A stretch of 64,000 nucleotides of DNA from Brevibacterium gallinarum (GTDB lineage Bacteria; Actinomycetota; Actinomycetes; Actinomycetales; Brevibacteriaceae): positions 336,430 through 400,429 of the forward strand of contig NZ_JACSPY010000001.1 of assembly GCF_014836885.1 (NCBI RefSeq). Reading direction: 5' to 3'. Below are positions 1 to 64,000 of the stretch, piece by piece; the first letter of the stretch is position 1, and every line of letters starts with the position of its first letter. The notes beneath the pieces were generated by a model. It searched no databases and was not told the origin of the DNA. It worked only from the letters and a program-made list of their open reading frames with translations. The translations under genes and the position numbers were made by a program.

Positions 1-2087
1 AGCCCGGATTCGAGCGCGGTGAACCGGACATCGGGCCAGGGCGCGCCGAGTACGGCATGCAGCAGCCCGAGCCGGCCGCGCAGCTGCGCGAACCCGGGAT
101 TCTCACCGATCACCTCGCGAAGCCCGCGCTCGCGGATGAACGCGGCCACCGCCTCGGCGCCGGCTGCCGGGTCTGCCTTCACCGGAGTGGCCGACAGCTC
201 GATCGCCCCGAGGCGCTCGATGCGGCGGGCTGAGAGCTTCCGGCCGTCGAAGCGTGTGACCGTCTGGGTGACGTAGAGGTCGGCGGCCAGCAGCTCGGCA
301 GTCTCCCGGTCGAGCGGGGCGGCCGCCCGGATGAGGGCGCGCTGGCCGGCTAGGGACACCTCGGCGACGGCGAGCCATTCGTGGCCGCGGATCTGGGCAT
401 CGCGCGGCAGGGTCGCGCCGGTGCCGGAGGCGAGCAGGTATTCGTCCTCGCTGCCGGGCCGCAGCCGGGCGATCCGGTCCGGGTAGGCCAGCGCGATGAC
501 CGTGGCCACCGCCTCGTCAAGCGGCACCGGACCCGAGGCGGTGGTGCCGACGGCTGTGTCCTCGCCGGTGTCTTCTCCGGTGGTCTCGGCCAGGATCCGG
601 GTGAGCCGGGCGGTCTCCCGGGTGTAGGTCCGCGGGGCCGCGCGGCGCAGCTGCCTCACGGCGGCAACCGCGTCAGCACCCGGGCAGCGCAGATCCGAGG
701 CCAGGGCGGCGACCACCTCGGCGGCGGCCGCGGTGCCGATGAATGCTGCGCCGTCGAGCAGGCCGCGGGCCATGCGCGGGTCGGCGGGAATCCGGGCGAG
801 CTGCCGGCCGCGGGCTGTCGCGGCTCCGGTGTCGTCGAGCGCGCCGAGCAGCCGCAGCGTCTCAGCAGCCTGGGCGGCCGGGCGATCCGGCAGCGGGTCG
901 GGCAGTTTCAGGCCGCGACCGAACGGCGCGCCCCAGCAGGCCAGGTCGAGGACAGCGGAGGTGAGATCGGCGGTGCGGACCTCCGGCGGGGTGTGGGCTG
1001 GCAGCGCGGCACAGTCGGCTTCGCTCAGTGCGCGGACGGCCAGGCCGGGCCCGAGGCGGCCGGCGCGTCCGGCTCGCTGGGTGCAGGCGGCCTTCGAAGC
1101 GCGCACGGTGGCAAGGCCAGCGAACCCGCGGCCGGTGTCGAAGTGCGGCACCCGAGCCAGGCACGAGTCGACCACGATCCGCACACCGGGCACCGTCAGC
1201 GCTGACTCCGCGACCGAGGTGGAGACGACGACCCGGCGGGAGGTCTCCGTGTCCCTGCGCGGGGTGAGGATCGCGTCCTGCTCCGCAGCAGGGGTGGAGC
1301 CGGTGAGCACCCGGACATCGACGGGCACACGGCCGCGCAGCAGCGAAGCCAGGGCTTCGACGTCGCGGATGGCCGGCATGAATACGAGCGCATCGCCGGA
1401 GGCCTCGGTGCGGAGAGCGGACTCGACGAGGCCTGCCATGTGGGTGAGGAACTCGCGGGTGATTCCGCGGGCATCGATGGGCCGGCCGGGGCCGGACTGG
1501 CAGCGGATCTCAACCGGGTGCAGTGCCGAGGTGACGTCGAGGACCGGGCCGCCGATGAGCTCAGCCCACCGCTCGGCCTCCAAGGTCGCCGACATCGCCA
1601 CCAGCGTCAGGTCCGCGCGCAGACCTGTGGCATCAACCGCGAGGGCGGCGGCGAGATCGGAGTCGAGGTGGCGTTCGTGGACCTCGTCGAGCACGATCGC
1701 GGTGACACCCTCAAGCCCGGGGTCGGTGAGCATCCGGCGCAGCAGCACGCCGGTGGTGACGAACTCGATGCGGGTGGACCGGGAGACCTGCGCATCCTCG
1801 CGGACCGTATAGCCGACCGCCTCGCCGAGGCGGGTGCCGCTCAGCCGCGCGAGCCGGCGGGCAGCCGCCCGGGCGGCCATCCGGCGCGGCTGGGTGACGA
1901 TGATCCGCCCGGCCGGCAGCAGCTGGGACAGTGCCGGCGGCACGACAGTGGTCTTGCCGGTACCCGGCGGTGCGGTGATGACCGCACGCAGACCGGCAGT
2001 CGAACCGGCGTGACGTTCGCCCAGCTGAGGGATGAGCGCAGACGCCGGCAGGCCGGAGGCGATGGCGTCGAGGTCGAAGGAGTGCAC
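1..2087 (-). CDS. hrpB: ATP-dependent helicase HrpB, 3'-truncated by the window edge
   Basis: Superfamily 2 DEAH/RHA-type RNA helicase of the HrpB family. Reading the minus strand from a GTG at 2087 gives an uninterrupted frame to the window edge (about 695 residues; the family is about 800-850, so the C-terminus lies outside). Visible motifs in order: Walker A PPGTGKT near residue 40, TQPRRMAAR, DEVHER near residue 130, SAT, and QRAGRAGR (motif VI). There is no clear Shine-Dalgarno sequence, but a TAGGTT box ends six bases before the GTG, so a leaderless start is likely. The gene stands alone, divergent from the hyuA operon. A linker near residue 515 encodes TTASG and is one copy of a dispersed repeat described elsewhere. 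The cellular role of HrpB in actinobacteria is not well established. Confidence 0.9.
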   Translation of the reverse strand, partial: MHSFDLDAIASGLPASALIPQLGERHAGSTAGLRAVITAPPGTGKTTVVPPALSQLLPAGRIIVTQPRRMAARAAARRLARLSGTRLGEAVGYTVREDAQVSRSTRIEFVTTGVLLRRMLTDPGLEGVTAIVLDEVHERHLDSDLAAALAVDATGLRADLTLVAMSATLEAERWAELIGGPVLDVTSALHPVEIRCQSGPGRPIDARGITREFLTHMAGLVESALRTEASGDALVFMPAIRDVEALASLLRGRVPVDVRVLTGSTPAAEQDAILTPRRDTETSRRVVVSTSVAESALTVPGVRIVVDSCLARVPHFDTGRGFAGLATVRASKAACTQRAGRAGRLGPGLAVRALSEADCAALPAHTPPEVRTADLTSAVLDLACWGAPFGRGLKLPDPLPDRPAAQAAETLRLLGALDDTGAATARGRQLARIPADPRMARGLLDGAAFIGTAAAAEVVAALASDLRCPGADAVAAVRQLRRAAPRTYTRETARLTRILAETTGEDTGEDTAVGTTASGPVPLDEAVATVIALAYPDRIARLRPGSEDEYLLASGTGATLPRDAQIRGHEWLAVAEVSLAGQRALIRAAAPLDRETAELLAADLYVTQTVTRFDGRKLSARRIERLGAIELSATPVKADPAAGAEAVAAFIRERGLREVIGENPGFAQLRGRLGLLHAVLGAPWPDVRFTALESG

Positions 2088-2093
2088 GCCTTC

Positions 2094-2099
2094 AACCTA
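2094..2099 (-). promoter_or_regulatory. -10 box of hrpB
   Basis: TAGGTT on the minus strand, six bases upstream of the hrpB GTG. It matches the actinobacterial TANNNT -10 pattern at the distance expected for a leaderless mRNA. No convincing -35 was seen. Confidence 0.45.
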
Positions 2100-2124
2100 A
2101 CGGATCGTCCGGTTGCAAAGCCGG

Positions 2125-2159
2125 GGAGGCCGGCAGTGAGACTGCGGAGGCCGGCAGTG
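2125..2159. repeat. 14-bp direct repeat, two copies
   Basis: GGAGGCCGGCAGTG occurs at 2125-2138 and 2146-2159 (21-bp period) in the hrpB-hyuA intergenic region. No function is evident. Confidence 0.6.
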
Positions 2160-2294
2160 GGGCTGTGGGGCAGCGGGTCCAGGAGACCGATGAAGCCGGG
2201 CATCCAGAATCCTGCCAATGACGCAGCTCACTTTTTGTCACTGTCTGCCGAGTGATTCGGGGTAGCCGCCGCGCATGCTTGTTCATAGCAGTGA

Positions 2295-2303
2295 AGTTCT
2301 GCC
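2295..2303 (-). promoter_or_regulatory. Candidate regulator box upstream of hyuA
   Basis: AGTTCTGCC on the plus strand is the exact complement of GGCAGAACT, found upstream of the island's permease, where the core GCAGAACT occurs three times. It lies 42 bases before the hyuA ATG and just upstream of a 6-bp inverted repeat (2305-2310 with 2315-2320, GACGCG/CGCGTC). It may be an operator shared by the two outward operons, possibly for the PucR protein encoded between them. This is inference. Confidence 0.35.
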
Positions 2304-2344
2304 AGACGCGAAGGCGCGTCGGCACACGAAAAACAGGGGTGAGA

Positions 2345-4471
2345 ATGACTCAAGGCAGCGCACGGATCCGCATCGGGATCGATACCGGCGGCACATTCAC
2401 CGACGTCGTCGCGTTCAACGAGGACACCGGCACGCTGACGACGACGAAGACCCCGTCGACCCCAGCCAACCCCGCTGACGGGTTCATCAACGGCATCGAG
2501 AAGGTCCTCGCCGAACTCGGCGCCACCGGCAGCGACGTCGCCGCTGTCTCCCACGGCACGACGGTGGCGACGAACCAGCTGCTGGAGGGCAAGCTGGAGA
2601 CGATGGGCTTCATCACCACCGAAGGCTATGAGTTCGTCCTGGAGATCGCCCGTCAGGCCGTGCCCGACGGCTACGGAAACTCCTACTTCTGGGTCAAGCC
2701 CGAACGCATCGTCACCGCCGACCGCGTCAAGACCGTCGGCGGCCGTCTCGACTTCGAAGGCACCGAGGTCCGCCCGTTCGACGAGGACGGCGCCAGGGCT
2801 GTCGCCGCTTGGTTCCGCGACGCCGGTATCAACGTCCTGGGCGTCAACTTCCTGCACGCCTACGCCAACCCGGCCCACGAGCAGCGGATGCGTGAGATCC
2901 TCACCGAAGTCCACCCCGAGGCGATCGTGTCGCTGAGCTCCGAGGTGCTGCGGGAGTACCGCGAATACGAGCGCTCGATGACCACCCTCGTCGATGCCTC
3001 TGTCAAGCCGAAGGTCTCCCGCTACGTCGCCAACATCCATGAGCGCCTCGATCAGTTCACCGGCGCCGAGCACGGCGACCGTGAGCCGATCCCGTTCTAC
3101 ATCATGAAGTCCAACGGCGGTGTGCTCTCCGCCGACGAGGTCGTCCACCAGCCGATCACCACCGTGCTCTCCGGGCCGGCCGCAGGCGCACTCGGCGCCG
3201 GTCTCATCGCCAGGGAAGCCGGCTTCTCCAAGGTGCTCACCTGCGACGGCGGCGGCACCTCAACCGACGTCACCGTCATCATCGACGGCGAACCAGCACT
3301 GACGACCGAGGGATCGGTGGGGGTCTACCCGTCGAAGATCCCGATGATCGACGTCGTGACCGTCGGCGCCGGCGGCGGCTCGATCGCCTGGACGACCGAA
3401 GAGGGCCAGCTCAAGGTCGGCCCCCAGTCAGCCGGCGCCGACCCGGGACCGATCTGCTACGGACAGGGCGGCACCGAGCCGACCATCACCGATGCCCACC
3501 TGCTGCTCGGACGCATCCCACCCCACCTCCTCGGCGGTGAGATCCCACTCGACGTCGACGCCGCCCGCACCGGCGTCGAAGATCTCGCCGGACGGCTCGG
3601 GCTCAGCGTCGAGAAGTGCGCGACCGGCATCCTGGAGATCTCCGCCTGGAACCAGGCGAACGCGCTGCGCCAGATCTCAGTCAAGCGCGGCCTCGACGTG
3701 CGCGACTTCATGCTCGCCTCCTTCGGCGGCTCCGGTTCGCTGCTGGCCTGCCGGCTCGTCGACATCCTCGACCTCGCAGGCGTCATCGTCCCGCTCAACC
3801 CCGGCAATGTCTCGGCGTTCGGGCTGCTGACCGTCGACGTCAAGAACGACTACGTCCAGACCCATGTCGCCAAGGACGAAGGACTCGACCTCGGCACCAT
3901 CGACAGCGTCTTCACTGCTCTGCAGGAGCGTGCGGCAGCAGCCCTCGACGCCGAAGGGTTCGCCGCCGAGGACCACCGCTACGACCGTTCAGCAGACTTG
4001 CGCTACTTCGGGCAGGCCTTCGAAGTCCGCGTACCAGCACCGGCAGGGGAGATCACCCGCGCCTGGGCAGATGAGGTCACCGACGCCTTCCACGCTGAGC
4101 ACCGCCGCCTCTACGGCTACGACTTCAAAGGCGATGGCGACCAGTTCGTCGAATGGGTCAACCTGCGTGTCTCCGGCATCGGCCCGATCCAGCGGCCAGA
4201 GCTCGCCAAGCTCGGCGCGGCCTCTGCCGCCCAGCCGCTGTCCGACCGGGCGCTGGCCAGCCAGCGTCAGGTGTGCTTCGACGCAGACGACGGCTACGTC
4301 ACCGCCGACGTCTACTGGCGGCCCGAGCTGCTGGCCGGAGATGAGATCACCGGCCCGGCGATCATCGAGGAGTTCGGCTCGACAGTGCCCGTCCATCCCG
4401 GCTTCAGCGTCCGCGTCGACGACGCCGGCAACCTCGTCATCACCCGCAGCCCATCAGCCGAGCAGTCCTGA
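2345..4471 (+). CDS. hyuA: Hydantoinase/oxoprolinase A-type subunit (ATP-dependent cyclic-amide hydrolase)
   Basis: 708-residue HyuA/5-oxoprolinase N-type protein. The amino end has the family nucleotide-binding signature IGIDTGGTFTDVV, and an internal GGGTSTDV/GAGGGS phosphate-binding region follows near residues 300-345. With HyuB it forms a complex that uses ATP to open cyclic amides such as hydantoins, N-methylhydantoin or 5-oxoproline. The frame stays open back to 2252, but ATG 2345 is preferred: it follows AGGGGTGA and begins directly with the conserved domain. hyuB follows after 30 bases. First gene of a seven-gene operon with carbamate kinase and Mo-cofactor genes, which points to a cyclic ureide rather than oxoproline. 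The substrate is not determined by sequence. Confidence 0.9.
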   Translation: MTQGSARIRIGIDTGGTFTDVVAFNEDTGTLTTTKTPSTPANPADGFINGIEKVLAELGATGSDVAAVSHGTTVATNQLLEGKLETMGFITTEGYEFVLEIARQAVPDGYGNSYFWVKPERIVTADRVKTVGGRLDFEGTEVRPFDEDGARAVAAWFRDAGINVLGVNFLHAYANPAHEQRMREILTEVHPEAIVSLSSEVLREYREYERSMTTLVDASVKPKVSRYVANIHERLDQFTGAEHGDREPIPFYIMKSNGGVLSADEVVHQPITTVLSGPAAGALGAGLIAREAGFSKVLTCDGGGTSTDVTVIIDGEPALTTEGSVGVYPSKIPMIDVVTVGAGGGSIAWTTEEGQLKVGPQSAGADPGPICYGQGGTEPTITDAHLLLGRIPPHLLGGEIPLDVDAARTGVEDLAGRLGLSVEKCATGILEISAWNQANALRQISVKRGLDVRDFMLASFGGSGSLLACRLVDILDLAGVIVPLNPGNVSAFGLLTVDVKNDYVQTHVAKDEGLDLGTIDSVFTALQERAAAALDAEGFAAEDHRYDRSADLRYFGQAFEVRVPAPAGEITRAWADEVTDAFHAEHRRLYGYDFKGDGDQFVEWVNLRVSGIGPIQRPELAKLGAASAAQPLSDRALASQRQVCFDADDGYVTADVYWRPELLAGDEITGPAIIEEFGSTVPVHPGFSVRVDDAGNLVITRSPSAEQS

Positions 4472-4501
4472 GCCCGCGCCGAAACCAGAAGGAGACACGA
4501 C

Positions 4502-6514
4502 ATGACGGCAACCCCCACTGATTCGGGCTCGATGCTCTCGACCACCCCGCTGACCGGTGAGCAGCTCGCAGCCTACATCGCCGCCGAACCGATCAACCCG
4601 GCCGGCCGGCCCCGGCCCTACGAGCACGGCGGACGGCTCACCCCTGAGGGAACCGAGGTCGATCCGATCATCGTCGAGATCGTCGAAGGCACCCTCGCCA
4701 GCGTCGAAATGGAAGTCGAGACCGCGATCTCGAGGACCTCGCGCTCGCCGATGATCCGCGACGCCCACGACTTCCGCGCCGGCATCCACGACCGGCAGCT
4801 GCGCAAGCTCACCGGCCGGTCCTACTCCGCACTCGTCCACCCGATCGTGCGCGACTTCCCGATCGAGACGATGGAGGAAGGCGACGTCTTCTTCCACAAC
4901 GACGTCTACGAATCCGAAGGCGGCATCGGCCACCTGCCCGACCTGTGCGTCACTGTCCCGGTCTTCCACAACGGGGAGGTGGTGTGCTTCGTGCAGGCCT
5001 TCGGCCATCACGACGACATCGGCGGCGCCTGCCCCGGCTCGATGCCCTCGGGTGCGACGAGCGTGCACGAAGAGGGACTGGCCGTCCCGCCGATCAAGCT
5101 GTGGTCGCGCGGCGAACCCAACCGGGCCGCACTGCGCATCATGACCCGCAACTCGCGCATGCCCGACTCGCTGGCCGCCGACCTCGACGCCGAATGCTCC
5201 GCCTGCCTCATGGGTGCGCGCCGGCTCGCCGAGCTCTTCGCCCGCTACGGCCGCGACACCATCGAAGCGGCCTTCGACACCATCCTCGACAACACCACCG
5301 AGCTGTACCGCCGCGAGATCCTCTCGAAGATCCCCGACGGCCAGTACGTATGGGAGGACTACGCCGAACACGACGGCGTCGAGGACCCGAAGCTGCACAC
5401 CCAGCGCATCACCCTGACGAAGACCGCCACCGGGGGACCGGGTGACGGGCCCAGGCTCATCATCGACTTCACCGGCACCGCCGCCCAGGCGAGAGGGCCG
5501 ATCAACCACTGCGGCGACTACGTCGGCGGGAACTTCCTCAAGAAATGGCTCGCCCCGATCCTGCGCAACCTCGCCGACTCCCCGGAGCGGATGGGCGAAC
5601 TCGACGTCAACGAGGGCATCGTCCCGCTCATCGAGATGCGGTTCCCCGAGAAGGGCACCCTGCTGACCCCGATCTACCCGGGCCCGACGAACGCCCGCAC
5701 CTTCGTCATCCTGCGGCTGCTCGGCGTGCTCGCCGGGGTCGTCGCGAAGGCTGTCGACGGGAAGATGCCGGCAGATCAGGAGACGATCCGCTACACCGGC
5801 GTGTACGGCAAGGACCGCGACGGCAACGACTACCTCATGCGCGAGGTGCTCGGCGGCGGCTCGGGCGGCCGCTACTACGCCGACGGTGAGGACACCATCC
5901 ACGTCGTGCCCGACTCCCGGAACCTGCCCACCGAATTCACCGAATCGCGGTTCCCGTTCCGCGTCGAGCGGCTCGGACTCGCCGTCGACTCCGGCGGCGC
6001 TGGACGCTACCGCGGCGGGCTGGGCTACGAGAAGCACATCCACATGCTCAAGGACGCGAACTTCATGTCGATCGCCGACCGGTCGATCCTCGCCTGCTGG
6101 GGCGTCAAGGGCGGCAAGGCCGGCCGGCCGTTCCAGGTCACCATCGACCCCGGCGGGCCGAACGAACGCGAGATCGACGCGCTCGCCGATGCCGAACCGG
6201 TTCGGGCAGGGGAGACGATCCGCATCTGCACCACCGGAGGCGGCGGCTGGGGCGACCCGCTCGACCGTCCCCTCGACGAGGTCGAACGCGACCTGCGTTG
6301 GGGCAAGATCAGCATCGACGGGGCCCGCAGCGACTACGGCGTCATCGCCAGCGTCGACGACGGTGAGGTCACTGTCGACACGGCGGCCTCGACGCAGCTG
6401 CGGCAGCAGCTGCGCGAGAAGCGCACCGGCGAGGAGCCGTTCTTCGACCGCGGACCCGGGTACGCGCGCCTGGCCGGCGACGGCAGCGACGCACCTGACG
6501 TCGACTGGCTCTGA
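4502..6514 (+). CDS. hyuB: Hydantoinase/oxoprolinase B-type subunit
   Basis: 670-residue HyuB family protein, partner of HyuA in ATP-dependent opening of cyclic amides. The conserved N-terminal DPIIVEIVEGTL and the region around HHDDIGG (near residue 170) match the family, and a Gly-rich TTGGGGWGDPL lies near the C-terminus. ATG 4502 follows AAGGAG at seven bases, so this start is well supported. Carbamate kinase begins two bases after its stop, indicating translational coupling. HyuAB consumes one ATP per ring opened. The neighbouring kinase could return one ATP if the product is later split to carbamoyl phosphate. Confidence 0.9.
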   Translation: MTATPTDSGSMLSTTPLTGEQLAAYIAAEPINPAGRPRPYEHGGRLTPEGTEVDPIIVEIVEGTLASVEMEVETAISRTSRSPMIRDAHDFRAGIHDRQLRKLTGRSYSALVHPIVRDFPIETMEEGDVFFHNDVYESEGGIGHLPDLCVTVPVFHNGEVVCFVQAFGHHDDIGGACPGSMPSGATSVHEEGLAVPPIKLWSRGEPNRAALRIMTRNSRMPDSLAADLDAECSACLMGARRLAELFARYGRDTIEAAFDTILDNTTELYRREILSKIPDGQYVWEDYAEHDGVEDPKLHTQRITLTKTATGGPGDGPRLIIDFTGTAAQARGPINHCGDYVGGNFLKKWLAPILRNLADSPERMGELDVNEGIVPLIEMRFPEKGTLLTPIYPGPTNARTFVILRLLGVLAGVVAKAVDGKMPADQETIRYTGVYGKDRDGNDYLMREVLGGGSGGRYYADGEDTIHVVPDSRNLPTEFTESRFPFRVERLGLAVDSGGAGRYRGGLGYEKHIHMLKDANFMSIADRSILACWGVKGGKAGRPFQVTIDPGGPNEREIDALADAEPVRAGETIRICTTGGGGWGDPLDRPLDEVERDLRWGKISIDGARSDYGVIASVDDGEVTVDTAASTQLRQQLREKRTGEEPFFDRGPGYARLAGDGSDAPDVDWL

Positions 6515-6516
6515 GC

Positions 6517-7473
6517 ATGCGCGTGCTCATCGCCCTCGGCGGCAATGCGATGACCGCCCCCGACGGCTCATCCTCACCCGATGACCAGCGGGCGGCGATC
6601 GCGCAGGCCTGCGGGCACATCGCCGAGCTGCTGGCTGACGGCCACGAGGTCATCATCACCCACGGCAACGGCCCGCAGGTCGGCAACATCCTGCGCAAGA
6701 ACGAACTCGCCGCCGCAGAGCTGCCGCCGGTGTCGCTTGACTGGTGCGGCGCGCAGACCCAGGGCACGATCGGGTTCACGATCGTCAACCGGCTCGAACA
6801 GGAGCTCACCACCCGGGGCATGCACCGGCAGGTCGCCGCCGTCATCACCCGCACCCGGGTCGACGGCGACGACCCGGCGTTCACCGACCCGGTCAAACCG
6901 ATCGGCACCTACCGCAACGCAGCACACGCCGCCCAGATGCGCGCCCACGGGCAGGTGTGGAAGGACTTCGGCGCCCGCGGCTGGCGGCGCGTCGTGCCCT
7001 CCCCGCGGCCGCTGGAGATCCTGGAGACCCCGACGATCGCCACGCTCGTCGACGCCGGCTGGGTGGTCGTCGCCGCCGGCGGAGGCGGCATCCCGGTGGT
7101 CGCCGACGGGCCGGGCTGGAACGGCGTCGAAGCCGTCATCGACAAGGACCTCTCCGCCGCCCGGCTGGCCGCCGACCTCGACGTCGACCGGCTCGTCATC
7201 GCCACCGACGTCGAACACGCGATCATCGGCTACGGCACCGCGGACGAACAGCCGATCGGTGAGATCACCGCCGAGCAGATGCAGCGGCTCGCCGATGCCG
7301 GGCACTTCGCGTCTGGATCGATGGGCCCGAAAGTCGAGGCAGTCGTCGACTTCGCCGCGTCGGGCCGCGGCGTCGGCATCATCACCGCGCTCGCCGCCGT
7401 GCCGGTGGCCATCGCCGGAAGAACCGGCACGCGCGTCACGCCCGCCGCCGCCTCGAGAACGGCCAGCTCCTAG
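6517..7473 (+). CDS. arcC: Carbamate kinase
   Basis: 318-residue amino-acid-kinase-fold carbamate kinase. Motifs: ALGGNAM at the N-terminus, THGNGPQVG near residue 48, and a GGGGIPVV nucleotide loop near residue 190. It converts carbamoyl phosphate plus ADP to ATP, CO2 and ammonia. It is placed with AllF/AllG/AllH homologues, as AllK (YbcF) is in enterobacterial allantoin clusters, not with arginine deiminase genes; none are seen here. This supports a role in harvesting carbamoyl phosphate from oxalurate phosphorolysis. Start ATG 6517 lies two bases after hyuB. Confidence 0.92.
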   Translation: MRVLIALGGNAMTAPDGSSSPDDQRAAIAQACGHIAELLADGHEVIITHGNGPQVGNILRKNELAAAELPPVSLDWCGAQTQGTIGFTIVNRLEQELTTRGMHRQVAAVITRTRVDGDDPAFTDPVKPIGTYRNAAHAAQMRAHGQVWKDFGARGWRRVVPSPRPLEILETPTIATLVDAGWVVVAAGGGGIPVVADGPGWNGVEAVIDKDLSAARLAADLDVDRLVIATDVEHAIIGYGTADEQPIGEITAEQMQRLADAGHFASGSMGPKVEAVVDFAASGRGVGIITALAAVPVAIAGRTGTRVTPAAASRTASS

Positions 7474-7507
7474 ACTGGAGACAGGCCGCCTGGCTCAAGG
7501 AGGAACC

Positions 7508-8169
7508 GTGAGGCACGCCCCCAACAGCGACATCGCCGGCATCGTGCTCGCCGCCGGTGCCGGGTCGCGCCTCGGCGCGCCCAAAGGCCTGCTGCGCACC
7601 GCCTCCGGGCAGCCGGTCGTGGCCAGGCTGTGCGACCAGCTGACAGCCGCCGGGCTGGCCGAGATCGTCGTCGTCACCGGTGCCGCCGCCGAGGCGGTCG
7701 CCGCCGGAGTGCCGGCAGGCGCCCGGGTCGCCCACGCCCCGGACTGGGAAGACGGCCTGTCGGCCTCGCTGCGAGCCGGCCTGCGCGCTGTCGCCGACGC
7801 ACCTGCCGGCGAGCGGATCCGCGCCGTGGTCATCCTGCTCGCCGACGTCCCCGACATCACCGCAGCCGCCATCGAAGCCGTCATCGCCGCTGCCCGCGTG
7901 CAGACCATCGAGACGAGTCTCGTGCGGGCGATGTTCGGACAGCGTCCCGGCCACCCCGTCGTCATCGGATCACAGCACTGGCAGCAGGTCATCGACACGG
8001 CCACCGGGGACTCCGGCGCGAAGGCGGTCTTCGCCTCGGGCACGGTGTGCGCAGTCGACTGCAGCCACCTGTGCACCGGCGCCGACATCGACACTCCTGG
8101 GCAGCTGCAGGCCGCCGGCCTGCGGCTGCCGGAACTGCTGCCCGACGCACGCGCAGGGGAGGAGGGCCG

Positions 8170-8173
<4 letters not shown>
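7508..8173 (+). CDS. MobA-like NTP transferase, probable molybdopterin cytidylyltransferase
   Basis: 221-residue nucleotidyltransferase with the N-terminal signature GIVLAAGAGSRLGAPKGLL. This family includes MocA/MobA, which attach CMP or GMP to molybdopterin. Mo-hydroxylases of the xanthine dehydrogenase family use the cytosine dinucleotide cofactor in many bacteria, so a MocA-like role serving the nearby CoxL protein is likely. The GTG start at 7508 has a strong AAGGAGG upstream. An earlier in-frame opening exists inside the kinase gene and was rejected. The gene overlaps coxD by four bases. Confidence 0.8.
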
Positions 8174-9077
<904 letters not shown>

Positions 9078-9081
<4 letters not shown>

Positions 9082-10139
9082 CGATGACCGCAGTGCTCAC
9101 CGACTTCGCCCGCAGCCTCGCCCGTCACGGATACCCCGCCGACCCCGGCCGGCTGCACACCGCCGTGGCCGGACTCGGCGCCCTCGGAACGATCGAACGG
9201 CAGCATGTCTACACCGTCACCCGCGCCGCCTGGTGCACCACCGCTGAGCAGTGGGCGGACTTCAGCATCCACTTCGAGCGGTTCTTCTCCCGCCACCCGG
9301 CTGCCGCGGCCCCGCCGGACACCGACGTCGAGATCGACGTGCCTGAGGCGCTGCCCGGTGACGACGATACCGAAACCGGCCATCCCGAACCACAGGCTGC
9401 CGCAGCCTCGAAGGCCGCAGTGCTGCGCGAGACCGACATCGCCGAACTGCTGGAATCTGATGCCGCCGACGCCCGCGCCCAGCTGGCCGGTCTGCGCCTG
9501 AGCCCACCGCAGCGGCGCCGGCCGCGCTACCGGCGCGGACGCGCCGACCGCCTGCATGTGCGGCAGGCGCTGCGCGAACTGCTCGCGACCGGAGAGATCA
9601 CGAGCCTGCCGACGCAGGAGCGCCGCGAGGTGCCCCGCCCGATCGTCATCGTCCTCGACGTCTCGGCCAGCATGCAGCCCTTCCACACCACCCAGCTGGC
9701 CTTCGCAGCAGCCGCAGCGGAAGGCGGCCAGCACGTCAGCGTCTTCACCGCCGGGACCGCACTGACCGACGTCACCGCAGGCGTGCGCACCGCCCGGCCC
9801 GGCACGCGCAGCGGACAGATCCCCGACCTCGGCGGCGGCACCCGGCTCGGCGAGACCCTCCAGCAGCTGCTCGACCGGCACGCCGGCCGGCTGCGCGGAG
9901 CCACGCTCATCGTCATGTCCGACGGATGGGAAGACGGCGACACCGACGCTCTCACCACAGCCGCAGCCCGCGCCAGCCGCCTGTGCGCACGGTTCCTGTG
10001 GGTCAACCCGCGAGCCGGGCGCACCGGCTGGCAGCCCGACATCCGCGGCATCCGCGCGATCCGCCCGCACGTCGACGCGCTGCTGCCCGGCACCACCATC
10101 TCCGACTACTTCCGGCTCGCTGCCGTCGTCGCAGGGTGA
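9078..10139 (+). CDS. coxE: CoxE-type VWA domain protein
   Basis: 353-residue protein with a C-terminal von Willebrand A domain. The MIDAS motif DVSASM lies near residue 194 and a later SDGWEDGD segment completes the site. The region around residues 75-120 is Pro/Ala-rich. CoxE-like proteins pair with CoxD ATPases for maturation of molybdenum hydroxylases. Its ATG overlaps the coxD stop and xdhC begins five bases after its stop, so the three behave as one translational unit. Confidence 0.85.
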
Positions 10140-10144
10140 ACAGC

Positions 10145-11320
10145 ATGCGCGACATCGCCTCCGAGATCCTCGACCTGCTCACCGGTGACGAGCCCATGGC
10201 CGTGTGCACGATCATCCGCACCTGGTCCTCAGCACCCCGCCCGGCCGGGACCGCGATGGCGGTCACCGCCTCGGGACGGGCCATCGGGTCGCTGTCCGGC
10301 GGCTGCGTCGAAGGGGCTGTGCACGCCGCCGCCCAGCTCACCATCGACGACGGCCAGCCGCGCCTGGGCCGCTACGGCGTCTCCGATGACGAGGCCTTCA
10401 CCGTCGGCCTGGCCTGCGGCGGCCAGCTCGACGTGCTCATCCGGCGTGTCGATCCCACCGACACCGCCGACGCCGAGTCGCTGGCGGCAGTGTGCCGGCA
10501 GATCCTCGCCGACGAGCCGGCCGCCCTGCTCACCCGGATCCCGCTGGCCACTGACGAGCTCGGCGAGCCGACCGGGATGGAATACGTGCTCGCCCCGCCG
10601 GCCGGCCGCTGGCTGGCGATCACCGCACCCGAGGCGGCGGAACCGGCCGTGACAGGCTCGCTTGGCGACGGACAGCTCGACCGCTCCGTCGTCGACAGCG
10701 CCGTCGGGCTGCTGGCCGCCGGAACCACCCAGATCCGCGAGTACGGCGAGCACGGCGAACGCCTCGACAGCGACACCGCCGTACTCATCAGCGCCTTCTC
10801 CCGCAGACCCAGAATGCTCATCTTCGGGGCCATCGACTACGCCCGCGCACTCGCCGCGGCAGCGAAGCTCGTCGGCTACCACGTCACCGTCTGCGACGCC
10901 CGGCCCGTCTTCGCCACACCCGCCCGCTTCCCTGAAGCCGACGAGGTCGTCGTGTCCTGGCCGCACCGCTACCTGCAGGCTGAGATCGATGCCGGCCGGA
11001 TCGAATCGAGCACCGCGATCGCCGTGCTCACCCACGACCTGAAGTTCGATTTGCCGCTGCTGCAGGTCGCACTCGGCTGCCCAGCCGACTATGTCGGGGC
11101 GATGGGCAGCAGACGCACGAACGACCGGCGAATCGCAGCGCTGCGTGAAACTGGGGTGTCCGAGGAGCTCATCGACCGGCTCTACGCCCCGATCGGCCTC
11201 GACCTCGGCGCCCGCACCCCGGAGACCACCGCGATCTCGATCCTGGCTGAGATCACCCGGGAGCGGTGGCAGGCCAGCGGCGCGCCGCTGCGCGACACCA
11301 CCGGCCCGATCCACTCCTGA
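10145..11320 (+). CDS. xdhC: XdhC/CoxF family Mo-cofactor maturation protein
   Basis: 391-residue XdhC-family protein. The N-terminal domain contains GSLSGGCVEG near residue 50, with the family cysteine, and the C-terminal Rossmann domain contains GAMGSRRTNDRR. XdhC binds and helps sulfurate the molybdenum cofactor before insertion into xanthine dehydrogenase-type enzymes. ATG 10145 is chosen because AGGGTGA lies eight bases upstream. A GTG at 10136 overlapping the coxE stop is a possible alternative. Last gene of the hyuA operon; allFG converges on it, leaving 38 bases. Confidence 0.88.
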   Translation: MRDIASEILDLLTGDEPMAVCTIIRTWSSAPRPAGTAMAVTASGRAIGSLSGGCVEGAVHAAAQLTIDDGQPRLGRYGVSDDEAFTVGLACGGQLDVLIRRVDPTDTADAESLAAVCRQILADEPAALLTRIPLATDELGEPTGMEYVLAPPAGRWLAITAPEAAEPAVTGSLGDGQLDRSVVDSAVGLLAAGTTQIREYGEHGERLDSDTAVLISAFSRRPRMLIFGAIDYARALAAAAKLVGYHVTVCDARPVFATPARFPEADEVVVSWPHRYLQAEIDAGRIESSTAIAVLTHDLKFDLPLLQVALGCPADYVGAMGSRRTNDRRIAALRETGVSEELIDRLYAPIGLDLGARTPETTAISILAEITRERWQASGAPLRDTTGPIHS

Positions 11321-11358
11321 CCGGCCAGCCGGCATCCTCTCGCCACCGGCCCGCCGGC

Positions 11359-14300
11359 TCAGCCCTTCGCCACCGGTGTTTCCGCCGCCTCGGCGAGTGC
11401 CTCCATCGCGGATGTGAACGCCTGCTCAGGCGGATGCACGAGACCGGCACCGACCTGGCCGACACCGGCGACCCTGCCGGCCATGCCGGTGTTGATCTGC
11501 GGCAGCACACCGGTCCGGGCGACGGCGGTCGCATCGATGCCGGTCGGCACGCCGCGGAACTCCAGAATCGGGATCTGGTGCGATGGGTGCTCACCGAGGG
11601 TGATCTCATACATCTTCTGCGTCGTCTCGATCGCAAACGCCACATCAGCGCCGACAAGCCGCACGATCGCCGGGGCAGCAGCCATCGCGAACCCGCCGAT
11701 GCCGGCAGTCTCGGTGATCGCCGAGTCGCCGATGTCCGGGTTGGCGTCCTCGGGCCCGAAGGAGCCGAGGAACAGCCCTTCGGGCAGCTGCGCCGGTCCG
11801 GTGAACCAGGCATCGCCAGTGCCGGAGAGCTGGATGCCGAACTCGGTGCCGTTGCGGGCCATCGTGACGACGAGGGACGATCCGGGCACGTCCTTGGCTG
11901 CGGCGCAGGCGAGCTTGCAGGTGGGCATGACGATGTTGAGGGCGAAGTAGTCGTTGGCGCCGAGGAACCGGACGACCTCGGCGAGATCCTCCTGCGGGCG
12001 GTCCTGGGAGAAGAGATGGGGCATGATGTCGCGCAGGAACAGCAGCGTGCCGGTGCGGTTGCGGTTGTGGCCCTCATCGCCGGACTGCAGCATCTGCGAG
12101 ACATACGCCTTCGCATCGAGCGGGCCGCTGCTGGCCAGCGCCTCGGCCAAGACGGGTCCGAGCACATCGCGCATCCAGCGCAGCCGCGTGAGCACCTCCT
12201 CGCCGTTGGCGCCGTAGCGCAGCACCTTGCCCAGCCCCTCATTGAGCGAACAGTAGGCGCGGTTGCCGTGCACCGGGTCGTGCAGCTCCATCATCCACAT
12301 CGACGGGCTCACGACCCCGGCCATCGGCCCGACTGCCTCCCGGCTGTGACACGGCGCGAACGTGAACCGACCTGAGGCCAGTCCCTCTTCGGCCTCCTCG
12401 ATCGTGTCGACCAGTCCTTCGAACACGACTGCCCCGGTCAGCGCTCCGCGCATCGGCCCGGAAGCGTCCTCCCAGGCCAGCGGGGGACCGGCATGGAGGA
12501 ACTCGGTGTCAGCCAGGCCCAGGCATTCGCGGGCGGGGCGGACGGCGACGAGCTCGGCCCCGGCGGCGAGCATCCGCTCGATCGCCGTGCGGTTGGCGTC
12601 GGCGCGGCGCGGATCGGCCATGACCGTCTGCACTGCGGCAGCGCTGCCGAGCGGTGGGCGCCAGTCCACCTCGGTGACGGCGACCGCCTGCGCCTGCAGC
12701 TCCTGGGCGAACAGCGACAACCCAGCTGTCACGACGACCGGTTCAGCGGCCAGCAGCCCGCGCAGCGGCGCGCCGTCAGCAGCCGTGGTCGACGTGACGA
12801 CTCGGCCGCCGGTTCGGCCGTCGGTCTGCGTGGCGGTCTGCCCGCCAGTCTGCCCGCCGGTCCCAGGTCCCTGCGCGGCATCCGGCTCTGCAGCGTGCCC
12901 GAGGTGGTGGAGGGCTCGGCGGGTCGCGGCAGCATTCGAGGCGAACACCTCGGCGCCGGCTGCGGTGAGCGCCTCGACACTGGCGGAGAGTCCCTGCGGA
13001 TCCTCCTCGGTGCCGACGAGGGAGACGACGACCGGCAGCCGACGGCCGTACTCCTCCTGCGCGCGTGCGCGCACCCGTTCGATCGCCGCGGCCAGCGGCT
13101 CGACCGGCGTTGCATGCGCGCCGTAGCCGAGCACGAGGTCGAGCAGCACAACGCCGGCGCTGGCGCCGGTGCGCTCAAGGGCGTCGAGTCGCAGACTTGG
13201 GTCGATCATCGGATGGGCACGCCCTGTGGTCATCTCGTCATCACCGAAGTCGATGACGAACGACCCGCTCTCCGGCACGCTGCCGCCGCTGAGCTGCTCA
13301 GCCCCAGCCAGCGGGATGTTCGAGGGCACCGGCCCGAGCGCAGCGGAGGCGATGAGCATCGCCTCATCAGCCAGGGTGCCGCCGCAGAAGTATCCGCGCA
13401 GATCCCCGCCCCCGGCCTGCTGATCCGAGGTCTCCGGCAGCCACGACGGCCACTCAGGTGTCACCCCGCCGGCAGCGTGCAGCGCCGCTTCGACCGCGGC
13501 CGTCAGGTCCGGCCGGCCTGAGCCGAGCACCGCCCACGTCACCCCGACGCCGAGCTCACCGGCCAGCGCTGCGACCTCATCGACGACACCGGCATCGGCT
13601 GGCTTCGAGACGATGATGATGTGCTCGGTGGCCTCGTCAGCCGCCAGCGCCCGCAGCGCCTGCTTCGTCGACCGGCCGCCGACAGCCGCGCTCATATCCC
13701 GGCCGCCGGTGCCCAGCACATGACTGACCCCCTCGCCGGCGGCGCTGAGCAGCGTCATGACCTGCTGGGCACCGGTGCCGGAGGCTGCGACGATGCCGAA
13801 CCGGCCCGGCGGCACCTGATTGGCGAAGCCGAGCGCAGCCTGGGAGACGACGGCTGTGCCGCAGTCGGGTCCCATGACGATGACATCGGCTGAGGCCGCT
13901 GCATCCTTGAGCAGCACTTCGGACTCGACAGGCACATTGTCGGAGAACAGCATGACCGAACACCCGGCGGCGATCGCATCGAGTGCCTCCGTCGTCGCGT
14001 GCTCACCGGGCACGGAGATGAGAGCGAGGTTCGCCTCGGTTCTCTTCGCCGCCGAGCCCACGGTCAGCGCTGGGCTCTCGCCACCGGCACTGAGCCCGCC
14101 GCCGGTGGAGCGCAGCGCAGCCAGCTGCACATCGAGTTCGGCCACCGCGGCCTCCAACACCTCTGCATCAGCACACCGCAGAGCGATGACGAGGTCGTTC
14201 GGGCTCACCGCCGGGTCGATGTCGAAGTCGAGGCTGCGCATGAGGTCGAGGTTGAGCTCCGTGCCCATCCCGATGAGCGCGTCGGCGACGCCGTCGAGGT

Positions 14301-14379
14301 CCTTCACGCGAGCAGAGGCCTGCATGAGGCTGACGGAGTCGAAGTAGACACCGGATCGGATGTCAACGTGAGACAGCAC
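11359..14379 (-). CDS. AllF-AllG fusion (FdrA + DUF1116), oxamate carbamoyltransferase subunits
   Basis: 1006-residue protein joining two normally separate subunits. Residues 1 to about 490 are FdrA/AllF: a CoA-ligase-like fold with FSDNVP, MGPDCGT and the Gly-rich GTGGRD. Then comes a low-complexity Thr/Gly/Gln linker (about 493-535). Residues from about 535 are DUF1116/AllG, with CHSREAVGPMAG, NRAYCSLNEGLGK and SGDEGHNRNRTG. In enterobacteria FdrA, YlbE and YlbF together act as oxamate carbamoyltransferase (oxalurate + Pi to oxamate + carbamoyl phosphate). The GTG at 14379 is chosen over an ATG at 14547 because AAGGAG precedes it and homology begins there. The start lies inside the end of allH, so the two are translationally coupled. 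Confidence 0.85.
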   Translation of the reverse strand: MLSHVDIRSGVYFDSVSLMQASARVKDLDGVADALIGMGTELNLDLMRSLDFDIDPAVSPNDLVIALRCADAEVLEAAVAELDVQLAALRSTGGGLSAGGESPALTVGSAAKRTEANLALISVPGEHATTEALDAIAAGCSVMLFSDNVPVESEVLLKDAAASADVIVMGPDCGTAVVSQAALGFANQVPPGRFGIVAASGTGAQQVMTLLSAAGEGVSHVLGTGGRDMSAAVGGRSTKQALRALAADEATEHIIIVSKPADAGVVDEVAALAGELGVGVTWAVLGSGRPDLTAAVEAALHAAGGVTPEWPSWLPETSDQQAGGGDLRGYFCGGTLADEAMLIASAALGPVPSNIPLAGAEQLSGGSVPESGSFVIDFGDDEMTTGRAHPMIDPSLRLDALERTGASAGVVLLDLVLGYGAHATPVEPLAAAIERVRARAQEEYGRRLPVVVSLVGTEEDPQGLSASVEALTAAGAEVFASNAAATRRALHHLGHAAEPDAAQGPGTGGQTGGQTATQTDGRTGGRVVTSTTAADGAPLRGLLAAEPVVVTAGLSLFAQELQAQAVAVTEVDWRPPLGSAAAVQTVMADPRRADANRTAIERMLAAGAELVAVRPARECLGLADTEFLHAGPPLAWEDASGPMRGALTGAVVFEGLVDTIEEAEEGLASGRFTFAPCHSREAVGPMAGVVSPSMWMMELHDPVHGNRAYCSLNEGLGKVLRYGANGEEVLTRLRWMRDVLGPVLAEALASSGPLDAKAYVSQMLQSGDEGHNRNRTGTLLFLRDIMPHLFSQDRPQEDLAEVVRFLGANDYFALNIVMPTCKLACAAAKDVPGSSLVVTMARNGTEFGIQLSGTGDAWFTGPAQLPEGLFLGSFGPEDANPDIGDSAITETAGIGGFAMAAAPAIVRLVGADVAFAIETTQKMYEITLGEHPSHQIPILEFRGVPTGIDATAVARTGVLPQINTGMAGRVAGVGQVGAGLVHPPEQAFTSAMEALAEAAETPVAKG

Positions 14380-15349
14380 AGTCTTCTCCTTCTGTCGGGT
14401 CCGGCGATCCGCCGGCGGAGCGAGATGAGGGTCGGGAAAGCGCACGGCAGGTCGCCACGACACCGGCGCCGAGGTCGTAGCCGGACGTGTGCCCGATCGC
14501 ACCGAGGTGCTCGGCGAAGGCGGGCAGGTCACCGGCCTGGGCGGCACCGAGTGCCCTCTTCACCGGTGTCGTGCACCAGCCGTCGAGGGATGCCTCCAGC
14601 AGTGAGGCGGAGATCGCCGTCGTGGAGGCCAGATGCGGTGTGAGCGCTGCCCGCAGCTGGGCGAGAGCGCCCCACGCCGACTGCCAGCGCAGAGCCAGCG
14701 CGATACCGGAGAGCACATCATCACCGGAGGGTGTGAGTCCGGGACCGCGGCCGATGAGCGCCGCGACCCGCTCAGCCAGAGCTTGGTCGACCCGGCCGTA
14801 GCGAGACGCAGCGCCCCGGCTGCCGTTCAGCGCGGTGGCGACGATGCCCTCAGCACTGGCTTCAGCATCGGCGATCCCCGGCTGCAGCACGGCACGCACG
14901 GCAGCCAGATCGGGTGCCCTCCCACGGTGTGCGACCAGGTGCTTGTCGGGTTGACCGCAGCCGATCCCCAGACAAGGCACCCCGCTGATGCGCTGCGGCC
15001 GCCACACGCGCCTGATGCACAGCTCGGCTGCCGGCAGCAGCAGCCGGTCAGGTTCGACCTCGACCCGATCGCCGGTCCTGACACCGGTGGTGAAGACATC
15101 GGCTGGAACATGCGTGCGGATGGCCGTCGGCAGATCGTAGGCGCCCATCCCGATGACCGGGATGACGAGCGTGTGCGGCCCGGAAGGCGCTGTGAGGTCG
15201 GCAGGCGCTGTAACGTCGGCGGGTGCTGTGAGGCCGACAGATGCCTTGGGGCCGGCGGGTGCTGTGAGGTACAGGCCAGCCGCATGGATGCCGGCGACCG
15301 TCCATGCACGCTCAGGGGCGGCCAGCGGCGGCGTCACAGGGGACTTCAC
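14363..15349 (-). CDS. allH: DUF2877 protein, AllH-like subunit of oxamate carbamoyltransferase
   Basis: 328-residue DUF2877 (YlbF/AllH) protein. The conserved centre includes GRGPGLTPSGDDVLSG, the best family signature, near residues 198-213. It overlaps the allF-allG fusion start by 17 bases, so the two products are probably made together and form one complex. Residues 28-58 contain a repeated (L/V)TAPAD pattern not expected of the family, which looks like a repeat-driven insertion. The GTG start at 15349 has no clear Shine-Dalgarno sequence, so the N-terminus is uncertain. It is transcribed divergently from the PucR regulator; the two starts lie 74 bases apart. Confidence 0.8.
   Translation of the reverse strand: MKSPVTPPLAAPERAWTVAGIHAAGLYLTAPAGPKASVGLTAPADVTAPADLTAPSGPHTLVIPVIGMGAYDLPTAIRTHVPADVFTTGVRTGDRVEVEPDRLLLPAAELCIRRVWRPQRISGVPCLGIGCGQPDKHLVAHRGRAPDLAAVRAVLQPGIADAEASAEGIVATALNGSRGAASRYGRVDQALAERVAALIGRGPGLTPSGDDVLSGIALALRWQSAWGALAQLRAALTPHLASTTAISASLLEASLDGWCTTPVKRALGAAQAGDLPAFAEHLGAIGHTSGYDLGAGVVATCRALSRPSSRSAGGSPDPTEGEDCAVSR
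15176..15268 (-). repeat. Short coding repeats inside allH
   Basis: The sequence encodes four imperfect (L/V)TAPA or (L/V)TAPS units (residues 28-58 of the AllH-like protein), partly as repeats of 18-21 bp. Likely produced by local slippage or duplication. Confidence 0.6.
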
Positions 15350-15410
15350 CGCTGCACGACAACCGGGTCCGCGGATATGACGTGCATCTCACCAGCGTAG
15401 GGCTGACTGC

Positions 15411-15416
15411 TAGGGT
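15411..15416 (+). promoter_or_regulatory. -10 box of the pucR-type regulator gene
   Basis: TAGGGT lies seven bases before the regulator ATG at 15424, the geometry of a leaderless transcript. It sits between the divergent allH and regulator genes. Confidence 0.45.
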
Positions 15417-15423
15417 GGGGGAC

Positions 15424-17124
15424 ATGGCAAATGCCGATAATCATGAATCTCTGGCTCGGCAGAATCTGCCAGTCAGCGGGGGTGACGTCACCGTCCGCGA
15501 CGTCCTCGACCTGCCCTCCCTCACCGGTACCCGCGTGCTGGCCGGCGCCGACGGGCTCGAGCGCATCGTCTCGCGCGTCAACGTCATGGAAGTGCCCGAC
15601 ATCCTGCCGTGGGTGCGCGCCCAGGAGCTGGTCATCACCACCGGTTACCCGCTGCAGGATCAGCAGATCGACCTCTGCGATCTCGTGCGCCAGTTCGCCG
15701 ACCGAGAGCTGGCAGGCGTGGGCGTCAAACCCGGCCGCTATCTCCATGAGATCCCCGGCGAGGTGCTCACCGCAGCGGACTCCGCAGGCCTGCCGATCCT
15801 GCTGCTGCCCCACGGGGTCGGCTTCGACGAGATCATCCACGAGGTGCTCGGCACGGTGCTCGCCCGCAGGGAACAGGACCTGCAGCAGGCCGAGCAGATC
15901 CTCCACGAACTCGTCACCATCGTCGTCACCGGCGGAGAGCTCGACGAGGTCTGCAGCCGCATCGCCAGTCACGTCGAAGGCACTGTCGCCGTCACGACGA
16001 TGGACGGCCGGGTGATCGAGGTGGCCGGACAGCTGCCGCTGGCAGAGCTCCAGGAACTCGCCTGCTTCGATGTCGCCGGACGCTTCCATGTCGAGCAGAC
16101 TCGGGTCGGTGAGGTGCAGAAGGCCAACGGGCTCTACAGTCTGGCGGTGCGGATCCGCGGCGGTGCCCGCGACCTCGGGCGCCTCGTCCTCTTCACCGAC
16201 CATTCGATGAGCCACAGCCAGCAGCACGTCGTCGACCAGGCCTCAGCAGCCGCCGCCCTCGTGCTCACGAAGATGCACGCGATCTCGGCCGTTGAGAGCA
16301 AATACAAGGCTGACTTCGTCCACGATGTGCTGCGCGGCCGGATCGTGGCAGCCGACCGGATCCTGTCGCATGCGACCTCGCTGGGCTGGGACTTGGACCG
16401 TGAGCTCGTGGTCGTCGTCGCCGAATACGACGACACCGGCGAGCCCGTCGAGACGATGGAAAAGCAGTCCCTGCAGGAGCGCTTCGCCCGCGCCTGGACC
16501 TCGGCGGTCGCCCAGGACGACGCCGAGGCGGTGGTCGTCGGGGCAGGGGATGAGGTCACCGTCATCGCCGGTGTGGCGGCAGAGGAATCCGTCGAACGCA
16601 CCATCGCCCGCGTCGAACGCTGGGTCGGCGACGTGCACGGCGTCGGCGGCGGCGGCCGGCTGACCTTCTCCACCGGCATCAGCCGCATAGCAGCGGACCT
16701 CCACGCCCTGCCGGCCGCCTACCAGGAGGCACGCAAGGCCGTGGAGGTCGGCCGCAGACTCTACGGCGAGCAGGCGATCAGCCACTTCGACGCCCTCGGC
16801 GTCTTCCGGCTGCTGTCCCTCATCGACGATGAGGAGGAAGTGCGGGCCTTCATCTCCGACACCCTCGGGGTGCTCGCCGACCGGAGCGCCTCCTCCGCCG
16901 ACCTGCGCGAGACCCTGCGGGTGCTGCTGGACAAGAACCTCAACGTCGCCGAGACCGCCCGTGAGATGCACTTCCACTACAACTCGCTGCGCTACCGGAT
17001 CAGCAAGCTCGAGCGCATCCTCGGGCCCTTCATGACCGATGCCCGGCGGCGGCTGGCCATCCATCTGGCCCTGCAAGCGATGTACCTCACGGACCTGACA
17101 GCCGGAAAGCGCACACGCCTCTGA
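15424..17124 (+). CDS. PucR-family transcriptional regulator
   Basis: 566-residue PucR-type regulator. The N-terminal purine-catabolism regulatory domain spans about residues 25-150 (VRDVLDLPSLTGTRVLAG ... VRAQELVITTGYPL). A GGDEF-like middle follows, and a C-terminal helix-turn-helix contains NLNVAETAREMHFHYNSLRYR near residue 515. In Bacillus and actinobacteria such proteins control purine or allantoin catabolic genes in response to pathway intermediates. It sits in the centre of the island, divergent from allH and upstream of the permease, which makes it the obvious local regulator. ATG 15424 was chosen over an upstream GTG-type opening because of the adjacent -10 box. Confidence 0.88.
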   Translation: MANADNHESLARQNLPVSGGDVTVRDVLDLPSLTGTRVLAGADGLERIVSRVNVMEVPDILPWVRAQELVITTGYPLQDQQIDLCDLVRQFADRELAGVGVKPGRYLHEIPGEVLTAADSAGLPILLLPHGVGFDEIIHEVLGTVLARREQDLQQAEQILHELVTIVVTGGELDEVCSRIASHVEGTVAVTTMDGRVIEVAGQLPLAELQELACFDVAGRFHVEQTRVGEVQKANGLYSLAVRIRGGARDLGRLVLFTDHSMSHSQQHVVDQASAAAALVLTKMHAISAVESKYKADFVHDVLRGRIVAADRILSHATSLGWDLDRELVVVVAEYDDTGEPVETMEKQSLQERFARAWTSAVAQDDAEAVVVGAGDEVTVIAGVAAEESVERTIARVERWVGDVHGVGGGGRLTFSTGISRIAADLHALPAAYQEARKAVEVGRRLYGEQAISHFDALGVFRLLSLIDDEEEVRAFISDTLGVLADRSASSADLRETLRVLLDKNLNVAETAREMHFHYNSLRYRISKLERILGPFMTDARRRLAIHLALQAMYLTDLTAGKRTRL

Positions 17125-17179
17125 TCGACGATCCACCGGCGGATGATCGGCAATCCACCGACAGACCCTGATGAGGCGG

Positions 17180-17220
17180 GCAGAACTACGCAAAAGCGCG
17201 CAGAACTGTTTAGCAGAACT
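17180..17220 (+). promoter_or_regulatory. Triple GCAGAACT direct repeat upstream of the permease
   Basis: GCAGAACT occurs at 17180-17187, 17200-17207 and 17213-17220, between the regulator gene and the permease. The first copy extends to GGCAGAACT, whose complement lies upstream of hyuA. The cluster sits just upstream of a TTGACA at 17254 and is a plausible activator or repressor site, possibly for the PucR-type protein. Confidence 0.45.
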
Positions 17221-17253
17221 TGACGTGACACGTGCCTCATTGTGTCCCTACGG

Positions 17254-17279
17254 TTGACACATGCCGTTACGGCTATGAC
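17254..17279 (+). promoter_or_regulatory. Possible promoter of the permease-cox operon
   Basis: A perfect TTGACA (17254-17259) is followed by TATGAC (17274-17279). The 14-base spacer is short, so the promoter may be weak or activator-dependent. The permease ATG follows at 17309. Confidence 0.3.
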
Positions 17280-17308
17280 AGTACGAACGCCGACCGGTTG
17301 GGGGAGCA

Positions 17309-18814
17309 ATGAGTTTCGGATGGACGCTGCACGGTGACGGGAAGAGTCCCGCACCGGGCAAGGCCGTAGCCCCTTATGAGCGCCTGACCTGGCCGCGCAC
17401 GGTCGGACTCGGCATCCAGCACGTCGTGGCGATGTTCGGCGCGACGTTCGTCTTCCCGGTCATCATGGGCCTGAATCCCCAGCTGGCGGTCATGATGAGC
17501 GGTGTCGCCACGATCATCTTCCTGCTCATGGTCAACGGAAAGATCCCCAGCTATCTCGGCACCTCCGCTGCCTTCGTCGGCGGTGTCGCGGCTGTCACCG
17601 CCCAAGGCGGCACACCCCAGCAGGTGACCGGCGCGATCATGATCGCCGGTGTCGTCCTGGCTGCCTGCGGCATCTTCATCCATTTCATGGGCGCTGCCGC
17701 GCTGACGAAGATCATGCCGCCGGTGGTCACCGGCGCGGTCGTCATGCTCATCGGCTTCAACCTCGCCCCGGTCGTCGCGAATGTGTACTGGCCGCAGGAC
17801 CAGTGGATCGCCTTCATCGTCATGTTCGTCATCATCGTCATGTCGGTGGCCCTGCGCGGATTCCTCGGCCGTATCGCCGTCTTCCTCGGCCTGGCCTTCG
17901 GCTATGCGCTGTCCTGGATCTTCGATCTCGTCTTCGGCCCGATCACGGCCTTCAACGCCGCCACCGGAGAAGTCGACACCCATATGCGCGTCGACTGGTC
18001 CGGCGTCGTCGACGCCCCGTGGTTCGGTCTGCCGCCGGCCACCGACAACGCCGCAGGGGTGGTCGGCATGCACCTGCCGGAGTTCAACGCCGCCTTCATC
18101 ATCCTCATGCTCCCGGCCGTCATCGCGCTCATCGCCGAGAACGTCGGCCACGTCAAGGCCGTGGAGGAGATGACGAAGACCCCGCTGGACAAGTACATGG
18201 GCCGGGCGCTGACCGCCGACGGTGTCGCCACCGCGGTGGCCACCTCGGTCGGCGGCTCACCGACGACCACCTACGCTGAGAACATCGGCGTCATGGCCTC
18301 GACCCGCGTCTACTCGACAGCGGCCTACTACGTCGCCGCGCTCGTGGCGATCGTCTTCGGCCTGTCACCGAAGTTCGGCGCGGTCATCTCCGCAGCACCC
18401 GGCGGTGTGCTCGCCGGCATCACCGTCGTGCTCTACGGCATGATCGGCCTGCTCGGCGCCAAGATCTGGACGGAGAACAAGGTCGACTTCTCCAACCCGC
18501 TCAACATGGTCCCGGTGGCCGCCGGCATCATCATCGCCATCGGCGACATCGGACTGAAGGTGACCGAGACGTTCACCCTGGCCGGCATCGCATTGGGTAC
18601 GATCGTCGTCCTGGTGATGTACCACTTCTGCCGGATCATCGCACCCGCAGAGCTGCGGGAGGCGGCCGACAGCGCAGGAGGCGCACTCATCACCGTCGGT
18701 GAACCCGGCTCGCACAGCCTCGAAGAGCTCGGCCTCGAAGACGACCACGGCCAGCGTCGCCGCGGCCGGAGAGCCGACCACGATCCACACAGACCGGAGG
18801 GCAGCAGGGAATGA
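17309..18814 (+). CDS. NCS2 (NAT) family permease, uracil-permease-like
   Basis: 501-residue polytopic membrane protein of the nucleobase-ascorbate transporter family; proton-coupled uptake across the cytoplasmic membrane is expected. The NAT signature reads ENIGVMASTR near residue 325. Its first position is Glu, as in the UraA/uracil branch, not Gln as in typical xanthine/urate carriers. The C-terminal tail after about residue 450 is hydrophilic and charged. The start has GGGGGAG upstream. coxM overlaps its stop by four bases, tying transport to the Mo-hydroxylase. The substrate is probably a uracil-like or hydantoin-like ring; this is inference. Confidence 0.87.
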   Translation: MSFGWTLHGDGKSPAPGKAVAPYERLTWPRTVGLGIQHVVAMFGATFVFPVIMGLNPQLAVMMSGVATIIFLLMVNGKIPSYLGTSAAFVGGVAAVTAQGGTPQQVTGAIMIAGVVLAACGIFIHFMGAAALTKIMPPVVTGAVVMLIGFNLAPVVANVYWPQDQWIAFIVMFVIIVMSVALRGFLGRIAVFLGLAFGYALSWIFDLVFGPITAFNAATGEVDTHMRVDWSGVVDAPWFGLPPATDNAAGVVGMHLPEFNAAFIILMLPAVIALIAENVGHVKAVEEMTKTPLDKYMGRALTADGVATAVATSVGGSPTTTYAENIGVMASTRVYSTAAYYVAALVAIVFGLSPKFGAVISAAPGGVLAGITVVLYGMIGLLGAKIWTENKVDFSNPLNMVPVAAGIIIAIGDIGLKVTETFTLAGIALGTIVVLVMYHFCRIIAPAELREAADSAGGALITVGEPGSHSLEELGLEDDHGQRRRGRRADHDPHRPEGSRE

Positions 18815-19707
18815 AGCCAGCGGCTTTCGCCTACCACCGCGCAGCATCAGTCGACCACTGCCTCGAACTGCTGACCCAGCACGGGGCTGAGGCGAAGCTG
18901 CTGGCAGGCGGCCAGAGCCTCATCCCGGTGCTGAATATGCGCCTGGCCGCCCCCGCCCACCTCATCGACATCTCCCGGCTGAGCGAACTGGGCTCCATCG
19001 AGATCACCGATGCCTGCGTGCGCGTCGGCGCTGCCGTCACCCACGCAGAGCTCGAAGCCGATGACAGTGCCTATGCGGCGCTGCCGATCCTGCGTCAGGC
19101 GCTGGTCAACGTCGCGCACCCGGCGATCCGCAATCGCGGCACCACTGTCGGCTCGATCGCCCATGCCGACCCGAACGGAGAGATGCCGGCCGTCCTCGCC
19201 CTCACCGGCGGCACCGCCCACGCAGTCTCCTCATCCGGGTCCCGGCAGATCGACGCGGCTGAGCTCTGCATCGGCCCGCTGGAGACCTGCCTGGAAGCCG
19301 ATGAGCTCATCACCCATGTCGACTTCAACCGGTTCCCGCCCGGCACCCGCACCGGGTTCACCGAACTCGCCCGCCGCTCAGGCGACTACGCGCTTTCCGG
19401 TGTGGCCATGGCGCTGACCGCCGAGGAGTCGACGATCACCGGGCTGCGCCTGTCCTTCGTCTCCGTCACCGACCTGCCCGAGGTCCTCGACATGAGCGCG
19501 CAGGTCACCGGGATGGAGCTGAAAGCCACCACCGACCTGTGCGCGGCCGTGACCGAGGCGGTCGAGACCGCCATCGACCCTGCCGGTGACATCCACGCCA
19601 CCGCCGACTACCGCCGCCACATCACCAAGGTCATGGCCCGCAGACTGGCCGTCGAACTCAGCTGCCGGCCACCGCAGCCGCCGCCGGCAGACGAACCGGA
19701 CAGGTGA
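18811..19707 (+). CDS. coxM: Mo-hydroxylase FAD-binding subunit (CoxM/XdhB type)
   Basis: 298-residue FAD-binding medium subunit. Two flavin motifs are visible: LLAGGQSLIP near residue 31 and the second loop RNRGTTVGSIAHADPNGEMP near residues 108-127. It passes electrons from the [2Fe-2S] subunit to an acceptor. The ATG overlaps the permease stop (ATGA). The M-S-L gene order that follows is the usual order of CO-dehydrogenase-like and other Mo-hydroxylase operons. Confidence 0.9.
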   Translation: MKPAAFAYHRAASVDHCLELLTQHGAEAKLLAGGQSLIPVLNMRLAAPAHLIDISRLSELGSIEITDACVRVGAAVTHAELEADDSAYAALPILRQALVNVAHPAIRNRGTTVGSIAHADPNGEMPAVLALTGGTAHAVSSSGSRQIDAAELCIGPLETCLEADELITHVDFNRFPPGTRTGFTELARRSGDYALSGVAMALTAEESTITGLRLSFVSVTDLPEVLDMSAQVTGMELKATTDLCAAVTEAVETAIDPAGDIHATADYRRHITKVMARRLAVELSCRPPQPPPADEPDR

Positions 19708-19754
19708 CAGCAGGTGCACCGGGCAGGTGACGGCAGGCGCACCGGGCAGATGAG
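19701..19754. repeat. 23-bp tandem repeat at the coxM-coxS junction
   Basis: Two nearly identical 23-bp units (19701-19723 and 19724-19746) beginning CAGGTGAC and ending GCACCGGG, followed by a partial third unit. The coxM stop codon lies within the first. The array widens the otherwise tight coxM-coxS spacing. Confidence 0.6.
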
Positions 19755-19811
19755 AGCAGCGACCGTGACGACGAACATGACAGACATCGGCTGAGAGAAG
19801 GAGCAGGACAC

Positions 19812-20417
19812 GTGAGCAGTCTGGCACACGCCGAGGGAACCGAGCCGGAACCGCACCGCACCGTGCGGCTGATGGTCAACGGCACTGTACACGAGATCTC
19901 CGTCGCCGACCGCCGGCTGCTCTCCGACGCCCTGCGCCACGACATCGGGCTGACCGGCACCCACGTCGGCTGCGAACACGGAGTGTGCGGCGCCTGCACC
20001 ATCCAGGTCGACGGCAAGCCGATGCGCTCCTGCCTCATGCTTGTCGTCGCCGCCGAAGGCAGCGACATCCGCACCGTCGAAGGCATCGGCAATGACCCCG
20101 AGCATCCCTCCGATGTGCAGCAGGCGTTCATCGACTGCCACGGCCTGCAGTGCGGCTTCTGCACCCCCGGGTTCATCACCACCATCGACGCGTTCATCGA
20201 CGAGAACCCCGACCCCACAGCCGAGGAGGCTCGCGAGGCGATCTCCGGGAACCTGTGCCGCTGCACCGGCTACCAGAACATCGTCGCCTCCGTGCTGCGG
20301 GCAGCCGAACTACGCAGGGCCGGATCCGCACCCGAGGCGGCCGCCGCCTCGGGCACGGGCGACGGGGCACCCGGCACGCACGGGGCACCCGGCACGGACG
20401 GGGGAGGACAGCGATGA
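19812..20417 (+). CDS. coxS: Mo-hydroxylase [2Fe-2S] subunit (CoxS type)
   Basis: 201-residue iron-sulfur subunit. The plant-type cluster motif GCEHGVCGAC starts near residue 53, and the second cluster is bound by CGFCTPGF and CRCTGYQNI. The core ends near residue 165. The rest is an unusual Ala/Gly/Pro-rich tail containing an 18-base tandem repeat (GAPGT units) and an inverted repeat. The GTG start has AAGGAG eight bases upstream. Its stop overlaps the coxL start. Confidence 0.92.
   Translation: MSSLAHAEGTEPEPHRTVRLMVNGTVHEISVADRRLLSDALRHDIGLTGTHVGCEHGVCGACTIQVDGKPMRSCLMLVVAAEGSDIRTVEGIGNDPEHPSDVQQAFIDCHGLQCGFCTPGFITTIDAFIDENPDPTAEEAREAISGNLCRCTGYQNIVASVLRAAELRRAGSAPEAAAASGTGDGAPGTHGAPGTDGGGQR
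20331..20353. repeat. Inverted repeat in the coxS tail
   Basis: CCCGAGGCGG (20331-20340) and CCGCCTCGGG (20344-20353) form a perfect 10-bp stem with a 3-base spacer inside the coxS tail. It resembles two head-to-head copies of the core of a dispersed repeat seen elsewhere in the window. Confidence 0.5.
20362..20397 (+). repeat. 18-bp tandem repeat in coxS
   Basis: Two copies of an 18-base unit (ACGGGGCACCCGGCACG plus one variable base) encode GAPGTH/GAPGTD at the C-terminus of CoxS. Confidence 0.7.
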
Positions 20418-22864
20418 CGACACGGATGTTCGGGCAGAAGATCGCCCGCAAGGAGGACCCGCGGCTGGTGACCGGCAACGGCTCCTATGTCGATGACCTG
20501 TCCTCGCCCCACACGCTGGCCGCGGCGTTCGTGCGCAGCCCGCACGCCCATGCCACGATCCTCGACATCGACGTCTCCGGCGCGCTTGACGTCGACGGCG
20601 TCTACGCCGTGTGGACGCACGAGGATCTGCCCGGCGCGGCCGGTGAACGGCTGCCGATGCTGCTGCCGCACCCCTCGCTCATCGCGCCGAAGACCGGGTA
20701 CGCGCTCGCCAAGGACGACGTCAACCACGTCGGAGAGCCGATCGCCATGGTCATCGCTGAGAATCGCTACATCGCCGAAGACGCCGCCAGTGCCGTGCAC
20801 GTCGACTACGAGTACCTGCCGGCCGTCGTCGGGGTCGCGACCTCCCGGAGGGCCGAGCATGCCGTGCATGCCGATGTCGCCGACAACATCGCCGCCCACA
20901 GCATCGATGAGATCGGCGCGGTCGACGAGGCGATGGCCGGTGCCCCGCATGTGCTCGAGATCGACCTCGACATCGAGCGCAGCGCCTGCATGCCGATGGA
21001 GGGCAAGGGCGTGCTCGCCCGCTGGAACCGTCACGACGAGAGCATGATCGTGTACTCCTCGACGCAGACCTCGACCGGACTGCGGGCGGCACTGGCTGCG
21101 AAGCTGGAGATGCCGCTGACGAAGATGGAGGTCATCACTCCTGATGTGGGCGGAGGATTCGGCGTCAAGATCAACCACCCCTGGCCCGAGGAGGTCTGCG
21201 TGGCCGCCGCGGCCCGGGCACTGGACCGGGAGATCGCCTGGACCGAGGACCGCCGCGAGCACTTCATCTCCTCCGCCCATGAGCGCCAGCAGCTCCAGCA
21301 GGTGCGCATCGGCTTCGACGACGAGGGCAAGATCCACGCCCTCGACGTGAAGTTCTGGCACGACAACGGCGCCTATCTGCCCTACGGGGTGATCCCGCCG
21401 CTCAACACCGCCACCCACGTGCTCGGGCCGTACGTCATCCGCAACTACCGCTGCGAATGGTGGTCGCTGTACACCAACACCGTCATCGTCACCCCCTACC
21501 GCGGGGCTGGGCGCCCACAGGGCGTGTACATGATGGAACGGGCGATGGACGCGGTGGCCGATGCGCTCGGCCGCGACCGCACCGAGGTGCGCGAGACCAA
21601 CTTCGTACGCGAGTTCCCGCACCCGATCGGCCTCGTCCTCCAGGACGGACGCGAGGGCATCTACGACTCCGGTGACTTCCCGGCCTCGATGGCCAAGCTC
21701 AAGGAGCTCATCGGCTGGGACGACTTCGCCGCCTACCGCGCGAAAGCCGCCGCCGAGGGCCGCAGGGTCGGCATCGGCGTGGCCTGCTATGTCGAAGGCA
21801 CCGGCGCCGGACCCTATGAGGGCGGGCACATCGAAGTCGAGACCTCCGGGCGGGTCAACGTGTGGACCGGCCTGACGACCCAGGGGCAGGCGCACGCGAC
21901 CGTATTCGCCCAGATCGTCGCCGATGAGCTCGGTGTGCCGATCGACCGGGTCAACGTCATCACCGGTGACACCCGCAAGACCCCCTACTCGGTGGGCACG
22001 TGGGGTTCGCGCGGGGCGGTCATGAGCGGCAACGCCGTGCACCTGACGGCCAAGAAGCTCAAGCAGAAGGCGCTGACGATCGCCGGGCGCTCACTCGAAG
22101 TCGATCCAGCCGACCTGGAGATCGTCGACGGGATCGTGCAGGTCAAAGGCGATCCCTCAGCCTCGATCCCGCTCGAGGTCATCTCAGTGATGTCCAACCC
22201 GCTGCGCTACGCCTTCGACGACGCCGCCAAGGCCGCCACCCAGTTCGGGATGCCCAGCGATGAGTCGAAGCCGCCGATGCTACCCGGTGAGTCACCGGGA
22301 CTGGAGGAACGGGACTTCTTCTCCCCGCAGCGGACCACCTTCGCCTCCGGCATGCACGCCGCGATCGTCGAAACCGACCCGGAAACCGCCGACATCACGG
22401 TGTTGCGCTACTGTGTCGTCCACGACTGCGGCAAGATGATCAACCCGCTCGTCGTCGAAGGACAGGTGCTCGGCGGCGTCGCACAGGGCATCGCCGGGGC
22501 CCTGTACGAGAAGATGGCCTATGACGAGACCGGCCAGCTGCTCAACGCCTCCTTCATGGACTTCCTCATGCCGTTCGCCACCGAGATCCCGCACGTCGAA
22601 ACCGACCACCTGGAGACCCCGAGCCCGCTCAACCCGCTCGGCATCAAGGGCGCCGGTGAGGCCGGAACGATCCCCGGCACCTCGGTCATCGCCTCGGCGA
22701 TCGAAGACGCCGAGGGCTTCCCCATCACCCGCATGCCGATCTCCCCATCGGAGCTGTGGGAGCTGCGCGAAAAGCACGCCGGCGGCCACTGGCCCTCCCT
22801 GCAGCACCCGGCACGCGTGCCGGAGACCGACGACGCACAAGCAGAAGAAAAGGTGACCCGATGA
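20414..22864 (+). CDS. coxL: Mo-hydroxylase large catalytic subunit, form II CoxL/XdhA type
   Basis: 816-residue molybdopterin-binding subunit of the xanthine dehydrogenase family. The active-site loop reads PYRGAGR (residues 361-367), the form II pattern, not the AYXCSFR loop with a copper-binding Cys that defines true aerobic CO dehydrogenase. The catalytic Glu motif KGAGEAGT gives Glu749. It should therefore hydroxylate an organic substrate, probably a heterocycle given its neighbours. The frame is open from 20150, but ATG 20414 has GGAGG upstream and overlaps the coxS stop. coxG overlaps its own end by four bases. Confidence 0.9.
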   Translation: MTTRMFGQKIARKEDPRLVTGNGSYVDDLSSPHTLAAAFVRSPHAHATILDIDVSGALDVDGVYAVWTHEDLPGAAGERLPMLLPHPSLIAPKTGYALAKDDVNHVGEPIAMVIAENRYIAEDAASAVHVDYEYLPAVVGVATSRRAEHAVHADVADNIAAHSIDEIGAVDEAMAGAPHVLEIDLDIERSACMPMEGKGVLARWNRHDESMIVYSSTQTSTGLRAALAAKLEMPLTKMEVITPDVGGGFGVKINHPWPEEVCVAAAARALDREIAWTEDRREHFISSAHERQQLQQVRIGFDDEGKIHALDVKFWHDNGAYLPYGVIPPLNTATHVLGPYVIRNYRCEWWSLYTNTVIVTPYRGAGRPQGVYMMERAMDAVADALGRDRTEVRETNFVREFPHPIGLVLQDGREGIYDSGDFPASMAKLKELIGWDDFAAYRAKAAAEGRRVGIGVACYVEGTGAGPYEGGHIEVETSGRVNVWTGLTTQGQAHATVFAQIVADELGVPIDRVNVITGDTRKTPYSVGTWGSRGAVMSGNAVHLTAKKLKQKALTIAGRSLEVDPADLEIVDGIVQVKGDPSASIPLEVISVMSNPLRYAFDDAAKAATQFGMPSDESKPPMLPGESPGLEERDFFSPQRTTFASGMHAAIVETDPETADITVLRYCVVHDCGKMINPLVVEGQVLGGVAQGIAGALYEKMAYDETGQLLNASFMDFLMPFATEIPHVETDHLETPSPLNPLGIKGAGEAGTIPGTSVIASAIEDAEGFPITRMPISPSELWELREKHAGGHWPSLQHPARVPETDDAQAEEKVTR

Positions 22865-23565
22865 AGATCTCCTCCACCGCGACGATGAACGCCGACCCGC
22901 AGACTGCCTGGGATGCCTTCCACAATGAGAAGATCCTCGCAGCCACCATCCCCGGCGTGCAGTCCTTCACCGACGCCGGCGACGGGAAGTACGCGGTCGT
23001 CGTCACGATGGGGGTCGCCGCGATCAAGGGCACCTACAACGGCACCGTCGTCTTCTCCGAAGAGCGTGAGCCCGAATCCTTCGTGCTCACCGTCAACGGG
23101 GCCGGGGGACCGGGCACCATCGGCGCCGAGGTCGCGGTGCAGCTCAGCGCCGCCGAAGGCGGGGGCAGCACCGTGAACTGGGAGGCCGATGCGATCCTCG
23201 GCGGGCCGATCGGCGGAGTCGGGCAGCGGATGCTCAGCGGAGTCGCCAAGCGGATCGCCACGAAGTTCTTCGCCGACATCGACAGGGCGATAGCCGACGG
23301 CGTGCCCGAAGCAGACGAGCAGGCGGCACCCGGTGCACAGGTCGGCGCCCCGGCAGCAGCCAACTCCCGCTCACTGTCGGACACAGGCCTTGTGGCAGCA
23401 CCGGGGTCCGAGGGCTCGGCACTCAACGGCGCCGCCGGGTACGCCCCGGCGGCAGCCGGTGCGGGCAGCCAGGGGACCGGCGGCTTCCTCACCGGCATGG
23501 CCGCCGGTGCCGGCATCGCACTCCTCGGTGTTGTCGTCGGCGCGATCATCAACGGCCGGCGCTGA
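22861..23565 (+). CDS. coxG: CoxG-type SRPBCC protein with C-terminal membrane anchor
   Basis: 234-residue protein: an N-terminal START-like SRPBCC domain of the CO dehydrogenase subunit G family (residues 1 to about 150), an Ala/Gly-rich linker, and a C-terminal hydrophobic helix (LTGMAAGAGIALLGVVVGAI) ending in charged residues. In CO-oxidising bacteria CoxG recruits the Mo-enzyme to the inner membrane, which may hold for the enzyme encoded here. The ATG overlaps the coxL stop (ATGA). Last gene of the island. Confidence 0.87.
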   Translation: MKISSTATMNADPQTAWDAFHNEKILAATIPGVQSFTDAGDGKYAVVVTMGVAAIKGTYNGTVVFSEEREPESFVLTVNGAGGPGTIGAEVAVQLSAAEGGGSTVNWEADAILGGPIGGVGQRMLSGVAKRIATKFFADIDRAIADGVPEADEQAAPGAQVGAPAAANSRSLSDTGLVAAPGSEGSALNGAAGYAPAAAGAGSQGTGGFLTGMAAGAGIALLGVVVGAIINGRR

Positions 23566-23630
23566 TCATCGCGGGTGAGACGGCCCACAGCAGCGCCACG
23601 GGACGGAACCCAGGACGCATGGGGACATGT

Positions 23631-23692
23631 TAGACTTCTCACTCGAGGGCGCTAGCCCCTCAATCCCCAGGCTCGACTTGAGCCGTTCAATG
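23631..23692 (+). promoter_or_regulatory. -10-like box and hairpin-rich leader of the split secreted-protein gene
   Basis: TAGACT (23631-23636) could be a -10 box. The following leader contains GAGGG/CCCTC and GGCTC-GACTT-GAGCC inverted repeats before the ATG at 23706. The hairpins may influence expression; no known riboswitch was recognised. Confidence 0.3.
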
Positions 23693-23705
23693 AATGGAAG
23701 ATAAT

Positions 23706-24278
23706 ATGAAATCCCTTTTCTTTGCGGCAGTCGGCACCGTAGCTCTTACCCTCTTCGCTGGTCCTGCAACGGCAGCGCAACCCCCGAATATGCAGGAGCG
23801 TGCGGTCATCTCAGAAGAGATCGGCCTTTCCGTCGACTGGGACGTATCTGCCGGCGCGGGTGCGTTCGAAGCGATCGTCACAGACGCTTCCACTGGGGAG
23901 GAGGTCGCGGATATTTCAAAGTTCGTCAATAGTGAAGACGTTATTGTGTCGACTGATGGAACGGTGACGGTTGATGCTCAGAATGCATCGACGTAGAACA
24001 ATGCTCAGGCGGCTCAGTGTTCAAAGACGGTCACTATTCGAGGAAAATATGGCAATATCACTAACCGTGCTTGCCGAAGCGGTAACTCGGTTAAGGTCTC
24101 CGGTAGCGTGAAGGACACGAAGGCCGATAGCTACTGCGTGAAAGCTGGCGCCAAGTTCGCTAAAACTACCTGGACGACACCTCGGCGCGCATGCCCGAAG
24201 GGGAATGTCAAATCATTCGATTCAGGGTATAAGTCTGGCACTCGGGTGAGTATGTATGAAATCGGGCAGCGAGTGTAA
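23706..24278 (+). pseudogene. Secreted cysteine-containing protein gene interrupted by an in-frame amber codon
   Basis: ATG 23706, preceded by GGAAGA, starts a signal peptide (MKSLFFAAVGTVALTLFAG, then an Ala-rich cleavage region near residue 24). The frame meets TAG at 23994-23996 after 96 codons. It then continues in the same frame for 93 further codons to TAA at 24276-24278, with four cysteines (QCSK, ACRS, YCVK, ACPK) and a basic composition typical of a small secreted protein. A CAG-to-TAG change would explain the break. Codon use is much less GC-rich at third positions than in neighbouring genes, suggesting acquired DNA. I do not recognise the family. Either a pseudogene, or a 96-residue product with rare readthrough. 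Confidence 0.65.
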
Positions 24279-24370
24279 CGTCGGCTCAGATGACTGCTTT
24301 CGATAGTTGCTAGCTCGGCGTCGGCCGCAGTCCGTGTCTAGCTACCGGATTTGACTTGCTGCTATCGGTG

Positions 24371-24402
24371 GAGGGCCCGGGAATCTTGATTCCCAGGCCC
24401 TC
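24371..24402. terminator. Stem-loop terminator candidate
   Basis: GAGGGCC-C-GGGAAT and ATTCCC-A-GGCCCTC form a 13-bp stem with one mismatch and a CTTG loop, 93 bases after the split secreted-protein gene. No T-run follows, as is common in actinobacteria. Confidence 0.6.
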
Positions 24403-24554
24403 TGCGATGTGCTGGCATTGAGTCTTGAAGCTATATCTAAGCTGAATCGTTCCGAGCTTCGGGTAGTGACCTTAGACAAGCGACACCCCGCCCAAGAGAT
24501 CCTCCCTTACGTCAAATCCGGCGCGCTGTCACCAACCCCGTGGCTGAGTACACC

Positions 24555-24560
24555 TAGACT
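24555..24560 (+). promoter_or_regulatory. -10 box of the FAH-gltX transcript
   Basis: TAGACT ends six bases before ATG 24567, predicting a leaderless mRNA. Confidence 0.5.
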
Positions 24561-24566
24561 GTAGCC

Positions 24567-25373
24567 ATGCGCATTGTCAGATTCGTCCACAACGATGAGC
24601 CCACCTACGGCGTCGTCGAAGGTGAGCTCGGCGAGATCGTCGACGGCCGCGCCGACACCTCGGGCCTGGAGATCGCCGTCCTCGACTCGGACCCCTTCTT
24701 CAGCCCCGCCCAATCGACCGGCGACCGCCTGACCTACGACGATGTCCGCTTGCTGGCACCGATCATCCCGCGCTCGAAGATCGTGTGCGTCGGCCGGAAC
24801 TTCGCCGACCACGCCGCTGAACTCGGCAACGACGTGCCGGTCTCCCCGCTGACCTTCTTCAAGCCCAACACCGCCGTCATCGGCCCCGGCGACCCGATCC
24901 GCATCCCGGCGATCAGCGAACACGTCAGCTATGAAGCCGAACTCGGCGTCGTCATCGGCCGGGTCGCCAAACAGGTCAGCGCCGAACAGGCCTACGACAC
25001 CGTGCTCGGCTACCTCGCCGGCAATGACGTCACCCTGCGCGACATCCAGGACACCGACAAGCAGTGGTCACGCGCCAAGGGATTCGACACCTCCTGCCCG
25101 CTCGGCCCGTGGATCGAAACCGACTTCGACCCCGAAGCCGTCGCCATTCGCTCGTGGGTCGACGGCGAGCAGCGCCAGGACGGCACGACCGAGGACTTCA
25201 TCTTCGACATTCCGACCCTCATCGAGCACATCACCGAGACGATCACGCTGCTGCCCGGCGACGTTATCCTCACCGGCACCCCGGCAGGAGTCGGCAAGAT
25301 CGAAGCCGGCCAGCACGTCTCGGTGGCCATCGAAGGCCTCGGCCTGCTCGAGAACCCCGTCATGGACGCCTGA
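24567..25373 (+). CDS. Fumarylacetoacetate hydrolase (FAH) family protein
   Basis: 268-residue FAH-domain protein. [17 protein letters not shown] near residue 70, the metal-binding region around [12 protein letters not shown], and the downstream [10 protein letters not shown] match the family (acylpyruvase, oxaloacetate decarboxylase or 2-keto-4-pentenoate hydratase activities). The precise reaction cannot be read from sequence. Its position directly upstream of gltX is common in actinobacteria and suggests a housekeeping metabolite-repair role such as oxaloacetate handling, rather than aromatic catabolism. Probably translated from a leaderless mRNA. Confidence 0.87.
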
Positions 25374-25388
25374 GCCACACCCAGGCGA

Positions 25389-25427
25389 CCACCGCCTCGG
25401 GTCCGGACACCACCGCCTCGGGACCGG
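25389..25427 (+). repeat. Two tandem copies of a dispersed 18-bp repeat
   Basis: CCACCGCCTCGGGTCCGG (25389-25406) and CCACCGCCTCGGGACCGG (25410-25427) lie 21 bp apart in the FAH-gltX spacer. Other copies are inside hrpB (527-545, minus), the DAK2 gene (44666-44683), upstream of smc (56016-56033) and inside smc (57912-57929). Confidence 0.6.
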
Positions 25428-25479
25428 TTCCACCCCCACCAGCCACCAGCACACGCATCGACGAAGAACGAAGGAAACT

Positions 25480-26982
25480 GTGAGCGTCAAAGTCCGCTTC
25501 TGCCCATCGCCCACCGGCACCCCGCACGTCGGGATGGTCCGCACCGCCCTGTTCAACTGGGCGTATGCCCGCCACACCGGCGGCACATTCGTCTTCCGCA
25601 TCGAAGACACCGACGCCAGCCGCGACTCCGAGGAGTCCTACGGCCAGGTGCTCGAAGCGATGCGCTGGCTGGGGCTCGACTGGGATGAGGGCATCGACGT
25701 CGGCGGACCCGACGGCCCCTACCGGCAGTCCCAGCGCGGCGAGATCTACCAGGGCATCATCACCCGCCTCGTCGACGCCGGCCACCTGTACGAGTCCTTC
25801 TCCACCAATGAGGAGGTCGAAGCTCGCCACCGGGCCGCCGGCCGCGACCCGAAGCTCGGCTACGACGGCTACGATCGCGACCTGAGCGAAGAGCAGAAGG
25901 CCGCCTTCCGCGCCGAGGGCCGCGAACCGGTGCTGCGCGTCCGCATGCCCGATGAGGACATCACCTTCACCGACCTGGTGCGCGGCGAGATCACCTTCAA
26001 AGCCGGCTCCGTGCCTGACTTCGTCGTCGTGCGTGCTAATGGCCAACCGCTCTACACCTTCGTCAACCCGGTCGACGATGCGCTCATGGGCATCACCCAT
26101 GTGCTGCGCGGCGAGGACCTGCTGTCCTCGACTCCGCGCCAGATCGTGCTATACGAAGCGCTCAAGGACATCGGCGTCGCTGAGCAGACGCCGGAGTTCG
26201 GCCACCTGCCCTACGTCATGGGGCAGGGGAACAAGAAGCTGTCGAAGCGCGACCCGGAGTCCAACCTGTTCCTCCACCGCGACAACGGCTTCATCCGCGA
26301 GGGCCTCATCAACTACCTCGGCCTGCTCGGCTGGTCGATCGGACCGGACCGCGACGTCTTCACCGTCGAGGAGCTCATCGACGCCTTCGACATCCACGAC
26401 GTGCTGCCCAACCCGGCCCGCTTCGACGTCAAGAAGGCCACCGCCATCAACGGCGACCACATCCGCATGCTCGACGCCGCTGACTTCCGCTCCCGTCTTG
26501 TGCCCTACCTGCAGCGCGCCGGCATCGTCGGTGAGCAGCTCAGCGCCCGGGAGGACGAGATCCTCACCGCCGCCGCCCCGCTCGTGCAGACCCGCATGAA
26601 CCTGCTCGGCGAGGCACCCGACCTGCTCGGCTTCCTCTTCACTGACGATGCCGACCTGGAGCTGACCGCTGAGGGACTCAAGACGCTCAAGGACACCGCT
26701 CCCGAGGTGCTCGCTGCCTCCCTGCGGGTGCTCGAACCGCTGGACGACTGGTCGACTGCGGCGATCCAGGACGCCCTGCAGAGCGCGCTGGTTGATGAGA
26801 TGGGCATCAAGCCGCGGCTGGCCTTCGGGCCGCTGCGCGTGGCGGTGTCCGGTCGGCGGGTCTCCCCGCCGCTGTTCGAGTCAATGGAGATCCTGGGCAA
26901 GGACTCCTCGCTCACCCGCCTGCGGGCCCTGGCTGATCACCTCGCCGCTGACGCGGCCGGCGCTCAGGCACAGGACTCCTGA
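25480..26982 (+). CDS. gltX: Glutamyl-tRNA synthetase
   Basis: 500-residue class I aminoacyl-tRNA synthetase. The HIGH-type motif appears as PHVG in [12 protein letters not shown] (near residues 8-18) and the KMSKS equivalent as KKLSKRDP near residue 252. It charges tRNA-Glu; in actinobacteria relying on GatCAB it also misacylates tRNA-Gln, so it may be non-discriminating. The GTG start at 25480 is preceded by GAAGGAAA. tRNA-Gln and tRNA-Glu genes lie about 4 kb downstream. Confidence 0.95.
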
Positions 26983-26983
26983 G

Positions 26984-28288
26984 ATGACGGACTCCGCAGC
27001 TGTGGTTCCGGGTCTGCGCCTGCCTGGGCTCAGCGTCGAAGAGCTCACCCTCACCGTGCCCGTCGACCGCGGGTACGGCAAGCCGCTCGGCACCTCGGGA
27101 ACGGGGCAGCAGCCGGCAACGCTGGAGGTCTTCGCCCGGATCCTGGGCAGGAAGGATTCGACCAAGCCGTACCTGCTGTACCTGCAGGGCGGTCCTGGGC
27201 ACGAGGCGTTCCGCGCCACCCAGTCGAGTCCCGGCTGGATCGAACGGGCGCTCAAGGACTTCCGCATCGTCATGCTCGACCAGCGCGGCACCGGCCGTTC
27301 GACCCCGGTCGGCTGGGTCGACGGACGGATCACCGGGCTGCCGGCCGGTCTCGATGCAGCCGATCCCGAGGCGGTGGCCGGGTACCTGACGCACCTGCGC
27401 GCCGACTCGATCATCGCCGATGCCGAAGACGTGCGGCGGGCGCTCGGGGTCGAGCAGTGGAGTGTGCTCGGGCAGTCCTTCGGCGGGTTCTGCACGCTGC
27501 GGTATCTGAGCGAGCATCCGGAGGTCATCCGCGAGGCGCTGTTCACCGGGGGGCTGCCGGCCGTCGGCGGGCACCCGCGGGAGGTCTACGCCGCCACCTG
27601 GCAGCAGATGATCGCAAAGTCGCGGGCCTTCACTGCCCGGTATCCGCGCGCGGCTGTGAAGCTGCAGGAGCTGAGCTCCCGGGCTGCATCCGGTCTGGAG
27701 CTGCCCGATGGCACGTTCGCCACCGTCGATCACGTGCGGCTGCTCGGCCACTTCCTCGGTGCCTCGGGCGGGGCCGAGCGGCTGGCCTACCTGCTCGAAG
27801 GCGACATCGACACCGCCGCCTTCCGCTACGACTTCGCCGCGGCAATGCCGTTCTCCGGGCGCAATCCGCTGTATGCGGTGGTGCACGAGAGCTGCTGGGC
27901 TGACGGGGTCGTCACCGACTGGGCCGCTGAAGCGGCGATGCCGGAGGCGGTGCGCACCGACCCGACGCTGCTGGCCGGTGAGCACATGACTCCTGCCGTG
28001 TTCTCCACCGGCCCGCTTGCGGTGTGGAAGGACATCGCCGAACGGGTGGCCGCCTGCCGGTGGCCGAAGCTGTGGGATGCCGAGCAGCTGCGTCGAGCTG
28101 AGGTGCCGGCGGCTGCCGCGGTGTACTTCGAGGACGCCTATGTTCCCCAGCAGTACTCCCTGGCGACCGCCTCACTGCTGCCGCGGATGCGGCCATGGGT
28201 GACGAACGAGTATGAGCACAACGGGCTCTCGGCATCCTCAGGCGCGGTGCTCGACCGGCTTCTCAAGCTCACCCGCGACGAAATCTGA
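26984..28288 (+). CDS. Alpha/beta hydrolase, S33 prolyl aminopeptidase-like
   Basis: 434-residue alpha/beta-hydrolase of the S33 proline iminopeptidase type. Features are the oxyanion-hole region LQGGPGHEAF near residue 67, DQRGTGRSTP near residue 99, and the nucleophile elbow GQSFGG near residue 164. It would remove N-terminal proline from peptides in the cytoplasm; no signal peptide is visible. ATG 26984 lies one base after the gltX stop, indicating co-expression. Confidence 0.85.
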   Translation: MTDSAAVVPGLRLPGLSVEELTLTVPVDRGYGKPLGTSGTGQQPATLEVFARILGRKDSTKPYLLYLQGGPGHEAFRATQSSPGWIERALKDFRIVMLDQRGTGRSTPVGWVDGRITGLPAGLDAADPEAVAGYLTHLRADSIIADAEDVRRALGVEQWSVLGQSFGGFCTLRYLSEHPEVIREALFTGGLPAVGGHPREVYAATWQQMIAKSRAFTARYPRAAVKLQELSSRAASGLELPDGTFATVDHVRLLGHFLGASGGAERLAYLLEGDIDTAAFRYDFAAAMPFSGRNPLYAVVHESCWADGVVTDWAAEAAMPEAVRTDPTLLAGEHMTPAVFSTGPLAVWKDIAERVAACRWPKLWDAEQLRRAEVPAAAAVYFEDAYVPQQYSLATASLLPRMRPWVTNEYEHNGLSASSGAVLDRLLKLTRDEI

Positions 28289-28465
28289 GACCCCGATGCC
28301 CTGTCCGGTATCCGGACGCGCAGGTGTGACATGGCTGACAGAGCATAGGTTTGTGCCGCACTTGTGATTCCGTGTTCACCTCGCTGGCACCACTGGGCGA
28401 GCAGGCCGAACCCGGCGGCACGTCGAATCTGATCGTGATCGAAGCTTCGGTCGAAAGGAACCTCA

Positions 28466-29980
28466 ATGACGCTTGGTGTGCTCGGCATCATCCTGTCTCT
28501 CATCTTCCTCATCGTCGCCGCCTACCGCGGCATGTCGGTCATCATCGCCGCCCCGCTGGCCGCGCTCGTGGCTCTCATCTTCGCCGGCATGCCGCTGCTG
28601 CCCGGCTACACCGAGATCTTCATGACCGGGGCGGCGGGCTTCATCATCAACTACTTCCCGCTGTTCCTCGCCGGAGCCGTGTTCGGCCAGCTCATGCGGG
28701 TCTCCGGGTTCGCTGAGGGGATCGCCCACACGATCGTGCGGATCCTCGGGCCCAAGCGGGCGATCCTGGGCACGGTGCTCATCTGCTCGATTCTGGCCTA
28801 CGGCGGCGTCAGCGTCTTCGTCGTCGTGTTCGTCATGTTCCCGCTGGCCCTCGAGCTCTTCCGGGCAGCCGACATCCCGCGCCGGCTCATCCCCGCGACC
28901 ATCAGCCTCGGCGCCTTCACCTTCGTCATGACCGCGCTGCCGGGCTCACCGCAGATCCAGAACGTCATCCCCGGCAAGTTCCTCGGCACCAACACCTTCG
29001 CCGCACCGGTCATCGGCATCATCTCCGGTGCGCTCATGTTCACCCTCGGCATGCTCTACCTCGAATGGCGCAAGAAGAAGATGATCGCTGCAGGCGAGAA
29101 CTTCGCCACCATCACCGATATGGAGCAGCGGCAGGCGAAGAAGGGCTCCACGCGCAGCGTCCGCGTCGATGCTGCCGGTGAGCAGTACGCCTCCGACGGG
29201 ATCGTCGACCCGGACACCGCCACCGATGAGCGCAGCGGCTCGACCGCTCCCAGCCTGCGCACCGCCACCGGTGAGCCGACCGAGCACCAGATCCGCCTGC
29301 TGCCGTTCCTGCCGATCGTCGCGGTGTTCGTCGTCAACATCCTCGCCACCTATGTCGTGCTGCCGGCGATGGACTGGAGCATGCTCGGCGAGGAGCTCTA
29401 CGGCGGCATCTCCCTGCAGGACCGGATCAGCACCTGGGCAGTGCTGCTCGCCCTGCTCGCAGCGATCCTCGTCGTCCTGCTGCTCAACATCGGCCGCCTC
29501 GGCGAACTGTTCCAGGCCTTCGCCCAGGGTGCCCGCGACTCGCTCATGCCGATCTTCAACACCGCTTCTGAGGTCGGCTACGGCACCGTCATCGGCAGCG
29601 TCGCCGCCTTCGCCGTCGTCCGCGAGGCCGTCACCGGGCTGTCGTCGAATGCGCTGCTCAACTCCGCTGTCGCTGTCTCCGCCCTGGCCGGCATCACCGG
29701 TTCAGCATCCGGCGGCATGACGATCGCGCTCAACACGCTCGGCGATGACCTCATCCTGCAGGCGGAGAACCAGGGCCTGGCAATGGAGACGATGCACCGC
29801 ATCATCGCGATGGGCTCCGGCGGTCTCGACACGATGCCGCACAACGGGGCGATCATCTCGCTGCTCATCATCTGCAACCTCACCCACCGCGACTCCTACA
29901 AGGACATCTTCGTCATCACCCTGGCGATCACGTCAGCGGTGACGCTGCTGATGATCGCGATCCTGTCGATCTTCGCCTGA
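28466..29980 (+). CDS. GntP-family permease
   Basis: 504-residue polytopic membrane protein with about 12 hydrophobic segments and a hydrophilic central loop (residues about 205-275). The sequence resembles GntP-family gluconate/hydroxyacid:H+ symporters (TALPGSPQIQNVIPGKFLGT near residue 153; SGSASGGMTIALN-type stretch near residue 414). The substrate, a sugar acid or hydroxy acid, is not determined. AAAGGA precedes the ATG. Not obviously linked to neighbouring genes. Confidence 0.82.
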   Translation: MTLGVLGIILSLIFLIVAAYRGMSVIIAAPLAALVALIFAGMPLLPGYTEIFMTGAAGFIINYFPLFLAGAVFGQLMRVSGFAEGIAHTIVRILGPKRAILGTVLICSILAYGGVSVFVVVFVMFPLALELFRAADIPRRLIPATISLGAFTFVMTALPGSPQIQNVIPGKFLGTNTFAAPVIGIISGALMFTLGMLYLEWRKKKMIAAGENFATITDMEQRQAKKGSTRSVRVDAAGEQYASDGIVDPDTATDERSGSTAPSLRTATGEPTEHQIRLLPFLPIVAVFVVNILATYVVLPAMDWSMLGEELYGGISLQDRISTWAVLLALLAAILVVLLLNIGRLGELFQAFAQGARDSLMPIFNTASEVGYGTVIGSVAAFAVVREAVTGLSSNALLNSAVAVSALAGITGSASGGMTIALNTLGDDLILQAENQGLAMETMHRIIAMGSGGLDTMPHNGAIISLLIICNLTHRDSYKDIFVITLAITSAVTLLMIAILSIFA

Positions 29981-29999
29981 TGTGAGAAACCTCATGCGG

Positions 30000-30028
30000 G
30001 GGCAGCTGCCGGTCTCCGGTGGCTGCCC
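30000..30028. terminator. Stem-loop after the GntP permease gene
   Basis: GGGCAGC (30000-30006) pairs with GCTGCCC (30022-30028), with an inner CCGG-TCT-CCGG helix. It starts 20 bases after the stop codon and has no T-run. Likely terminator for the permease. Confidence 0.55.
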
Positions 30029-30039
30029 GCGCAGTGATG

Positions 30040-30115
30040 TGTGCTCAGTGTGCTCAGTGCTCGGGGCTGTGGGTTCAGGACTGTGGGTTCAGTGTGCTCA
30101 GGACTGTGTGCTCAG
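30040..30115. repeat. TGTGCTCAG repeats
   Basis: Four exact TGTGCTCAG copies (30040, 30049, 30093, 30107), with related GTGGGTTCAG units between them, fill the spacer between the convergent permease and SDR genes. Slippage-prone noncoding DNA; no function seen. Confidence 0.65.
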
Positions 30116-30125
30116 GTCTGCCGGC

Positions 30126-30869
30126 TCACAGCGAGCGGACCATCCCGCCGTCGACGGCGATGACGCTGCCGGTGATGTAGCTGGCGACAGGGGAGAGCAG
30201 GAACGCTGCGACCTGCCCGAACTCATGCGGCTGCCCGAGCCGGCGCAGCGGCACATGCTCCAGCTGCTCAGCATCGGGTGCCTCACCCATCCGCGGGGTG
30301 AGGATCTGACCGGGGGCCACACCGAAGATCCGGATGCCGCGCGGGCCGATCTCATCGGCCATGTTCTTGATCGCCATCGCAATTCCGGGCCGCAGCGCAT
30401 TCGAGATCGCGATCGAGGGGATCGGATTCCACACCGACGACGACAGCACCATCCCGACCGCACCCCCGGGCTCCAGACGCTCGCAGGCGAAGCGCGCCAA
30501 ACGCAGGGAGCCGAGGAACACCGATTCGATCGCCTCGCGCCACTGCTCTTCGCTGGTGTCGAAGTAATGCCCGACAGCCGGCCCGCCGACGGAGATGAAT
30601 ACACCGGCAACCGGCGCCGCGCCGAACGCCTCGGCCGCGGCGGTGAAGAGCCGCGCACCAGCGTCAGCGGCCGCATTGTCGAGGGCCAGTCCGGCCGCTC
30701 GGTCACCGAGCCGGGAGAGCGCGGCGTCGATCTTCTCCTGGCTGCGCGAGGAGATCAGCACGTTCGCACCCTCGGCGACAAGCGCCTCGGCGGTGGCGAA
30801 TCCGAGCCCTGATGAGCCGCCTGTGACGATGAATGTGCGGCCTGAGATCTGGAGGTCCATGAGCCTCAT
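30126..30869 (-). CDS. Short-chain dehydrogenase/reductase (SDR)
   Basis: 247-residue classical SDR: the NAD(P)-binding TGGSSGLG motif lies near residue 15 and the C-terminal VIAVDGG segment is typical of fabG-like proteins. The usual catalytic Tyr-x-x-x-Lys is not obvious; the corresponding stretch reads SNALRPGIAMAIKNMADE, without Tyr. The activity may therefore be altered. ATG 30869 is chosen for GAGGGG upstream; an ATG at 30860 is possible. Substrate unknown. Confidence 0.8.
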   Translation of the reverse strand: MRLMDLQISGRTFIVTGGSSGLGFATAEALVAEGANVLISSRSQEKIDAALSRLGDRAAGLALDNAAADAGARLFTAAAEAFGAAPVAGVFISVGGPAVGHYFDTSEEQWREAIESVFLGSLRLARFACERLEPGGAVGMVLSSSVWNPIPSIAISNALRPGIAMAIKNMADEIGPRGIRIFGVAPGQILTPRMGEAPDAEQLEHVPLRRLGQPHEFGQVAAFLLSPVASYITGSVIAVDGGMVRSL

Positions 30870-30890
30870 TGTGCCGCCCCTCACGCGATT

Positions 30891-30919
30891 TTGCACTCGG
30901 GGATCGGAGTGTGTAGAGT
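30891..30919 (+). promoter_or_regulatory. Promoter of the tRNA-Gln/tRNA-Glu genes
   Basis: TTGCAC (30891-30896) and TAGAGT (30914-30919) are separated by exactly 17 bases, 41 bases before tRNA-Gln. The best-formed sigma-70-like promoter in the window. Confidence 0.7.
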
Positions 30920-30960
30920 AATCTTTCGTTGCCAGGGAGGCGCAAGCCTCCGAAGTGCAT

Positions 30961-31032
30961 TGGGGTATGGTGTAATTGGCAGCACGAGTGATTCTGGTTC
31001 ACTTAGTCTAGGTTCGAGTCCTGGTACCCCAG
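30961..31032 (+). tRNA. tRNA-Gln (CTG anticodon)
   Basis: Complete cloverleaf. The acceptor TGGGGTA pairs with TACCCCA, with a G discriminator. The anticodon stem AGTGA/TCACT encloses the loop TTCTGGT (anticodon CTG), and the T-arm contains GGTTCGAGTCC. The U1-A72 pair is typical of tRNA-Gln. CCA is not encoded. Confidence 0.95.
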
Positions 31033-31033
31033 C

Positions 31034-31106
31034 GCCCCCGTCGTCTAGTGGCCTAGGACGCCGCCCTCTCAAGGCGGAAACGGCGGTTCGAACCCGCTCG
31101 GGGGTA
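31034..31106 (+). tRNA. tRNA-Glu (CTC anticodon)
   Basis: Acceptor GCCCCCG pairs with CGGGGGT (one terminal G-U), discriminator A. The anticodon stem CCGCC/GGCGG encloses the loop CTCTCAA (anticodon CTC). One base after tRNA-Gln, so surely co-transcribed. Confidence 0.95.
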
Positions 31107-31111
31107 CGGTT

Positions 31112-31148
31112 GAATCCCGGTGTCTGACATGATCAGGCGCCGGGATTC
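31112..31148 (+). terminator. Terminator of the tRNA operon
   Basis: GAATCCCGG (31112-31120) and CCGGGATTC (31140-31148) form a 9-bp stem with further inner CTGA/TCAG pairing, five bases after tRNA-Glu. Confidence 0.7.
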
Positions 31149-31203
31149 GTCATTTCCGACCGGCACCGCCCCCGGCTGTGCCCTGGCATGATCGACGGAG
31201 ACC

Positions 31204-32580
31204 ATGACTCGAGACGACAGCCCCCGCCCGCCGCGTGAGGCCCGTGCCGCGCTGACCGGCGGCGTGGTCGGCAACTATGTCGATCAGTTGCACATCTTCC
31301 TGCCTCTCACCGCTCTCGCCCCGGCCCTGCCGCATCTGGTCGGCCGCGAGGCGATCGCCGGGGCGGCCACCCTCACGATCGTCGCGACGCTGCTCGGCCG
31401 GCCCTTCGGCGCGGTCGTCTTCGGAAGGCTGGCCGACCGGTTCGGCCGCACCGCCATCACCCAGGTCGCGATCGCCGGCACCGCGATCTGCACCCTGGCC
31501 ATCGCTTGCCTGCCGACCCACGAGACGATCGGCATCGCTGCGATCGGCCTCGTCCTGCTGCTGCGCTTCCTCGGCGGCATGTTCCTCGCCGGCGAGTACA
31601 CCTCGGCGATCCCGCTGGCAATGGAATGGTCGAAACCGCGCCGCCGCGGCCTGTTCTCCGGGCTCATCATGGCGATGGCCCCGTGGGCGCAGGCCTCGAT
31701 CGCACTGGCCACTCTCGGTCTGCTCGCCGTTCTCGGCCCCGAGGCCTATGCCGTGTTCGGCTGGCGGCTGGCCTTCGCCGCCGGCGGCATCGCCTCCCTG
31801 CTCGTGCTCGCCTACTACCATCGCAATGTCGCCGATGCGAAGGCCTCCAGGCTGCTGCCGGCCGATGCTGCCGCGCCCGAGGCGGGGAGGAGTGAGGCGG
31901 CCGGCTCCAGTGGCCGTCCGGCTGAGCTGGGTTCGCTGCGGGCGGTCGTCCTCGGCCGCTGGGCACGGCCGTTCTGGGCGGTGTTCCTGCTCATGACCGG
32001 GCTGTGGCTGATGACGAATATGGTCGTCATCCGGATGGCCGCCTACCTCGGTGAGGGCGGCAGTGCCGCCCACTTGACGGCGGAGACCGTGCCGGTCGTC
32101 ATGGCCGCAGCCGCGATCGCTCAGGCGCTGGTGATGTCGGTGACCGGGCACATCTCCACCCTCGTCGGCAGGCGCCGGTTCTTCGTGCTCGCCGGCATCA
32201 TCGCCGCAGTCGGCGGGCCGGTCCTCTACGTGCTCATCACGCAGGCCTCGACGATCGTCGCCACCGCCGCACTCGTGTGCCTCATCCAGGCGCTCACCGT
32301 CACCGCCTACGGGCCGATCGGTGCGCACCTCTCAGAGATCTTCCCGGCCGAGGTCCGCTCGACCGGCTACGGCACCGCATACAGCGCCTCGATCGTGCTC
32401 CCGGCGCTCTTCCCATTCTGGCTGCCGGCACTCGCCGGACTGCTCGGCGGGCAGACTGCTGCCGTAGTCACGGTGCTCGTGCTCGGCGGGATCTTCGTCT
32501 CCTTCGGCGGTGTCCTGAGCACCCGCTCTCGGACCGCCGAGGCTCAGCTCAGCGCTGGGGCTCCGCTCAGCGCTGACTGA
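31204..32580 (+). CDS. Major facilitator superfamily transporter, metabolite:H+ symporter type
   Basis: 458-residue MFS protein with about 12 membrane segments. The loop 2-3 signature reads GRLADRFGRT near residue 73, and the second-half RSTGYGTAYSASIVLPA segment is typical of the metabolite:H+ symporter group (ShiA/ProP-like). The substrate cannot be assigned. GGAG precedes the ATG. The 3' end overlaps the convergent DUF4282 gene by 14 bases. Confidence 0.82.
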   Translation: MTRDDSPRPPREARAALTGGVVGNYVDQLHIFLPLTALAPALPHLVGREAIAGAATLTIVATLLGRPFGAVVFGRLADRFGRTAITQVAIAGTAICTLAIACLPTHETIGIAAIGLVLLLRFLGGMFLAGEYTSAIPLAMEWSKPRRRGLFSGLIMAMAPWAQASIALATLGLLAVLGPEAYAVFGWRLAFAAGGIASLLVLAYYHRNVADAKASRLLPADAAAPEAGRSEAAGSSGRPAELGSLRAVVLGRWARPFWAVFLLMTGLWLMTNMVVIRMAAYLGEGGSAAHLTAETVPVVMAAAAIAQALVMSVTGHISTLVGRRRFFVLAGIIAAVGGPVLYVLITQASTIVATAALVCLIQALTVTAYGPIGAHLSEIFPAEVRSTGYGTAYSASIVLPALFPFWLPALAGLLGGQTAAVVTVLVLGGIFVSFGGVLSTRSRTAEAQLSAGAPLSAD

Positions 32581-33196
32581 GCGAGAGTGTGTCTTCGGCG
32601 ATCTTCCGGGTGTTCTCGGAGGTCTTGATCGAGGCGACGATGAACTCCAGGATCATGCGCCCGTAGACGAGCTGCATGAGGGCCGGAATCCAGCCGAAGA
32701 GGATCGCGAGGATGAGCGGCAGCGGGTTGAACGACGACTCGCCGAAGAGACTCACGCCCATGGCGATACCGAAGAAGATGCCGATGACGATGATGGCGAT
32801 CCACGTGAACGCGCACGCGAGGATATGCAGCACGTAGATGATCCCCGCCCAAGTGATGCTGACGAAGTGATCGAACTTCACGTCGAACAGGGCTTTGAAG
32901 AAGCCGCTGGTCGACCGCCCGCTGACGGAACTTCCGCTTTCTGGTGCGCCGCCCCAGGCGGGGCCGGACTGCGCGCCGGTCGGCTGACCGCCAGTCGGCT
33001 GCGCGCCGGTCGGCTGGGCGCTGTAGGGCTGGGCGTAAGGGTTGGCAGCACCCGGCTGAGACTGGCCGGCTGCGGGGGCATGCGGAGCCTGATATCCGGT
33101 CGGCTGCCGCGGATCCTGGGACTGCTGCGGGCCCTGGGGCTGCTGGTGGTCCTGGGGCTGCTGTGGGTCCTGCGGGTGGGACGGAGGCTGGGTCAT
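32567..33196 (-). CDS. DUF4282 membrane protein with Gln/Pro-rich N-terminus
   Basis: 209 residues. The first 100 are disordered and rich in Pro, Gln and Gly, with PTGAQPTGGQPTGAQ repeats. The DUF4282 domain follows (FFKALFDVKFDHFVSITWAG) with two long hydrophobic segments and a C-terminal amphipathic end. Function unknown. It lies 118 bases downstream of the RDD gene on the same strand and may share its transcript. Confidence 0.8.
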   Translation of the reverse strand: MTQPPSHPQDPQQPQDHQQPQGPQQSQDPRQPTGYQAPHAPAAGQSQPGAANPYAQPYSAQPTGAQPTGGQPTGAQSGPAWGGAPESGSSVSGRSTSGFFKALFDVKFDHFVSITWAGIIYVLHILACAFTWIAIIVIGIFFGIAMGVSLFGESSFNPLPLILAILFGWIPALMQLVYGRMILEFIVASIKTSENTRKIAEDTLSLSQR

Positions 33197-33314
33197 GGTG
33201 TTCCTCTCAGTGGTTGATGCTGCTGACAGTGCTGACAGTCGGGAGAGCGCGGCGGTGATCTGGAAGCCTGCACCGTCGGTCTGCCATCGGGCAACTGCCG
33301 GTGCCAGGCTCAGC

Positions 33315-34115
33315 TCAGCGGTCGGCTGTGCTGATGACGACGGTCGATGCCGCCTTATCGTGTAGGCCCTGACGGCGTTTCGTGTCGATGAACAGCGTCA
33401 GGTAGCACAGCAGCGTGCCGAACCCGCCGACGAACGGGACGTAGGCGCAGAGTCCCGGGATGAGCCAGCGCAGGAAGCTGCGGCCGAATCCCGGCCGAGT
33501 GCCCTCGGCTGCCCTGACGACGCGGATGCGCATGAGCATCTTTCCCACTGTCGCACCCCAGATCGCGACCATGATGAGCTCATAGGTCCACAGCAGGGTG
33601 ATGACAAGGAGGAAGGCCAGCAGGTAGCCGCCGAGCCGCCCGGCATGGGCCATGAGCATGCCCTCAACAGCCTCGCTGCTGTTGGCACGACCGATGGCGG
33701 CGCCGATGAGCGAGAAGGCGAGGAGGACGACGCCCGTCAGCGCATTGACGAAGGCAAGGTCGATGATGCGGGCGACCCAGCGCCTGACGGGGTTGGCGAG
33801 CACGGCAGTGCGGGCATCGGAGAATGCGATGACCTTGGGACCGGGTGGGCAGGCGGGCTGGGGTGAGGTGTGGGTCTGGGGCTGCATGCTGGTGGCCGTG
33901 GGTTCCAGCCATGCCCCGCGGTGGGACGCCGTGCCGGTGACTGCGGCACCGGTCTGGGCAGCATCGGACGCTGCCCGGCCGCCTGCTGTCAGATCTGCCG
34001 CAACTGGAGCGTGCGGCGGCGGGGGAGGGGCCGTGCGGCTGCCGGCGCTCACAGTGGGAGGTGAGGCGGGCGGCGGTGGTGGCTGGGCGGGAGGTTCAGG
34101 TGACGTCATCGGCAT
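33315..34115 (-). CDS. RDD-family membrane protein
   Basis: 266 residues: a Pro-rich disordered N-terminus (about 100 residues), then an RDD domain with RRWVARIIDLAFVNAL near residue 110 (the Arg-Asp pair of the family name), three or four membrane segments, and IDTKRRQGLHDKAASTVVI at the end. Function unknown; RDD proteins are sometimes linked to transport or envelope processes. The ATG has GAGGAGA upstream. Confidence 0.83.
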   Translation of the reverse strand: MPMTSPEPPAQPPPPPASPPTVSAGSRTAPPPPPHAPVAADLTAGGRAASDAAQTGAAVTGTASHRGAWLEPTATSMQPQTHTSPQPACPPGPKVIAFSDARTAVLANPVRRWVARIIDLAFVNALTGVVLLAFSLIGAAIGRANSSEAVEGMLMAHAGRLGGYLLAFLLVITLLWTYELIMVAIWGATVGKMLMRIRVVRAAEGTRPGFGRSFLRWLIPGLCAYVPFVGGFGTLLCYLTLFIDTKRRQGLHDKAASTVVISTADR

Positions 34116-34232
34116 CTTCTCTCCTCAACTGTGCTCTATCGAGACGTGTGGAACCGCGTTCGCGGTTTCTGCCAGCTTAGCGGCTCCGGCACGGAACAGG
34201 GCGGGCCGAGCAGAGCTTTCGGCAGACGCACG

Positions 34233-34263
34233 CGCGGCACCGGACACGATGTCCGGTGCCGCG
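34233..34263 (-). terminator. 14-bp perfect stem terminator of the IclR regulator gene
   Basis: A perfect 14-bp stem (34233-34246 with 34250-34263, core GGCACCGGACA) closed by a CGA triloop, 30 bases after the regulator's stop codon. No T-run. It also insulates the RDD gene on the same strand. Confidence 0.75.
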
Positions 34264-34292
34264 CTGTGAAGAAGGATGTGCAGGAGAGAGGA

Positions 34293-35021
34293 TCAGGCGC
34301 GGTTGAGCGCCTCCGTCAGAGCCTTGGCAGCCTCGAGGATCGACTGTGCGTGCAGTCGGCCGGGCTGGCGGGTCAGCCGCTCGACCGGCCCGGAGATCGA
34401 CACCGCAGCCACCACCCGGTTGCTCGGACCGCGCACGGGGGCGGACACGGAGGCGACTCCGCGCTCGCGTTCGGCGATCGACTGCGCCCAGCCGCGCCGG
34501 CGCACACCGGAGAGCATCGTGGCGGTGAAGCGGGCACCGCGCAGCCCCGAATGCAGGCGGTCGGGCTCCTCCCAGGCGAGCAGCACCTGTGCAGCCGAAC
34601 CGGCGCGCATGCTCAGAGTGGCTCCGACCGGCACGGAGTCGCGCAGGCCCACCGGGCGCTCGGCCGCCGCCACGCACAGTCGCAGATCACCCTGGCGGCG
34701 GAACAGCTGGGAGCTCTCACCGGTTCGGTCGCGCAGCTGATTGAGCACCGGCCCAGCGGCGGCCAGCAGCCGGTCCTCGCCGGCAGCCGAGGACAGCTCG
34801 GCCAGGCGGGGGCCCAGCACGAACCGGCCCTGCAGATCGCGGCCGACGAAGCGGTGATACTCCAGGGCCACGGCCAGACGGTGCGCCGTCGGGCGGGCGA
34901 GGCCGGTGAGCGTGACGAGCTCGGCAAGGGAAGCAGGACCGGCTTCAAGTGCAGAAAGAACGAGGGAGGCCTTGTCAATGACCCCCACGCCGCTACCAGT
35001 TTGAGTGCTCATGTTCAACAT
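34293..35021 (-). CDS. ltbR: IclR-family regulator of leucine biosynthesis (LtbR/NdgR type)
   Basis: 242-residue IclR-family regulator: N-terminal winged HTH (SLAELVTLTGLARPTAHRLA near residue 31) and a C-terminal effector domain. An IclR gene divergent from leuCD is conserved in actinobacteria: LtbR in Corynebacterium represses leuB and leuCD, and NdgR in Streptomyces regulates leuCD. The context matches. The start may be ATG 35021 or 35012; neither has a Shine-Dalgarno sequence. The start overlaps one arm of a candidate operator, which suggests autoregulation. Confidence 0.87.
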   Translation of the reverse strand: MLNMSTQTGSGVGVIDKASLVLSALEAGPASLAELVTLTGLARPTAHRLAVALEYHRFVGRDLQGRFVLGPRLAELSSAAGEDRLLAAAGPVLNQLRDRTGESSQLFRRQGDLRLCVAAAERPVGLRDSVPVGATLSMRAGSAAQVLLAWEEPDRLHSGLRGARFTATMLSGVRRRGWAQSIAERERGVASVSAPVRGPSNRVVAAVSISGPVERLTRQPGRLHAQSILEAAKALTEALNRA

Positions 35022-35064
35022 TCTGCAATCTCAAAAATCGAGATGCAAGTTCACCATGCAGAAT
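35020..35064. promoter_or_regulatory. Candidate LtbR/NdgR operators between ltbR and leuC
   Basis: Two nested inverted repeats. The outer is ATTCTGCA (35020-35027) with TGCAGAAT (35057-35064). The inner is ATCTC-N7-GAGAT (35028-35044). They occupy the divergent control region and are the natural binding sites for the regulator. Confidence 0.5.
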
Positions 35065-35138
35065 AGGGCATTAGCGTCGGTGGCCAACCCGCACCCGTGA
35101 CCTGTCTCAGGCGCGAACCGCATATATAGGAGGATCCT

Positions 35139-36569
35139 GTGGGCAAGACACTGGCCGAGAAGGTCTGGGCCGATCATGTCGTCGCACGCGGCGACGACGG
35201 CGCTCCCGACCTGCTCTATATCGACCTCCACCTCGTGCACGAGGTGACGAGCCCCCAGGCATTCGAAGGACTCCGCCTCGCCGGCCGGCCGGTGCGCCGC
35301 CCGGACCTGACGATCGCCACCGAAGACCACAACACCCCGACACTCGAGATCTTCAAGCCGATCGCCGATCCGACCTCCCGCAAGCAGATCGAGACCCTGC
35401 GGGCCAACGCCGAGGAGTTCGGCATCCGGCTGCACTCCCTCGGCGATGCGGACCAGGGCATCGTCCACGTCGTCGGCCCGCAGCTCGGACTCACCCAGCC
35501 GGGCATGACGGTCGTGTGCGGTGACTCCCACACCTCGACCCACGGCGCATTCGGCGCACTCGCCTTCGGCATCGGCACCTCGGAAGTCGAGCACGTGCTC
35601 GCCACCCAGACGCTGAGCCTCAAGCCGTTCAAGACGATGTCGATCACCATCGACGGCGAGCTGCCCGAAGGCTCGACGGCCAAGGACATCATCCTGGCGA
35701 TCATCGCCAAGATCGGCACCGGCGGGGGACAGGGCTACGTCCTCGAATACCGCGGCGAGGCGATCCGCAGGCTGTCGATGGAAGCCCGCATGACGATCTG
35801 CAACATGTCGATCGAAGCCGGTGCCCGCGCCGGCATGATCGCCCCGGACGAGACGACCTTCGACTACATCCACGGCCGCCCGCACGCCCCCGAGGGCGCA
35901 GACTGGGATGCTGCCGTGGAGTACTGGAAGACCCTGCGCACCGATGACGACGCAGTCTTCGACGCCGAGGTGGTGCTCCAGGCCGCAGACATCGAACCGT
36001 ACGTCACGTGGGGCACCAACCCCGGGCAGGGTCTGCCGCTGAGCGCCAGCGTCCCGGATCCGGCCCAGATCGTCGACGAGAACGACCGGGCGGCCGCCGA
36101 AAGCGCATTGGCCTATATGGATCTGACCCCGGGCATGCCGCTGCGCGACATCGCCATCGACACCGTCTTCCTCGGCTCATGCACCAACGGCCGGATCGAG
36201 GACCTGCGGGCAGCTGCCGACGTCATCCGGGGCCGGACGAAGCACCCGGACGTGAAGTTCATGGTCGTGCCCGGCTCGGCGAAGGTCCGCCTGCAGGCCG
36301 AGGCCGAGGGCCTCGATCAGGTGTTCACCGACTTCGGCGCCGAATGGCGCTTCGCCGGCTGCTCGATGTGCCTGGGCATGAACCCCGACCAGCTCGCCGA
36401 GGGAGAGCGCTGCGCCTCGACGTCGAACCGCAACTTCGAAGGCCGGCAGGGCAAGGGCGGGCGCACCCACCTCGTCAGCCCGCTCGTCGCCGCGGCCACC
36501 GCGGTGCGCGGCACCCTGTCGTCACCTGCTGACCTGACCGCCGACGACCGCACCGCGGTCAGCGCCTGA
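35139..36569 (+). CDS. leuC: 3-isopropylmalate dehydratase large subunit
   Basis: 476-residue aconitase-family protein catalysing isomerisation of 2- to 3-isopropylmalate in leucine synthesis. The [4Fe-4S] ligands are seen in GSCTNGR near residue 349 and in GCSMCLGMN near residue 409. [20 protein letters not shown] near residue 125 is a strong family signature. The GTG start has AGGAGG seven bases upstream. leuD follows after 10 bases. Confidence 0.96.
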
Positions 36570-36579
36570 GGGAGGAACC

Positions 36580-37179
36580 ATGGAGAAGTTCACCACGCAC
36601 ACCGGCACCGGCGTGCCGCTGCGCCGCTCGAACGTCGACACCGACCAGATCATCCCGGCCGTCTACCTCAAGCGCATCACCCGCACCGGCTTCGACGACG
36701 CGCTCTTCGCCCGCTGGCGCAAAGACCCCGACTTCGTGCTGAGCCAGGAGGCCTACGCAGGCGGCTCCGTGCTCGTCGCCGGCCCCGACTTCGGCACCGG
36801 CTCCTCACGCGAGCACGCCGTATGGGCACTCAAGGACTACGGCTTCAAAGCTGTGCTCTCCAGCCGCTTCGGCGACATCTTCCGCGGCAACGCCGGCAAG
36901 GAGGGCCTCGTAGCCGCCAAGCTGGAGCAGTCCGACATCGAGCTGATCTGGAAGATCCTCGACAACCAGCCCGGCACGGAGATCACCGTCGACCTCGAAA
37001 TCCGCACCGTGACCTGCGATTCGCTCACCGTGCCCTTCGAGATCGACGACTACACCCGCTGGCGGATCCTGGAAGGCCTCGACGACATCAGCCTCACCCT
37101 CGCACGCGCCGATGACATCGAGTCCTACGAGTCCTCACGCCCGAGCTTCAAGCCGCAGACGCTGCCGGCGAAGGTCTGA
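36580..37179 (+). CDS. leuD: 3-isopropylmalate dehydratase small subunit
   Basis: 199-residue swivel-domain subunit that completes LeuC. Signatures: [18 protein letters not shown] near residues 15-32 and [17 protein letters not shown] near residue 68. GGAGG precedes the ATG. Co-transcribed with leuC. Confidence 0.96.
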
Positions 37180-37252
37180 GACAGCGCACTGCGACTGAGT
37201 GCACACTGCCTTCCTGACAGTGTGGTGACAGGCTGACCGGCTGACGATTCGC

Positions 37253-37258
37253 TAGGCT
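37253..37258 (+). promoter_or_regulatory. Possible -10 box of the murA operon
   Basis: TAGGCT in the 173-base leuD-murA spacer, about 95 bases before the murA ATG. No matching -35 was identified. Confidence 0.3.
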
Positions 37259-37352
37259 GGTCACGCACGCCAAGCCGCCGAGCCACCGCCTCGGCGCCGG
37301 CTCCCACGCCGAACCCTGCGTGCGGAAAGCCGGAACACGGCGAAGGAGGACA

Positions 37353-38672
37353 ATGCTCGAGGTCGACGGCGGCACACCGCTGAGCGGCACCGTCCGCGTC
37401 CGAGGTGCGAAGAACCTCGTGTCGAAGGCGATGGTCGCATCACTGCTGGGATCCAGCCCGTCTGTGCTGCGCGGGGTCCCGCGCATCCGCGATGTCGAGG
37501 TCGTCACCGGCCTGCTCGAAGTCCACGGCGTGCGCGTCGAATCCCAGCCCGACGGCGACTCGCCCGACGGCCAGCTCGTCATGGACCCCTCGAATGTCGA
37601 ACAGGGCTCCATCGTCGACATCGACGCCCATGCCGGCGCCTCGCGCATCCCGATCCTCTTCTGCGGACCGCTGCTGCACCGCCTCGGCAAGGCCTTCATC
37701 CCCGACCTCGGCGGCTGCCGCATCGGCGACCGGCCGATCGACTTCCACCTCGACGTGCTGCGCCAGTTCGGGGCGAGCGTCGACAAGACCCCCGGCGGCA
37801 TCCAGCTCGAAGCCCGCCAGCGGCTGCAGGGCACCCAGGTCGAACTGCCCTACCCCTCGGTCGGGGCGACCGAGCAGGTGCTGCTCACCGCCGTCACCGC
37901 CGAAGGCGTCACCGAGCTGAAGAACGCCGCGATCGAACCCGAGATCATGGACCTCGTCGCGATCCTGCAGAAGATGGGCGCGATCATCTCCGTCGACACC
38001 GACCGCTGCTTCCGCATCCTCGGCGTCGACGAGCTCACCGGCTACACCCACCGGGCGCTGCCCGACCGCATCGAGGCCGCCTCGTGGGCGTCTGCCGCGC
38101 TGGCCACCGGCGGCGAGGTGTTCGTCGCAGGGGCCCACCAGCCGGACATGATCACCTTCCTCAACGTCTTCCGTCAGATCGGCGGCACCTTCGATGTCAC
38201 CGAGACCGGCATCCGGTTCTCCCATCCGGGAGGCGAACTGTCCTCCCTGCCGCTGGAGACCGACGTGCACCCGGGCTTCATGACCGACTGGCAGCAGCCG
38301 CTCGTCGTCGCCCTGACCCAGGCCACCGGACTGTCGATCATCCACGAGACCGTGTATGAGAACCGCTTCGGCTTCACCGACGCGATCAACCGGATGGGCG
38401 GGACGATCCAGCTCTACCGCGAATGCCTCGGCGGCACCCCGTGCCGATTCGGGCGCAAGAACTTCAAGCACTCGGCCGTCATCTCCGGTCCCACGAAGCT
38501 GCGCGGCGCCGACATCGAGGTCCCCGACCTGCGCGGCGGCTTCTCCCACCTCATCGCCGCCCTCGCCGCTGAGGGCACCTCCCGGGTCTCGGGCATCGGC
38601 ATCATCAACCGCGGCTACGAGGACTTCCTCGACAAGCTCGCAGCCCTCGGCGCGAAGGTGCAGATGGCATGA
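37353..38672 (+). CDS. murA: UDP-N-acetylglucosamine 1-carboxyvinyltransferase
   Basis: 439-residue EPSP-synthase-fold enzyme of the first committed peptidoglycan step. RGAKNLVSKAMVAS near residue 18 and the active-site loop LGGCRIGDRPID are visible. The catalytic Cys is present (Cys122), unlike mycobacterial MurA, which has Asp there and is intrinsically fosfomycin resistant. AAGGAGG precedes ATG 37353, which is preferred over an upstream in-frame ATG at 37320. plsC follows with a 4-base overlap. Confidence 0.94.
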   Translation: MLEVDGGTPLSGTVRVRGAKNLVSKAMVASLLGSSPSVLRGVPRIRDVEVVTGLLEVHGVRVESQPDGDSPDGQLVMDPSNVEQGSIVDIDAHAGASRIPILFCGPLLHRLGKAFIPDLGGCRIGDRPIDFHLDVLRQFGASVDKTPGGIQLEARQRLQGTQVELPYPSVGATEQVLLTAVTAEGVTELKNAAIEPEIMDLVAILQKMGAIISVDTDRCFRILGVDELTGYTHRALPDRIEAASWASAALATGGEVFVAGAHQPDMITFLNVFRQIGGTFDVTETGIRFSHPGGELSSLPLETDVHPGFMTDWQQPLVVALTQATGLSIIHETVYENRFGFTDAINRMGGTIQLYRECLGGTPCRFGRKNFKHSAVISGPTKLRGADIEVPDLRGGFSHLIAALAAEGTSRVSGIGIINRGYEDFLDKLAALGAKVQMA

Positions 38673-39520
38673 CGCACAACGACAGCCGCGCCCACCCTGA
38701 CGACGTGCCGGCCGAAGCCCTGCACGCCACCCACGACGGCACCGTCGACGTCACCGGCACCCCACCGAAGTACCACGTCGACTTCGATGCCAAGAGCCTG
38801 AAGAAGCAGAAGTTCACCGCCAGCTTCGTCGCCCCGACCGCCGGCGTGCTCTTCCGCCTCTTCGGCCGCTACCAGGTGCTCGGCGACGAACACATCCCGC
38901 CCTCGGGCCAGCCGGCGATCTTCGTCGCCTACCACGCCAGCTACCTCGACCCGATCCTCATCGGGCTGACCCTGTGGTACCGCGGCCGGCTGCCGCACTA
39001 CCTGGCCAAGTCCCCGCTGTTCACCGGCGTGCTCGGCGCCGGACTCAAGGCGATCGGCCAGATCCCGGTGCTGCGCGACTCCGTGCACGCCGGCGGCAGC
39101 CTCGTCTACGCCAGAGCCGCCCTCGAAGGCGGACAGTCGATCGTCATCTACCCGCAGGGCACCCTGACGAAGGACCCCGACCTGTGGCCGCAGGCCTCCA
39201 AGTCAGGTGCCGCCCGCCTGGCCCTGTCGACCGGCGCCCCGCTCATCCCGGTCGCCCACTGGGGTCTGGACAGGTCGATGCCGGTCGGGGCGAAGATCCC
39301 CAAACCGCGCCCGCAGGACACGCTGCGCATCGCCTTCGGCCCGGCGATCGACTACAGCGACCTCGACGGGCTGACCACCGCCAATGTCCGCACCCTGACC
39401 AACCGCGTCACCAGCCACATCGCAGCCGAACTCGCAGTGCTGCGCGGCGAGGAGATGCCCGAGCGCTTCCGCGCCGACTACCGGCCGGCCGCCGGGCGCA
39501 CAGAAGGAGACACCGCATGA
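38669..39520 (+). CDS. 1-acyl-sn-glycerol-3-phosphate acyltransferase (PlsC-like)
   Basis: 283-residue acyltransferase with the HX4D motif HASYLD near residue 90 and the substrate-binding YPQGTLTKDP near residue 167. It makes phosphatidic acid at the membrane. The first 45 residues are hydrophilic and variable. It overlaps murA and gpsA by four bases each, so the three genes are translated in a chain linking cell-wall and lipid synthesis. Confidence 0.9.
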   Translation: MTHNDSRAHPDDVPAEALHATHDGTVDVTGTPPKYHVDFDAKSLKKQKFTASFVAPTAGVLFRLFGRYQVLGDEHIPPSGQPAIFVAYHASYLDPILIGLTLWYRGRLPHYLAKSPLFTGVLGAGLKAIGQIPVLRDSVHAGGSLVYARAALEGGQSIVIYPQGTLTKDPDLWPQASKSGAARLALSTGAPLIPVAHWGLDRSMPVGAKIPKPRPQDTLRIAFGPAIDYSDLDGLTTANVRTLTNRVTSHIAAELAVLRGEEMPERFRADYRPAAGRTEGDTA

Positions 39521-40557
39521 CGATCGCCGTACTCGGAGCCGGATCCTGGGGGACGACGTTCGCCAAGGTGATCGCCGACGCCGGTCACGAGGTGCTGCTG
39601 TGGGCCCGCCGCGCGGAAGCCGCAGACGAGATCAACACCTCCCACACCAACAGCCGCTACCTGCCCGACATCGAGCTGCCGGATGCGATCCGCGCCAGCG
39701 ACGACATCGCCGACGTGCTCGCCGCCGCCGAGGTGGTGGTGCTGGCGGTGCCCGCGCAGTCCCTGCGCGAGAACCTCACCGCGTGGGCGCCGCTGCTGCG
39801 CGAGGACGCCGTGCTCGTCAGCCTCATGAAGGGCATCGAGGTCACCACCGGCAAGCGGATGAGCGAGGTCATCGCCGAGGTCACCGGTGCCGGCCCGGAG
39901 CGCATCGCGATCGTCTCCGGGCCCAACCTGGCCCGCGAGATCGCCGTCGGCCAGCCGACCGCCACCGTCATCGCCTGTGCCGATGAGGCCGTCGCCGACC
40001 GCATCGCCGAACTCACCGCCAACGCCTACTTCCGCCCCTACACCAACGACGACGTCGTCGGCGTCGAACTCGGCGGGGCGATCAAGAACGTCATCGCCCT
40101 GGCCGTCGGCATCACCGACGGGCAGGGGATGGGAGACAACTCGAAGGCCTCGATCATCACCCGCGGCCTGGCCGAGACCACGCGCCTGGCACTGGCGATG
40201 GGCGCAGACGCCCACACCCTGGCCGGTCTCGCCGGCCTCGGCGACCTGGTCGCCACCTGCGCCTCACCGCTGTCGCGCAACCGGTCCTTCGGCCGGCTGC
40301 TCGGCGAGGGGCTGAGCCTGGAGGAGGCGACCACCCGCACCGCCCAGACCGCCGAAGGCGTCAAGAGCGCTGCCGCGGTGCTCGAACTCGGCCGCTCCCA
40401 CGGCGTCGAACTGCCGATCACCCAGGGGGTGACCGCCGTGCTCACCGGCCGGCTGCATGTTGACGAACTGGGCGGTTTGCTGTTGTCTCGAAAGCGTAAG
40501 ACCGAAAGCCCGATGAAGTACGACCAGACCCCGGGCCAGAGCCCGGCCGGCAGCTGA
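39517..40557 (+). CDS. gpsA: Glycerol-3-phosphate dehydrogenase [NAD(P)+]
   Basis: 346-residue enzyme making glycerol-3-phosphate for phospholipids. N-terminal VLGAGSWGTTFAK is the nucleotide-binding motif; GGAIKNVIALAVG near residue 188 contains the catalytic Lys, and GLGDLVATC follows. ATG 39517 overlaps the plsC stop and has AAGGAG upstream. Confidence 0.95.
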   Translation: MTIAVLGAGSWGTTFAKVIADAGHEVLLWARRAEAADEINTSHTNSRYLPDIELPDAIRASDDIADVLAAAEVVVLAVPAQSLRENLTAWAPLLREDAVLVSLMKGIEVTTGKRMSEVIAEVTGAGPERIAIVSGPNLAREIAVGQPTATVIACADEAVADRIAELTANAYFRPYTNDDVVGVELGGAIKNVIALAVGITDGQGMGDNSKASIITRGLAETTRLALAMGADAHTLAGLAGLGDLVATCASPLSRNRSFGRLLGEGLSLEEATTRTAQTAEGVKSAAAVLELGRSHGVELPITQGVTAVLTGRLHVDELGGLLLSRKRKTESPMKYDQTPGQSPAGS

Positions 40558-40604
40558 GAGCCCTCAGCCGCCACCCGTCACCCGTCACCGGCTCAGGAGG
40601 AAAC

Positions 40605-41144
40605 ATGATCGAGCACCAGAACTCACCCTTCGCCAAGCTCAACGAGGTCCCGCGCTTCGAGGTCACCAGCACCGACATCACCGAAGGAGCCGAACTCGAC
40701 GCCGCCCAGCGCTCCGGCGCGATGGGCATCGACGGCGGCAAGGACATCTCCCCGCAGCTGTCCTGGTCCGGCTTCCCGGAGGAGACGAAAGCCTTCGCCG
40801 TCACCTGCTTCGATCCCGACGCCCCGACCGGCTCCGGATTCTGGCACTGGGTGCTCACCGACCTGCCGGCCGATGTCACCGAGCTGCCGGCCAACGCCGG
40901 TGACCCGGATGCCGGGCTGCTGCCCGCCGGGGCTGTGATGATGCGCAACGACGCCGGTGAGCCCCGCTTCGTCGGCGCCGCCCCGCCGGAGGGCCACGGT
41001 CCGCACCGCTACTTCTTCATCGTCCACGCCCTGTCCGAACCGCTCGAACTCGACGCCTCGGCCAGCCCGGCCTTCGTCGGCTTCAACATGTTCTTCAAGT
41101 CGATCGGCCGCGGCTGGATCGAGACCACCTTCGAAGTCAAGTGA
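40605..41144 (+). CDS. YbhB/YbcL-family PEBP-like protein
   Basis: 179-residue phosphatidylethanolamine-binding-protein fold (Raf kinase inhibitor-like). DISPQLSWSG near residue 46, CFDPDAPTGSGFWHW near residue 67 and GPHRYFF near residue 131 form the ligand pocket. The biochemical role in bacteria is unclear. It sits between gpsA and ddl on the same strand; GGAGG precedes the ATG. Confidence 0.88.
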   Translation: MIEHQNSPFAKLNEVPRFEVTSTDITEGAELDAAQRSGAMGIDGGKDISPQLSWSGFPEETKAFAVTCFDPDAPTGSGFWHWVLTDLPADVTELPANAGDPDAGLLPAGAVMMRNDAGEPRFVGAAPPEGHGPHRYFFIVHALSEPLELDASASPAFVGFNMFFKSIGRGWIETTFEVK

Positions 41145-41171
41145 CCAACCCCGCTAGGAACAGCTGATCCC

Positions 41172-42326
41172 ATGACACCAGACTCCTCGTCCTCCACCGC
41201 CGGCGACACCCGGCCCGTCGTCGCCGTCCTGTTCGGCGGCCGCTCCTCAGAGCACGCCGTGTCGTGCGTCTCGGCAGCCAATGTGCTCGCCGCGATCGAC
41301 CGGAGCGCCTACCGGGTCATCCCGATCGGCATCACCCGGCAGGGCACGTGGCGGATCGTCGAGGACTGGGAGAAGTTCACCTTCGATCCCGAGGCGATGC
41401 CCGAGGTGACCGACGACGGCACCTCGGTCATCCCCTCGATCTCCGAGCATCGCGAACCGCTGCTGCACCGGGGAGCCGACGGCACGCTGAGCGAGCTCGT
41501 CGTCGTCGACGTGTACTTCCCGGTGCTGCACGGCCGCTACGGCGAAGACGGCACGATCCAGGGGATCTTCGAACTGTCGAACACCCCGTTCGTCGGCGCC
41601 GGAGTGCTCGCCTCGGCGGTGAGCATGGACAAGCACTTCATGAAGGCCGTCATGGCCAACTCCGGGATCCCGGCCTGCCCGTTCGTCCTCGTCACCGAGG
41701 TGAAGTACGAACACGCCCCGGAGGTCATGACCGCACGGGTCGAGCAGCTGGGCTTCCCCGCCTTCGTCAAGCCCTGCCGCGCCGGCTCCTCGATCGGCGT
41801 GTCGAAGATCAACGACACCTCCGAACTCGACGCCGCGCTGAGAGCTGCGTTCGAACACGACAACAAGGTCATCGTCGAACCGCTCGTCGACGGACGTGAG
41901 ATCGAATGCTCCGTCCTCGGCTCCGTCTACGACCGCCGGGCGCGGACCTCGGTGCCCTCGGAGATCGTCGTCGGCGGCGACCACGAGTTCTACGACTTCG
42001 AGGCCAAGTACCTCGACCTCGATTCCGTCGAGCTCATCTGCCCCGCCGATGTCGATGCCGAGACCACCGCGAAGATCCAGGACCTCGCCGCCCGCACCTT
42101 CAAGGCCTTCGAATGCACCGGCCTGGCCCGCGTTGACACGTTCGTCACCGCTGACGGCGAGGTGCTCATCAACGAGCTCAACACGCTGCCCGGCTTCACA
42201 CCGAGCTCGGCCTACCCGCAGATGTGGGCCGCCTCCGGGCTGGAGTACAGCGAGCTGATCTCCGAGCTCATCAGCATCGCGATGAGCGATCACGCCCGTC
42301 AGGCGGCCAACCAGCCGACGAGCTGA
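41172..42326 (+). CDS. ddl: D-alanine--D-alanine ligase
   Basis: 384-residue ATP-grasp ligase producing the D-Ala-D-Ala end of peptidoglycan precursors. VLFGGRSSEHAVSC at residue 18, KPCRAGSSIGVSKI near residue 198 and the metal-binding LINELNTLPGFTPSSAYP near residue 334 are diagnostic. It continues the envelope gene group begun with murA. Confidence 0.95.
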   Translation: MTPDSSSSTAGDTRPVVAVLFGGRSSEHAVSCVSAANVLAAIDRSAYRVIPIGITRQGTWRIVEDWEKFTFDPEAMPEVTDDGTSVIPSISEHREPLLHRGADGTLSELVVVDVYFPVLHGRYGEDGTIQGIFELSNTPFVGAGVLASAVSMDKHFMKAVMANSGIPACPFVLVTEVKYEHAPEVMTARVEQLGFPAFVKPCRAGSSIGVSKINDTSELDAALRAAFEHDNKVIVEPLVDGREIECSVLGSVYDRRARTSVPSEIVVGGDHEFYDFEAKYLDLDSVELICPADVDAETTAKIQDLAARTFKAFECTGLARVDTFVTADGEVLINELNTLPGFTPSSAYPQMWAASGLEYSELISELISIAMSDHARQAANQPTS

Positions 42327-42332
42327 GCGGCC

Positions 42333-42881
42333 TTACGGCGCTGCCGTCTCCTTATCAGCCGTCTCTCCATCTGCCGGCTGCTCGTCGGCACCGGGCGTCT
42401 CGACGGGCAGACCGTCCTCATCGAGGTCCTCGGCCGCCACACAGGACCGCGTCTGCTCGATCGTCGACACCGACGGGGAGATCTCCGACAGCACCGTCGC
42501 ACCGGCGATCCTGTCCGAGGCGACGAGCACCTCGACGGCGGGCTCACGGCCATAGGAGACAAACCGCCACGATGTGCCGGTCTCCTCAGTCGAGATCCAG
42601 TCGACGCCGTTGACGCTGACACACCGGTCAGTCGAGGGCCCCGGTGGTTCGACGCCGCAGCGCAGCACCGCCACCGATGGGTCGCCCCACGCATCGGTGC
42701 CCTGCGAGGTCGTCGTGCGCGAGGCATGCCCGTCGATCTCATCGGGCATCCGCAGCATGACCGCCGCGCACTCCGGATTGTGGGCGTCAGCAGCGGGTTC
42801 GACGGACACAGCGGCAGCGCAGCCGCTGAGACCCAGGCCGACAACGGCGCAGGCGGCAGCGGCAGAGGGGAGGCGGTTCAT
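42333..42881 (-). CDS. DUF3515 lipoprotein
   Basis: 182-residue protein with a lipoprotein signal (AVVGLGLSGC, lipobox Cys21) and a DUF3515 domain containing several further cysteines. The C-terminal tail is acidic. It should be lipid-anchored on the outer face of the membrane. Function unknown. DUF3515 next to ddl and thiL, on the opposite strand, is a common actinobacterial arrangement. GGAGG precedes the ATG closely. Confidence 0.85.
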   Translation of the reverse strand: MNRLPSAAAACAVVGLGLSGCAAAVSVEPAADAHNPECAAVMLRMPDEIDGHASRTTTSQGTDAWGDPSVAVLRCGVEPPGPSTDRCVSVNGVDWISTEETGTSWRFVSYGREPAVEVLVASDRIAGATVLSEISPSVSTIEQTRSCVAAEDLDEDGLPVETPGADEQPADGETADKETAAP

Positions 42882-42927
42882 GCCCTCCAGGTTAGTCGGT
42901 GTCCGTCCGGCTTGGCATACTGACCCC

Positions 42928-43938
42928 ATGACATCACCTGCCCCCGGCACACCGCCGGCCCCACCTGGTGCCACGCTCGGCGACGTCGGTGAGGACGGCG
43001 TGCTCGCCGCGCTGCTCGCCGCCCTCCCTGCTGCCGGGCCCGAGGTGCGGGTCGGGCCCGGAGACGACGCTGCGGTCTCGACGCTGAACGGGGACCTCGT
43101 CTCGACGACCGACATGCTCGTCGAAGGAGAGGACTTCCTGCCCGCCTGGACGGACCCCCACCGGCTCGGCATCAAGGCCGCCGCCCAGAACCTCGCCGAC
43201 GTCCACGCGATGGGCGCTGCCCCGCACGGCATGCTGCTGACGATCGGGGCACCGGCGGACACGCAGCTGTCGTTCGTGCGAGAGCTCATGACCGGGTTCG
43301 TAGAGGAGACCGCCCGCGGGGGAGCGCAGGTGCTCGGCGGGGACCTGTCCGGCGGGCCGGTCGTCATCATCTCCGTCACCGCCCTCGGCACGCTGGCCGC
43401 CCACCCGCCGGTGCTGCGCAGCGGCGCACAGCCCGGCGATGCGATCGTGCTCGCCGGCACCGTCGGCCAGGCCGCCGCCGGCCTCGACCTGCTGCTGGCC
43501 GATCCGGACCTGGCCGACACCTCTGACCCGGCGCTGCGCGAGCCCATCGACGTTCAGCGCAGCCCGCGCCCGGACTACGCCGCTGCCGCCCGGATCGCCG
43601 GGCGGGCACACGCGATGATCGACGTCTCCGACGGACTGGCAGGCGACCTCGGCCGGATCGCAGCCGCCTCCGGCATCACCGCCGACCTCGACCCCAGCGC
43701 GCTCGACGCCCTCGCCGCACCGCTGCAGGCAGCCGCCGACCACCTCGGGACCGGCGCCAGCCCGCGGGACTGGGTGCTGCACGGAGGAGAGGACCACGGG
43801 TTCCTCGCCACCGTGCCCGCCGACCAGGTTCCGGTAGGCTGGATGCGCATCGGAACATGCCGCGCAGCCAGCGACGGCGGCGGCGTGACGCTGGCCGGGC
43901 AGCCGGTGACCGGAGGATCGTTCCGGCACTTCGGCTGA
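42928..43938 (+). CDS. thiL: Thiamine-monophosphate kinase
   Basis: 336-residue ThiL: phosphorylates thiamine monophosphate to thiamine diphosphate. The PurM-like fold is marked by VGPGDDAAV near residue 43, STTDMLVEGEDF near residue 59, and MIDVSDGLAGDLGRIA near residue 231. ATG 42928 begins 46 bases after the divergent lipoprotein start. Confidence 0.93.
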   Translation: MTSPAPGTPPAPPGATLGDVGEDGVLAALLAALPAAGPEVRVGPGDDAAVSTLNGDLVSTTDMLVEGEDFLPAWTDPHRLGIKAAAQNLADVHAMGAAPHGMLLTIGAPADTQLSFVRELMTGFVEETARGGAQVLGGDLSGGPVVIISVTALGTLAAHPPVLRSGAQPGDAIVLAGTVGQAAAGLDLLLADPDLADTSDPALREPIDVQRSPRPDYAAAARIAGRAHAMIDVSDGLAGDLGRIAAASGITADLDPSALDALAAPLQAAADHLGTGASPRDWVLHGGEDHGFLATVPADQVPVGWMRIGTCRAASDGGGVTLAGQPVTGGSFRHFG

Positions 43939-43977
43939 ACGCCGGCATCCGGGCACCATGATCGGGGAGGGGAGAGA

Positions 43978-45669
43978 GTGGACGAGCGCGACGCGCTGAA
44001 CATCAACGGCCGGCTGGCCGCCCGCTGGGCCCGGCGGACCGTCGAGCGGCTGCGCCGCGAACGCAACGACATCAACGCCATCAACGTCTTCCCTGTCGCC
44101 GACGGCGACACCGGCTCGAACCTCTACCACACCGTCCGCTCGGCCTACCGCGCCGTCGAGAACCTGCGCGGAGCCGTCACCCTCAGCGACGTCATCGGCG
44201 CGATGGCCACCGGCGCGCTGCGCGGAGCGCGCGGCAACTCCGGGCTCATCCTGTCGGTTGCCCTGCGCGGGGTCGCCGATGCCCTCGACGGGGTCACCGA
44301 CCTCGACGCCCCGACCTTCGCCGGCGCACTCGAACTCGCCGCCGCCCGCGCCCGCACCGCCGTCGCCGCCCCCGTCGACGGCACCATGCTCACCGTGCTC
44401 GAGGCGATGGCCGCCGAAGCCCGCAGCCAGGCCGATGCCGGTTCCGACCTCATCGGGCTCATCGCCGCCGTGCGCGAAACCTCCCAGCAGGCGCTGCTGG
44501 AGACCACCGGACAGCTGCCGGCGCTGACCGAAGCCAACGTCGTCGACGCCGGCTCCTCGGGCATCGTCGAGCTCTTCGACCTGCTCTACCTCACCGTCAC
44601 CGGTGAGGACCCCGCCGACCACCCCGCCCTGCACGCAGCCCACCTGACCGCCACCACCGGCGGATCCACCGCCTCGGGAACGGACGCCGGGACTGAGGCG
44701 AGCACTGCTGTTCAGGAGTGCCGCGAACCGAGTGCCCCGGCGCTGCTGCACACCGGCGAGCAGGGCTTCGAACTCGTCTTCTACGTCGCCGAGCGCCGCG
44801 ACCGCACCCGGCGGGTGAAGAAGACCCTCACCGCCGCCGGCGGCGACTCGATCGTCGTGTCCTGGCCGATGATCCACGTGCACGTGCCGAGCGAGGACGC
44901 GGCCCTGGAGACCCTGCGCGCGTGTGCCGAGCTCGGGGTCGAACGGCTGCGCGTCGAAGACCTCTCCGTCACCGGCGGCCGCAGCCTGGCCACGACCGTC
45001 ATCGCCGCAGGCTCAGGGGTCGGGATGCTGTTCGCCTGCGCGCTGCAGGACGCCCACGCCGTCAACGCCGACGGGGCAGCAGTCGCCGAGCAGATTGACG
45101 AGCTCATCGACGACGCCGGCGCGCCTGTCATCGTCGTCCCCGACTCCGCGCACCTGCTCGGCGAGCTGCGCCGCCGCTACGGCCACGGCAGCGAGACCGC
45201 CGGCAGTCTCGACAGCGCCGCCGGCGAGGCCCGCCAGCCGGTCTCGATCGTGCGCTCCCGCTCAGCTGCCGCAGTGCTCTCGGCACTGGCCGTCTACGAC
45301 AGCGCAGCCCCGGCCGCGGAGGCGTTCGAGGACATGGCCGAATCAGCTTCCGCCACCCGGGTCGGGGGAGTGGTGCGGGCCGAGCGCAGCTCAGCCGGCC
45401 CGCTCATCTACGACCGCAACGACCTGCTCACCATCATCGACGGGCGGATCCGCAGCGTTGAGCAGAACCCCGCCGCCGCCGTCATCGCCTGTGCCGACTG
45501 GCTCCTCAGCGCCGGCGGTGAGGTCATGACGATCGTCACCGGCGCACAGCTGCCGACCAGCGCCGTCGATGCGCTGCTGCGCCACGTCGAGACCCGCCAC
45601 CCGCTCGTCACCGTCGACATCGTCCACTCCGAGCACCCCGAGGGCTGCGCGGTGCTCGGCGTCGAATAG
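43978..45669 (+). CDS. DAK2/DhaL domain phosphatase-kinase family protein (FakA-like)
   Basis: 563-residue protein. The N-terminal DhaL (DAK2) domain has VFPVADGDTGSNLYHT near residue 38 and RGARGNSGLILS near residue 82, the ATP/metal site. A FakA-type C-terminal domain follows. In Firmicutes FakA phosphorylates FakB-bound fatty acids; the actinobacterial role is not established. A Thr/Ser/Gly linker near residues 220-240 contains one copy of the dispersed 18-bp repeat. The GTG start has GGGGAGGGGAG upstream. recG follows after 19 bases. Confidence 0.85.
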   Translation: MDERDALNINGRLAARWARRTVERLRRERNDINAINVFPVADGDTGSNLYHTVRSAYRAVENLRGAVTLSDVIGAMATGALRGARGNSGLILSVALRGVADALDGVTDLDAPTFAGALELAAARARTAVAAPVDGTMLTVLEAMAAEARSQADAGSDLIGLIAAVRETSQQALLETTGQLPALTEANVVDAGSSGIVELFDLLYLTVTGEDPADHPALHAAHLTATTGGSTASGTDAGTEASTAVQECREPSAPALLHTGEQGFELVFYVAERRDRTRRVKKTLTAAGGDSIVVSWPMIHVHVPSEDAALETLRACAELGVERLRVEDLSVTGGRSLATTVIAAGSGVGMLFACALQDAHAVNADGAAVAEQIDELIDDAGAPVIVVPDSAHLLGELRRRYGHGSETAGSLDSAAGEARQPVSIVRSRSAAAVLSALAVYDSAAPAAEAFEDMAESASATRVGGVVRAERSSAGPLIYDRNDLLTIIDGRIRSVEQNPAAAVIACADWLLSAGGEVMTIVTGAQLPTSAVDALLRHVETRHPLVTVDIVHSEHPEGCAVLGVE

Positions 45670-45688
45670 ATCGCGGAGTGCCGAGAAG

Positions 45689-47875
45689 ATGACCCGCGAA
45701 CCGATCGACGTCAGCACCCTGCTCGACGACGAGCGCCTGTGCGCCGACCTGCGCACCGTCGGCATCACCACAGTCGACGAGGCGCTGCGCTACTTCCCGC
45801 GCCGCTACCTGCAGGCAGGGACCCTGAGCAACCTGGCCATGGTGATGGAGGAAGGCGCCGACGTCGCCTTCATGGCCCGCGTCGAATCCGTCACCACCCG
45901 GCAGATGCGCCAGCGCCGCGGCAGCATCACCACCGCCCGGGTCTCCGACGGGTCCTTCATCGTCGAAGTGCCGTTCTTCAACCAGCACTGGATCGCCGAC
46001 AAGATGCTGCCCGGATCTGAGATCGCCATCAGCGGCAAGGTCGCCAAGCAGAACCCCAGATACGGCTCGGCAGCCCACTTCCAGATCAAGAACCCCGTAT
46101 GGCTCAACCAGATCGCCGGCGACGAGCTGACCTTCGAGACCCGCAGCCACCCGATCCCGATCTACCGGGCCAGCAGCCGGATCGCCACCCACCGCATCGC
46201 CGCCGCCATCCGCACGATCCTCGACACCGCACCCGATGAGGTCTTCGCCGACCCGCTGCCCATCCAGGTGCTCAGCGACCGGCAGCTGCCGGACCTGCGC
46301 AGCGCCTATGCGCACATGCACCGGCCCGACACGATGGAGCAGGTCGAAGCCGCGCAGCAGCGCTGGAAGTTCGAAGAGGCCTTCGCCCTGCAGGCCCACC
46401 TGCTGGCGCAGAAGAGCCTGTGGAACCGGGAGGTCTCCCGCGAGCTCACCGGCCGGGACGACGGGGCGCTTGCCTATTTCGACGAGCACCTGGCCTTCCC
46501 GCTCACCGGCGCCCAGCAGCGGGCAGGCGCGCAGATCACCGCCGACCTGGCCCGGCCGCACCCGATGAACCGGCTGCTGCACGGCGATGTCGGCTCCGGC
46601 AAGACGCTCGTCGCCCTGCGCGCGATGCTCCAGGCCGTCGACTCCGGCTGCCAGGCCGCGATGCTCGCCCCCACCGAAGTGCTGGCCGCCCAGCACTACC
46701 GCTCGCTCATGGCGATGCTCGGCCCCCAGGCCGAGGACCCCTCGCTGTTCTCCCACGGCCGGCTCTCACACGAGCACACCCGGGTGCGGGTGGCGCTGCT
46801 GACCGGCTCGCTGTCGACGAAGGAGCGCAAGGAGCTGCTGCTGGCTCTCGTCGCCGGGCAGATCGACATCATCGTCGGCACCCACGCACTCGTCTCCGAG
46901 ACGACGCTCTTCAACGCCCTCGGCCTCGTCGTCATCGACGAACAGCATCGCTTCGGCGTCGCCCAGCGGGAGGCGCTGCGCCGCAAATCCTCCGACTATG
47001 CCCCGCACGCCCTCGTCATGACCGCCACCCCGATCCCGCGCACCATGGCGCTGACCGTCTTCGGCGACCTGGAGACCTCGGTGCTCGACGAGCTGCCGCA
47101 CGGGCCCAAGAACATCGCCACCCACGCGTTCTCCCTCAGCGAGCACCCCACCTGGCTTGACCGGGTGCTCACCATCGTCGCCGAGGCGGCCGCGAGCGGG
47201 CAGCAGACGTTCATCGTCGCCTCGAAGATCGACTTCGACCCCGGCCAGGGTGACCCGCTGACCGCACCGATCGGCGTCGACGAGCTCCAGCGCCGCCTCC
47301 AGGCCCACCCAGCCGTCGCCCATCTCGACATGGCGGCAGTGCATGGCCGGATGAGCATGGAGGACAAAGAGGACGTCATGCGCGCCTTCGCCGCCGGCAA
47401 GCTCGATGTGCTCATCGCCACCACCGTCATCGAAGTCGGCATCGACGTCCCCCGCGCCCGCATCATGGTGATCTTCGATGCCGAGAACTTCGGCGTCGCC
47501 CAGCTGCACCAGCTGCGCGGACGCATCGGCCGCGACGGGCAGCCCTCGACCTGCTTCCTGCTCACCCACCAGCCCTCTGGCAGCGAGGCGATGGAACGAC
47601 TGCAGACCGTCGCCGAGACCCTCGACGGCTTCGCCCTGGCCGAGTTCGACATGGAGAAGCGCCGCGAAGGCGATGTCCTCGGTCGCACCCAGTGGGGGCG
47701 GACCTCACTGAAGCACCTGTCGGTCGCCCGCGACGCACGCGTCATCGAAGACGCCCGGAAGGCCGCAGCAGACGTCGTCGACGCTGACCCGCTGTTCGAG
47801 GCCTACCCGCACCTGCGCGACTTCATCGACACGATCATCGGCCCCGAACGCAGCTTCGGCAGCACGGCGGACTGA
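45689..47875 (+). CDS. recG: ATP-dependent DNA helicase RecG
   Basis: 728-residue fork-remodelling helicase: N-terminal wedge/OB region, then Walker A GDVGSGKTLVALRA near residue 300, DEQHRFGVAQR (motif II) near residue 418, and motif VI QLHQLRGRIGRDG near residue 605. ATG 45689 is chosen by proximity to the end of the previous gene; an earlier opening inside it was rejected. rsmD begins two bases after the stop. Confidence 0.94.
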   Translation: MTREPIDVSTLLDDERLCADLRTVGITTVDEALRYFPRRYLQAGTLSNLAMVMEEGADVAFMARVESVTTRQMRQRRGSITTARVSDGSFIVEVPFFNQHWIADKMLPGSEIAISGKVAKQNPRYGSAAHFQIKNPVWLNQIAGDELTFETRSHPIPIYRASSRIATHRIAAAIRTILDTAPDEVFADPLPIQVLSDRQLPDLRSAYAHMHRPDTMEQVEAAQQRWKFEEAFALQAHLLAQKSLWNREVSRELTGRDDGALAYFDEHLAFPLTGAQQRAGAQITADLARPHPMNRLLHGDVGSGKTLVALRAMLQAVDSGCQAAMLAPTEVLAAQHYRSLMAMLGPQAEDPSLFSHGRLSHEHTRVRVALLTGSLSTKERKELLLALVAGQIDIIVGTHALVSETTLFNALGLVVIDEQHRFGVAQREALRRKSSDYAPHALVMTATPIPRTMALTVFGDLETSVLDELPHGPKNIATHAFSLSEHPTWLDRVLTIVAEAAASGQQTFIVASKIDFDPGQGDPLTAPIGVDELQRRLQAHPAVAHLDMAAVHGRMSMEDKEDVMRAFAAGKLDVLIATTVIEVGIDVPRARIMVIFDAENFGVAQLHQLRGRIGRDGQPSTCFLLTHQPSGSEAMERLQTVAETLDGFALAEFDMEKRREGDVLGRTQWGRTSLKHLSVARDARVIEDARKAAADVVDADPLFEAYPHLRDFIDTIIGPERSFGSTAD

Positions 47876-47877
47876 GC

Positions 47878-48435
47878 ATGCGCATCATCGCAGGCCGCTG
47901 CAAGGGCCACCGCCTCAAAACCCCGCCCGGCGAGGGCACCCGCCCGACCTCTGACCGGGTGCGCGAATCCCTGTTCTCCTCACTCACCACCCTCGACGTG
48001 CTCACCGGCGCCCACGTCCTCGACGTCTGCGCAGGCTCCGGCGGCCTCGGCTTCGAAGCCCTCTCCCGCGGAGCAGCCCACGTCACCTTCATCGAACGCG
48101 CCGCCTCCGTGTGCCGCGTCATCACCGCCAACGCCCGCTCCCTGCGCGTCACAGGCGAGGTCGAGATCATCCAGGCTCCGGCCGCCTCGGGCGCTGGACG
48201 GCTGCCGGACGGCAGCATCGACCTCATCTTCGCCGACCCGCCGTACCCCATGCCCGAAGCGGAGGTGACCGCGATCCTGGACGCGTGCGTCCCGCTGCTG
48301 CGCGGCCCGGCAGCGCTCATCGTGCTCGAGCGCTCCGGCCGGTCACCGGAGCCGACGCTGCCGGAGCAGCTGGAGGTGTTCCGGCACAGGAAGGCCGGTG
48401 AGACCGCGCTGTGGTTCCTGCAGCTGCGGGAGTGA
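47878..48435 (+). CDS. rsmD: 16S rRNA (guanine966-N2)-methyltransferase
   Basis: 185-residue SAM methyltransferase. RPTSDRVRESLFSSL near residue 22, the SAM-binding VLDVCAGSGGLGFEA near residue 43 and the catalytic DPPYPMPE near residue 120 match RsmD. Co-transcribed with recG. coaD, its usual neighbour, lies further on, beyond the minus-strand ehu genes. Confidence 0.93.
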   Translation: MRIIAGRCKGHRLKTPPGEGTRPTSDRVRESLFSSLTTLDVLTGAHVLDVCAGSGGLGFEALSRGAAHVTFIERAASVCRVITANARSLRVTGEVEIIQAPAASGAGRLPDGSIDLIFADPPYPMPEAEVTAILDACVPLLRGPAALIVLERSGRSPEPTLPEQLEVFRHRKAGETALWFLQLRE

Positions 48436-48461
48436 CGAACGTGCGGGGCTGACGCCTGGGG

Positions 48462-49269
<808 letters not shown>

Positions 49270-49283
<14 letters not shown>

Positions 49284-49926
49284 GGGACTTCTCCAATCGT
49301 CGGATGAGCAGGGAGGTCGGATAGCTGGCGGCCAGGAAGATGAGGCCGGCGAGCGTGAATGCCTCGGTGTAGGCGAAATGACGGCCGCCGTACTGCTGGG
49401 CGGAGGTCACCAGCTCGACGACCCCGATGGCGAATAGGAACGGGGTGTCCTTGAACATCGCCACCGCGTAGTTGCCCAGCGAGGGGACGGTCGCCCGCAG
49501 CGCCTGGGGGAGGACGATCGAGCGGAACGCACGGGCCGGCGGCAGCGACAGCGCGCTGATCGCCTCCCACTGGCCCTTCGGCACCGAGTCGATGCCGGCC
49601 CGGTAGCTTTCGGACATGTACGTCGAATAGTGCACGCCGATGATGATGAGCCCGAGCGTCAGCGACGGGATCCCGGCGAGCACCGGATGCTTGGCGAACA
49701 GGAAGTAGATGAACAGCAGCTGCACCACCAGCGGCGTGTTGCGCACGAACGCGACGGCGAGCTTGAGCAGCCAGTTGATCCACCGAGGGAGGATGCGCAG
49801 CAGAATCGCGATGACGAGTCCGAGCACGATCGCGATGAGCGTACCGCCGACGGTGGCGATGAGGGTATTGCCGAAGCCCTTGAGCAGCAGCGGCAGCGCA
49901 TCGAATGCGCGCGACCAATCCCACAT
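49270..49926 (-). CDS. ehuD: Ectoine/hydroxyectoine ABC transporter permease EhuD-type
   Basis: 218-residue inner-membrane permease with about five membrane segments and the EAA-type loop SYRAGIDSVPKGQWEAISAL near residue 102. ATG 49926 overlaps the ehuC stop by one base (TGATG), so its translation would depend on ehuC being read through its 3' part. Intact frame. Confidence 0.85.
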
Positions 49927-50656
49927 CAGCCCAGCACCTCCTTCTTCGGTCGGTGCTGCCGGAAGAACACGCTGCGCAGCCGTCCGGACTTCTCGCGCCG
50001 GCCCAGCGCGACCGCGGCCCGGTGCTCGAGGGCATCCATGCCGACCTGGAGCAGCCAGGCGAGCACGAAGTACAGCAGCAGACCGACGGTGTAGGCGAAG
50101 AAGGTGTCGCCGGTGGCCTGCCGCAGCTGGTCGATGCGGTCGGTGAGGTCCTGAAGGGTGATGAAGGAGACGACTGCGGTGCCCTTGAGCAGCTGGATGA
50201 GCAGCGTCGCCAGCGACGGGATCATGAGCAGCCAGGCCTGCGGGAAGATGATGCGCCGCATCATCCGCACCGGCGACAGGCTCAGCGCCGTCGCCGCCTC
50301 CCACTGGCCGCGGTCGACATGTGCGATCGACGAGCGCACCACCTCGGCTGAGTATGCCCCGTAGTTCAGTGCCAGGGCGAAGATGCCGCAGCTGAGCGGA
50401 TCGAGATTCACCCCAGCAGCGGCAGCACGTAGAAGAGCCAGAACAGCTGCACGAGCAGGGACGTGCCGCGGAAGAACTCGACGACGATGCGCGCCGGGAT
50501 GCCGAGCCAGCGGTACGGGCTGGCCATCGCAAGGCCGAGCACCAGGGCGATGAGCAGCGCACCGGCTGCGCCGCCGGCGGTGAGGAGGAGGGTGATCTTC
50601 AGGCCGTCCCACAGCTGGGGCACATAGCTGAAGAGCGTCGAGAGGTTGTCTGTCAT
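49926..50656 (-). pseudogene. ehuC: Ectoine/hydroxyectoine ABC transporter permease EhuC-type, frameshifted
   Basis: The N-terminal part (ATG 50656) reads through the TM region to FWLFYVLPLLG and hits TGA at 50408-50410 after 82 residues. The next frame continues seamlessly with VNLDPLSCGIFALALNYGAY, the EAA loop (RGQWEAATALSLSP) and the rest of a permease, ending at 49926. One base appears missing in a four-base G/C run (50411-50414). It is either a sequencing error, a real inactivating mutation, or a rare -1 slip. ehuD is coupled to its 3' end. Confidence 0.75.
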
Positions 50657-50715
50657 GAGTGCGTGTCTGTCATGTGCGTGCCTGGATTCCGGGGCGAGGG
50701 TGCAGAGGACGTGCC

Positions 50716-50765
50716 GTCACCGGCAGGCGGCCCGCTTTCGAGGTGCGGGCCGCTCAGCCGGTGAC
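50716..50765 (-). promoter_or_regulatory. Strong intercistronic hairpin between ehuB and ehuC
   Basis: GTCACCGGC/GCCGGTGAC (9 bp) encloses GCGGCCCGC/GCGGGCCGC (9 bp) around a 9-base loop, in the 120-base ehuB-ehuC spacer. Such structures usually protect the upstream binding-protein message or attenuate transcription into the permease genes. Confidence 0.65.
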
Positions 50766-50776
50766 AGCCGACGTGA

Positions 50777-51665
50777 TCAGCTGGGCAGGTCACCCGAGCA
50801 CAGCTGCTCAGTGGTGATGGACCCGTCAGGGCGCTCCTCGGCGGTGAAGCCGAACTCGCCGACGATGTCGAGGTAGCGCTGTTCGTCTCCGACGATCTCG
50901 TCGAGCTTCTCGTTGTAGGCCTTGAGCAGCTCTTCGTCGTCGGTGCGGAAGACGGTGCCGCCGGCACCGATCTGCGGCACGCCGTCGATCTCCTGCACGA
51001 ACGACTCGGTCACCTCGACACCGGCATCCGGGTTGTTGTCGGCCATCCAGTTGAGAGAGATGCCGGTGAGCGCGAAGACATCGGCTCGGCCGGAGGTCAC
51101 CATGTCCATGCCGTCCTGCGGGGCGCCGACCTCAGTCGAGCCCTCGATGCCGAGATCTGCCGCGTAGTCCGATTCGATAGCGCCGGTCATCGTGGCCAGC
51201 GTGACATCCGGATTGGCTGCGACGTCATCGAGCGTCTTGAGGTTGTGCGGGTTGCCCTCTTCGACCATCAGCGCGGTGGTGTACATGAATTCCGGATTGG
51301 AGAACGACGCCTGTTCGCAGCGGTCGGGCAGGATCGACATGCCTGCGGAGACGACGTCGAAGCGGTCGGCGTTGAGGCCCGGGATGAGGCCGCCGAACTC
51401 GGTGAGCACGCCGTCGACCTCCTCGATGCCGAGCTCCTTGAAGATCTCACGGTGCAGCGCGACGGTGGCGCCGGTCAGTTCGCCGTCGGCTTCGAAACTG
51501 TAGGGGGCCTCACCGGCGAAGCCGACGGTGATCTTCTTATCCTCCTGGGCCTTCTCCAGCGTGCTGCCCGCATCTGAACCGCCTCCGCCGCAGGCGGCGA
51601 CGAGTCCAAGTGATGCGATGGCGGCAAGGGCTGCCAGGGGGGCGGGCGATTCTGTGGTTGCGCAT
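50777..51665 (-). CDS. ehuB: Ectoine/hydroxyectoine ABC transporter substrate-binding lipoprotein, signal peptide frameshifted
   Basis: Family 3 solute-binding protein. The mature part is intact and close to EhuB (VDGVLTEFGGLIPGL, AGMSILPDRCEQASFSNP), with lipobox LVAACG. ATG 51665, with GGAG five bases upstream, starts MRNHRIARP. A six-base C/G run (51637-51642) then shifts the frame, and LAALAAIASLGLVAAC lies in another frame. Removing one base from the run restores a perfect lipoprotein signal. Otherwise translation must begin at an upstream ATG (51751), giving an atypical cysteine-rich leader. Error, decay or slippage are all possible. Confidence 0.8.
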
Positions 51666-51739
51666 AGATACTCCGTTTCGTGCGTACAGCAGGTGACGAC
51701 CAGGCAAGAAGTGTCGACCGAGCCGGTATGACCCACGTC

Positions 51740-51755
51740 ACTGTTCAACAACAGT
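51740..51755. promoter_or_regulatory. Inverted repeat upstream of ehuB
   Basis: ACTGTT-CAAC-AACAGT, a perfect 6-4-6 inverted repeat 75 bases before the ehuB ATG, in the divergent ehuB-coaD region. Candidate operator for the uptake operon. Confidence 0.35.
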
Positions 51756-51841
51756 ACCGAGCCGCGGCTCTGCGCCTATCGCATTCCCGGGAGCGTTAAG
51801 ACATCGTTACATGTCCTGGCCGCCGCCGAGGTGTCCTGCGC

Positions 51842-51847
51842 TAGTCT
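51842..51847 (+). promoter_or_regulatory. -10 box of coaD
   Basis: TAGTCT, about 35 bases before the coaD start. Confidence 0.4.
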
Positions 51848-51876
51848 GAGAGCGTCACCAGCCCCTGATGGAACGG

Positions 51877-52380
51877 ATGCGTATGAAGGTCGTCTGCCCC
51901 GGCTCCTATGACCCGGTCACCGTCGGACACATCGACATCGCCGCCCGGGCCGCCGCACTGTTCGACGAGGTTGTCATCGCGGTGGTGCACAACCCGGCCA
52001 AGACCGGCCATTATCCGGTCGCCCAGCGCATCGAGCTCATCGAAGCTGCGCTGGCGGCCGAGCCGCGCACGGCGGAGGCCGCGAACATCGTCATCGACGA
52101 TGTGCCCGGCGGACTGCTCGTCGACTACTGCGCGCAGATCGGCGCCGCTGCCGTCGTCAAGGGTCTGCGCTCTGGCACCGACTTCGCCTATGAGCTGCCG
52201 ATGGCGCTGATGAACCGGCATCTGACCGAGCTGGAGACGATCTTCCTGCCCGGCGATCCGCGCTTCGAGCACGTCTCCTCCTCGCTCATCCGCGAAGTCC
52301 ACGCCCTCGGAGGGGACGTCTCCGGGCTCGTGCCCGCCGCGGTGCTCGCTGCGATGGATGCCAAGTGTCAGGCCGAATGA
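51877..52380 (+). CDS. coaD: Phosphopantetheine adenylyltransferase
   Basis: 167-residue enzyme of coenzyme A synthesis (dephospho-CoA formation). The nucleotidyltransferase motif CPGSYDPVTVGH lies at residue 7, and the C-terminal EHVSSSLIREV is typical. ATGs at 51868, 51877 and 51883 are all possible; 51877 is placed just after GGAACGG, though the shortest would best match other actinobacterial homologues. Confidence 0.93.
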   Translation: MRMKVVCPGSYDPVTVGHIDIAARAAALFDEVVIAVVHNPAKTGHYPVAQRIELIEAALAAEPRTAEAANIVIDDVPGGLLVDYCAQIGAAAVVKGLRSGTDFAYELPMALMNRHLTELETIFLPGDPRFEHVSSSLIREVHALGGDVSGLVPAAVLAAMDAKCQAE

Positions 52381-52456
52381 CGGCCGGTCGCCGGTTGTCG
52401 GCAGGCGCCCGGTGAGGTGCACATCACCTCAAGTGGCAATCACTGGGCGAAGCCAT

Positions 52457-52462
52457 TAGACT
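52457..52462 (+). promoter_or_regulatory. -10 box of the DUF177-rpmF-rnc transcript
   Basis: TAGACT, 67 bases before the DUF177 gene. Confidence 0.4.
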
Positions 52463-52529
52463 GTTTCCTTGCGTGTGATCCGTTGCGTGCCGACATCACG
52501 GACAGCGTCCAAACCGGAGGTGAAGACAC

Positions 52530-53051
52530 ATGAGCAGTCGATCTGACCTCATCGTCGACCTTCGCTCGCTCGGCCTGGCAGACAGGCCCGGCGAATGGAC
52601 CCGGCTGGAACGTGACGTCCCGGCTCCGGCGGATCTGCGGATCGAGATGATCGGAGTGCCAACCGGTTCGCCGCTTCACCTGGACCTGCAGCTCGACTCC
52701 GTGGTGGAGGGGATCTTCGTCTCCGGCACCGTCACGGCCACGGCCCAGGGACAGGACGCCCGCACGCTGGAGGATCTGGAGGTTCCGCTGAACGTGGAGC
52801 TGTCCGAACTCTTCGCGTACGAGGTCGAAGAAGGCGACGAGGAGACATATCCGGTTGATCGCGATCGGATCGACCTCGAACCGGCGATCCGAGACGCACT
52901 CGTCATGGCTTTGCCGTTCCGTCCTCTCAAGGATGGGGAGGATGCGGACGAGTTCCGGTACACCGTCGGCGAAGACATCGTCGAAGAGGCACCGGAAGAT
53001 GACCCGCGCTGGTCAGAACTGAAACGACTGTTAGAAGAGAAAGAGAGCTAG
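52530..53051 (+). CDS. DUF177 (YceD) family protein
   Basis: 173-residue acidic protein of the YceD/DUF177 family. [21 protein letters not shown] near residue 62 and [13 protein letters not shown] near residue 87 match. YceD proteins are linked to 23S rRNA accumulation and are nearly always encoded next to rpmF, as here (two bases apart). GGAGGTGA precedes the ATG. Confidence 0.9.
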
Positions 53052-53053
53052 AC

Positions 53054-53257
53054 GTGGCTGTTCCCAAGCGAAAGATGTCGCGCAGCAATACCCGCCACCG
53101 TCGTTCGCAGTGGAAGGCCAAGGTTCCGACCCTGGTCAAGACTGTGGAGAACGGTCGCGTTGTGTACTCGCGCCCGCACCAGGCCAAGGTGGTTGAAGAC
53201 TCCGCCGGCACCCCGCTGTTCCTTGAATACAAGGGACGCAAGGTCGCCGACATCTGA
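53054..53257 (+). CDS. rpmF: Ribosomal protein bL32
   Basis: 67-residue L32. [21 protein letters not shown] is the near-invariant start (translated from GTG). The usual zinc-binding cysteines are absent, so this is a Cys-less L32 form. Within the DUF177-rpmF-rnc cluster. Confidence 0.96.
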
Positions 53258-53287
53258 TTCGGTTCTGCACCGGAATCGCATCAGACA

Positions 53288-53998
53288 GTGGAATCAGCAC
53301 CTGATCTGAACACACTCAACGAGCGTCTCGGGGTCGACATCGACCCCGAGACGCTTCGTCTTGCCCTCACGCACCGCAGCTACGCGTTCGAGAACGGCGG
53401 CATCCCCACCAATGAGCGCCTCGAGTTCCTCGGCGACGCCGTCCTGCAGCTCGTCGCCACCGAGTCGCTGTTCCTCGACAACCCCGAGCTGCCCGAGGGC
53501 CGGCTGGCGAAGATGCGCGCCGCCGTCGTCAACACCCGTGCGCTGGCACAGATCGCCCGGCGTCTGAAGATCGGCGAGTTCGTGCTGCTGGGCAAGGGCG
53601 AGGAGATGACCGGCGGGCGGACGAAGGACTCAATCCTCGCCGACACCGTCGAATCCCTCATCGGCGCCTGCTTCATCAGCCGCGGCCGCGCAGAGGCCTT
53701 CGCACTCGTCCACCGGCTCATCGACGACATGCTCATCGACGCCGTCCGCCTCGGCGCAGGCATGGACTACAAGACGACCCTGCAGGAAGCCGCCGCCGAC
53801 CTCGACCTCGGCGCCGTCGTCTACGACGTCACCGGCCGCGGACCCGACCACGCACGCGTCTTCACCGCCGTCGCCCTGCTCGGCGGGACGGCATGGGGCA
53901 CCGGCGAAGGCACCTCGAAGAAGGCCGCAGAAGCCGTCGCCGCCGAGACCGCCGTCACCGCGATCCGCGCCGCCCACCCGGACTACAGCCGGCACTGA
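53288..53998 (+). CDS. rnc: Ribonuclease III
   Basis: 236-residue double-strand-specific endoribonuclease. The catalytic signature NERLEFLGDAVLQL lies near residue 39 and the second acidic site DTVESLIGAC near residue 119. A C-terminal double-stranded RNA-binding domain ends GTSKKAAEAVAAE. GTG start. Confidence 0.95.
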   Translation: MESAPDLNTLNERLGVDIDPETLRLALTHRSYAFENGGIPTNERLEFLGDAVLQLVATESLFLDNPELPEGRLAKMRAAVVNTRALAQIARRLKIGEFVLLGKGEEMTGGRTKDSILADTVESLIGACFISRGRAEAFALVHRLIDDMLIDAVRLGAGMDYKTTLQEAAADLDLGAVVYDVTGRGPDHARVFTAVALLGGTAWGTGEGTSKKAAEAVAAETAVTAIRAAHPDYSRH

Positions 53999-54040
53999 GT
54001 CCCCCGCGCCCCGGATCGATCGGCGCCGGTGCGGCAGGGG

Positions 54041-54046
54041 TACAAT
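54041..54046 (+). promoter_or_regulatory. -10 box of the small membrane protein gene
   Basis: TACAAT lies six bases before ATG 54053: predicted leaderless transcript reading into mutM. Confidence 0.5.
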
Positions 54047-54052
54047 TCGTGT

Positions 54053-54295
54053 ATGAACTCCCTTCTTCTGGCCGCTGACAATCCCCTCATGCCAACCGCA
54101 TACGACGTCGTCTGGTCGACGATCTTCATCGCCGGCGTCATCATGGCGATCATCGGATTCATCTTCCTCTTCAAGCTCGATCAGCCCAAGCACATGCGGC
54201 TGCTTCTGGGGATCCTGCTGCTCTTCATGCCGCCGGTCGGGCTCATCGTCGTCATGTACATGTACTACAGCGGCCGCAAGACAGCGGCTGCCTGA
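54053..54295 (+). CDS. Small two-helix membrane protein, PLDc_N-like
   Basis: 80 residues with two membrane helices (about 18-40 and 52-71) separated by KLDQPKHMR and a short basic end. It resembles the N-terminal domain of cardiolipin synthases without the catalytic domain. Function unknown. Nine bases before mutM, so co-transcribed. Confidence 0.7.
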   Translation: MNSLLLAADNPLMPTAYDVVWSTIFIAGVIMAIIGFIFLFKLDQPKHMRLLLGILLLFMPPVGLIVVMYMYYSGRKTAAA

Positions 54296-54304
54296 GCGAG
54301 GTCC

Positions 54305-55213
54305 GTGCCCGAGCTTCCCGAAGTCGAATCCGTCCGCCGAGGCCTGGCCGACTGGCTGCCCGGCGCCCGCGTCGACGCAGTTCGCCTGCACGATCCGCGG
54401 ATCCTCGGCACCACCTCCCAGCGCACCATCGCCCCAGCCGCCGCCGAGGCGTTCGCCACCGGCATCACCGGCGCCGGTTTCGACGTGCCGGCTCGCCGGG
54501 GGAAGTTCCTGTGGGTGCCGCTGGCCGGCACCGGAGATACGCCGGAGCGCGCACTGTCGGTCCATCTGGGGATGAGCGGACAGTTCCGCATCCACGAGCC
54601 CGGCGACCCGGTCCACCGGCACACGCGTGCAGACTTCACCTGCTTCTCACCTGATGGCCGGGAGTTCTCGCTCCGGTTCGTCGACCAGCGGATCTTCGGC
54701 CACCTCGGCATCGATGAGCTCACCGTGCCAGGCCGGTGGAACAGCAGCCTGCCGGTGCCCGCACAGATGACGCACATCGCCCCAGACCCGCTGGAGGAGA
54801 GCACTGATCTCGATGCGATCGCGCGGCTGGTCAAGACGAAGCGCTCAGCGATCAAATCGGTGCTGCTCGACCAGAGCGTGCTCAGCGGCATCGGCAACAT
54901 CTACGCCGACGAGGCGCTCCACCGCGCTGGTGTTCATCCGCTCGCCCAGGCGTGTCGGCTGCGGATCTCCCGGGTGCGGACCGTGCTGGAGTCCGCGCGC
55001 GAGGTGATGCTCGAAGCACTCGAGCAGGGCGGGACGAGCTTCGATGCCCTCTACGTCAACGTCAACGGTGAATCCGGCTACTTCGACCGGTCACTCGGCG
55101 TCTATGGCCGCACCGGGCAGCCGTGTCTGCGCTGCGGCGCCCTCATCACCCGCCTCGTCGTCGGCGGCCGTGGCACGCACATCTGCCTGCAGTGCCAGAA
55201 ACCGCAGCGCTGA
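54305..55213 (+). CDS. mutM: Formamidopyrimidine-DNA glycosylase
   Basis: 302-residue Fpg. The N-terminal PELPEVE supplies catalytic Pro and Glu, GNIYADEALHRAGVHP is the helix-two-turn-helix region, and a C-terminal zinc finger (CLRCG ... CLQC) is complete. Removes 8-oxoguanine. GTG start. Confidence 0.95.
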   Translation: MPELPEVESVRRGLADWLPGARVDAVRLHDPRILGTTSQRTIAPAAAEAFATGITGAGFDVPARRGKFLWVPLAGTGDTPERALSVHLGMSGQFRIHEPGDPVHRHTRADFTCFSPDGREFSLRFVDQRIFGHLGIDELTVPGRWNSSLPVPAQMTHIAPDPLEESTDLDAIARLVKTKRSAIKSVLLDQSVLSGIGNIYADEALHRAGVHPLAQACRLRISRVRTVLESAREVMLEALEQGGTSFDALYVNVNGESGYFDRSLGVYGRTGQPCLRCGALITRLVVGGRGTHICLQCQKPQR

Positions 55214-55284
55214 GCCCGAACGTGAGGCGGGCTCTGGCGCGAGCGAGCCGCCCATGCTGAAGTCGAACTCACGAGTGATCGAAC

Positions 55285-55539
55285 TCAGTAGTGGTAGCGA
55301 GCCTGCAAGATCACTACGTCGTCACCGTCGACAAGATACACAAGCCTGTGCTCCTCAGTGATCCGACGCGACCAGGCCCCCTGAGCGCCGTACTTGAGCT
55401 GCTCCGGCTTGCCGATCCCGGCGAAGGGTTCGCGCAGGCAGGCATCGATGAGCGTATTGATGCGTTTGAGGACCTTCCGGTCGGCAGTCTGCCAGTACGT
55501 GTAGTCCTCCCAGGCGGACCTGTCCCAGACCAGGCGCAC
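55285..55539 (-). CDS. yoeB: YoeB-family mRNA interferase toxin
   Basis: 84-residue toxin of the Txe/YoeB family, a ribosome-dependent mRNA endonuclease. W..YTYWQTADRK, IGKPEQLK, WSRRITEEHRLVY and the C-terminal RYHY closely match YoeB, including the catalytic His/Tyr end. The GTG start abuts the antitoxin stop, so they are translationally coupled. Confidence 0.92.
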   Translation of the reverse strand: MRLVWDRSAWEDYTYWQTADRKVLKRINTLIDACLREPFAGIGKPEQLKYGAQGAWSRRITEEHRLVYLVDGDDVVILQARYHY

Positions 55540-55809
55540 TCAGATGTACCGGTCGGCATCGTCGGTGCGGTCGAGTTCATGCACCTCGGTCGTGCCCGAG
55601 GTGGCGCGCTCGTAGGAATCGAGCAGCCGACGGGCGTTTGCGGGCGAGCGGAACAGGTAGGCGGTCTCCTGCCATGCCGCGTACTCGTCGGCCGGCATGA
55701 GGACGGCGTTGCCCTTCCGAGAGACAATCTCCACGGCCTCCCGGTCATCGTTGACGCGCTGGATGAGTGGAAACAGGGTCTTGCGGGCTTCGCTGGCGCT
55801 GATGGACAT
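55540..55809 (-). CDS. yefM: YefM-family antitoxin
   Basis: 89-residue Phd/YefM antitoxin: N-terminal DNA-binding part (SASEARKTLFPLIQRVNDD) and C-terminal toxin-neutralising region. ATG 55809 follows GGGAG; a longer reading from 55905 was rejected. Autorepression with YoeB is expected at the direct repeats just upstream. Confidence 0.9.
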   Translation of the reverse strand: MSISASEARKTLFPLIQRVNDDREAVEIVSRKGNAVLMPADEYAAWQETAYLFRSPANARRLLDSYERATSGTTEVHELDRTDDADRYI

Positions 55810-55832
55810 GGGTTGCTCCCTTCGCCACATGT

Positions 55833-55857
55833 ATCGTACTAGTTTATGGTACCAGTT
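55833..55857 (-). promoter_or_regulatory. Candidate YefM-YoeB operator
   Basis: Tandem 12-bp near-repeats, on the minus strand AACTGGTACCAT and AACTAGTACGAT, one base apart and differing at two positions. The first contains the 8-bp palindrome TGGTACCA. Located 24 bases before yefM. Confidence 0.5.
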
Positions 55858-56170
55858 AGATCGGTTTCGCGGAACGGCAGGCTTCGGGTTCGCGGCGTTC
55901 GTCACTCTCCCACGCCGAAACTCACCGAAGTAATCAGGCTGACTCGGCTCACATGATCTCGCGCTGCCCCAGGTCCCGTGCTGAGACTGAGATTACCTCC
56001 CCGAAGTGGACGCGATCACCGCCTCGGGAGCGGTGCGCAGAACCTCCGTGTGCGGTTCTTTGAAGCTGTTGCGGCTGGTCAGGCCCGGCGCGTCGTCCCA
56101 GACGGTAGACTTTCGCACAATGTCACCGCTGGCATGACACCGGACCCGACCGCGGAGAGGAGCCCAGGCG
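55858..56170. other. yefM-smc intergenic region
   Basis: Together with the operator this forms the longest gene-free stretch (361 bases). It holds a copy of the dispersed repeat at 56016-56033, a TAGACT -10 box at 56106-56111, and a five-codon ORF starting at 56120 (ATG TCA CCG CTG GCA TGA), eight bases after that box. GAGGAG precedes the smc ATG. Nothing else was recognised. Confidence 0.5.
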
Positions 56171-59100
56171 ATGTACCTGAAGTCGCTGACGCTGCGCGGT
56201 TTCAAGTCCTTCGCCTCAGCCACCACGCTCGCATTCGAACCCGGCATCACCTGTGTCGTCGGACCCAATGGCTCGGGCAAGTCCAATGTCGTCGACGCGC
56301 TGGCCTGGGTGATGGGGGAGCAGGGGGCGAAGAACCTGCGCGGCGGGAAGATGGACGACGTCATCTTCGCCGGCACCTCCTCCCGGCAGGCCCTCGGGCG
56401 CGCCGAAGTGTCGCTGACGATCGACAACACCGACGGTGCGATTCCGATCGAGTACACCGAGGTGACGATCTCCCGGACGCTGTTCCGCACCGGCGGCAGC
56501 GAGTACGCCGTCAACGGCGCACCGGCCCGGCTGCTCGACATCCAGGAGCTGCTCAACGACTCCGGTCTGGGCAAGGAGATGCATGTCATCGTCGGGCAGG
56601 GCCGGCTCGACCAGATCCTGCACGCCGACCCACTCGAGCGCCGCGGCTTCATCGAAGAGGCCGCCGGGGTGCTCAAGCATCGCCGCCGCAAGGACAAGGC
56701 GCTGCGCAAGCTCACCGGCCTGCAGACCAACCTCGACCGGGTCGCTGACCTGCGCGCCGAACTCGCCCGGCAGCTCGGCCCGCTCGGCCGGCAGGCCAAA
56801 GCAGCCAAACGCGCCGCCGTCGTGCAGGCGACCCTGCGCGACACCGCCGCCCGGCTGCTCGCCGACGACATCGTCCAAGTCCAGGCCCGGCTGGAGACCA
56901 TCACCGGGCCCGAAGACTCCCAGCAGCGCCGCGAACAGCTGCAGGCCGCGCTCACCGACATCGACGAGCGGATCCGCGCGGTCGAAACACAGCTGCGCGA
57001 CCACGACTCCGGCGCCGAGGCGATCCGCACCCGGCTGCGCACCGCCGGCAACCGCGCCACCCGCGCTACCGCGCTGGCCCAGCGGGCAGGCGACCGGATC
57101 GGGTTCCTCGAACAGGCCCCGGTCGAACGCAGCGGCGGCGACAGCCCCGATGCCATCCGCGCCAGGGCTGCGAAGTTCGAAGAGGAACTCGAAACCGTGG
57201 CAGCCGATCACGAGCAGAAAGCCGGCGAACTCGCCGCGCTCACCACCCGGCGCGATGAAGCGGCTGGGAAGCTTGAGGAAGCCGAGCAGCAGCTCACCGC
57301 TCAGCGCCAGCGCATCGCCCAGCGGCTGCGGGAGCGCTCCAGCGTCGAATCCGCCCGCGATGTCGCGCGCAAGACCCTCGCCGACACCCAGCGCCAGCTC
57401 ACAGGCGTCGACGAACAGGAATCGTCCCTCACCAGCAGGCTCAACGAGGCGAAGACGGCACTGGCCTCAGCCCAGCAGCAGGCACAGGACACCGAATCTG
57501 GGGAGACCGCGCTCGACGAAGCCCACGAAGCGGCACTTGAGAAGCTCAACGCTCTGCAGGAGACGAAGTCGCAGGACGAAGCTGAACGCGACGAGATCCG
57601 CACCGAACTCGGCCAGGCCAAGGCCCGGGTCGAGGCGCTGCAGATGAGCACCCGGCTGGCCGCCGAGACCGCTGAGCTGCTCGACAGCGGACTGCCCGGC
57701 ATCCAGAGTGCCGTCGGCGATCAGCTCGGCATCACTCCCGGCTGCGAAACCGCGATCACCGCTGTCCTCGGCGAACTCGCCGGCGCTGTCGTCGTCGACG
57801 ACATCGATGCCGCACTCGCCGTGCTCACCCACGTCGGCGAGGACACCGACGTCGACCTCGTCGTCGCCGGACCGCCGAACGCTGCCACGGGCAAGACGGG
57901 TGCACCGGCGACCACCGCCTCGGGAGCGGAAGCCCCCGACCTGAGCCGCGGAATGGCAGCACTCGACCTCGTCTCCACCAGCCACCCCGGCCTGGCGGCA
58001 CTGCTGAGGGCCAGCCTCGGCGAGGTCATCGTCGTCGACTCCGCTGACACCGCCGCCGCGCGCGCCCGCGACGCCGGCGGAAAGACCTTCGTCACCCCGG
58101 CCGGTGAGGTGTTCTCACCCTTCCGGGTGGCTCGGGCCAGCTCCGGTGAGGGCGCGCGTATCGCCTCACGCCAGGCGCTGGCCGAAACCGTCGAGAAGGT
58201 CGAGGCACTCGAGCGGTCGCTGGCCGCCGTCGAGAAGCGCCTGGCTGATGCCGAACCCGGCATCAGCCAGGCACAGACCGCAGTCGATGAGGCACTGGAG
58301 AAGCTGTATGCCTCCGATGCGCAGATCGTGGCCGTCGGCCAGGAAGTCTCCCGCGCAGCAGAGGAAGTCCAGCGCCTGGAGAAGACCCTCGCCGGCACCG
58401 AGGAGACCCGCAGCAGGCTCAGCGACGACATCGCGCAGGCCGAAGCCGAACTCGCACGCGCCGAAACCGCGCTGCAGGCCAACACCGACCACGTCGAGGA
58501 CGAACCGGACACGAGCGAACGCGACCGACTCGCCGCACGCGTCGCAGGACTTGGCGATGAGGTGATGGAAGCCCGCATCGCCGAACGCGGACTCAGCGAC
58601 CGCGTCGGCTTCCTCACCGACCGGATCCGCGGCCTCGAACGGGCAGCCAAGCACGAGGAGGACGCCCGCGCCCAAGCCGCCCGGGCCGCAGCGCGGCGGC
58701 GCGCCCAGGCCGCATCAGCCCGCGTCATCGAACGACTCGCCGAAGCGCTCGCCACACGGCTCAAGGACATCGAAGCCCGCGCCGAAACCGAACTGGCCGA
58801 ATCGAAGACCCGGCACGAACAGCTCGACGAGGAGCTGCGCCGGCTGCGCGAATCCCGCGCCAGCCAGGCCGAAGAGCTCACCGCTGTCACTGATGCCGAA
58901 CACCAAGCCCAGCTGGCACGCGAACGGTTCGTCCTCACCCTTGATGAGCTCACCCGCCGGGCACGCGAGGACATCGGCCTGTCCCCGGAGAACCTCGTCG
59001 ACCAGTTCGGACCGCACATGCCGGTGCCGATCCTGGACGAGACAGCCGGCCGCGACGACGACGGCCCGGCCGCCGAGGTGCCCTACGTTCGTGCCGATGT

Positions 59101-59764
59101 CGAGAAAGCGCATGCCGCTGCCGAGAAGGAACTGAAGAAGATCGGGGCGGTCAACCCGCTGGCATTGGAGGAGTACGCCGCGCTCAACGAGCGCCACGAC
59201 TACCTCGAAAAGCAGATCAACGACATCGAGACGAGCCGGCGCGACCTGCTCAAGCTCGTCGACGACGTCGACGAGCACGTCCGTGCCGTCTTCGCTGAGG
59301 CGTTCGCTGACACCCAGCGGGAGTTCGCCGACATCTTCTCCCGCCTCTTCCCGGGAGGCGAGGGCCGGCTAGAACTCACCGAACCCGATGACATGCTCGC
59401 CACCGGCGTCGACGTCTACGCCCGCCCGGCCGGCAAGAAGGTCAAACGGCTCTCGCTGCTCTCCGGCGGTGAGCGCTCCCTGGTGGCGATCGCCATGCTC
59501 GTGGCGATCTTCAAGGCCCGGCCGAGCCCGTTCTACGTCATGGACGAAGTCGAAGCCGCCCTCGACGACCTCAACCTCTCGCGCCTGCTCACGGTGTTCC
59601 AGGAGCTGCAGGAGTCCTCCCAGCTCATCGTCATCACCCACCAGAAGCGCACGATGGAGATCGCCGACGCCCTCTACGGCGTCACCATGCACGGCGACGG
59701 CGTCTCAAAGGTGATCTCTCAGCGAATTCACCGCACCGAATCATCCGGTCCGGCAAGTGATTAG
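56171..59764 (+). CDS. smc: Chromosome segregation protein SMC
   Basis: 1197-residue SMC ATPase. Walker A GPNGSGKSNVVDAL lies near residue 32. Long coiled coils (about 170-490 and 660-1000) flank a hinge domain (about 495-655). C-terminally, LSGGERSLVAIA and Walker B FYVMDEVEAALDD close the head. It organises chromosomes with ScpA/ScpB. The hinge has a short Thr/Ala/Ser/Gly insertion (near residues 575-590) carrying a dispersed-repeat copy. ATG 56171 begins with the canonical MYLKSLTLRGFKSF. Confidence 0.96.
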   Translation: MYLKSLTLRGFKSFASATTLAFEPGITCVVGPNGSGKSNVVDALAWVMGEQGAKNLRGGKMDDVIFAGTSSRQALGRAEVSLTIDNTDGAIPIEYTEVTISRTLFRTGGSEYAVNGAPARLLDIQELLNDSGLGKEMHVIVGQGRLDQILHADPLERRGFIEEAAGVLKHRRRKDKALRKLTGLQTNLDRVADLRAELARQLGPLGRQAKAAKRAAVVQATLRDTAARLLADDIVQVQARLETITGPEDSQQRREQLQAALTDIDERIRAVETQLRDHDSGAEAIRTRLRTAGNRATRATALAQRAGDRIGFLEQAPVERSGGDSPDAIRARAAKFEEELETVAADHEQKAGELAALTTRRDEAAGKLEEAEQQLTAQRQRIAQRLRERSSVESARDVARKTLADTQRQLTGVDEQESSLTSRLNEAKTALASAQQQAQDTESGETALDEAHEAALEKLNALQETKSQDEAERDEIRTELGQAKARVEALQMSTRLAAETAELLDSGLPGIQSAVGDQLGITPGCETAITAVLGELAGAVVVDDIDAALAVLTHVGEDTDVDLVVAGPPNAATGKTGAPATTASGAEAPDLSRGMAALDLVSTSHPGLAALLRASLGEVIVVDSADTAAARARDAGGKTFVTPAGEVFSPFRVARASSGEGARIASRQALAETVEKVEALERSLAAVEKRLADAEPGISQAQTAVDEALEKLYASDAQIVAVGQEVSRAAEEVQRLEKTLAGTEETRSRLSDDIAQAEAELARAETALQANTDHVEDEPDTSERDRLAARVAGLGDEVMEARIAERGLSDRVGFLTDRIRGLERAAKHEEDARAQAARAAARRRAQAASARVIERLAEALATRLKDIEARAETELAESKTRHEQLDEELRRLRESRASQAEELTAVTDAEHQAQLARERFVLTLDELTRRAREDIGLSPENLVDQFGPHMPVPILDETAGRDDDGPAAEVPYVRADVEKAHAAAEKELKKIGAVNPLALEEYAALNERHDYLEKQINDIETSRRDLLKLVDDVDEHVRAVFAEAFADTQREFADIFSRLFPGGEGRLELTEPDDMLATGVDVYARPAGKKVKRLSLLSGGERSLVAIAMLVAIFKARPSPFYVMDEVEAALDDLNLSRLLTVFQELQESSQLIVITHQKRTMEIADALYGVTMHGDGVSKVISQRIHRTESSGPASD

Positions 59765-59894
59765 GAGGCGGGGATATACACTGAAGAGGACGAACGCTCA
59801 TCGCCGAGGTGCTGGGCGTTCACGAGTACACGGACACCGGTAGAAGAAGGAGCTCCCCGCCCATGCCCGCAGGTCAGCCCATTTCGGAGACGCC

Positions 59895-60287
59895 ATGGGC
59901 ATAGGCGGCGGCATGGCAGTCCTCATCGGCATGGGAGCCACGGTGCTCATCGGCCTCGTCATCGTGCTCGTCGTCGCGCTGCCGGGCCTGCAGTCCGAAG
60001 GCCGGATCAAGAGCGACCGCACCCAGCGCTTCCGGCTGCCGAGCGAATGGACCGGATACGACGATGACGCCTACGGGTTCTTCGGCCACGACGAGGAGAC
60101 CTCGCACCTGGCCACCCGCGAACAGGCTGCCGTCACCGCGATGCGCGAGCACTCCTATGTGCTGCGCCCGCAGCCGCGCCGCCACTGCACCCCGCCGCTG
60201 CTGACCTTCCGCCCGCGCACCCGGCACTGGAAGGTGCCCGAGACCGGATCGGGCTTCCGCACCGCCATCACCCTGCTGTTCGGATAG
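59895..60287 (+). CDS. Hypothetical single-span membrane protein
   Basis: 130 residues: an N-terminal membrane helix (residues 5-30, Gly/Val/Leu-rich), then a hydrophilic domain containing RFRLPSEWTGYDDDAYGFFG and RPQPRRHCTPPLLTF. I do not recognise the family. GGAG precedes the ATG, and coding-like codon use with high third-position GC supports it as real. It lies between smc and ftsY on the same strand, with weak hairpins on either side (59792-59821 and 60294-60308). Confidence 0.7.
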   Translation: MGIGGGMAVLIGMGATVLIGLVIVLVVALPGLQSEGRIKSDRTQRFRLPSEWTGYDDDAYGFFGHDEETSHLATREQAAVTAMREHSYVLRPQPRRHCTPPLLTFRPRTRHWKVPETGSGFRTAITLLFG

Positions 60288-60433
60288 GCCCGGCTGGCAG
60301 CTTGCCAGTCTCTGACGCACATGGCACTGTGCACTGTGAAGCGCCCGACCCGGGCACCTGAGATCATGACCTTCCCCTCAACTGACCGCCGACCGACGCT
60401 GCCGCACATGGCCGGCCCGCCTACTGTTTGGAG

Positions 60434-61594
60434 ATGAACGTGGACCTCCTGACCGGAGACTCACTGCTGTGGATCGTGCTCATCGGCGCCGCCGTGCTCA
60501 TCATCGGCGGAGCCTTCCTCTTCGTCCCGAAGCGCCGCAAGCCCGCCCCGCCGGAAAGCGAGCTGCCGGACCTGGCCGAGGAGCCGGGCCTCGAACCCGG
60601 TGACGAGCCCGCCGAGGCGCCGGTTGCCGTTGAGACGCCGACCGAGCCCACGACACGGCTGGCCAAGCTGCGCAACCGGCTGTCGAAGTCGAACTCCACG
60701 CTCGGCCGCGGGCTGCTCGCCCTGCTCTCACGCGACACCCTCGATGAGGCGACGTGGGAGGAGATCGAGGACACCCTCATCATGGCCGACCTCGGCGTCG
60801 ACACCACCACCGAACTCGTCGACCGGCTGCGCGAACGTGTCCGCGTGCTCGGCACCCGCGAACCTGACACCATGCGCGAACTGCTGCGCGAAGAGCTCAT
60901 CAACGTCGTCGATCCGACCATGGACCGCAGCCTCAACGTCGAACGCGAGAACTCCGGCACACCCGGCAGCGACCCGGCCGTCGTGCTCGTCGTCGGCGTC
61001 AACGGCGCCGGCAAGACGACAACGGTCGGCAAGATCGCCCGCGTGCTCGTCGCCGAGGGCCGCAGCGTGCGCCTCGGCGCAGCCGACACCTTCCGTGCTG
61101 CGGCTGCCGAACAGCTGACCACCTGGGGTGAGCGCGTCGGCGTCGAGACGATCAGGGGAGAAGAAGGCGCCGATCCCGCCTCGGTCGCCTACGCCGCAGT
61201 CGAACAGGGCAAGGTCGACGGCACCGACGTCGTGCTCATCGACACCGCCGGGCGCCTGCAGAACAAGCGCGACCTCATGGACGAGCTCGGCAAGGTCAAG
61301 CGTGTGGCCTCCCGCCCGCTGAGCGAAGAGGGCCACGACATCGACGAGGTGCTCCTGGTCCTCGACGCGACCACCGGACAGAACGGCATGCAGCAGGCCA
61401 AGGTGTTCTCCGAAGCCGTCCACATCACCGGCATCGTGCTCACCAAACTCGACGGCACCGCCAAGGGCGGCATCGTCGTCGCCGTGCAGCGTGCCCTCGG
61501 CGTGCCGGTCAAGCTCATCGGCCTCGGTGAGGGCGCTGACGACCTCGCACCCTTCGACGCGGCGGGATTCGTCGACGCGCTGCTGGCCGAATAA
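60434..61594 (+). CDS. ftsY: Signal recognition particle receptor FtsY
   Basis: 386-residue SRP-GTPase with an N-terminal membrane helix (about residues 10-30), an acidic linker, and the NG domain: GVNGAGKTTTVGKIA near residue 189, DTFRAAAAEQL, DTAGRLQNK near residue 270 and TKLDGTAKGG near residue 336. It docks SRP-ribosome complexes at the membrane. TACTGT six bases before ATG 60434 suggests a leaderless start. Confidence 0.95.
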   Translation: MNVDLLTGDSLLWIVLIGAAVLIIGGAFLFVPKRRKPAPPESELPDLAEEPGLEPGDEPAEAPVAVETPTEPTTRLAKLRNRLSKSNSTLGRGLLALLSRDTLDEATWEEIEDTLIMADLGVDTTTELVDRLRERVRVLGTREPDTMRELLREELINVVDPTMDRSLNVERENSGTPGSDPAVVLVVGVNGAGKTTTVGKIARVLVAEGRSVRLGAADTFRAAAAEQLTTWGERVGVETIRGEEGADPASVAYAAVEQGKVDGTDVVLIDTAGRLQNKRDLMDELGKVKRVASRPLSEEGHDIDEVLLVLDATTGQNGMQQAKVFSEAVHITGIVLTKLDGTAKGGIVVAVQRALGVPVKLIGLGEGADDLAPFDAAGFVDALLAE

Positions 61595-61656
61595 GCGCGC
61601 CGCAGCCGTGCGTCACGGCCGGCACGCTGGCCATGCGGCGGGCGGCGGCCGTGCGT

Positions 61657-61662
61657 TATCCT
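61657..61662 (+). promoter_or_regulatory. Possible -10 box of ffh
   Basis: TATCCT in the ftsY-ffh spacer, about 45 bases before the ffh GTG. Confidence 0.35.
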
Positions 61663-61706
61663 GAGATGTTGACAAGCACTGACTCTGACGAAAGCTGAAG
61701 ACCTTC

Positions 61707-63326
61707 GTGTTCAATTCACTCTCCGATCGTCTGACATCGACCTTCAAGAACCTGCGCGGCAAGGGCCGCCTGTCCGAAGCAGATGTCGATGCCACGATCC
61801 GGGAAATCCGGCGCGCCCTCCTCGACGCCGACGTCGCGCTGCCGGTGGTGCGCACCTTCACCGGCAATGTGCGCGAACGCGCGCTGTCCTCGGAGGTCTC
61901 AGCGGCACTGAACCCGGGCCAGCAGGTCGTCAAGATCGTCAACGACGAACTCGTCTCGATCCTCGGCGGCCAGACCCGCCGCCTGCAGTTTGCCAAGCGC
62001 CCGCCGACGGTTATCATGCTCGCCGGCCTCCAGGGTGCCGGTAAGACCACCCTGGCCGGCAAGCTCGCCCACTGGCTCAAGTCCGAAGGGCACCGGCCGA
62101 TGCTCGTTGCCGCCGACCTGCAGCGGCCCAACGCCGTCAACCAGCTGCAGATCGTCGGTGAGCGCGCCGGCGCCTACACCTATGCTCCCGAACCCGGCAA
62201 CGGCGTCGGCGACCCGGTCAAGGTCGCCACCGACGCCATCGGTGTGGCCAAGTCGAAGCTGCACGACGTCGTCATCGTCGACACCGCCGGCCGGCTGGGC
62301 ATCGACGAAGTCCTCATGCAGCAGGCCGCTGACATCCGCGCAGCCGTCAACCCCGATGAGGTCCTCTTCGTCATCGATGCGATGATCGGCCAGGACGCCG
62401 TGCAGACCGCCGAGGCGTTCCTCGAAGGCGTCGACTTCACCGGTGTCGTGCTCTCCAAGCTCGATGGCGACTCCCGCGGTGGTGCCGCACTCTCGGTCGC
62501 CCAGGTGACCGGCAAGCCCATCATGTTCGCCTCCACCGGCGAGGGCATGAAGGACTTCGAGCAGTTCCACCCCGACCGGATGGCCGACCGCATCCTCGAT
62601 ATGGGCGACATCCTCACCCTCATCGAGCAGGCCGAGAAGACCTTCGACCAGGAGCAGACGCAGAAGCTGGCGAAGAAGGTCCAGGCCGGTGAGGACTTCG
62701 ACCTCAACGACTTCCTCACCCAGATGGCTGCGGTGAAGAAGATGGGCTCGCTGAAGAAGATGATCGGCATGATGCCGGGCATGAGCCAGTACAAGGAGCA
62801 GCTCGAGGCCTTCGATGAACGCGAGATCGACCGGGTCGAGGCGATCGTGAAGTCGATGACCCCGCAGGAGCGCACCAACCCCAAGATCCTCAACGGCTCT
62901 CGCCGCGCCCGTATCGCCAAGGGCTCGGGCACCACCGTCACGCAGGTCAACCAGCTCATGGAGCGCTTCGCCGCGGCCCAGAAGATGATGCGCCAGATGG
63001 GCAAGGGCGGCGGCATGCCCGGCATGGGCGGCCAGCCCGGCGGTGCCCCCGGCATGGGAGGCATGCCCGGAATGGGAGGCCTGCCCGGTGCCCCCGGCGG
63101 ACGTGGTCCCAGCCGCAAGAAGAAGGGCAAGAAGGGCAAGGCCGCCGGCAAGTCCGGCAACCCGGCCAAGCGCGCCGAGCAGGAGAAGCTCGCACAGCTC
63201 AAGCGCGAGGGCAAGGAGCCGACCCCGACCGGCTCGGCCTTCGGCAACCTCGGCCTGGACAAGGACGAGGACATCGATCTCTCGAAGCTGCCCAAGGGCT
63301 TCGGCGGGATCTTCGGCAAGGACTGA
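61707..63326 (+). CDS. ffh: Signal recognition particle protein Ffh
   Basis: 539-residue SRP54 GTPase: N domain, G domain (AGLQGAGKTTLAGKLA near residue 106, DTAGRLGIDE, SKLDGDSRGG) and a methionine-rich M domain that binds 4.5S RNA and signal sequences. A long Gly/Met/Pro-rich tail (about 435-475) and a basic stretch follow. GTG start, weak Shine-Dalgarno sequence. Confidence 0.95.
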   Translation: MFNSLSDRLTSTFKNLRGKGRLSEADVDATIREIRRALLDADVALPVVRTFTGNVRERALSSEVSAALNPGQQVVKIVNDELVSILGGQTRRLQFAKRPPTVIMLAGLQGAGKTTLAGKLAHWLKSEGHRPMLVAADLQRPNAVNQLQIVGERAGAYTYAPEPGNGVGDPVKVATDAIGVAKSKLHDVVIVDTAGRLGIDEVLMQQAADIRAAVNPDEVLFVIDAMIGQDAVQTAEAFLEGVDFTGVVLSKLDGDSRGGAALSVAQVTGKPIMFASTGEGMKDFEQFHPDRMADRILDMGDILTLIEQAEKTFDQEQTQKLAKKVQAGEDFDLNDFLTQMAAVKKMGSLKKMIGMMPGMSQYKEQLEAFDEREIDRVEAIVKSMTPQERTNPKILNGSRRARIAKGSGTTVTQVNQLMERFAAAQKMMRQMGKGGGMPGMGGQPGGAPGMGGMPGMGGLPGAPGGRGPSRKKKGKKGKAAGKSGNPAKRAEQEKLAQLKREGKEPTPTGSAFGNLGLDKDEDIDLSKLPKGFGGIFGKD

Positions 63327-63521
63327 TACAACCGCCCGCCTGCCGGTTGTCTCCGGTTGGCGCGGTGTGCACATTTCTGGCAGAATATTCGCTTGTACTC
63401 GACTGTGCTCGGACCCTCTCAACCGCAGCGCAGTCCGGTCCACGCGCGCGTCAGCTGAGTCCATCCCCACGGATGCGGTGACGCCTGCAGCACCTAACAT
63501 GCAAAAGGAGACACCACTACA

Positions 63522-63989
63522 GTGGCAGTCAAGATTCGACTCACCCGCATGGGCAAGATCCGTGCACCCTTCTACCGTGTTGTCGTTGCCGACTCCCGCA
63601 CCCGCCGTGACGGCCGTGCGATCGAGGAGATCGGCATCTACCACCCGACCCGTGAGCCCTCGGTCGTCGAGATCGACTCCGAGCGCGCACAGTACTGGCT
63701 GTCCGTCGGCGCCCAGCCGACCGACCAGGTCAAGGCACTGCTGAAGCTCACCGGCGACTGGGCGAAGTTCACCGGCGAAGGCAGCACCGAGAGCTCGGTC
63801 AAGCCGCAGCAGGAGAAGGAGGGCTTCACCGCCCCGGCCGCCGACTCGGTCGTCAAGGAGACCAAGAAGGACGACGAGGCCGAGCAGGCTGAGGAGAAGT
63901 CCGCCGAGGCACCGGCCGAGGACAAGGCTGACGAGACCGCTGAGGCCCCGGCTGAGGAATCGGCCGAGGCTGCGAGCGAAGAGAGCTGA
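63522..63989 (+). CDS. rpsP: Ribosomal protein bS16 with acidic C-terminal extension
   Basis: 155 residues. The first 80 are S16 ([30 protein letters not shown]). The remaining 75 are an Ala/Glu-rich acidic extension, as in several actinobacteria; E. coli S16 is 82 residues. The GTG start has AAAGGAG upstream. A GAATATTC palindrome at 63383-63390 lies in the 195-base leader. Confidence 0.95.
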
Positions 63990-63991
63990 TC

Positions 63992-64000
63992 ATGCTCTCC
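63992..64000 (+). CDS. Start of the next gene, probably a KH-domain RNA-binding protein
   Basis: ATG CTC TCC at the window edge, two bases after rpsP. A small KH-domain protein gene usually follows rpsP in actinobacteria. Only three codons are visible, so the identity rests on gene order alone. Confidence 0.3.

Follow-up and report, generated by a model that had tools for sequence, protein, structure and literature searches.

How do two subunits of a carbamoyltransferase, encoded separately in Escherichia coli, come to be one polypeptide in Brevibacterium gallinarum, and on which substrate would such an enzyme act? Oxamate carbamoyltransferase activity has been measured for E. coli AllFGH, an assembly whose composition is uncertain, only homodimers having been predicted; a tag on AllH alone lost AllF and AllG, and AllG was kept when AllF was tagged as well (PMC11326118). 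The stretch of 64,000 nucleotides analysed here, which we call the window, contains a frame in which AllF (FdrA) and AllG (DUF1116) are joined.

Results

The fused gene (AllFG) occupies positions 11359..14379 of the minus strand and is a single open frame of 1006 codons, with a GTG start at 14379, a TGA stop and no internal stop. Pfam places CoA_binding at residues 195-271, Ligase_CoA at 331-489 and AllG at 673-886. The first two (PF02629 and PF00549) form the architecture that identifies AllF/FdrA, and the NCBIfam FdrA model PRK06091 spans residues 5-586 (E 3e-111) with 372.6 bits, under its cut-off of 433. AllG is identified by PF06545, with 301.9 bits against a gathering score of 27 (E 3e-90). 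The same operon encodes AllH (DUF2877; 14363..15349, minus strand, exact start uncertain), which matches PF11392 with 69.9 bits against 25 (E 3.6e-19). Translational coupling of AllH to AllFG, as proposed in the initial annotation, is plausible, because the 3' end of AllH overlaps the start of AllFG by 17 nt and a strong ribosome-binding site, AGAAGGAG, precedes the GTG by 6 nt. A longer frame, reading to 14547, can be drawn; it would cross AllH, and the ribosome-binding site belongs to the GTG at 14379.

The reading of AllF and AllG as one 1006-residue polypeptide is upheld. The coordinates in the initial annotation are correct; it gave no strand. Third-position G+C is 0.80-0.96 over the linker and falls to 0.71 only in the final short block, so that no frameshift signature was seen in the linker along this measure. 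A frameshift or sequencing error as the cause of the fusion was discarded, given that the same single frame occurs in 13 Brevibacterium genomes: the protein of B. luteolum is 94% identical and in one frame, and 11 more genomes behave likewise. Six in-frame internal start codons were tested between residues 550 and 603 and none had a Shine-Dalgarno match; for this reason, separate synthesis of AllG from inside the frame is unlikely. Joining F and G would thus fix their ratio at 1:1, a claim of the initial annotation that is plausible for these two parts, AllH remaining a free chain.

Four regions can be distinguished along the chain, all on the minus strand. The AllF/FdrA part, with the CoA_binding and Ligase_CoA domains, comprises residues 1-492 (12904..14379) and matches the crystal structure of E. 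coli FdrA, 3dmy, with Z 35.0. It is followed by a disordered Gly/Thr/Ala/Gln linker, residues 493-535 (12775..12903), by a profile-defined shuttling module, residues 545-590 (12610..12747), and by the AllG core, residues 592-1006 (11362..12606), which superimposes on the DUF1116 protein of Enterococcus faecalis, 3clq, over residues 588-1000 with Z 57.3 and rmsd 1.5 Å. The Thr/Gly/Gln-rich linker that had been noticed around residues 493-535 is real in composition (G10 T9 A7 Q4 of the 42 residues 494-535) and in AlphaFold2 confidence, with pLDDT <50 for residues 501-535. The AlphaFold2 model of the whole chain has a pLDDT of 90.3 and a pTM of 0.85, the latter describing one chain of an enzyme that probably forms higher oligomers together with AllH. 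Residues 545-590 are well folded in it (pLDDT ~96). In a second run, on residues 318-592, the pLDDT of the module was ~60, with only ~19 rows covering it, and the match of this model to 3dmy stopped at the Ligase_CoA domain. AlphaFold2 input rows were taken from the window and genome loci, leaving out those of E. coli and plasmids. Both 3dmy and 3clq are single subunits, whereas AllFG holds F and G in one chain; to our knowledge, there is no structure of a complex or of a fused F-G protein.

The module consists of 45 residues between the F and G cores, with the pattern V..GL.LFA..L..Q...V..V.W.PP.G. E. coli K-12 contains both ways of dividing the chain: AllF (555 residues) carries the module as a C-terminal tail and AllG (419) begins straight with its core, whereas YahF (515) has no tail and the module forms the N-terminus of YahG (472). 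At a profile cut-off of >=15 bits (F and G frames scored 15-60 and other frames almost all <10), the module was located at the head of G in 106, at the tail of F in 2 and in the middle of a fusion in 18 of the 126 loci with adjacent F and G; each had one copy, never two and never none. It was absent from 14 of the 31 AllG genes that have no neighbouring F. Across these sequences, the gene boundary has moved over the module between subfamilies, the order F core-module-G core being constant. This is independent evidence that the C-terminus of AllF and the N-terminus of AllG are neighbours in the enzyme, and F and G may form one body in which the module sits where they join or close by. Among the archaeal loci (L019-L022), AllG is without the module; in three of them, L020-L022, AllF is encoded on the other strand and likewise has none.

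In overlapping samples of Actinomycetota, AllG (PF06545) was present in 14 of 59 relatives, 45 of 396 genomes of the order, 89 of 395 of the class and 49 of 396 of the phylum. The locus set comprised 157 unique AllG loci (from genomes, E. coli and plasmid; a sample heavy in Actinomycetota), with F directly upstream in 126, of which 18 (14%) were fused. Every one of the 13 AllG-bearing Brevibacterium genomes, the window's included, has the fusion, in comparison with 5 of the 113 adjacent loci outside the genus. The search for fusions across Actinomycetota that the initial annotation had called for has thus been made, and the fused form is not the common one. It is not unique to Brevibacterium either: five more fusions were found in three other families. 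L067 and L068 belong to two other genera of one family of the same order, L185 to a genus of family f105, and L117 and L118 to two genera of family f56, which lies outside the class. Two trees built from the concatenated F and G cores place every fused group within or next to unfused genes, and starred branches force all four of the label changes that the fusion requires. These trees indicate that the fusion has arisen on at least four separate occasions from adjacent, separately translated genes; in the Brevibacterium lineage it is fixed, and overall it has appeared repeatedly without being the prevailing form. Taken with the intervening module and the one-chain pTM of 0.85, the recurrence sustains the earlier suggestion that AllF and AllG associate physically. 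Other long frames were not counted as fusions: in G968 (1658), G816 (1380), G236 (1233) and G083 (1046) the reading frames of F and G differ, and in L055 (frame of 1309) and L056 (1350), where AllH seemed to lie within the fusion, AllH is in a separate overlapping frame. Descriptions of AllF-AllG fusions were absent from the literature matches listed.

The F+G tree has a single deep split, with 100% local support (100 SH-aLRT in a smaller tree) and long branches. One side comprises E. coli AllFG, L075 and the f56 fusions, and the other YahFG and the window protein; E. coli YahFG is far from the window clade, so that affinity to YahFG here says no more than that the window protein lies off the AllFG side. 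Grouping with E. coli AllFG rather than YahFG, as expected of an oxalurate-type enzyme, was not observed. The gene order at the window locus is H-F-G, that of yahEFG. With these two features, and a clade tied to barbiturase and not to allantoin genes, the oxalurate assignment of the initial annotation is not supported.

Like the window locus, E. coli AllFGH (FdrA-YlbE-YlbF) has homologous F, G and H, a linked carbamate kinase and predicted carbamoyl-phosphate chemistry. It differs in having three separate genes in the order F-G-H-K, the module on the tail of AllF, a place on the other side of the deepest split and a clade without association with barbiturase. The YahE-YahF-YahG-YahI set shares with the window the order H-F-G, a module at the head of G, a carbamate kinase and the side of the split, although its genes are separate and it has an amidohydrolase, YahJ, nearby and no barbiturase. 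This locus (L164, yahEFG-yahI-yahJ) is a second AllFGH-like set in K-12, with carbamate kinase and amidohydrolase.

On the plus strand, before the AllFG gene, the window encodes HyuA and HyuB of the ATP-dependent hydantoinase/oxoprolinase family (2252..6514; HyuA 2252-4471, HyuB 4502-6514), a carbamate kinase (6517..7473) and proteins for molybdenum-enzyme maturation (7500..11320: MobA-like, MoxR-like AAA, CoxE-like VWA and XdhC-like). The kinase matches TIGR00746 (E 6e-102) with 340.8 bits, under the equivalog cut-off of 358, and exceeds the cut-off of PRK12352. HyuA/HyuB and carbamate kinase adjoin AllFG at every Brevibacterium locus; a ring-opener that needs ATP, acting ahead of the carbamoyltransferase, would use the ATP that the kinase returns. 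Divergent from AllH-AllFG is a conserved neighbour, a PucR-type regulator (15304..17124, plus strand, true start probably downstream of 15304), followed on the same strand by an NCS2 nucleobase permease (17309..18814; best NCBIfam match RutG, under cut-off), the FAD (CoxM-like, 18811..19707), 2Fe-2S (CoxS-like, 19812..20417) and large (CoxL-like, 20414..22864; ORF 20150-22864, start approximate) subunits of a molybdenum hydroxylase, and a CoxG-like protein (22756..23565). PucR, NCS2 and the molybdenum hydroxylase also adjoin unfused relatives of AllFG.

All 20 genomes tested have a carbamate kinase on the AllG contig, at a distance of 5-43 kb in 19 (5.2 kb from AllFG in the window genome) and of 121 kb in one, a linkage that supports the carbamoyltransferase role proposed at the outset. 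Of the 396 genomes of the order, 30 have the barbiturase family, PF09663, and each of these 30 is also one of the 45 with AllG (Fisher p 3e-34, shared ancestry ignored; members of the same clade do not count as independent observations). The family is present in 79 of 79 main-clade AllFG genomes outside Brevibacterium (G812 has just a fragment, where a contig ends) and in none of the 33 genomes with AllG of other clades. Carbamate kinase directly adjoins the PF09663 gene in 16 of 16 genomes compared, and in two islands examined in full the kinase is directly followed by the PF09663 ring-opening amidohydrolase. The protein of the window genome (G000:C34:182839-183933) scores 581 bits to 5hwe versus 317 to the best cyanuric acid hydrolase, and that of G407 scores 670 versus 319; both proteins, like 5hwe, have Asn at the site of the conserved Arg of cyanuric acid hydrolases. 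The role of this Arg has been described, with glutamine in the barbiturase subgroup there (PMC4051656). From gene content across genomes, the clade travels with barbiturase, NCS2 permease, PucR regulator, three-subunit molybdenum hydroxylase and carbamate kinase. No paper joining barbiturase with carbamate kinase was found in the literature searched.

Within Brevibacterium, barbiturase accompanies the AllFG fusion in 3 of the 13 genomes and is missing from 10. In the window genome it is on another contig (C34) and not in the AllFG cluster, with a second NCS2-type permease adjoining it (L194 5153-6541). In G003 it is in the AllFG cluster, directly after CoxG and on the same strand, and an NCS2-type permease is also beside it (L195 7899-9395). 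The simplest history would be loss or replacement of barbiturase within the genus, because the two deepest branches (window/B. luteolum, and G003) and all outgroups keep it. Four barbiturase-less genomes have a gene of ~475 aa after CoxG, at the position of the G003 barbiturase (L198 14199-15623; L199 7515-9035; L200 5053-6525; L201 13455-14879); three of the products are Amidase (PF01425) and the fourth is amidase-sized. It is possible that an amidase displaced barbiturase as the ring- or amide-opening enzyme.

Discussion

We propose that AllFG, with AllH, is a single-chain F-G form of the AllFGH-type carbamoyltransferase that acts on ureidomalonate to form carbamoyl phosphate, a reading to which we give a probability of about 0.6. 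AllFG and AllH would phosphorolyse an acylurea, H2N-CO-NH-CO-R, to carbamoyl phosphate and an amide. Like oxalurate, ureidomalonate is an N-carbamoyl amide of a dicarboxylic half-acid; it is a natural candidate substrate because the two are one CH2 apart. Molybdenum hydroxylase is assumed from family context to oxidise uracil or thymine; barbiturase would then open barbiturate to ureidomalonate, which most likely would be split into malonamate and carbamoyl phosphate, the latter allowing carbamate kinase to regain one ATP. The product of barbiturase is ureidomalonate (3-oxo-3-ureidopropanoate), which ureidomalonase hydrolyses to urea and malonate (PMC3758960). The oxidative pyrimidine pathway of Rhodococcus (uracil dehydrogenase, barbiturase, ureidomalonase) shares the 5hwe-like barbiturase, the nucleobase permease and the molybdenum hydroxylase, in or linked to the cluster, and differs in its last step, hydrolysis to urea and malonate, for which a phosphorolytic step with recovery of ATP may stand in here. 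With confidence only a little better than even, this could be extended to a previously undescribed, energy-conserving oxidative pyrimidine branch, widespread in Actinomycetota, and to AllFGH-type enzymes as acylurea carbamoyltransferases (for oxalurate, ureidomalonate and perhaps biuret) with a sliding F/G boundary and repeated fusion.

A fused oxamate (oxalurate) carbamoyltransferase of allantoin or purine breakdown would agree with the only characterised member of the family, E. coli AllFGH (PMC11326118), with the PucR-type regulator of the cluster and with the uricase of the window genome. It is nonetheless unlikely, given that the fully supported deepest split separates the window protein from E. 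coli AllFG, that the clade members G407, G240, G341, G040 and G003 have AllFG and no uricase, that barbiturase marks the clade, and that gene order and module position are those of yahEFG, not of allFGH. For the window clade ureidomalonate is, on present sequence evidence, the better hypothesis. With uricase present in the window genome, purine-derived ureides may also be substrates. The current annotation, "acyl-CoA synthetase FdrA", would imply an ADP-forming enzyme of that kind, a reading to which the Ligase_CoA and CoA_binding domains and the similarity of residues 100-303 to succinyl-CoA synthetase alpha (Z up to 18) lend themselves; we consider it highly improbable, as carbamoyltransferase activity has been measured for the FdrA-type family in E. 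coli and AllG, AllH and carbamate kinase recur as partners.

The same chemistry could also be directed at another acylurea or ureido acid delivered by HyuAB or an amidase, such as biuret or an N-carbamoyl amide. HyuA/HyuB, as a possible second ring-opener, and carbamate kinase are found at every Brevibacterium AllFG locus, barbiturase is lacking in 10 of the 13 genomes, and the conjugative plasmid pSR8 of Aminobacter sp. SR38 encodes fdrA and DUF1116 with a TrzD-type cyanuric acid hydrolase, whose product there would be biuret, and arcC (carbamate kinase). We regard this as rather doubtful, though less so than oxalurate, since barbiturase is retained by the deepest branches and the outgroups, and its loss from the derived species is the simpler account. 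On the plasmid, the four genes stand in a row (L166 4427-9520), which suggests biuret as a third acylurea substrate, possibly split by a phosphorolytic route.

If ureidomalonate is the substrate, the scheme of pyrimidine breakdown in actinobacteria would change, and the link of the clade with barbiturase and carbamate kinase supplies a concrete candidate substrate for a widespread family whose present annotation is acyl-CoA synthetase together with uncharacterised domains. For structural work on the AllF/AllG/AllH assembly, the naturally fused F-G chain offers a construct that is ready to use, and a module assigned to F by one operon and to G by another would mark the meeting point of the two. 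Isolated copies of AllG also occur: a Methylocystis plasmid (L168 5956-7374) carries a lone DUF1116 gene with the module and no F nearby, adjoining an MSMEG_0572/Sll0783 nitrogen-starvation gene. One genome of family f22 (G1149) has five AllG genes, which suggests several paralogous substrates.
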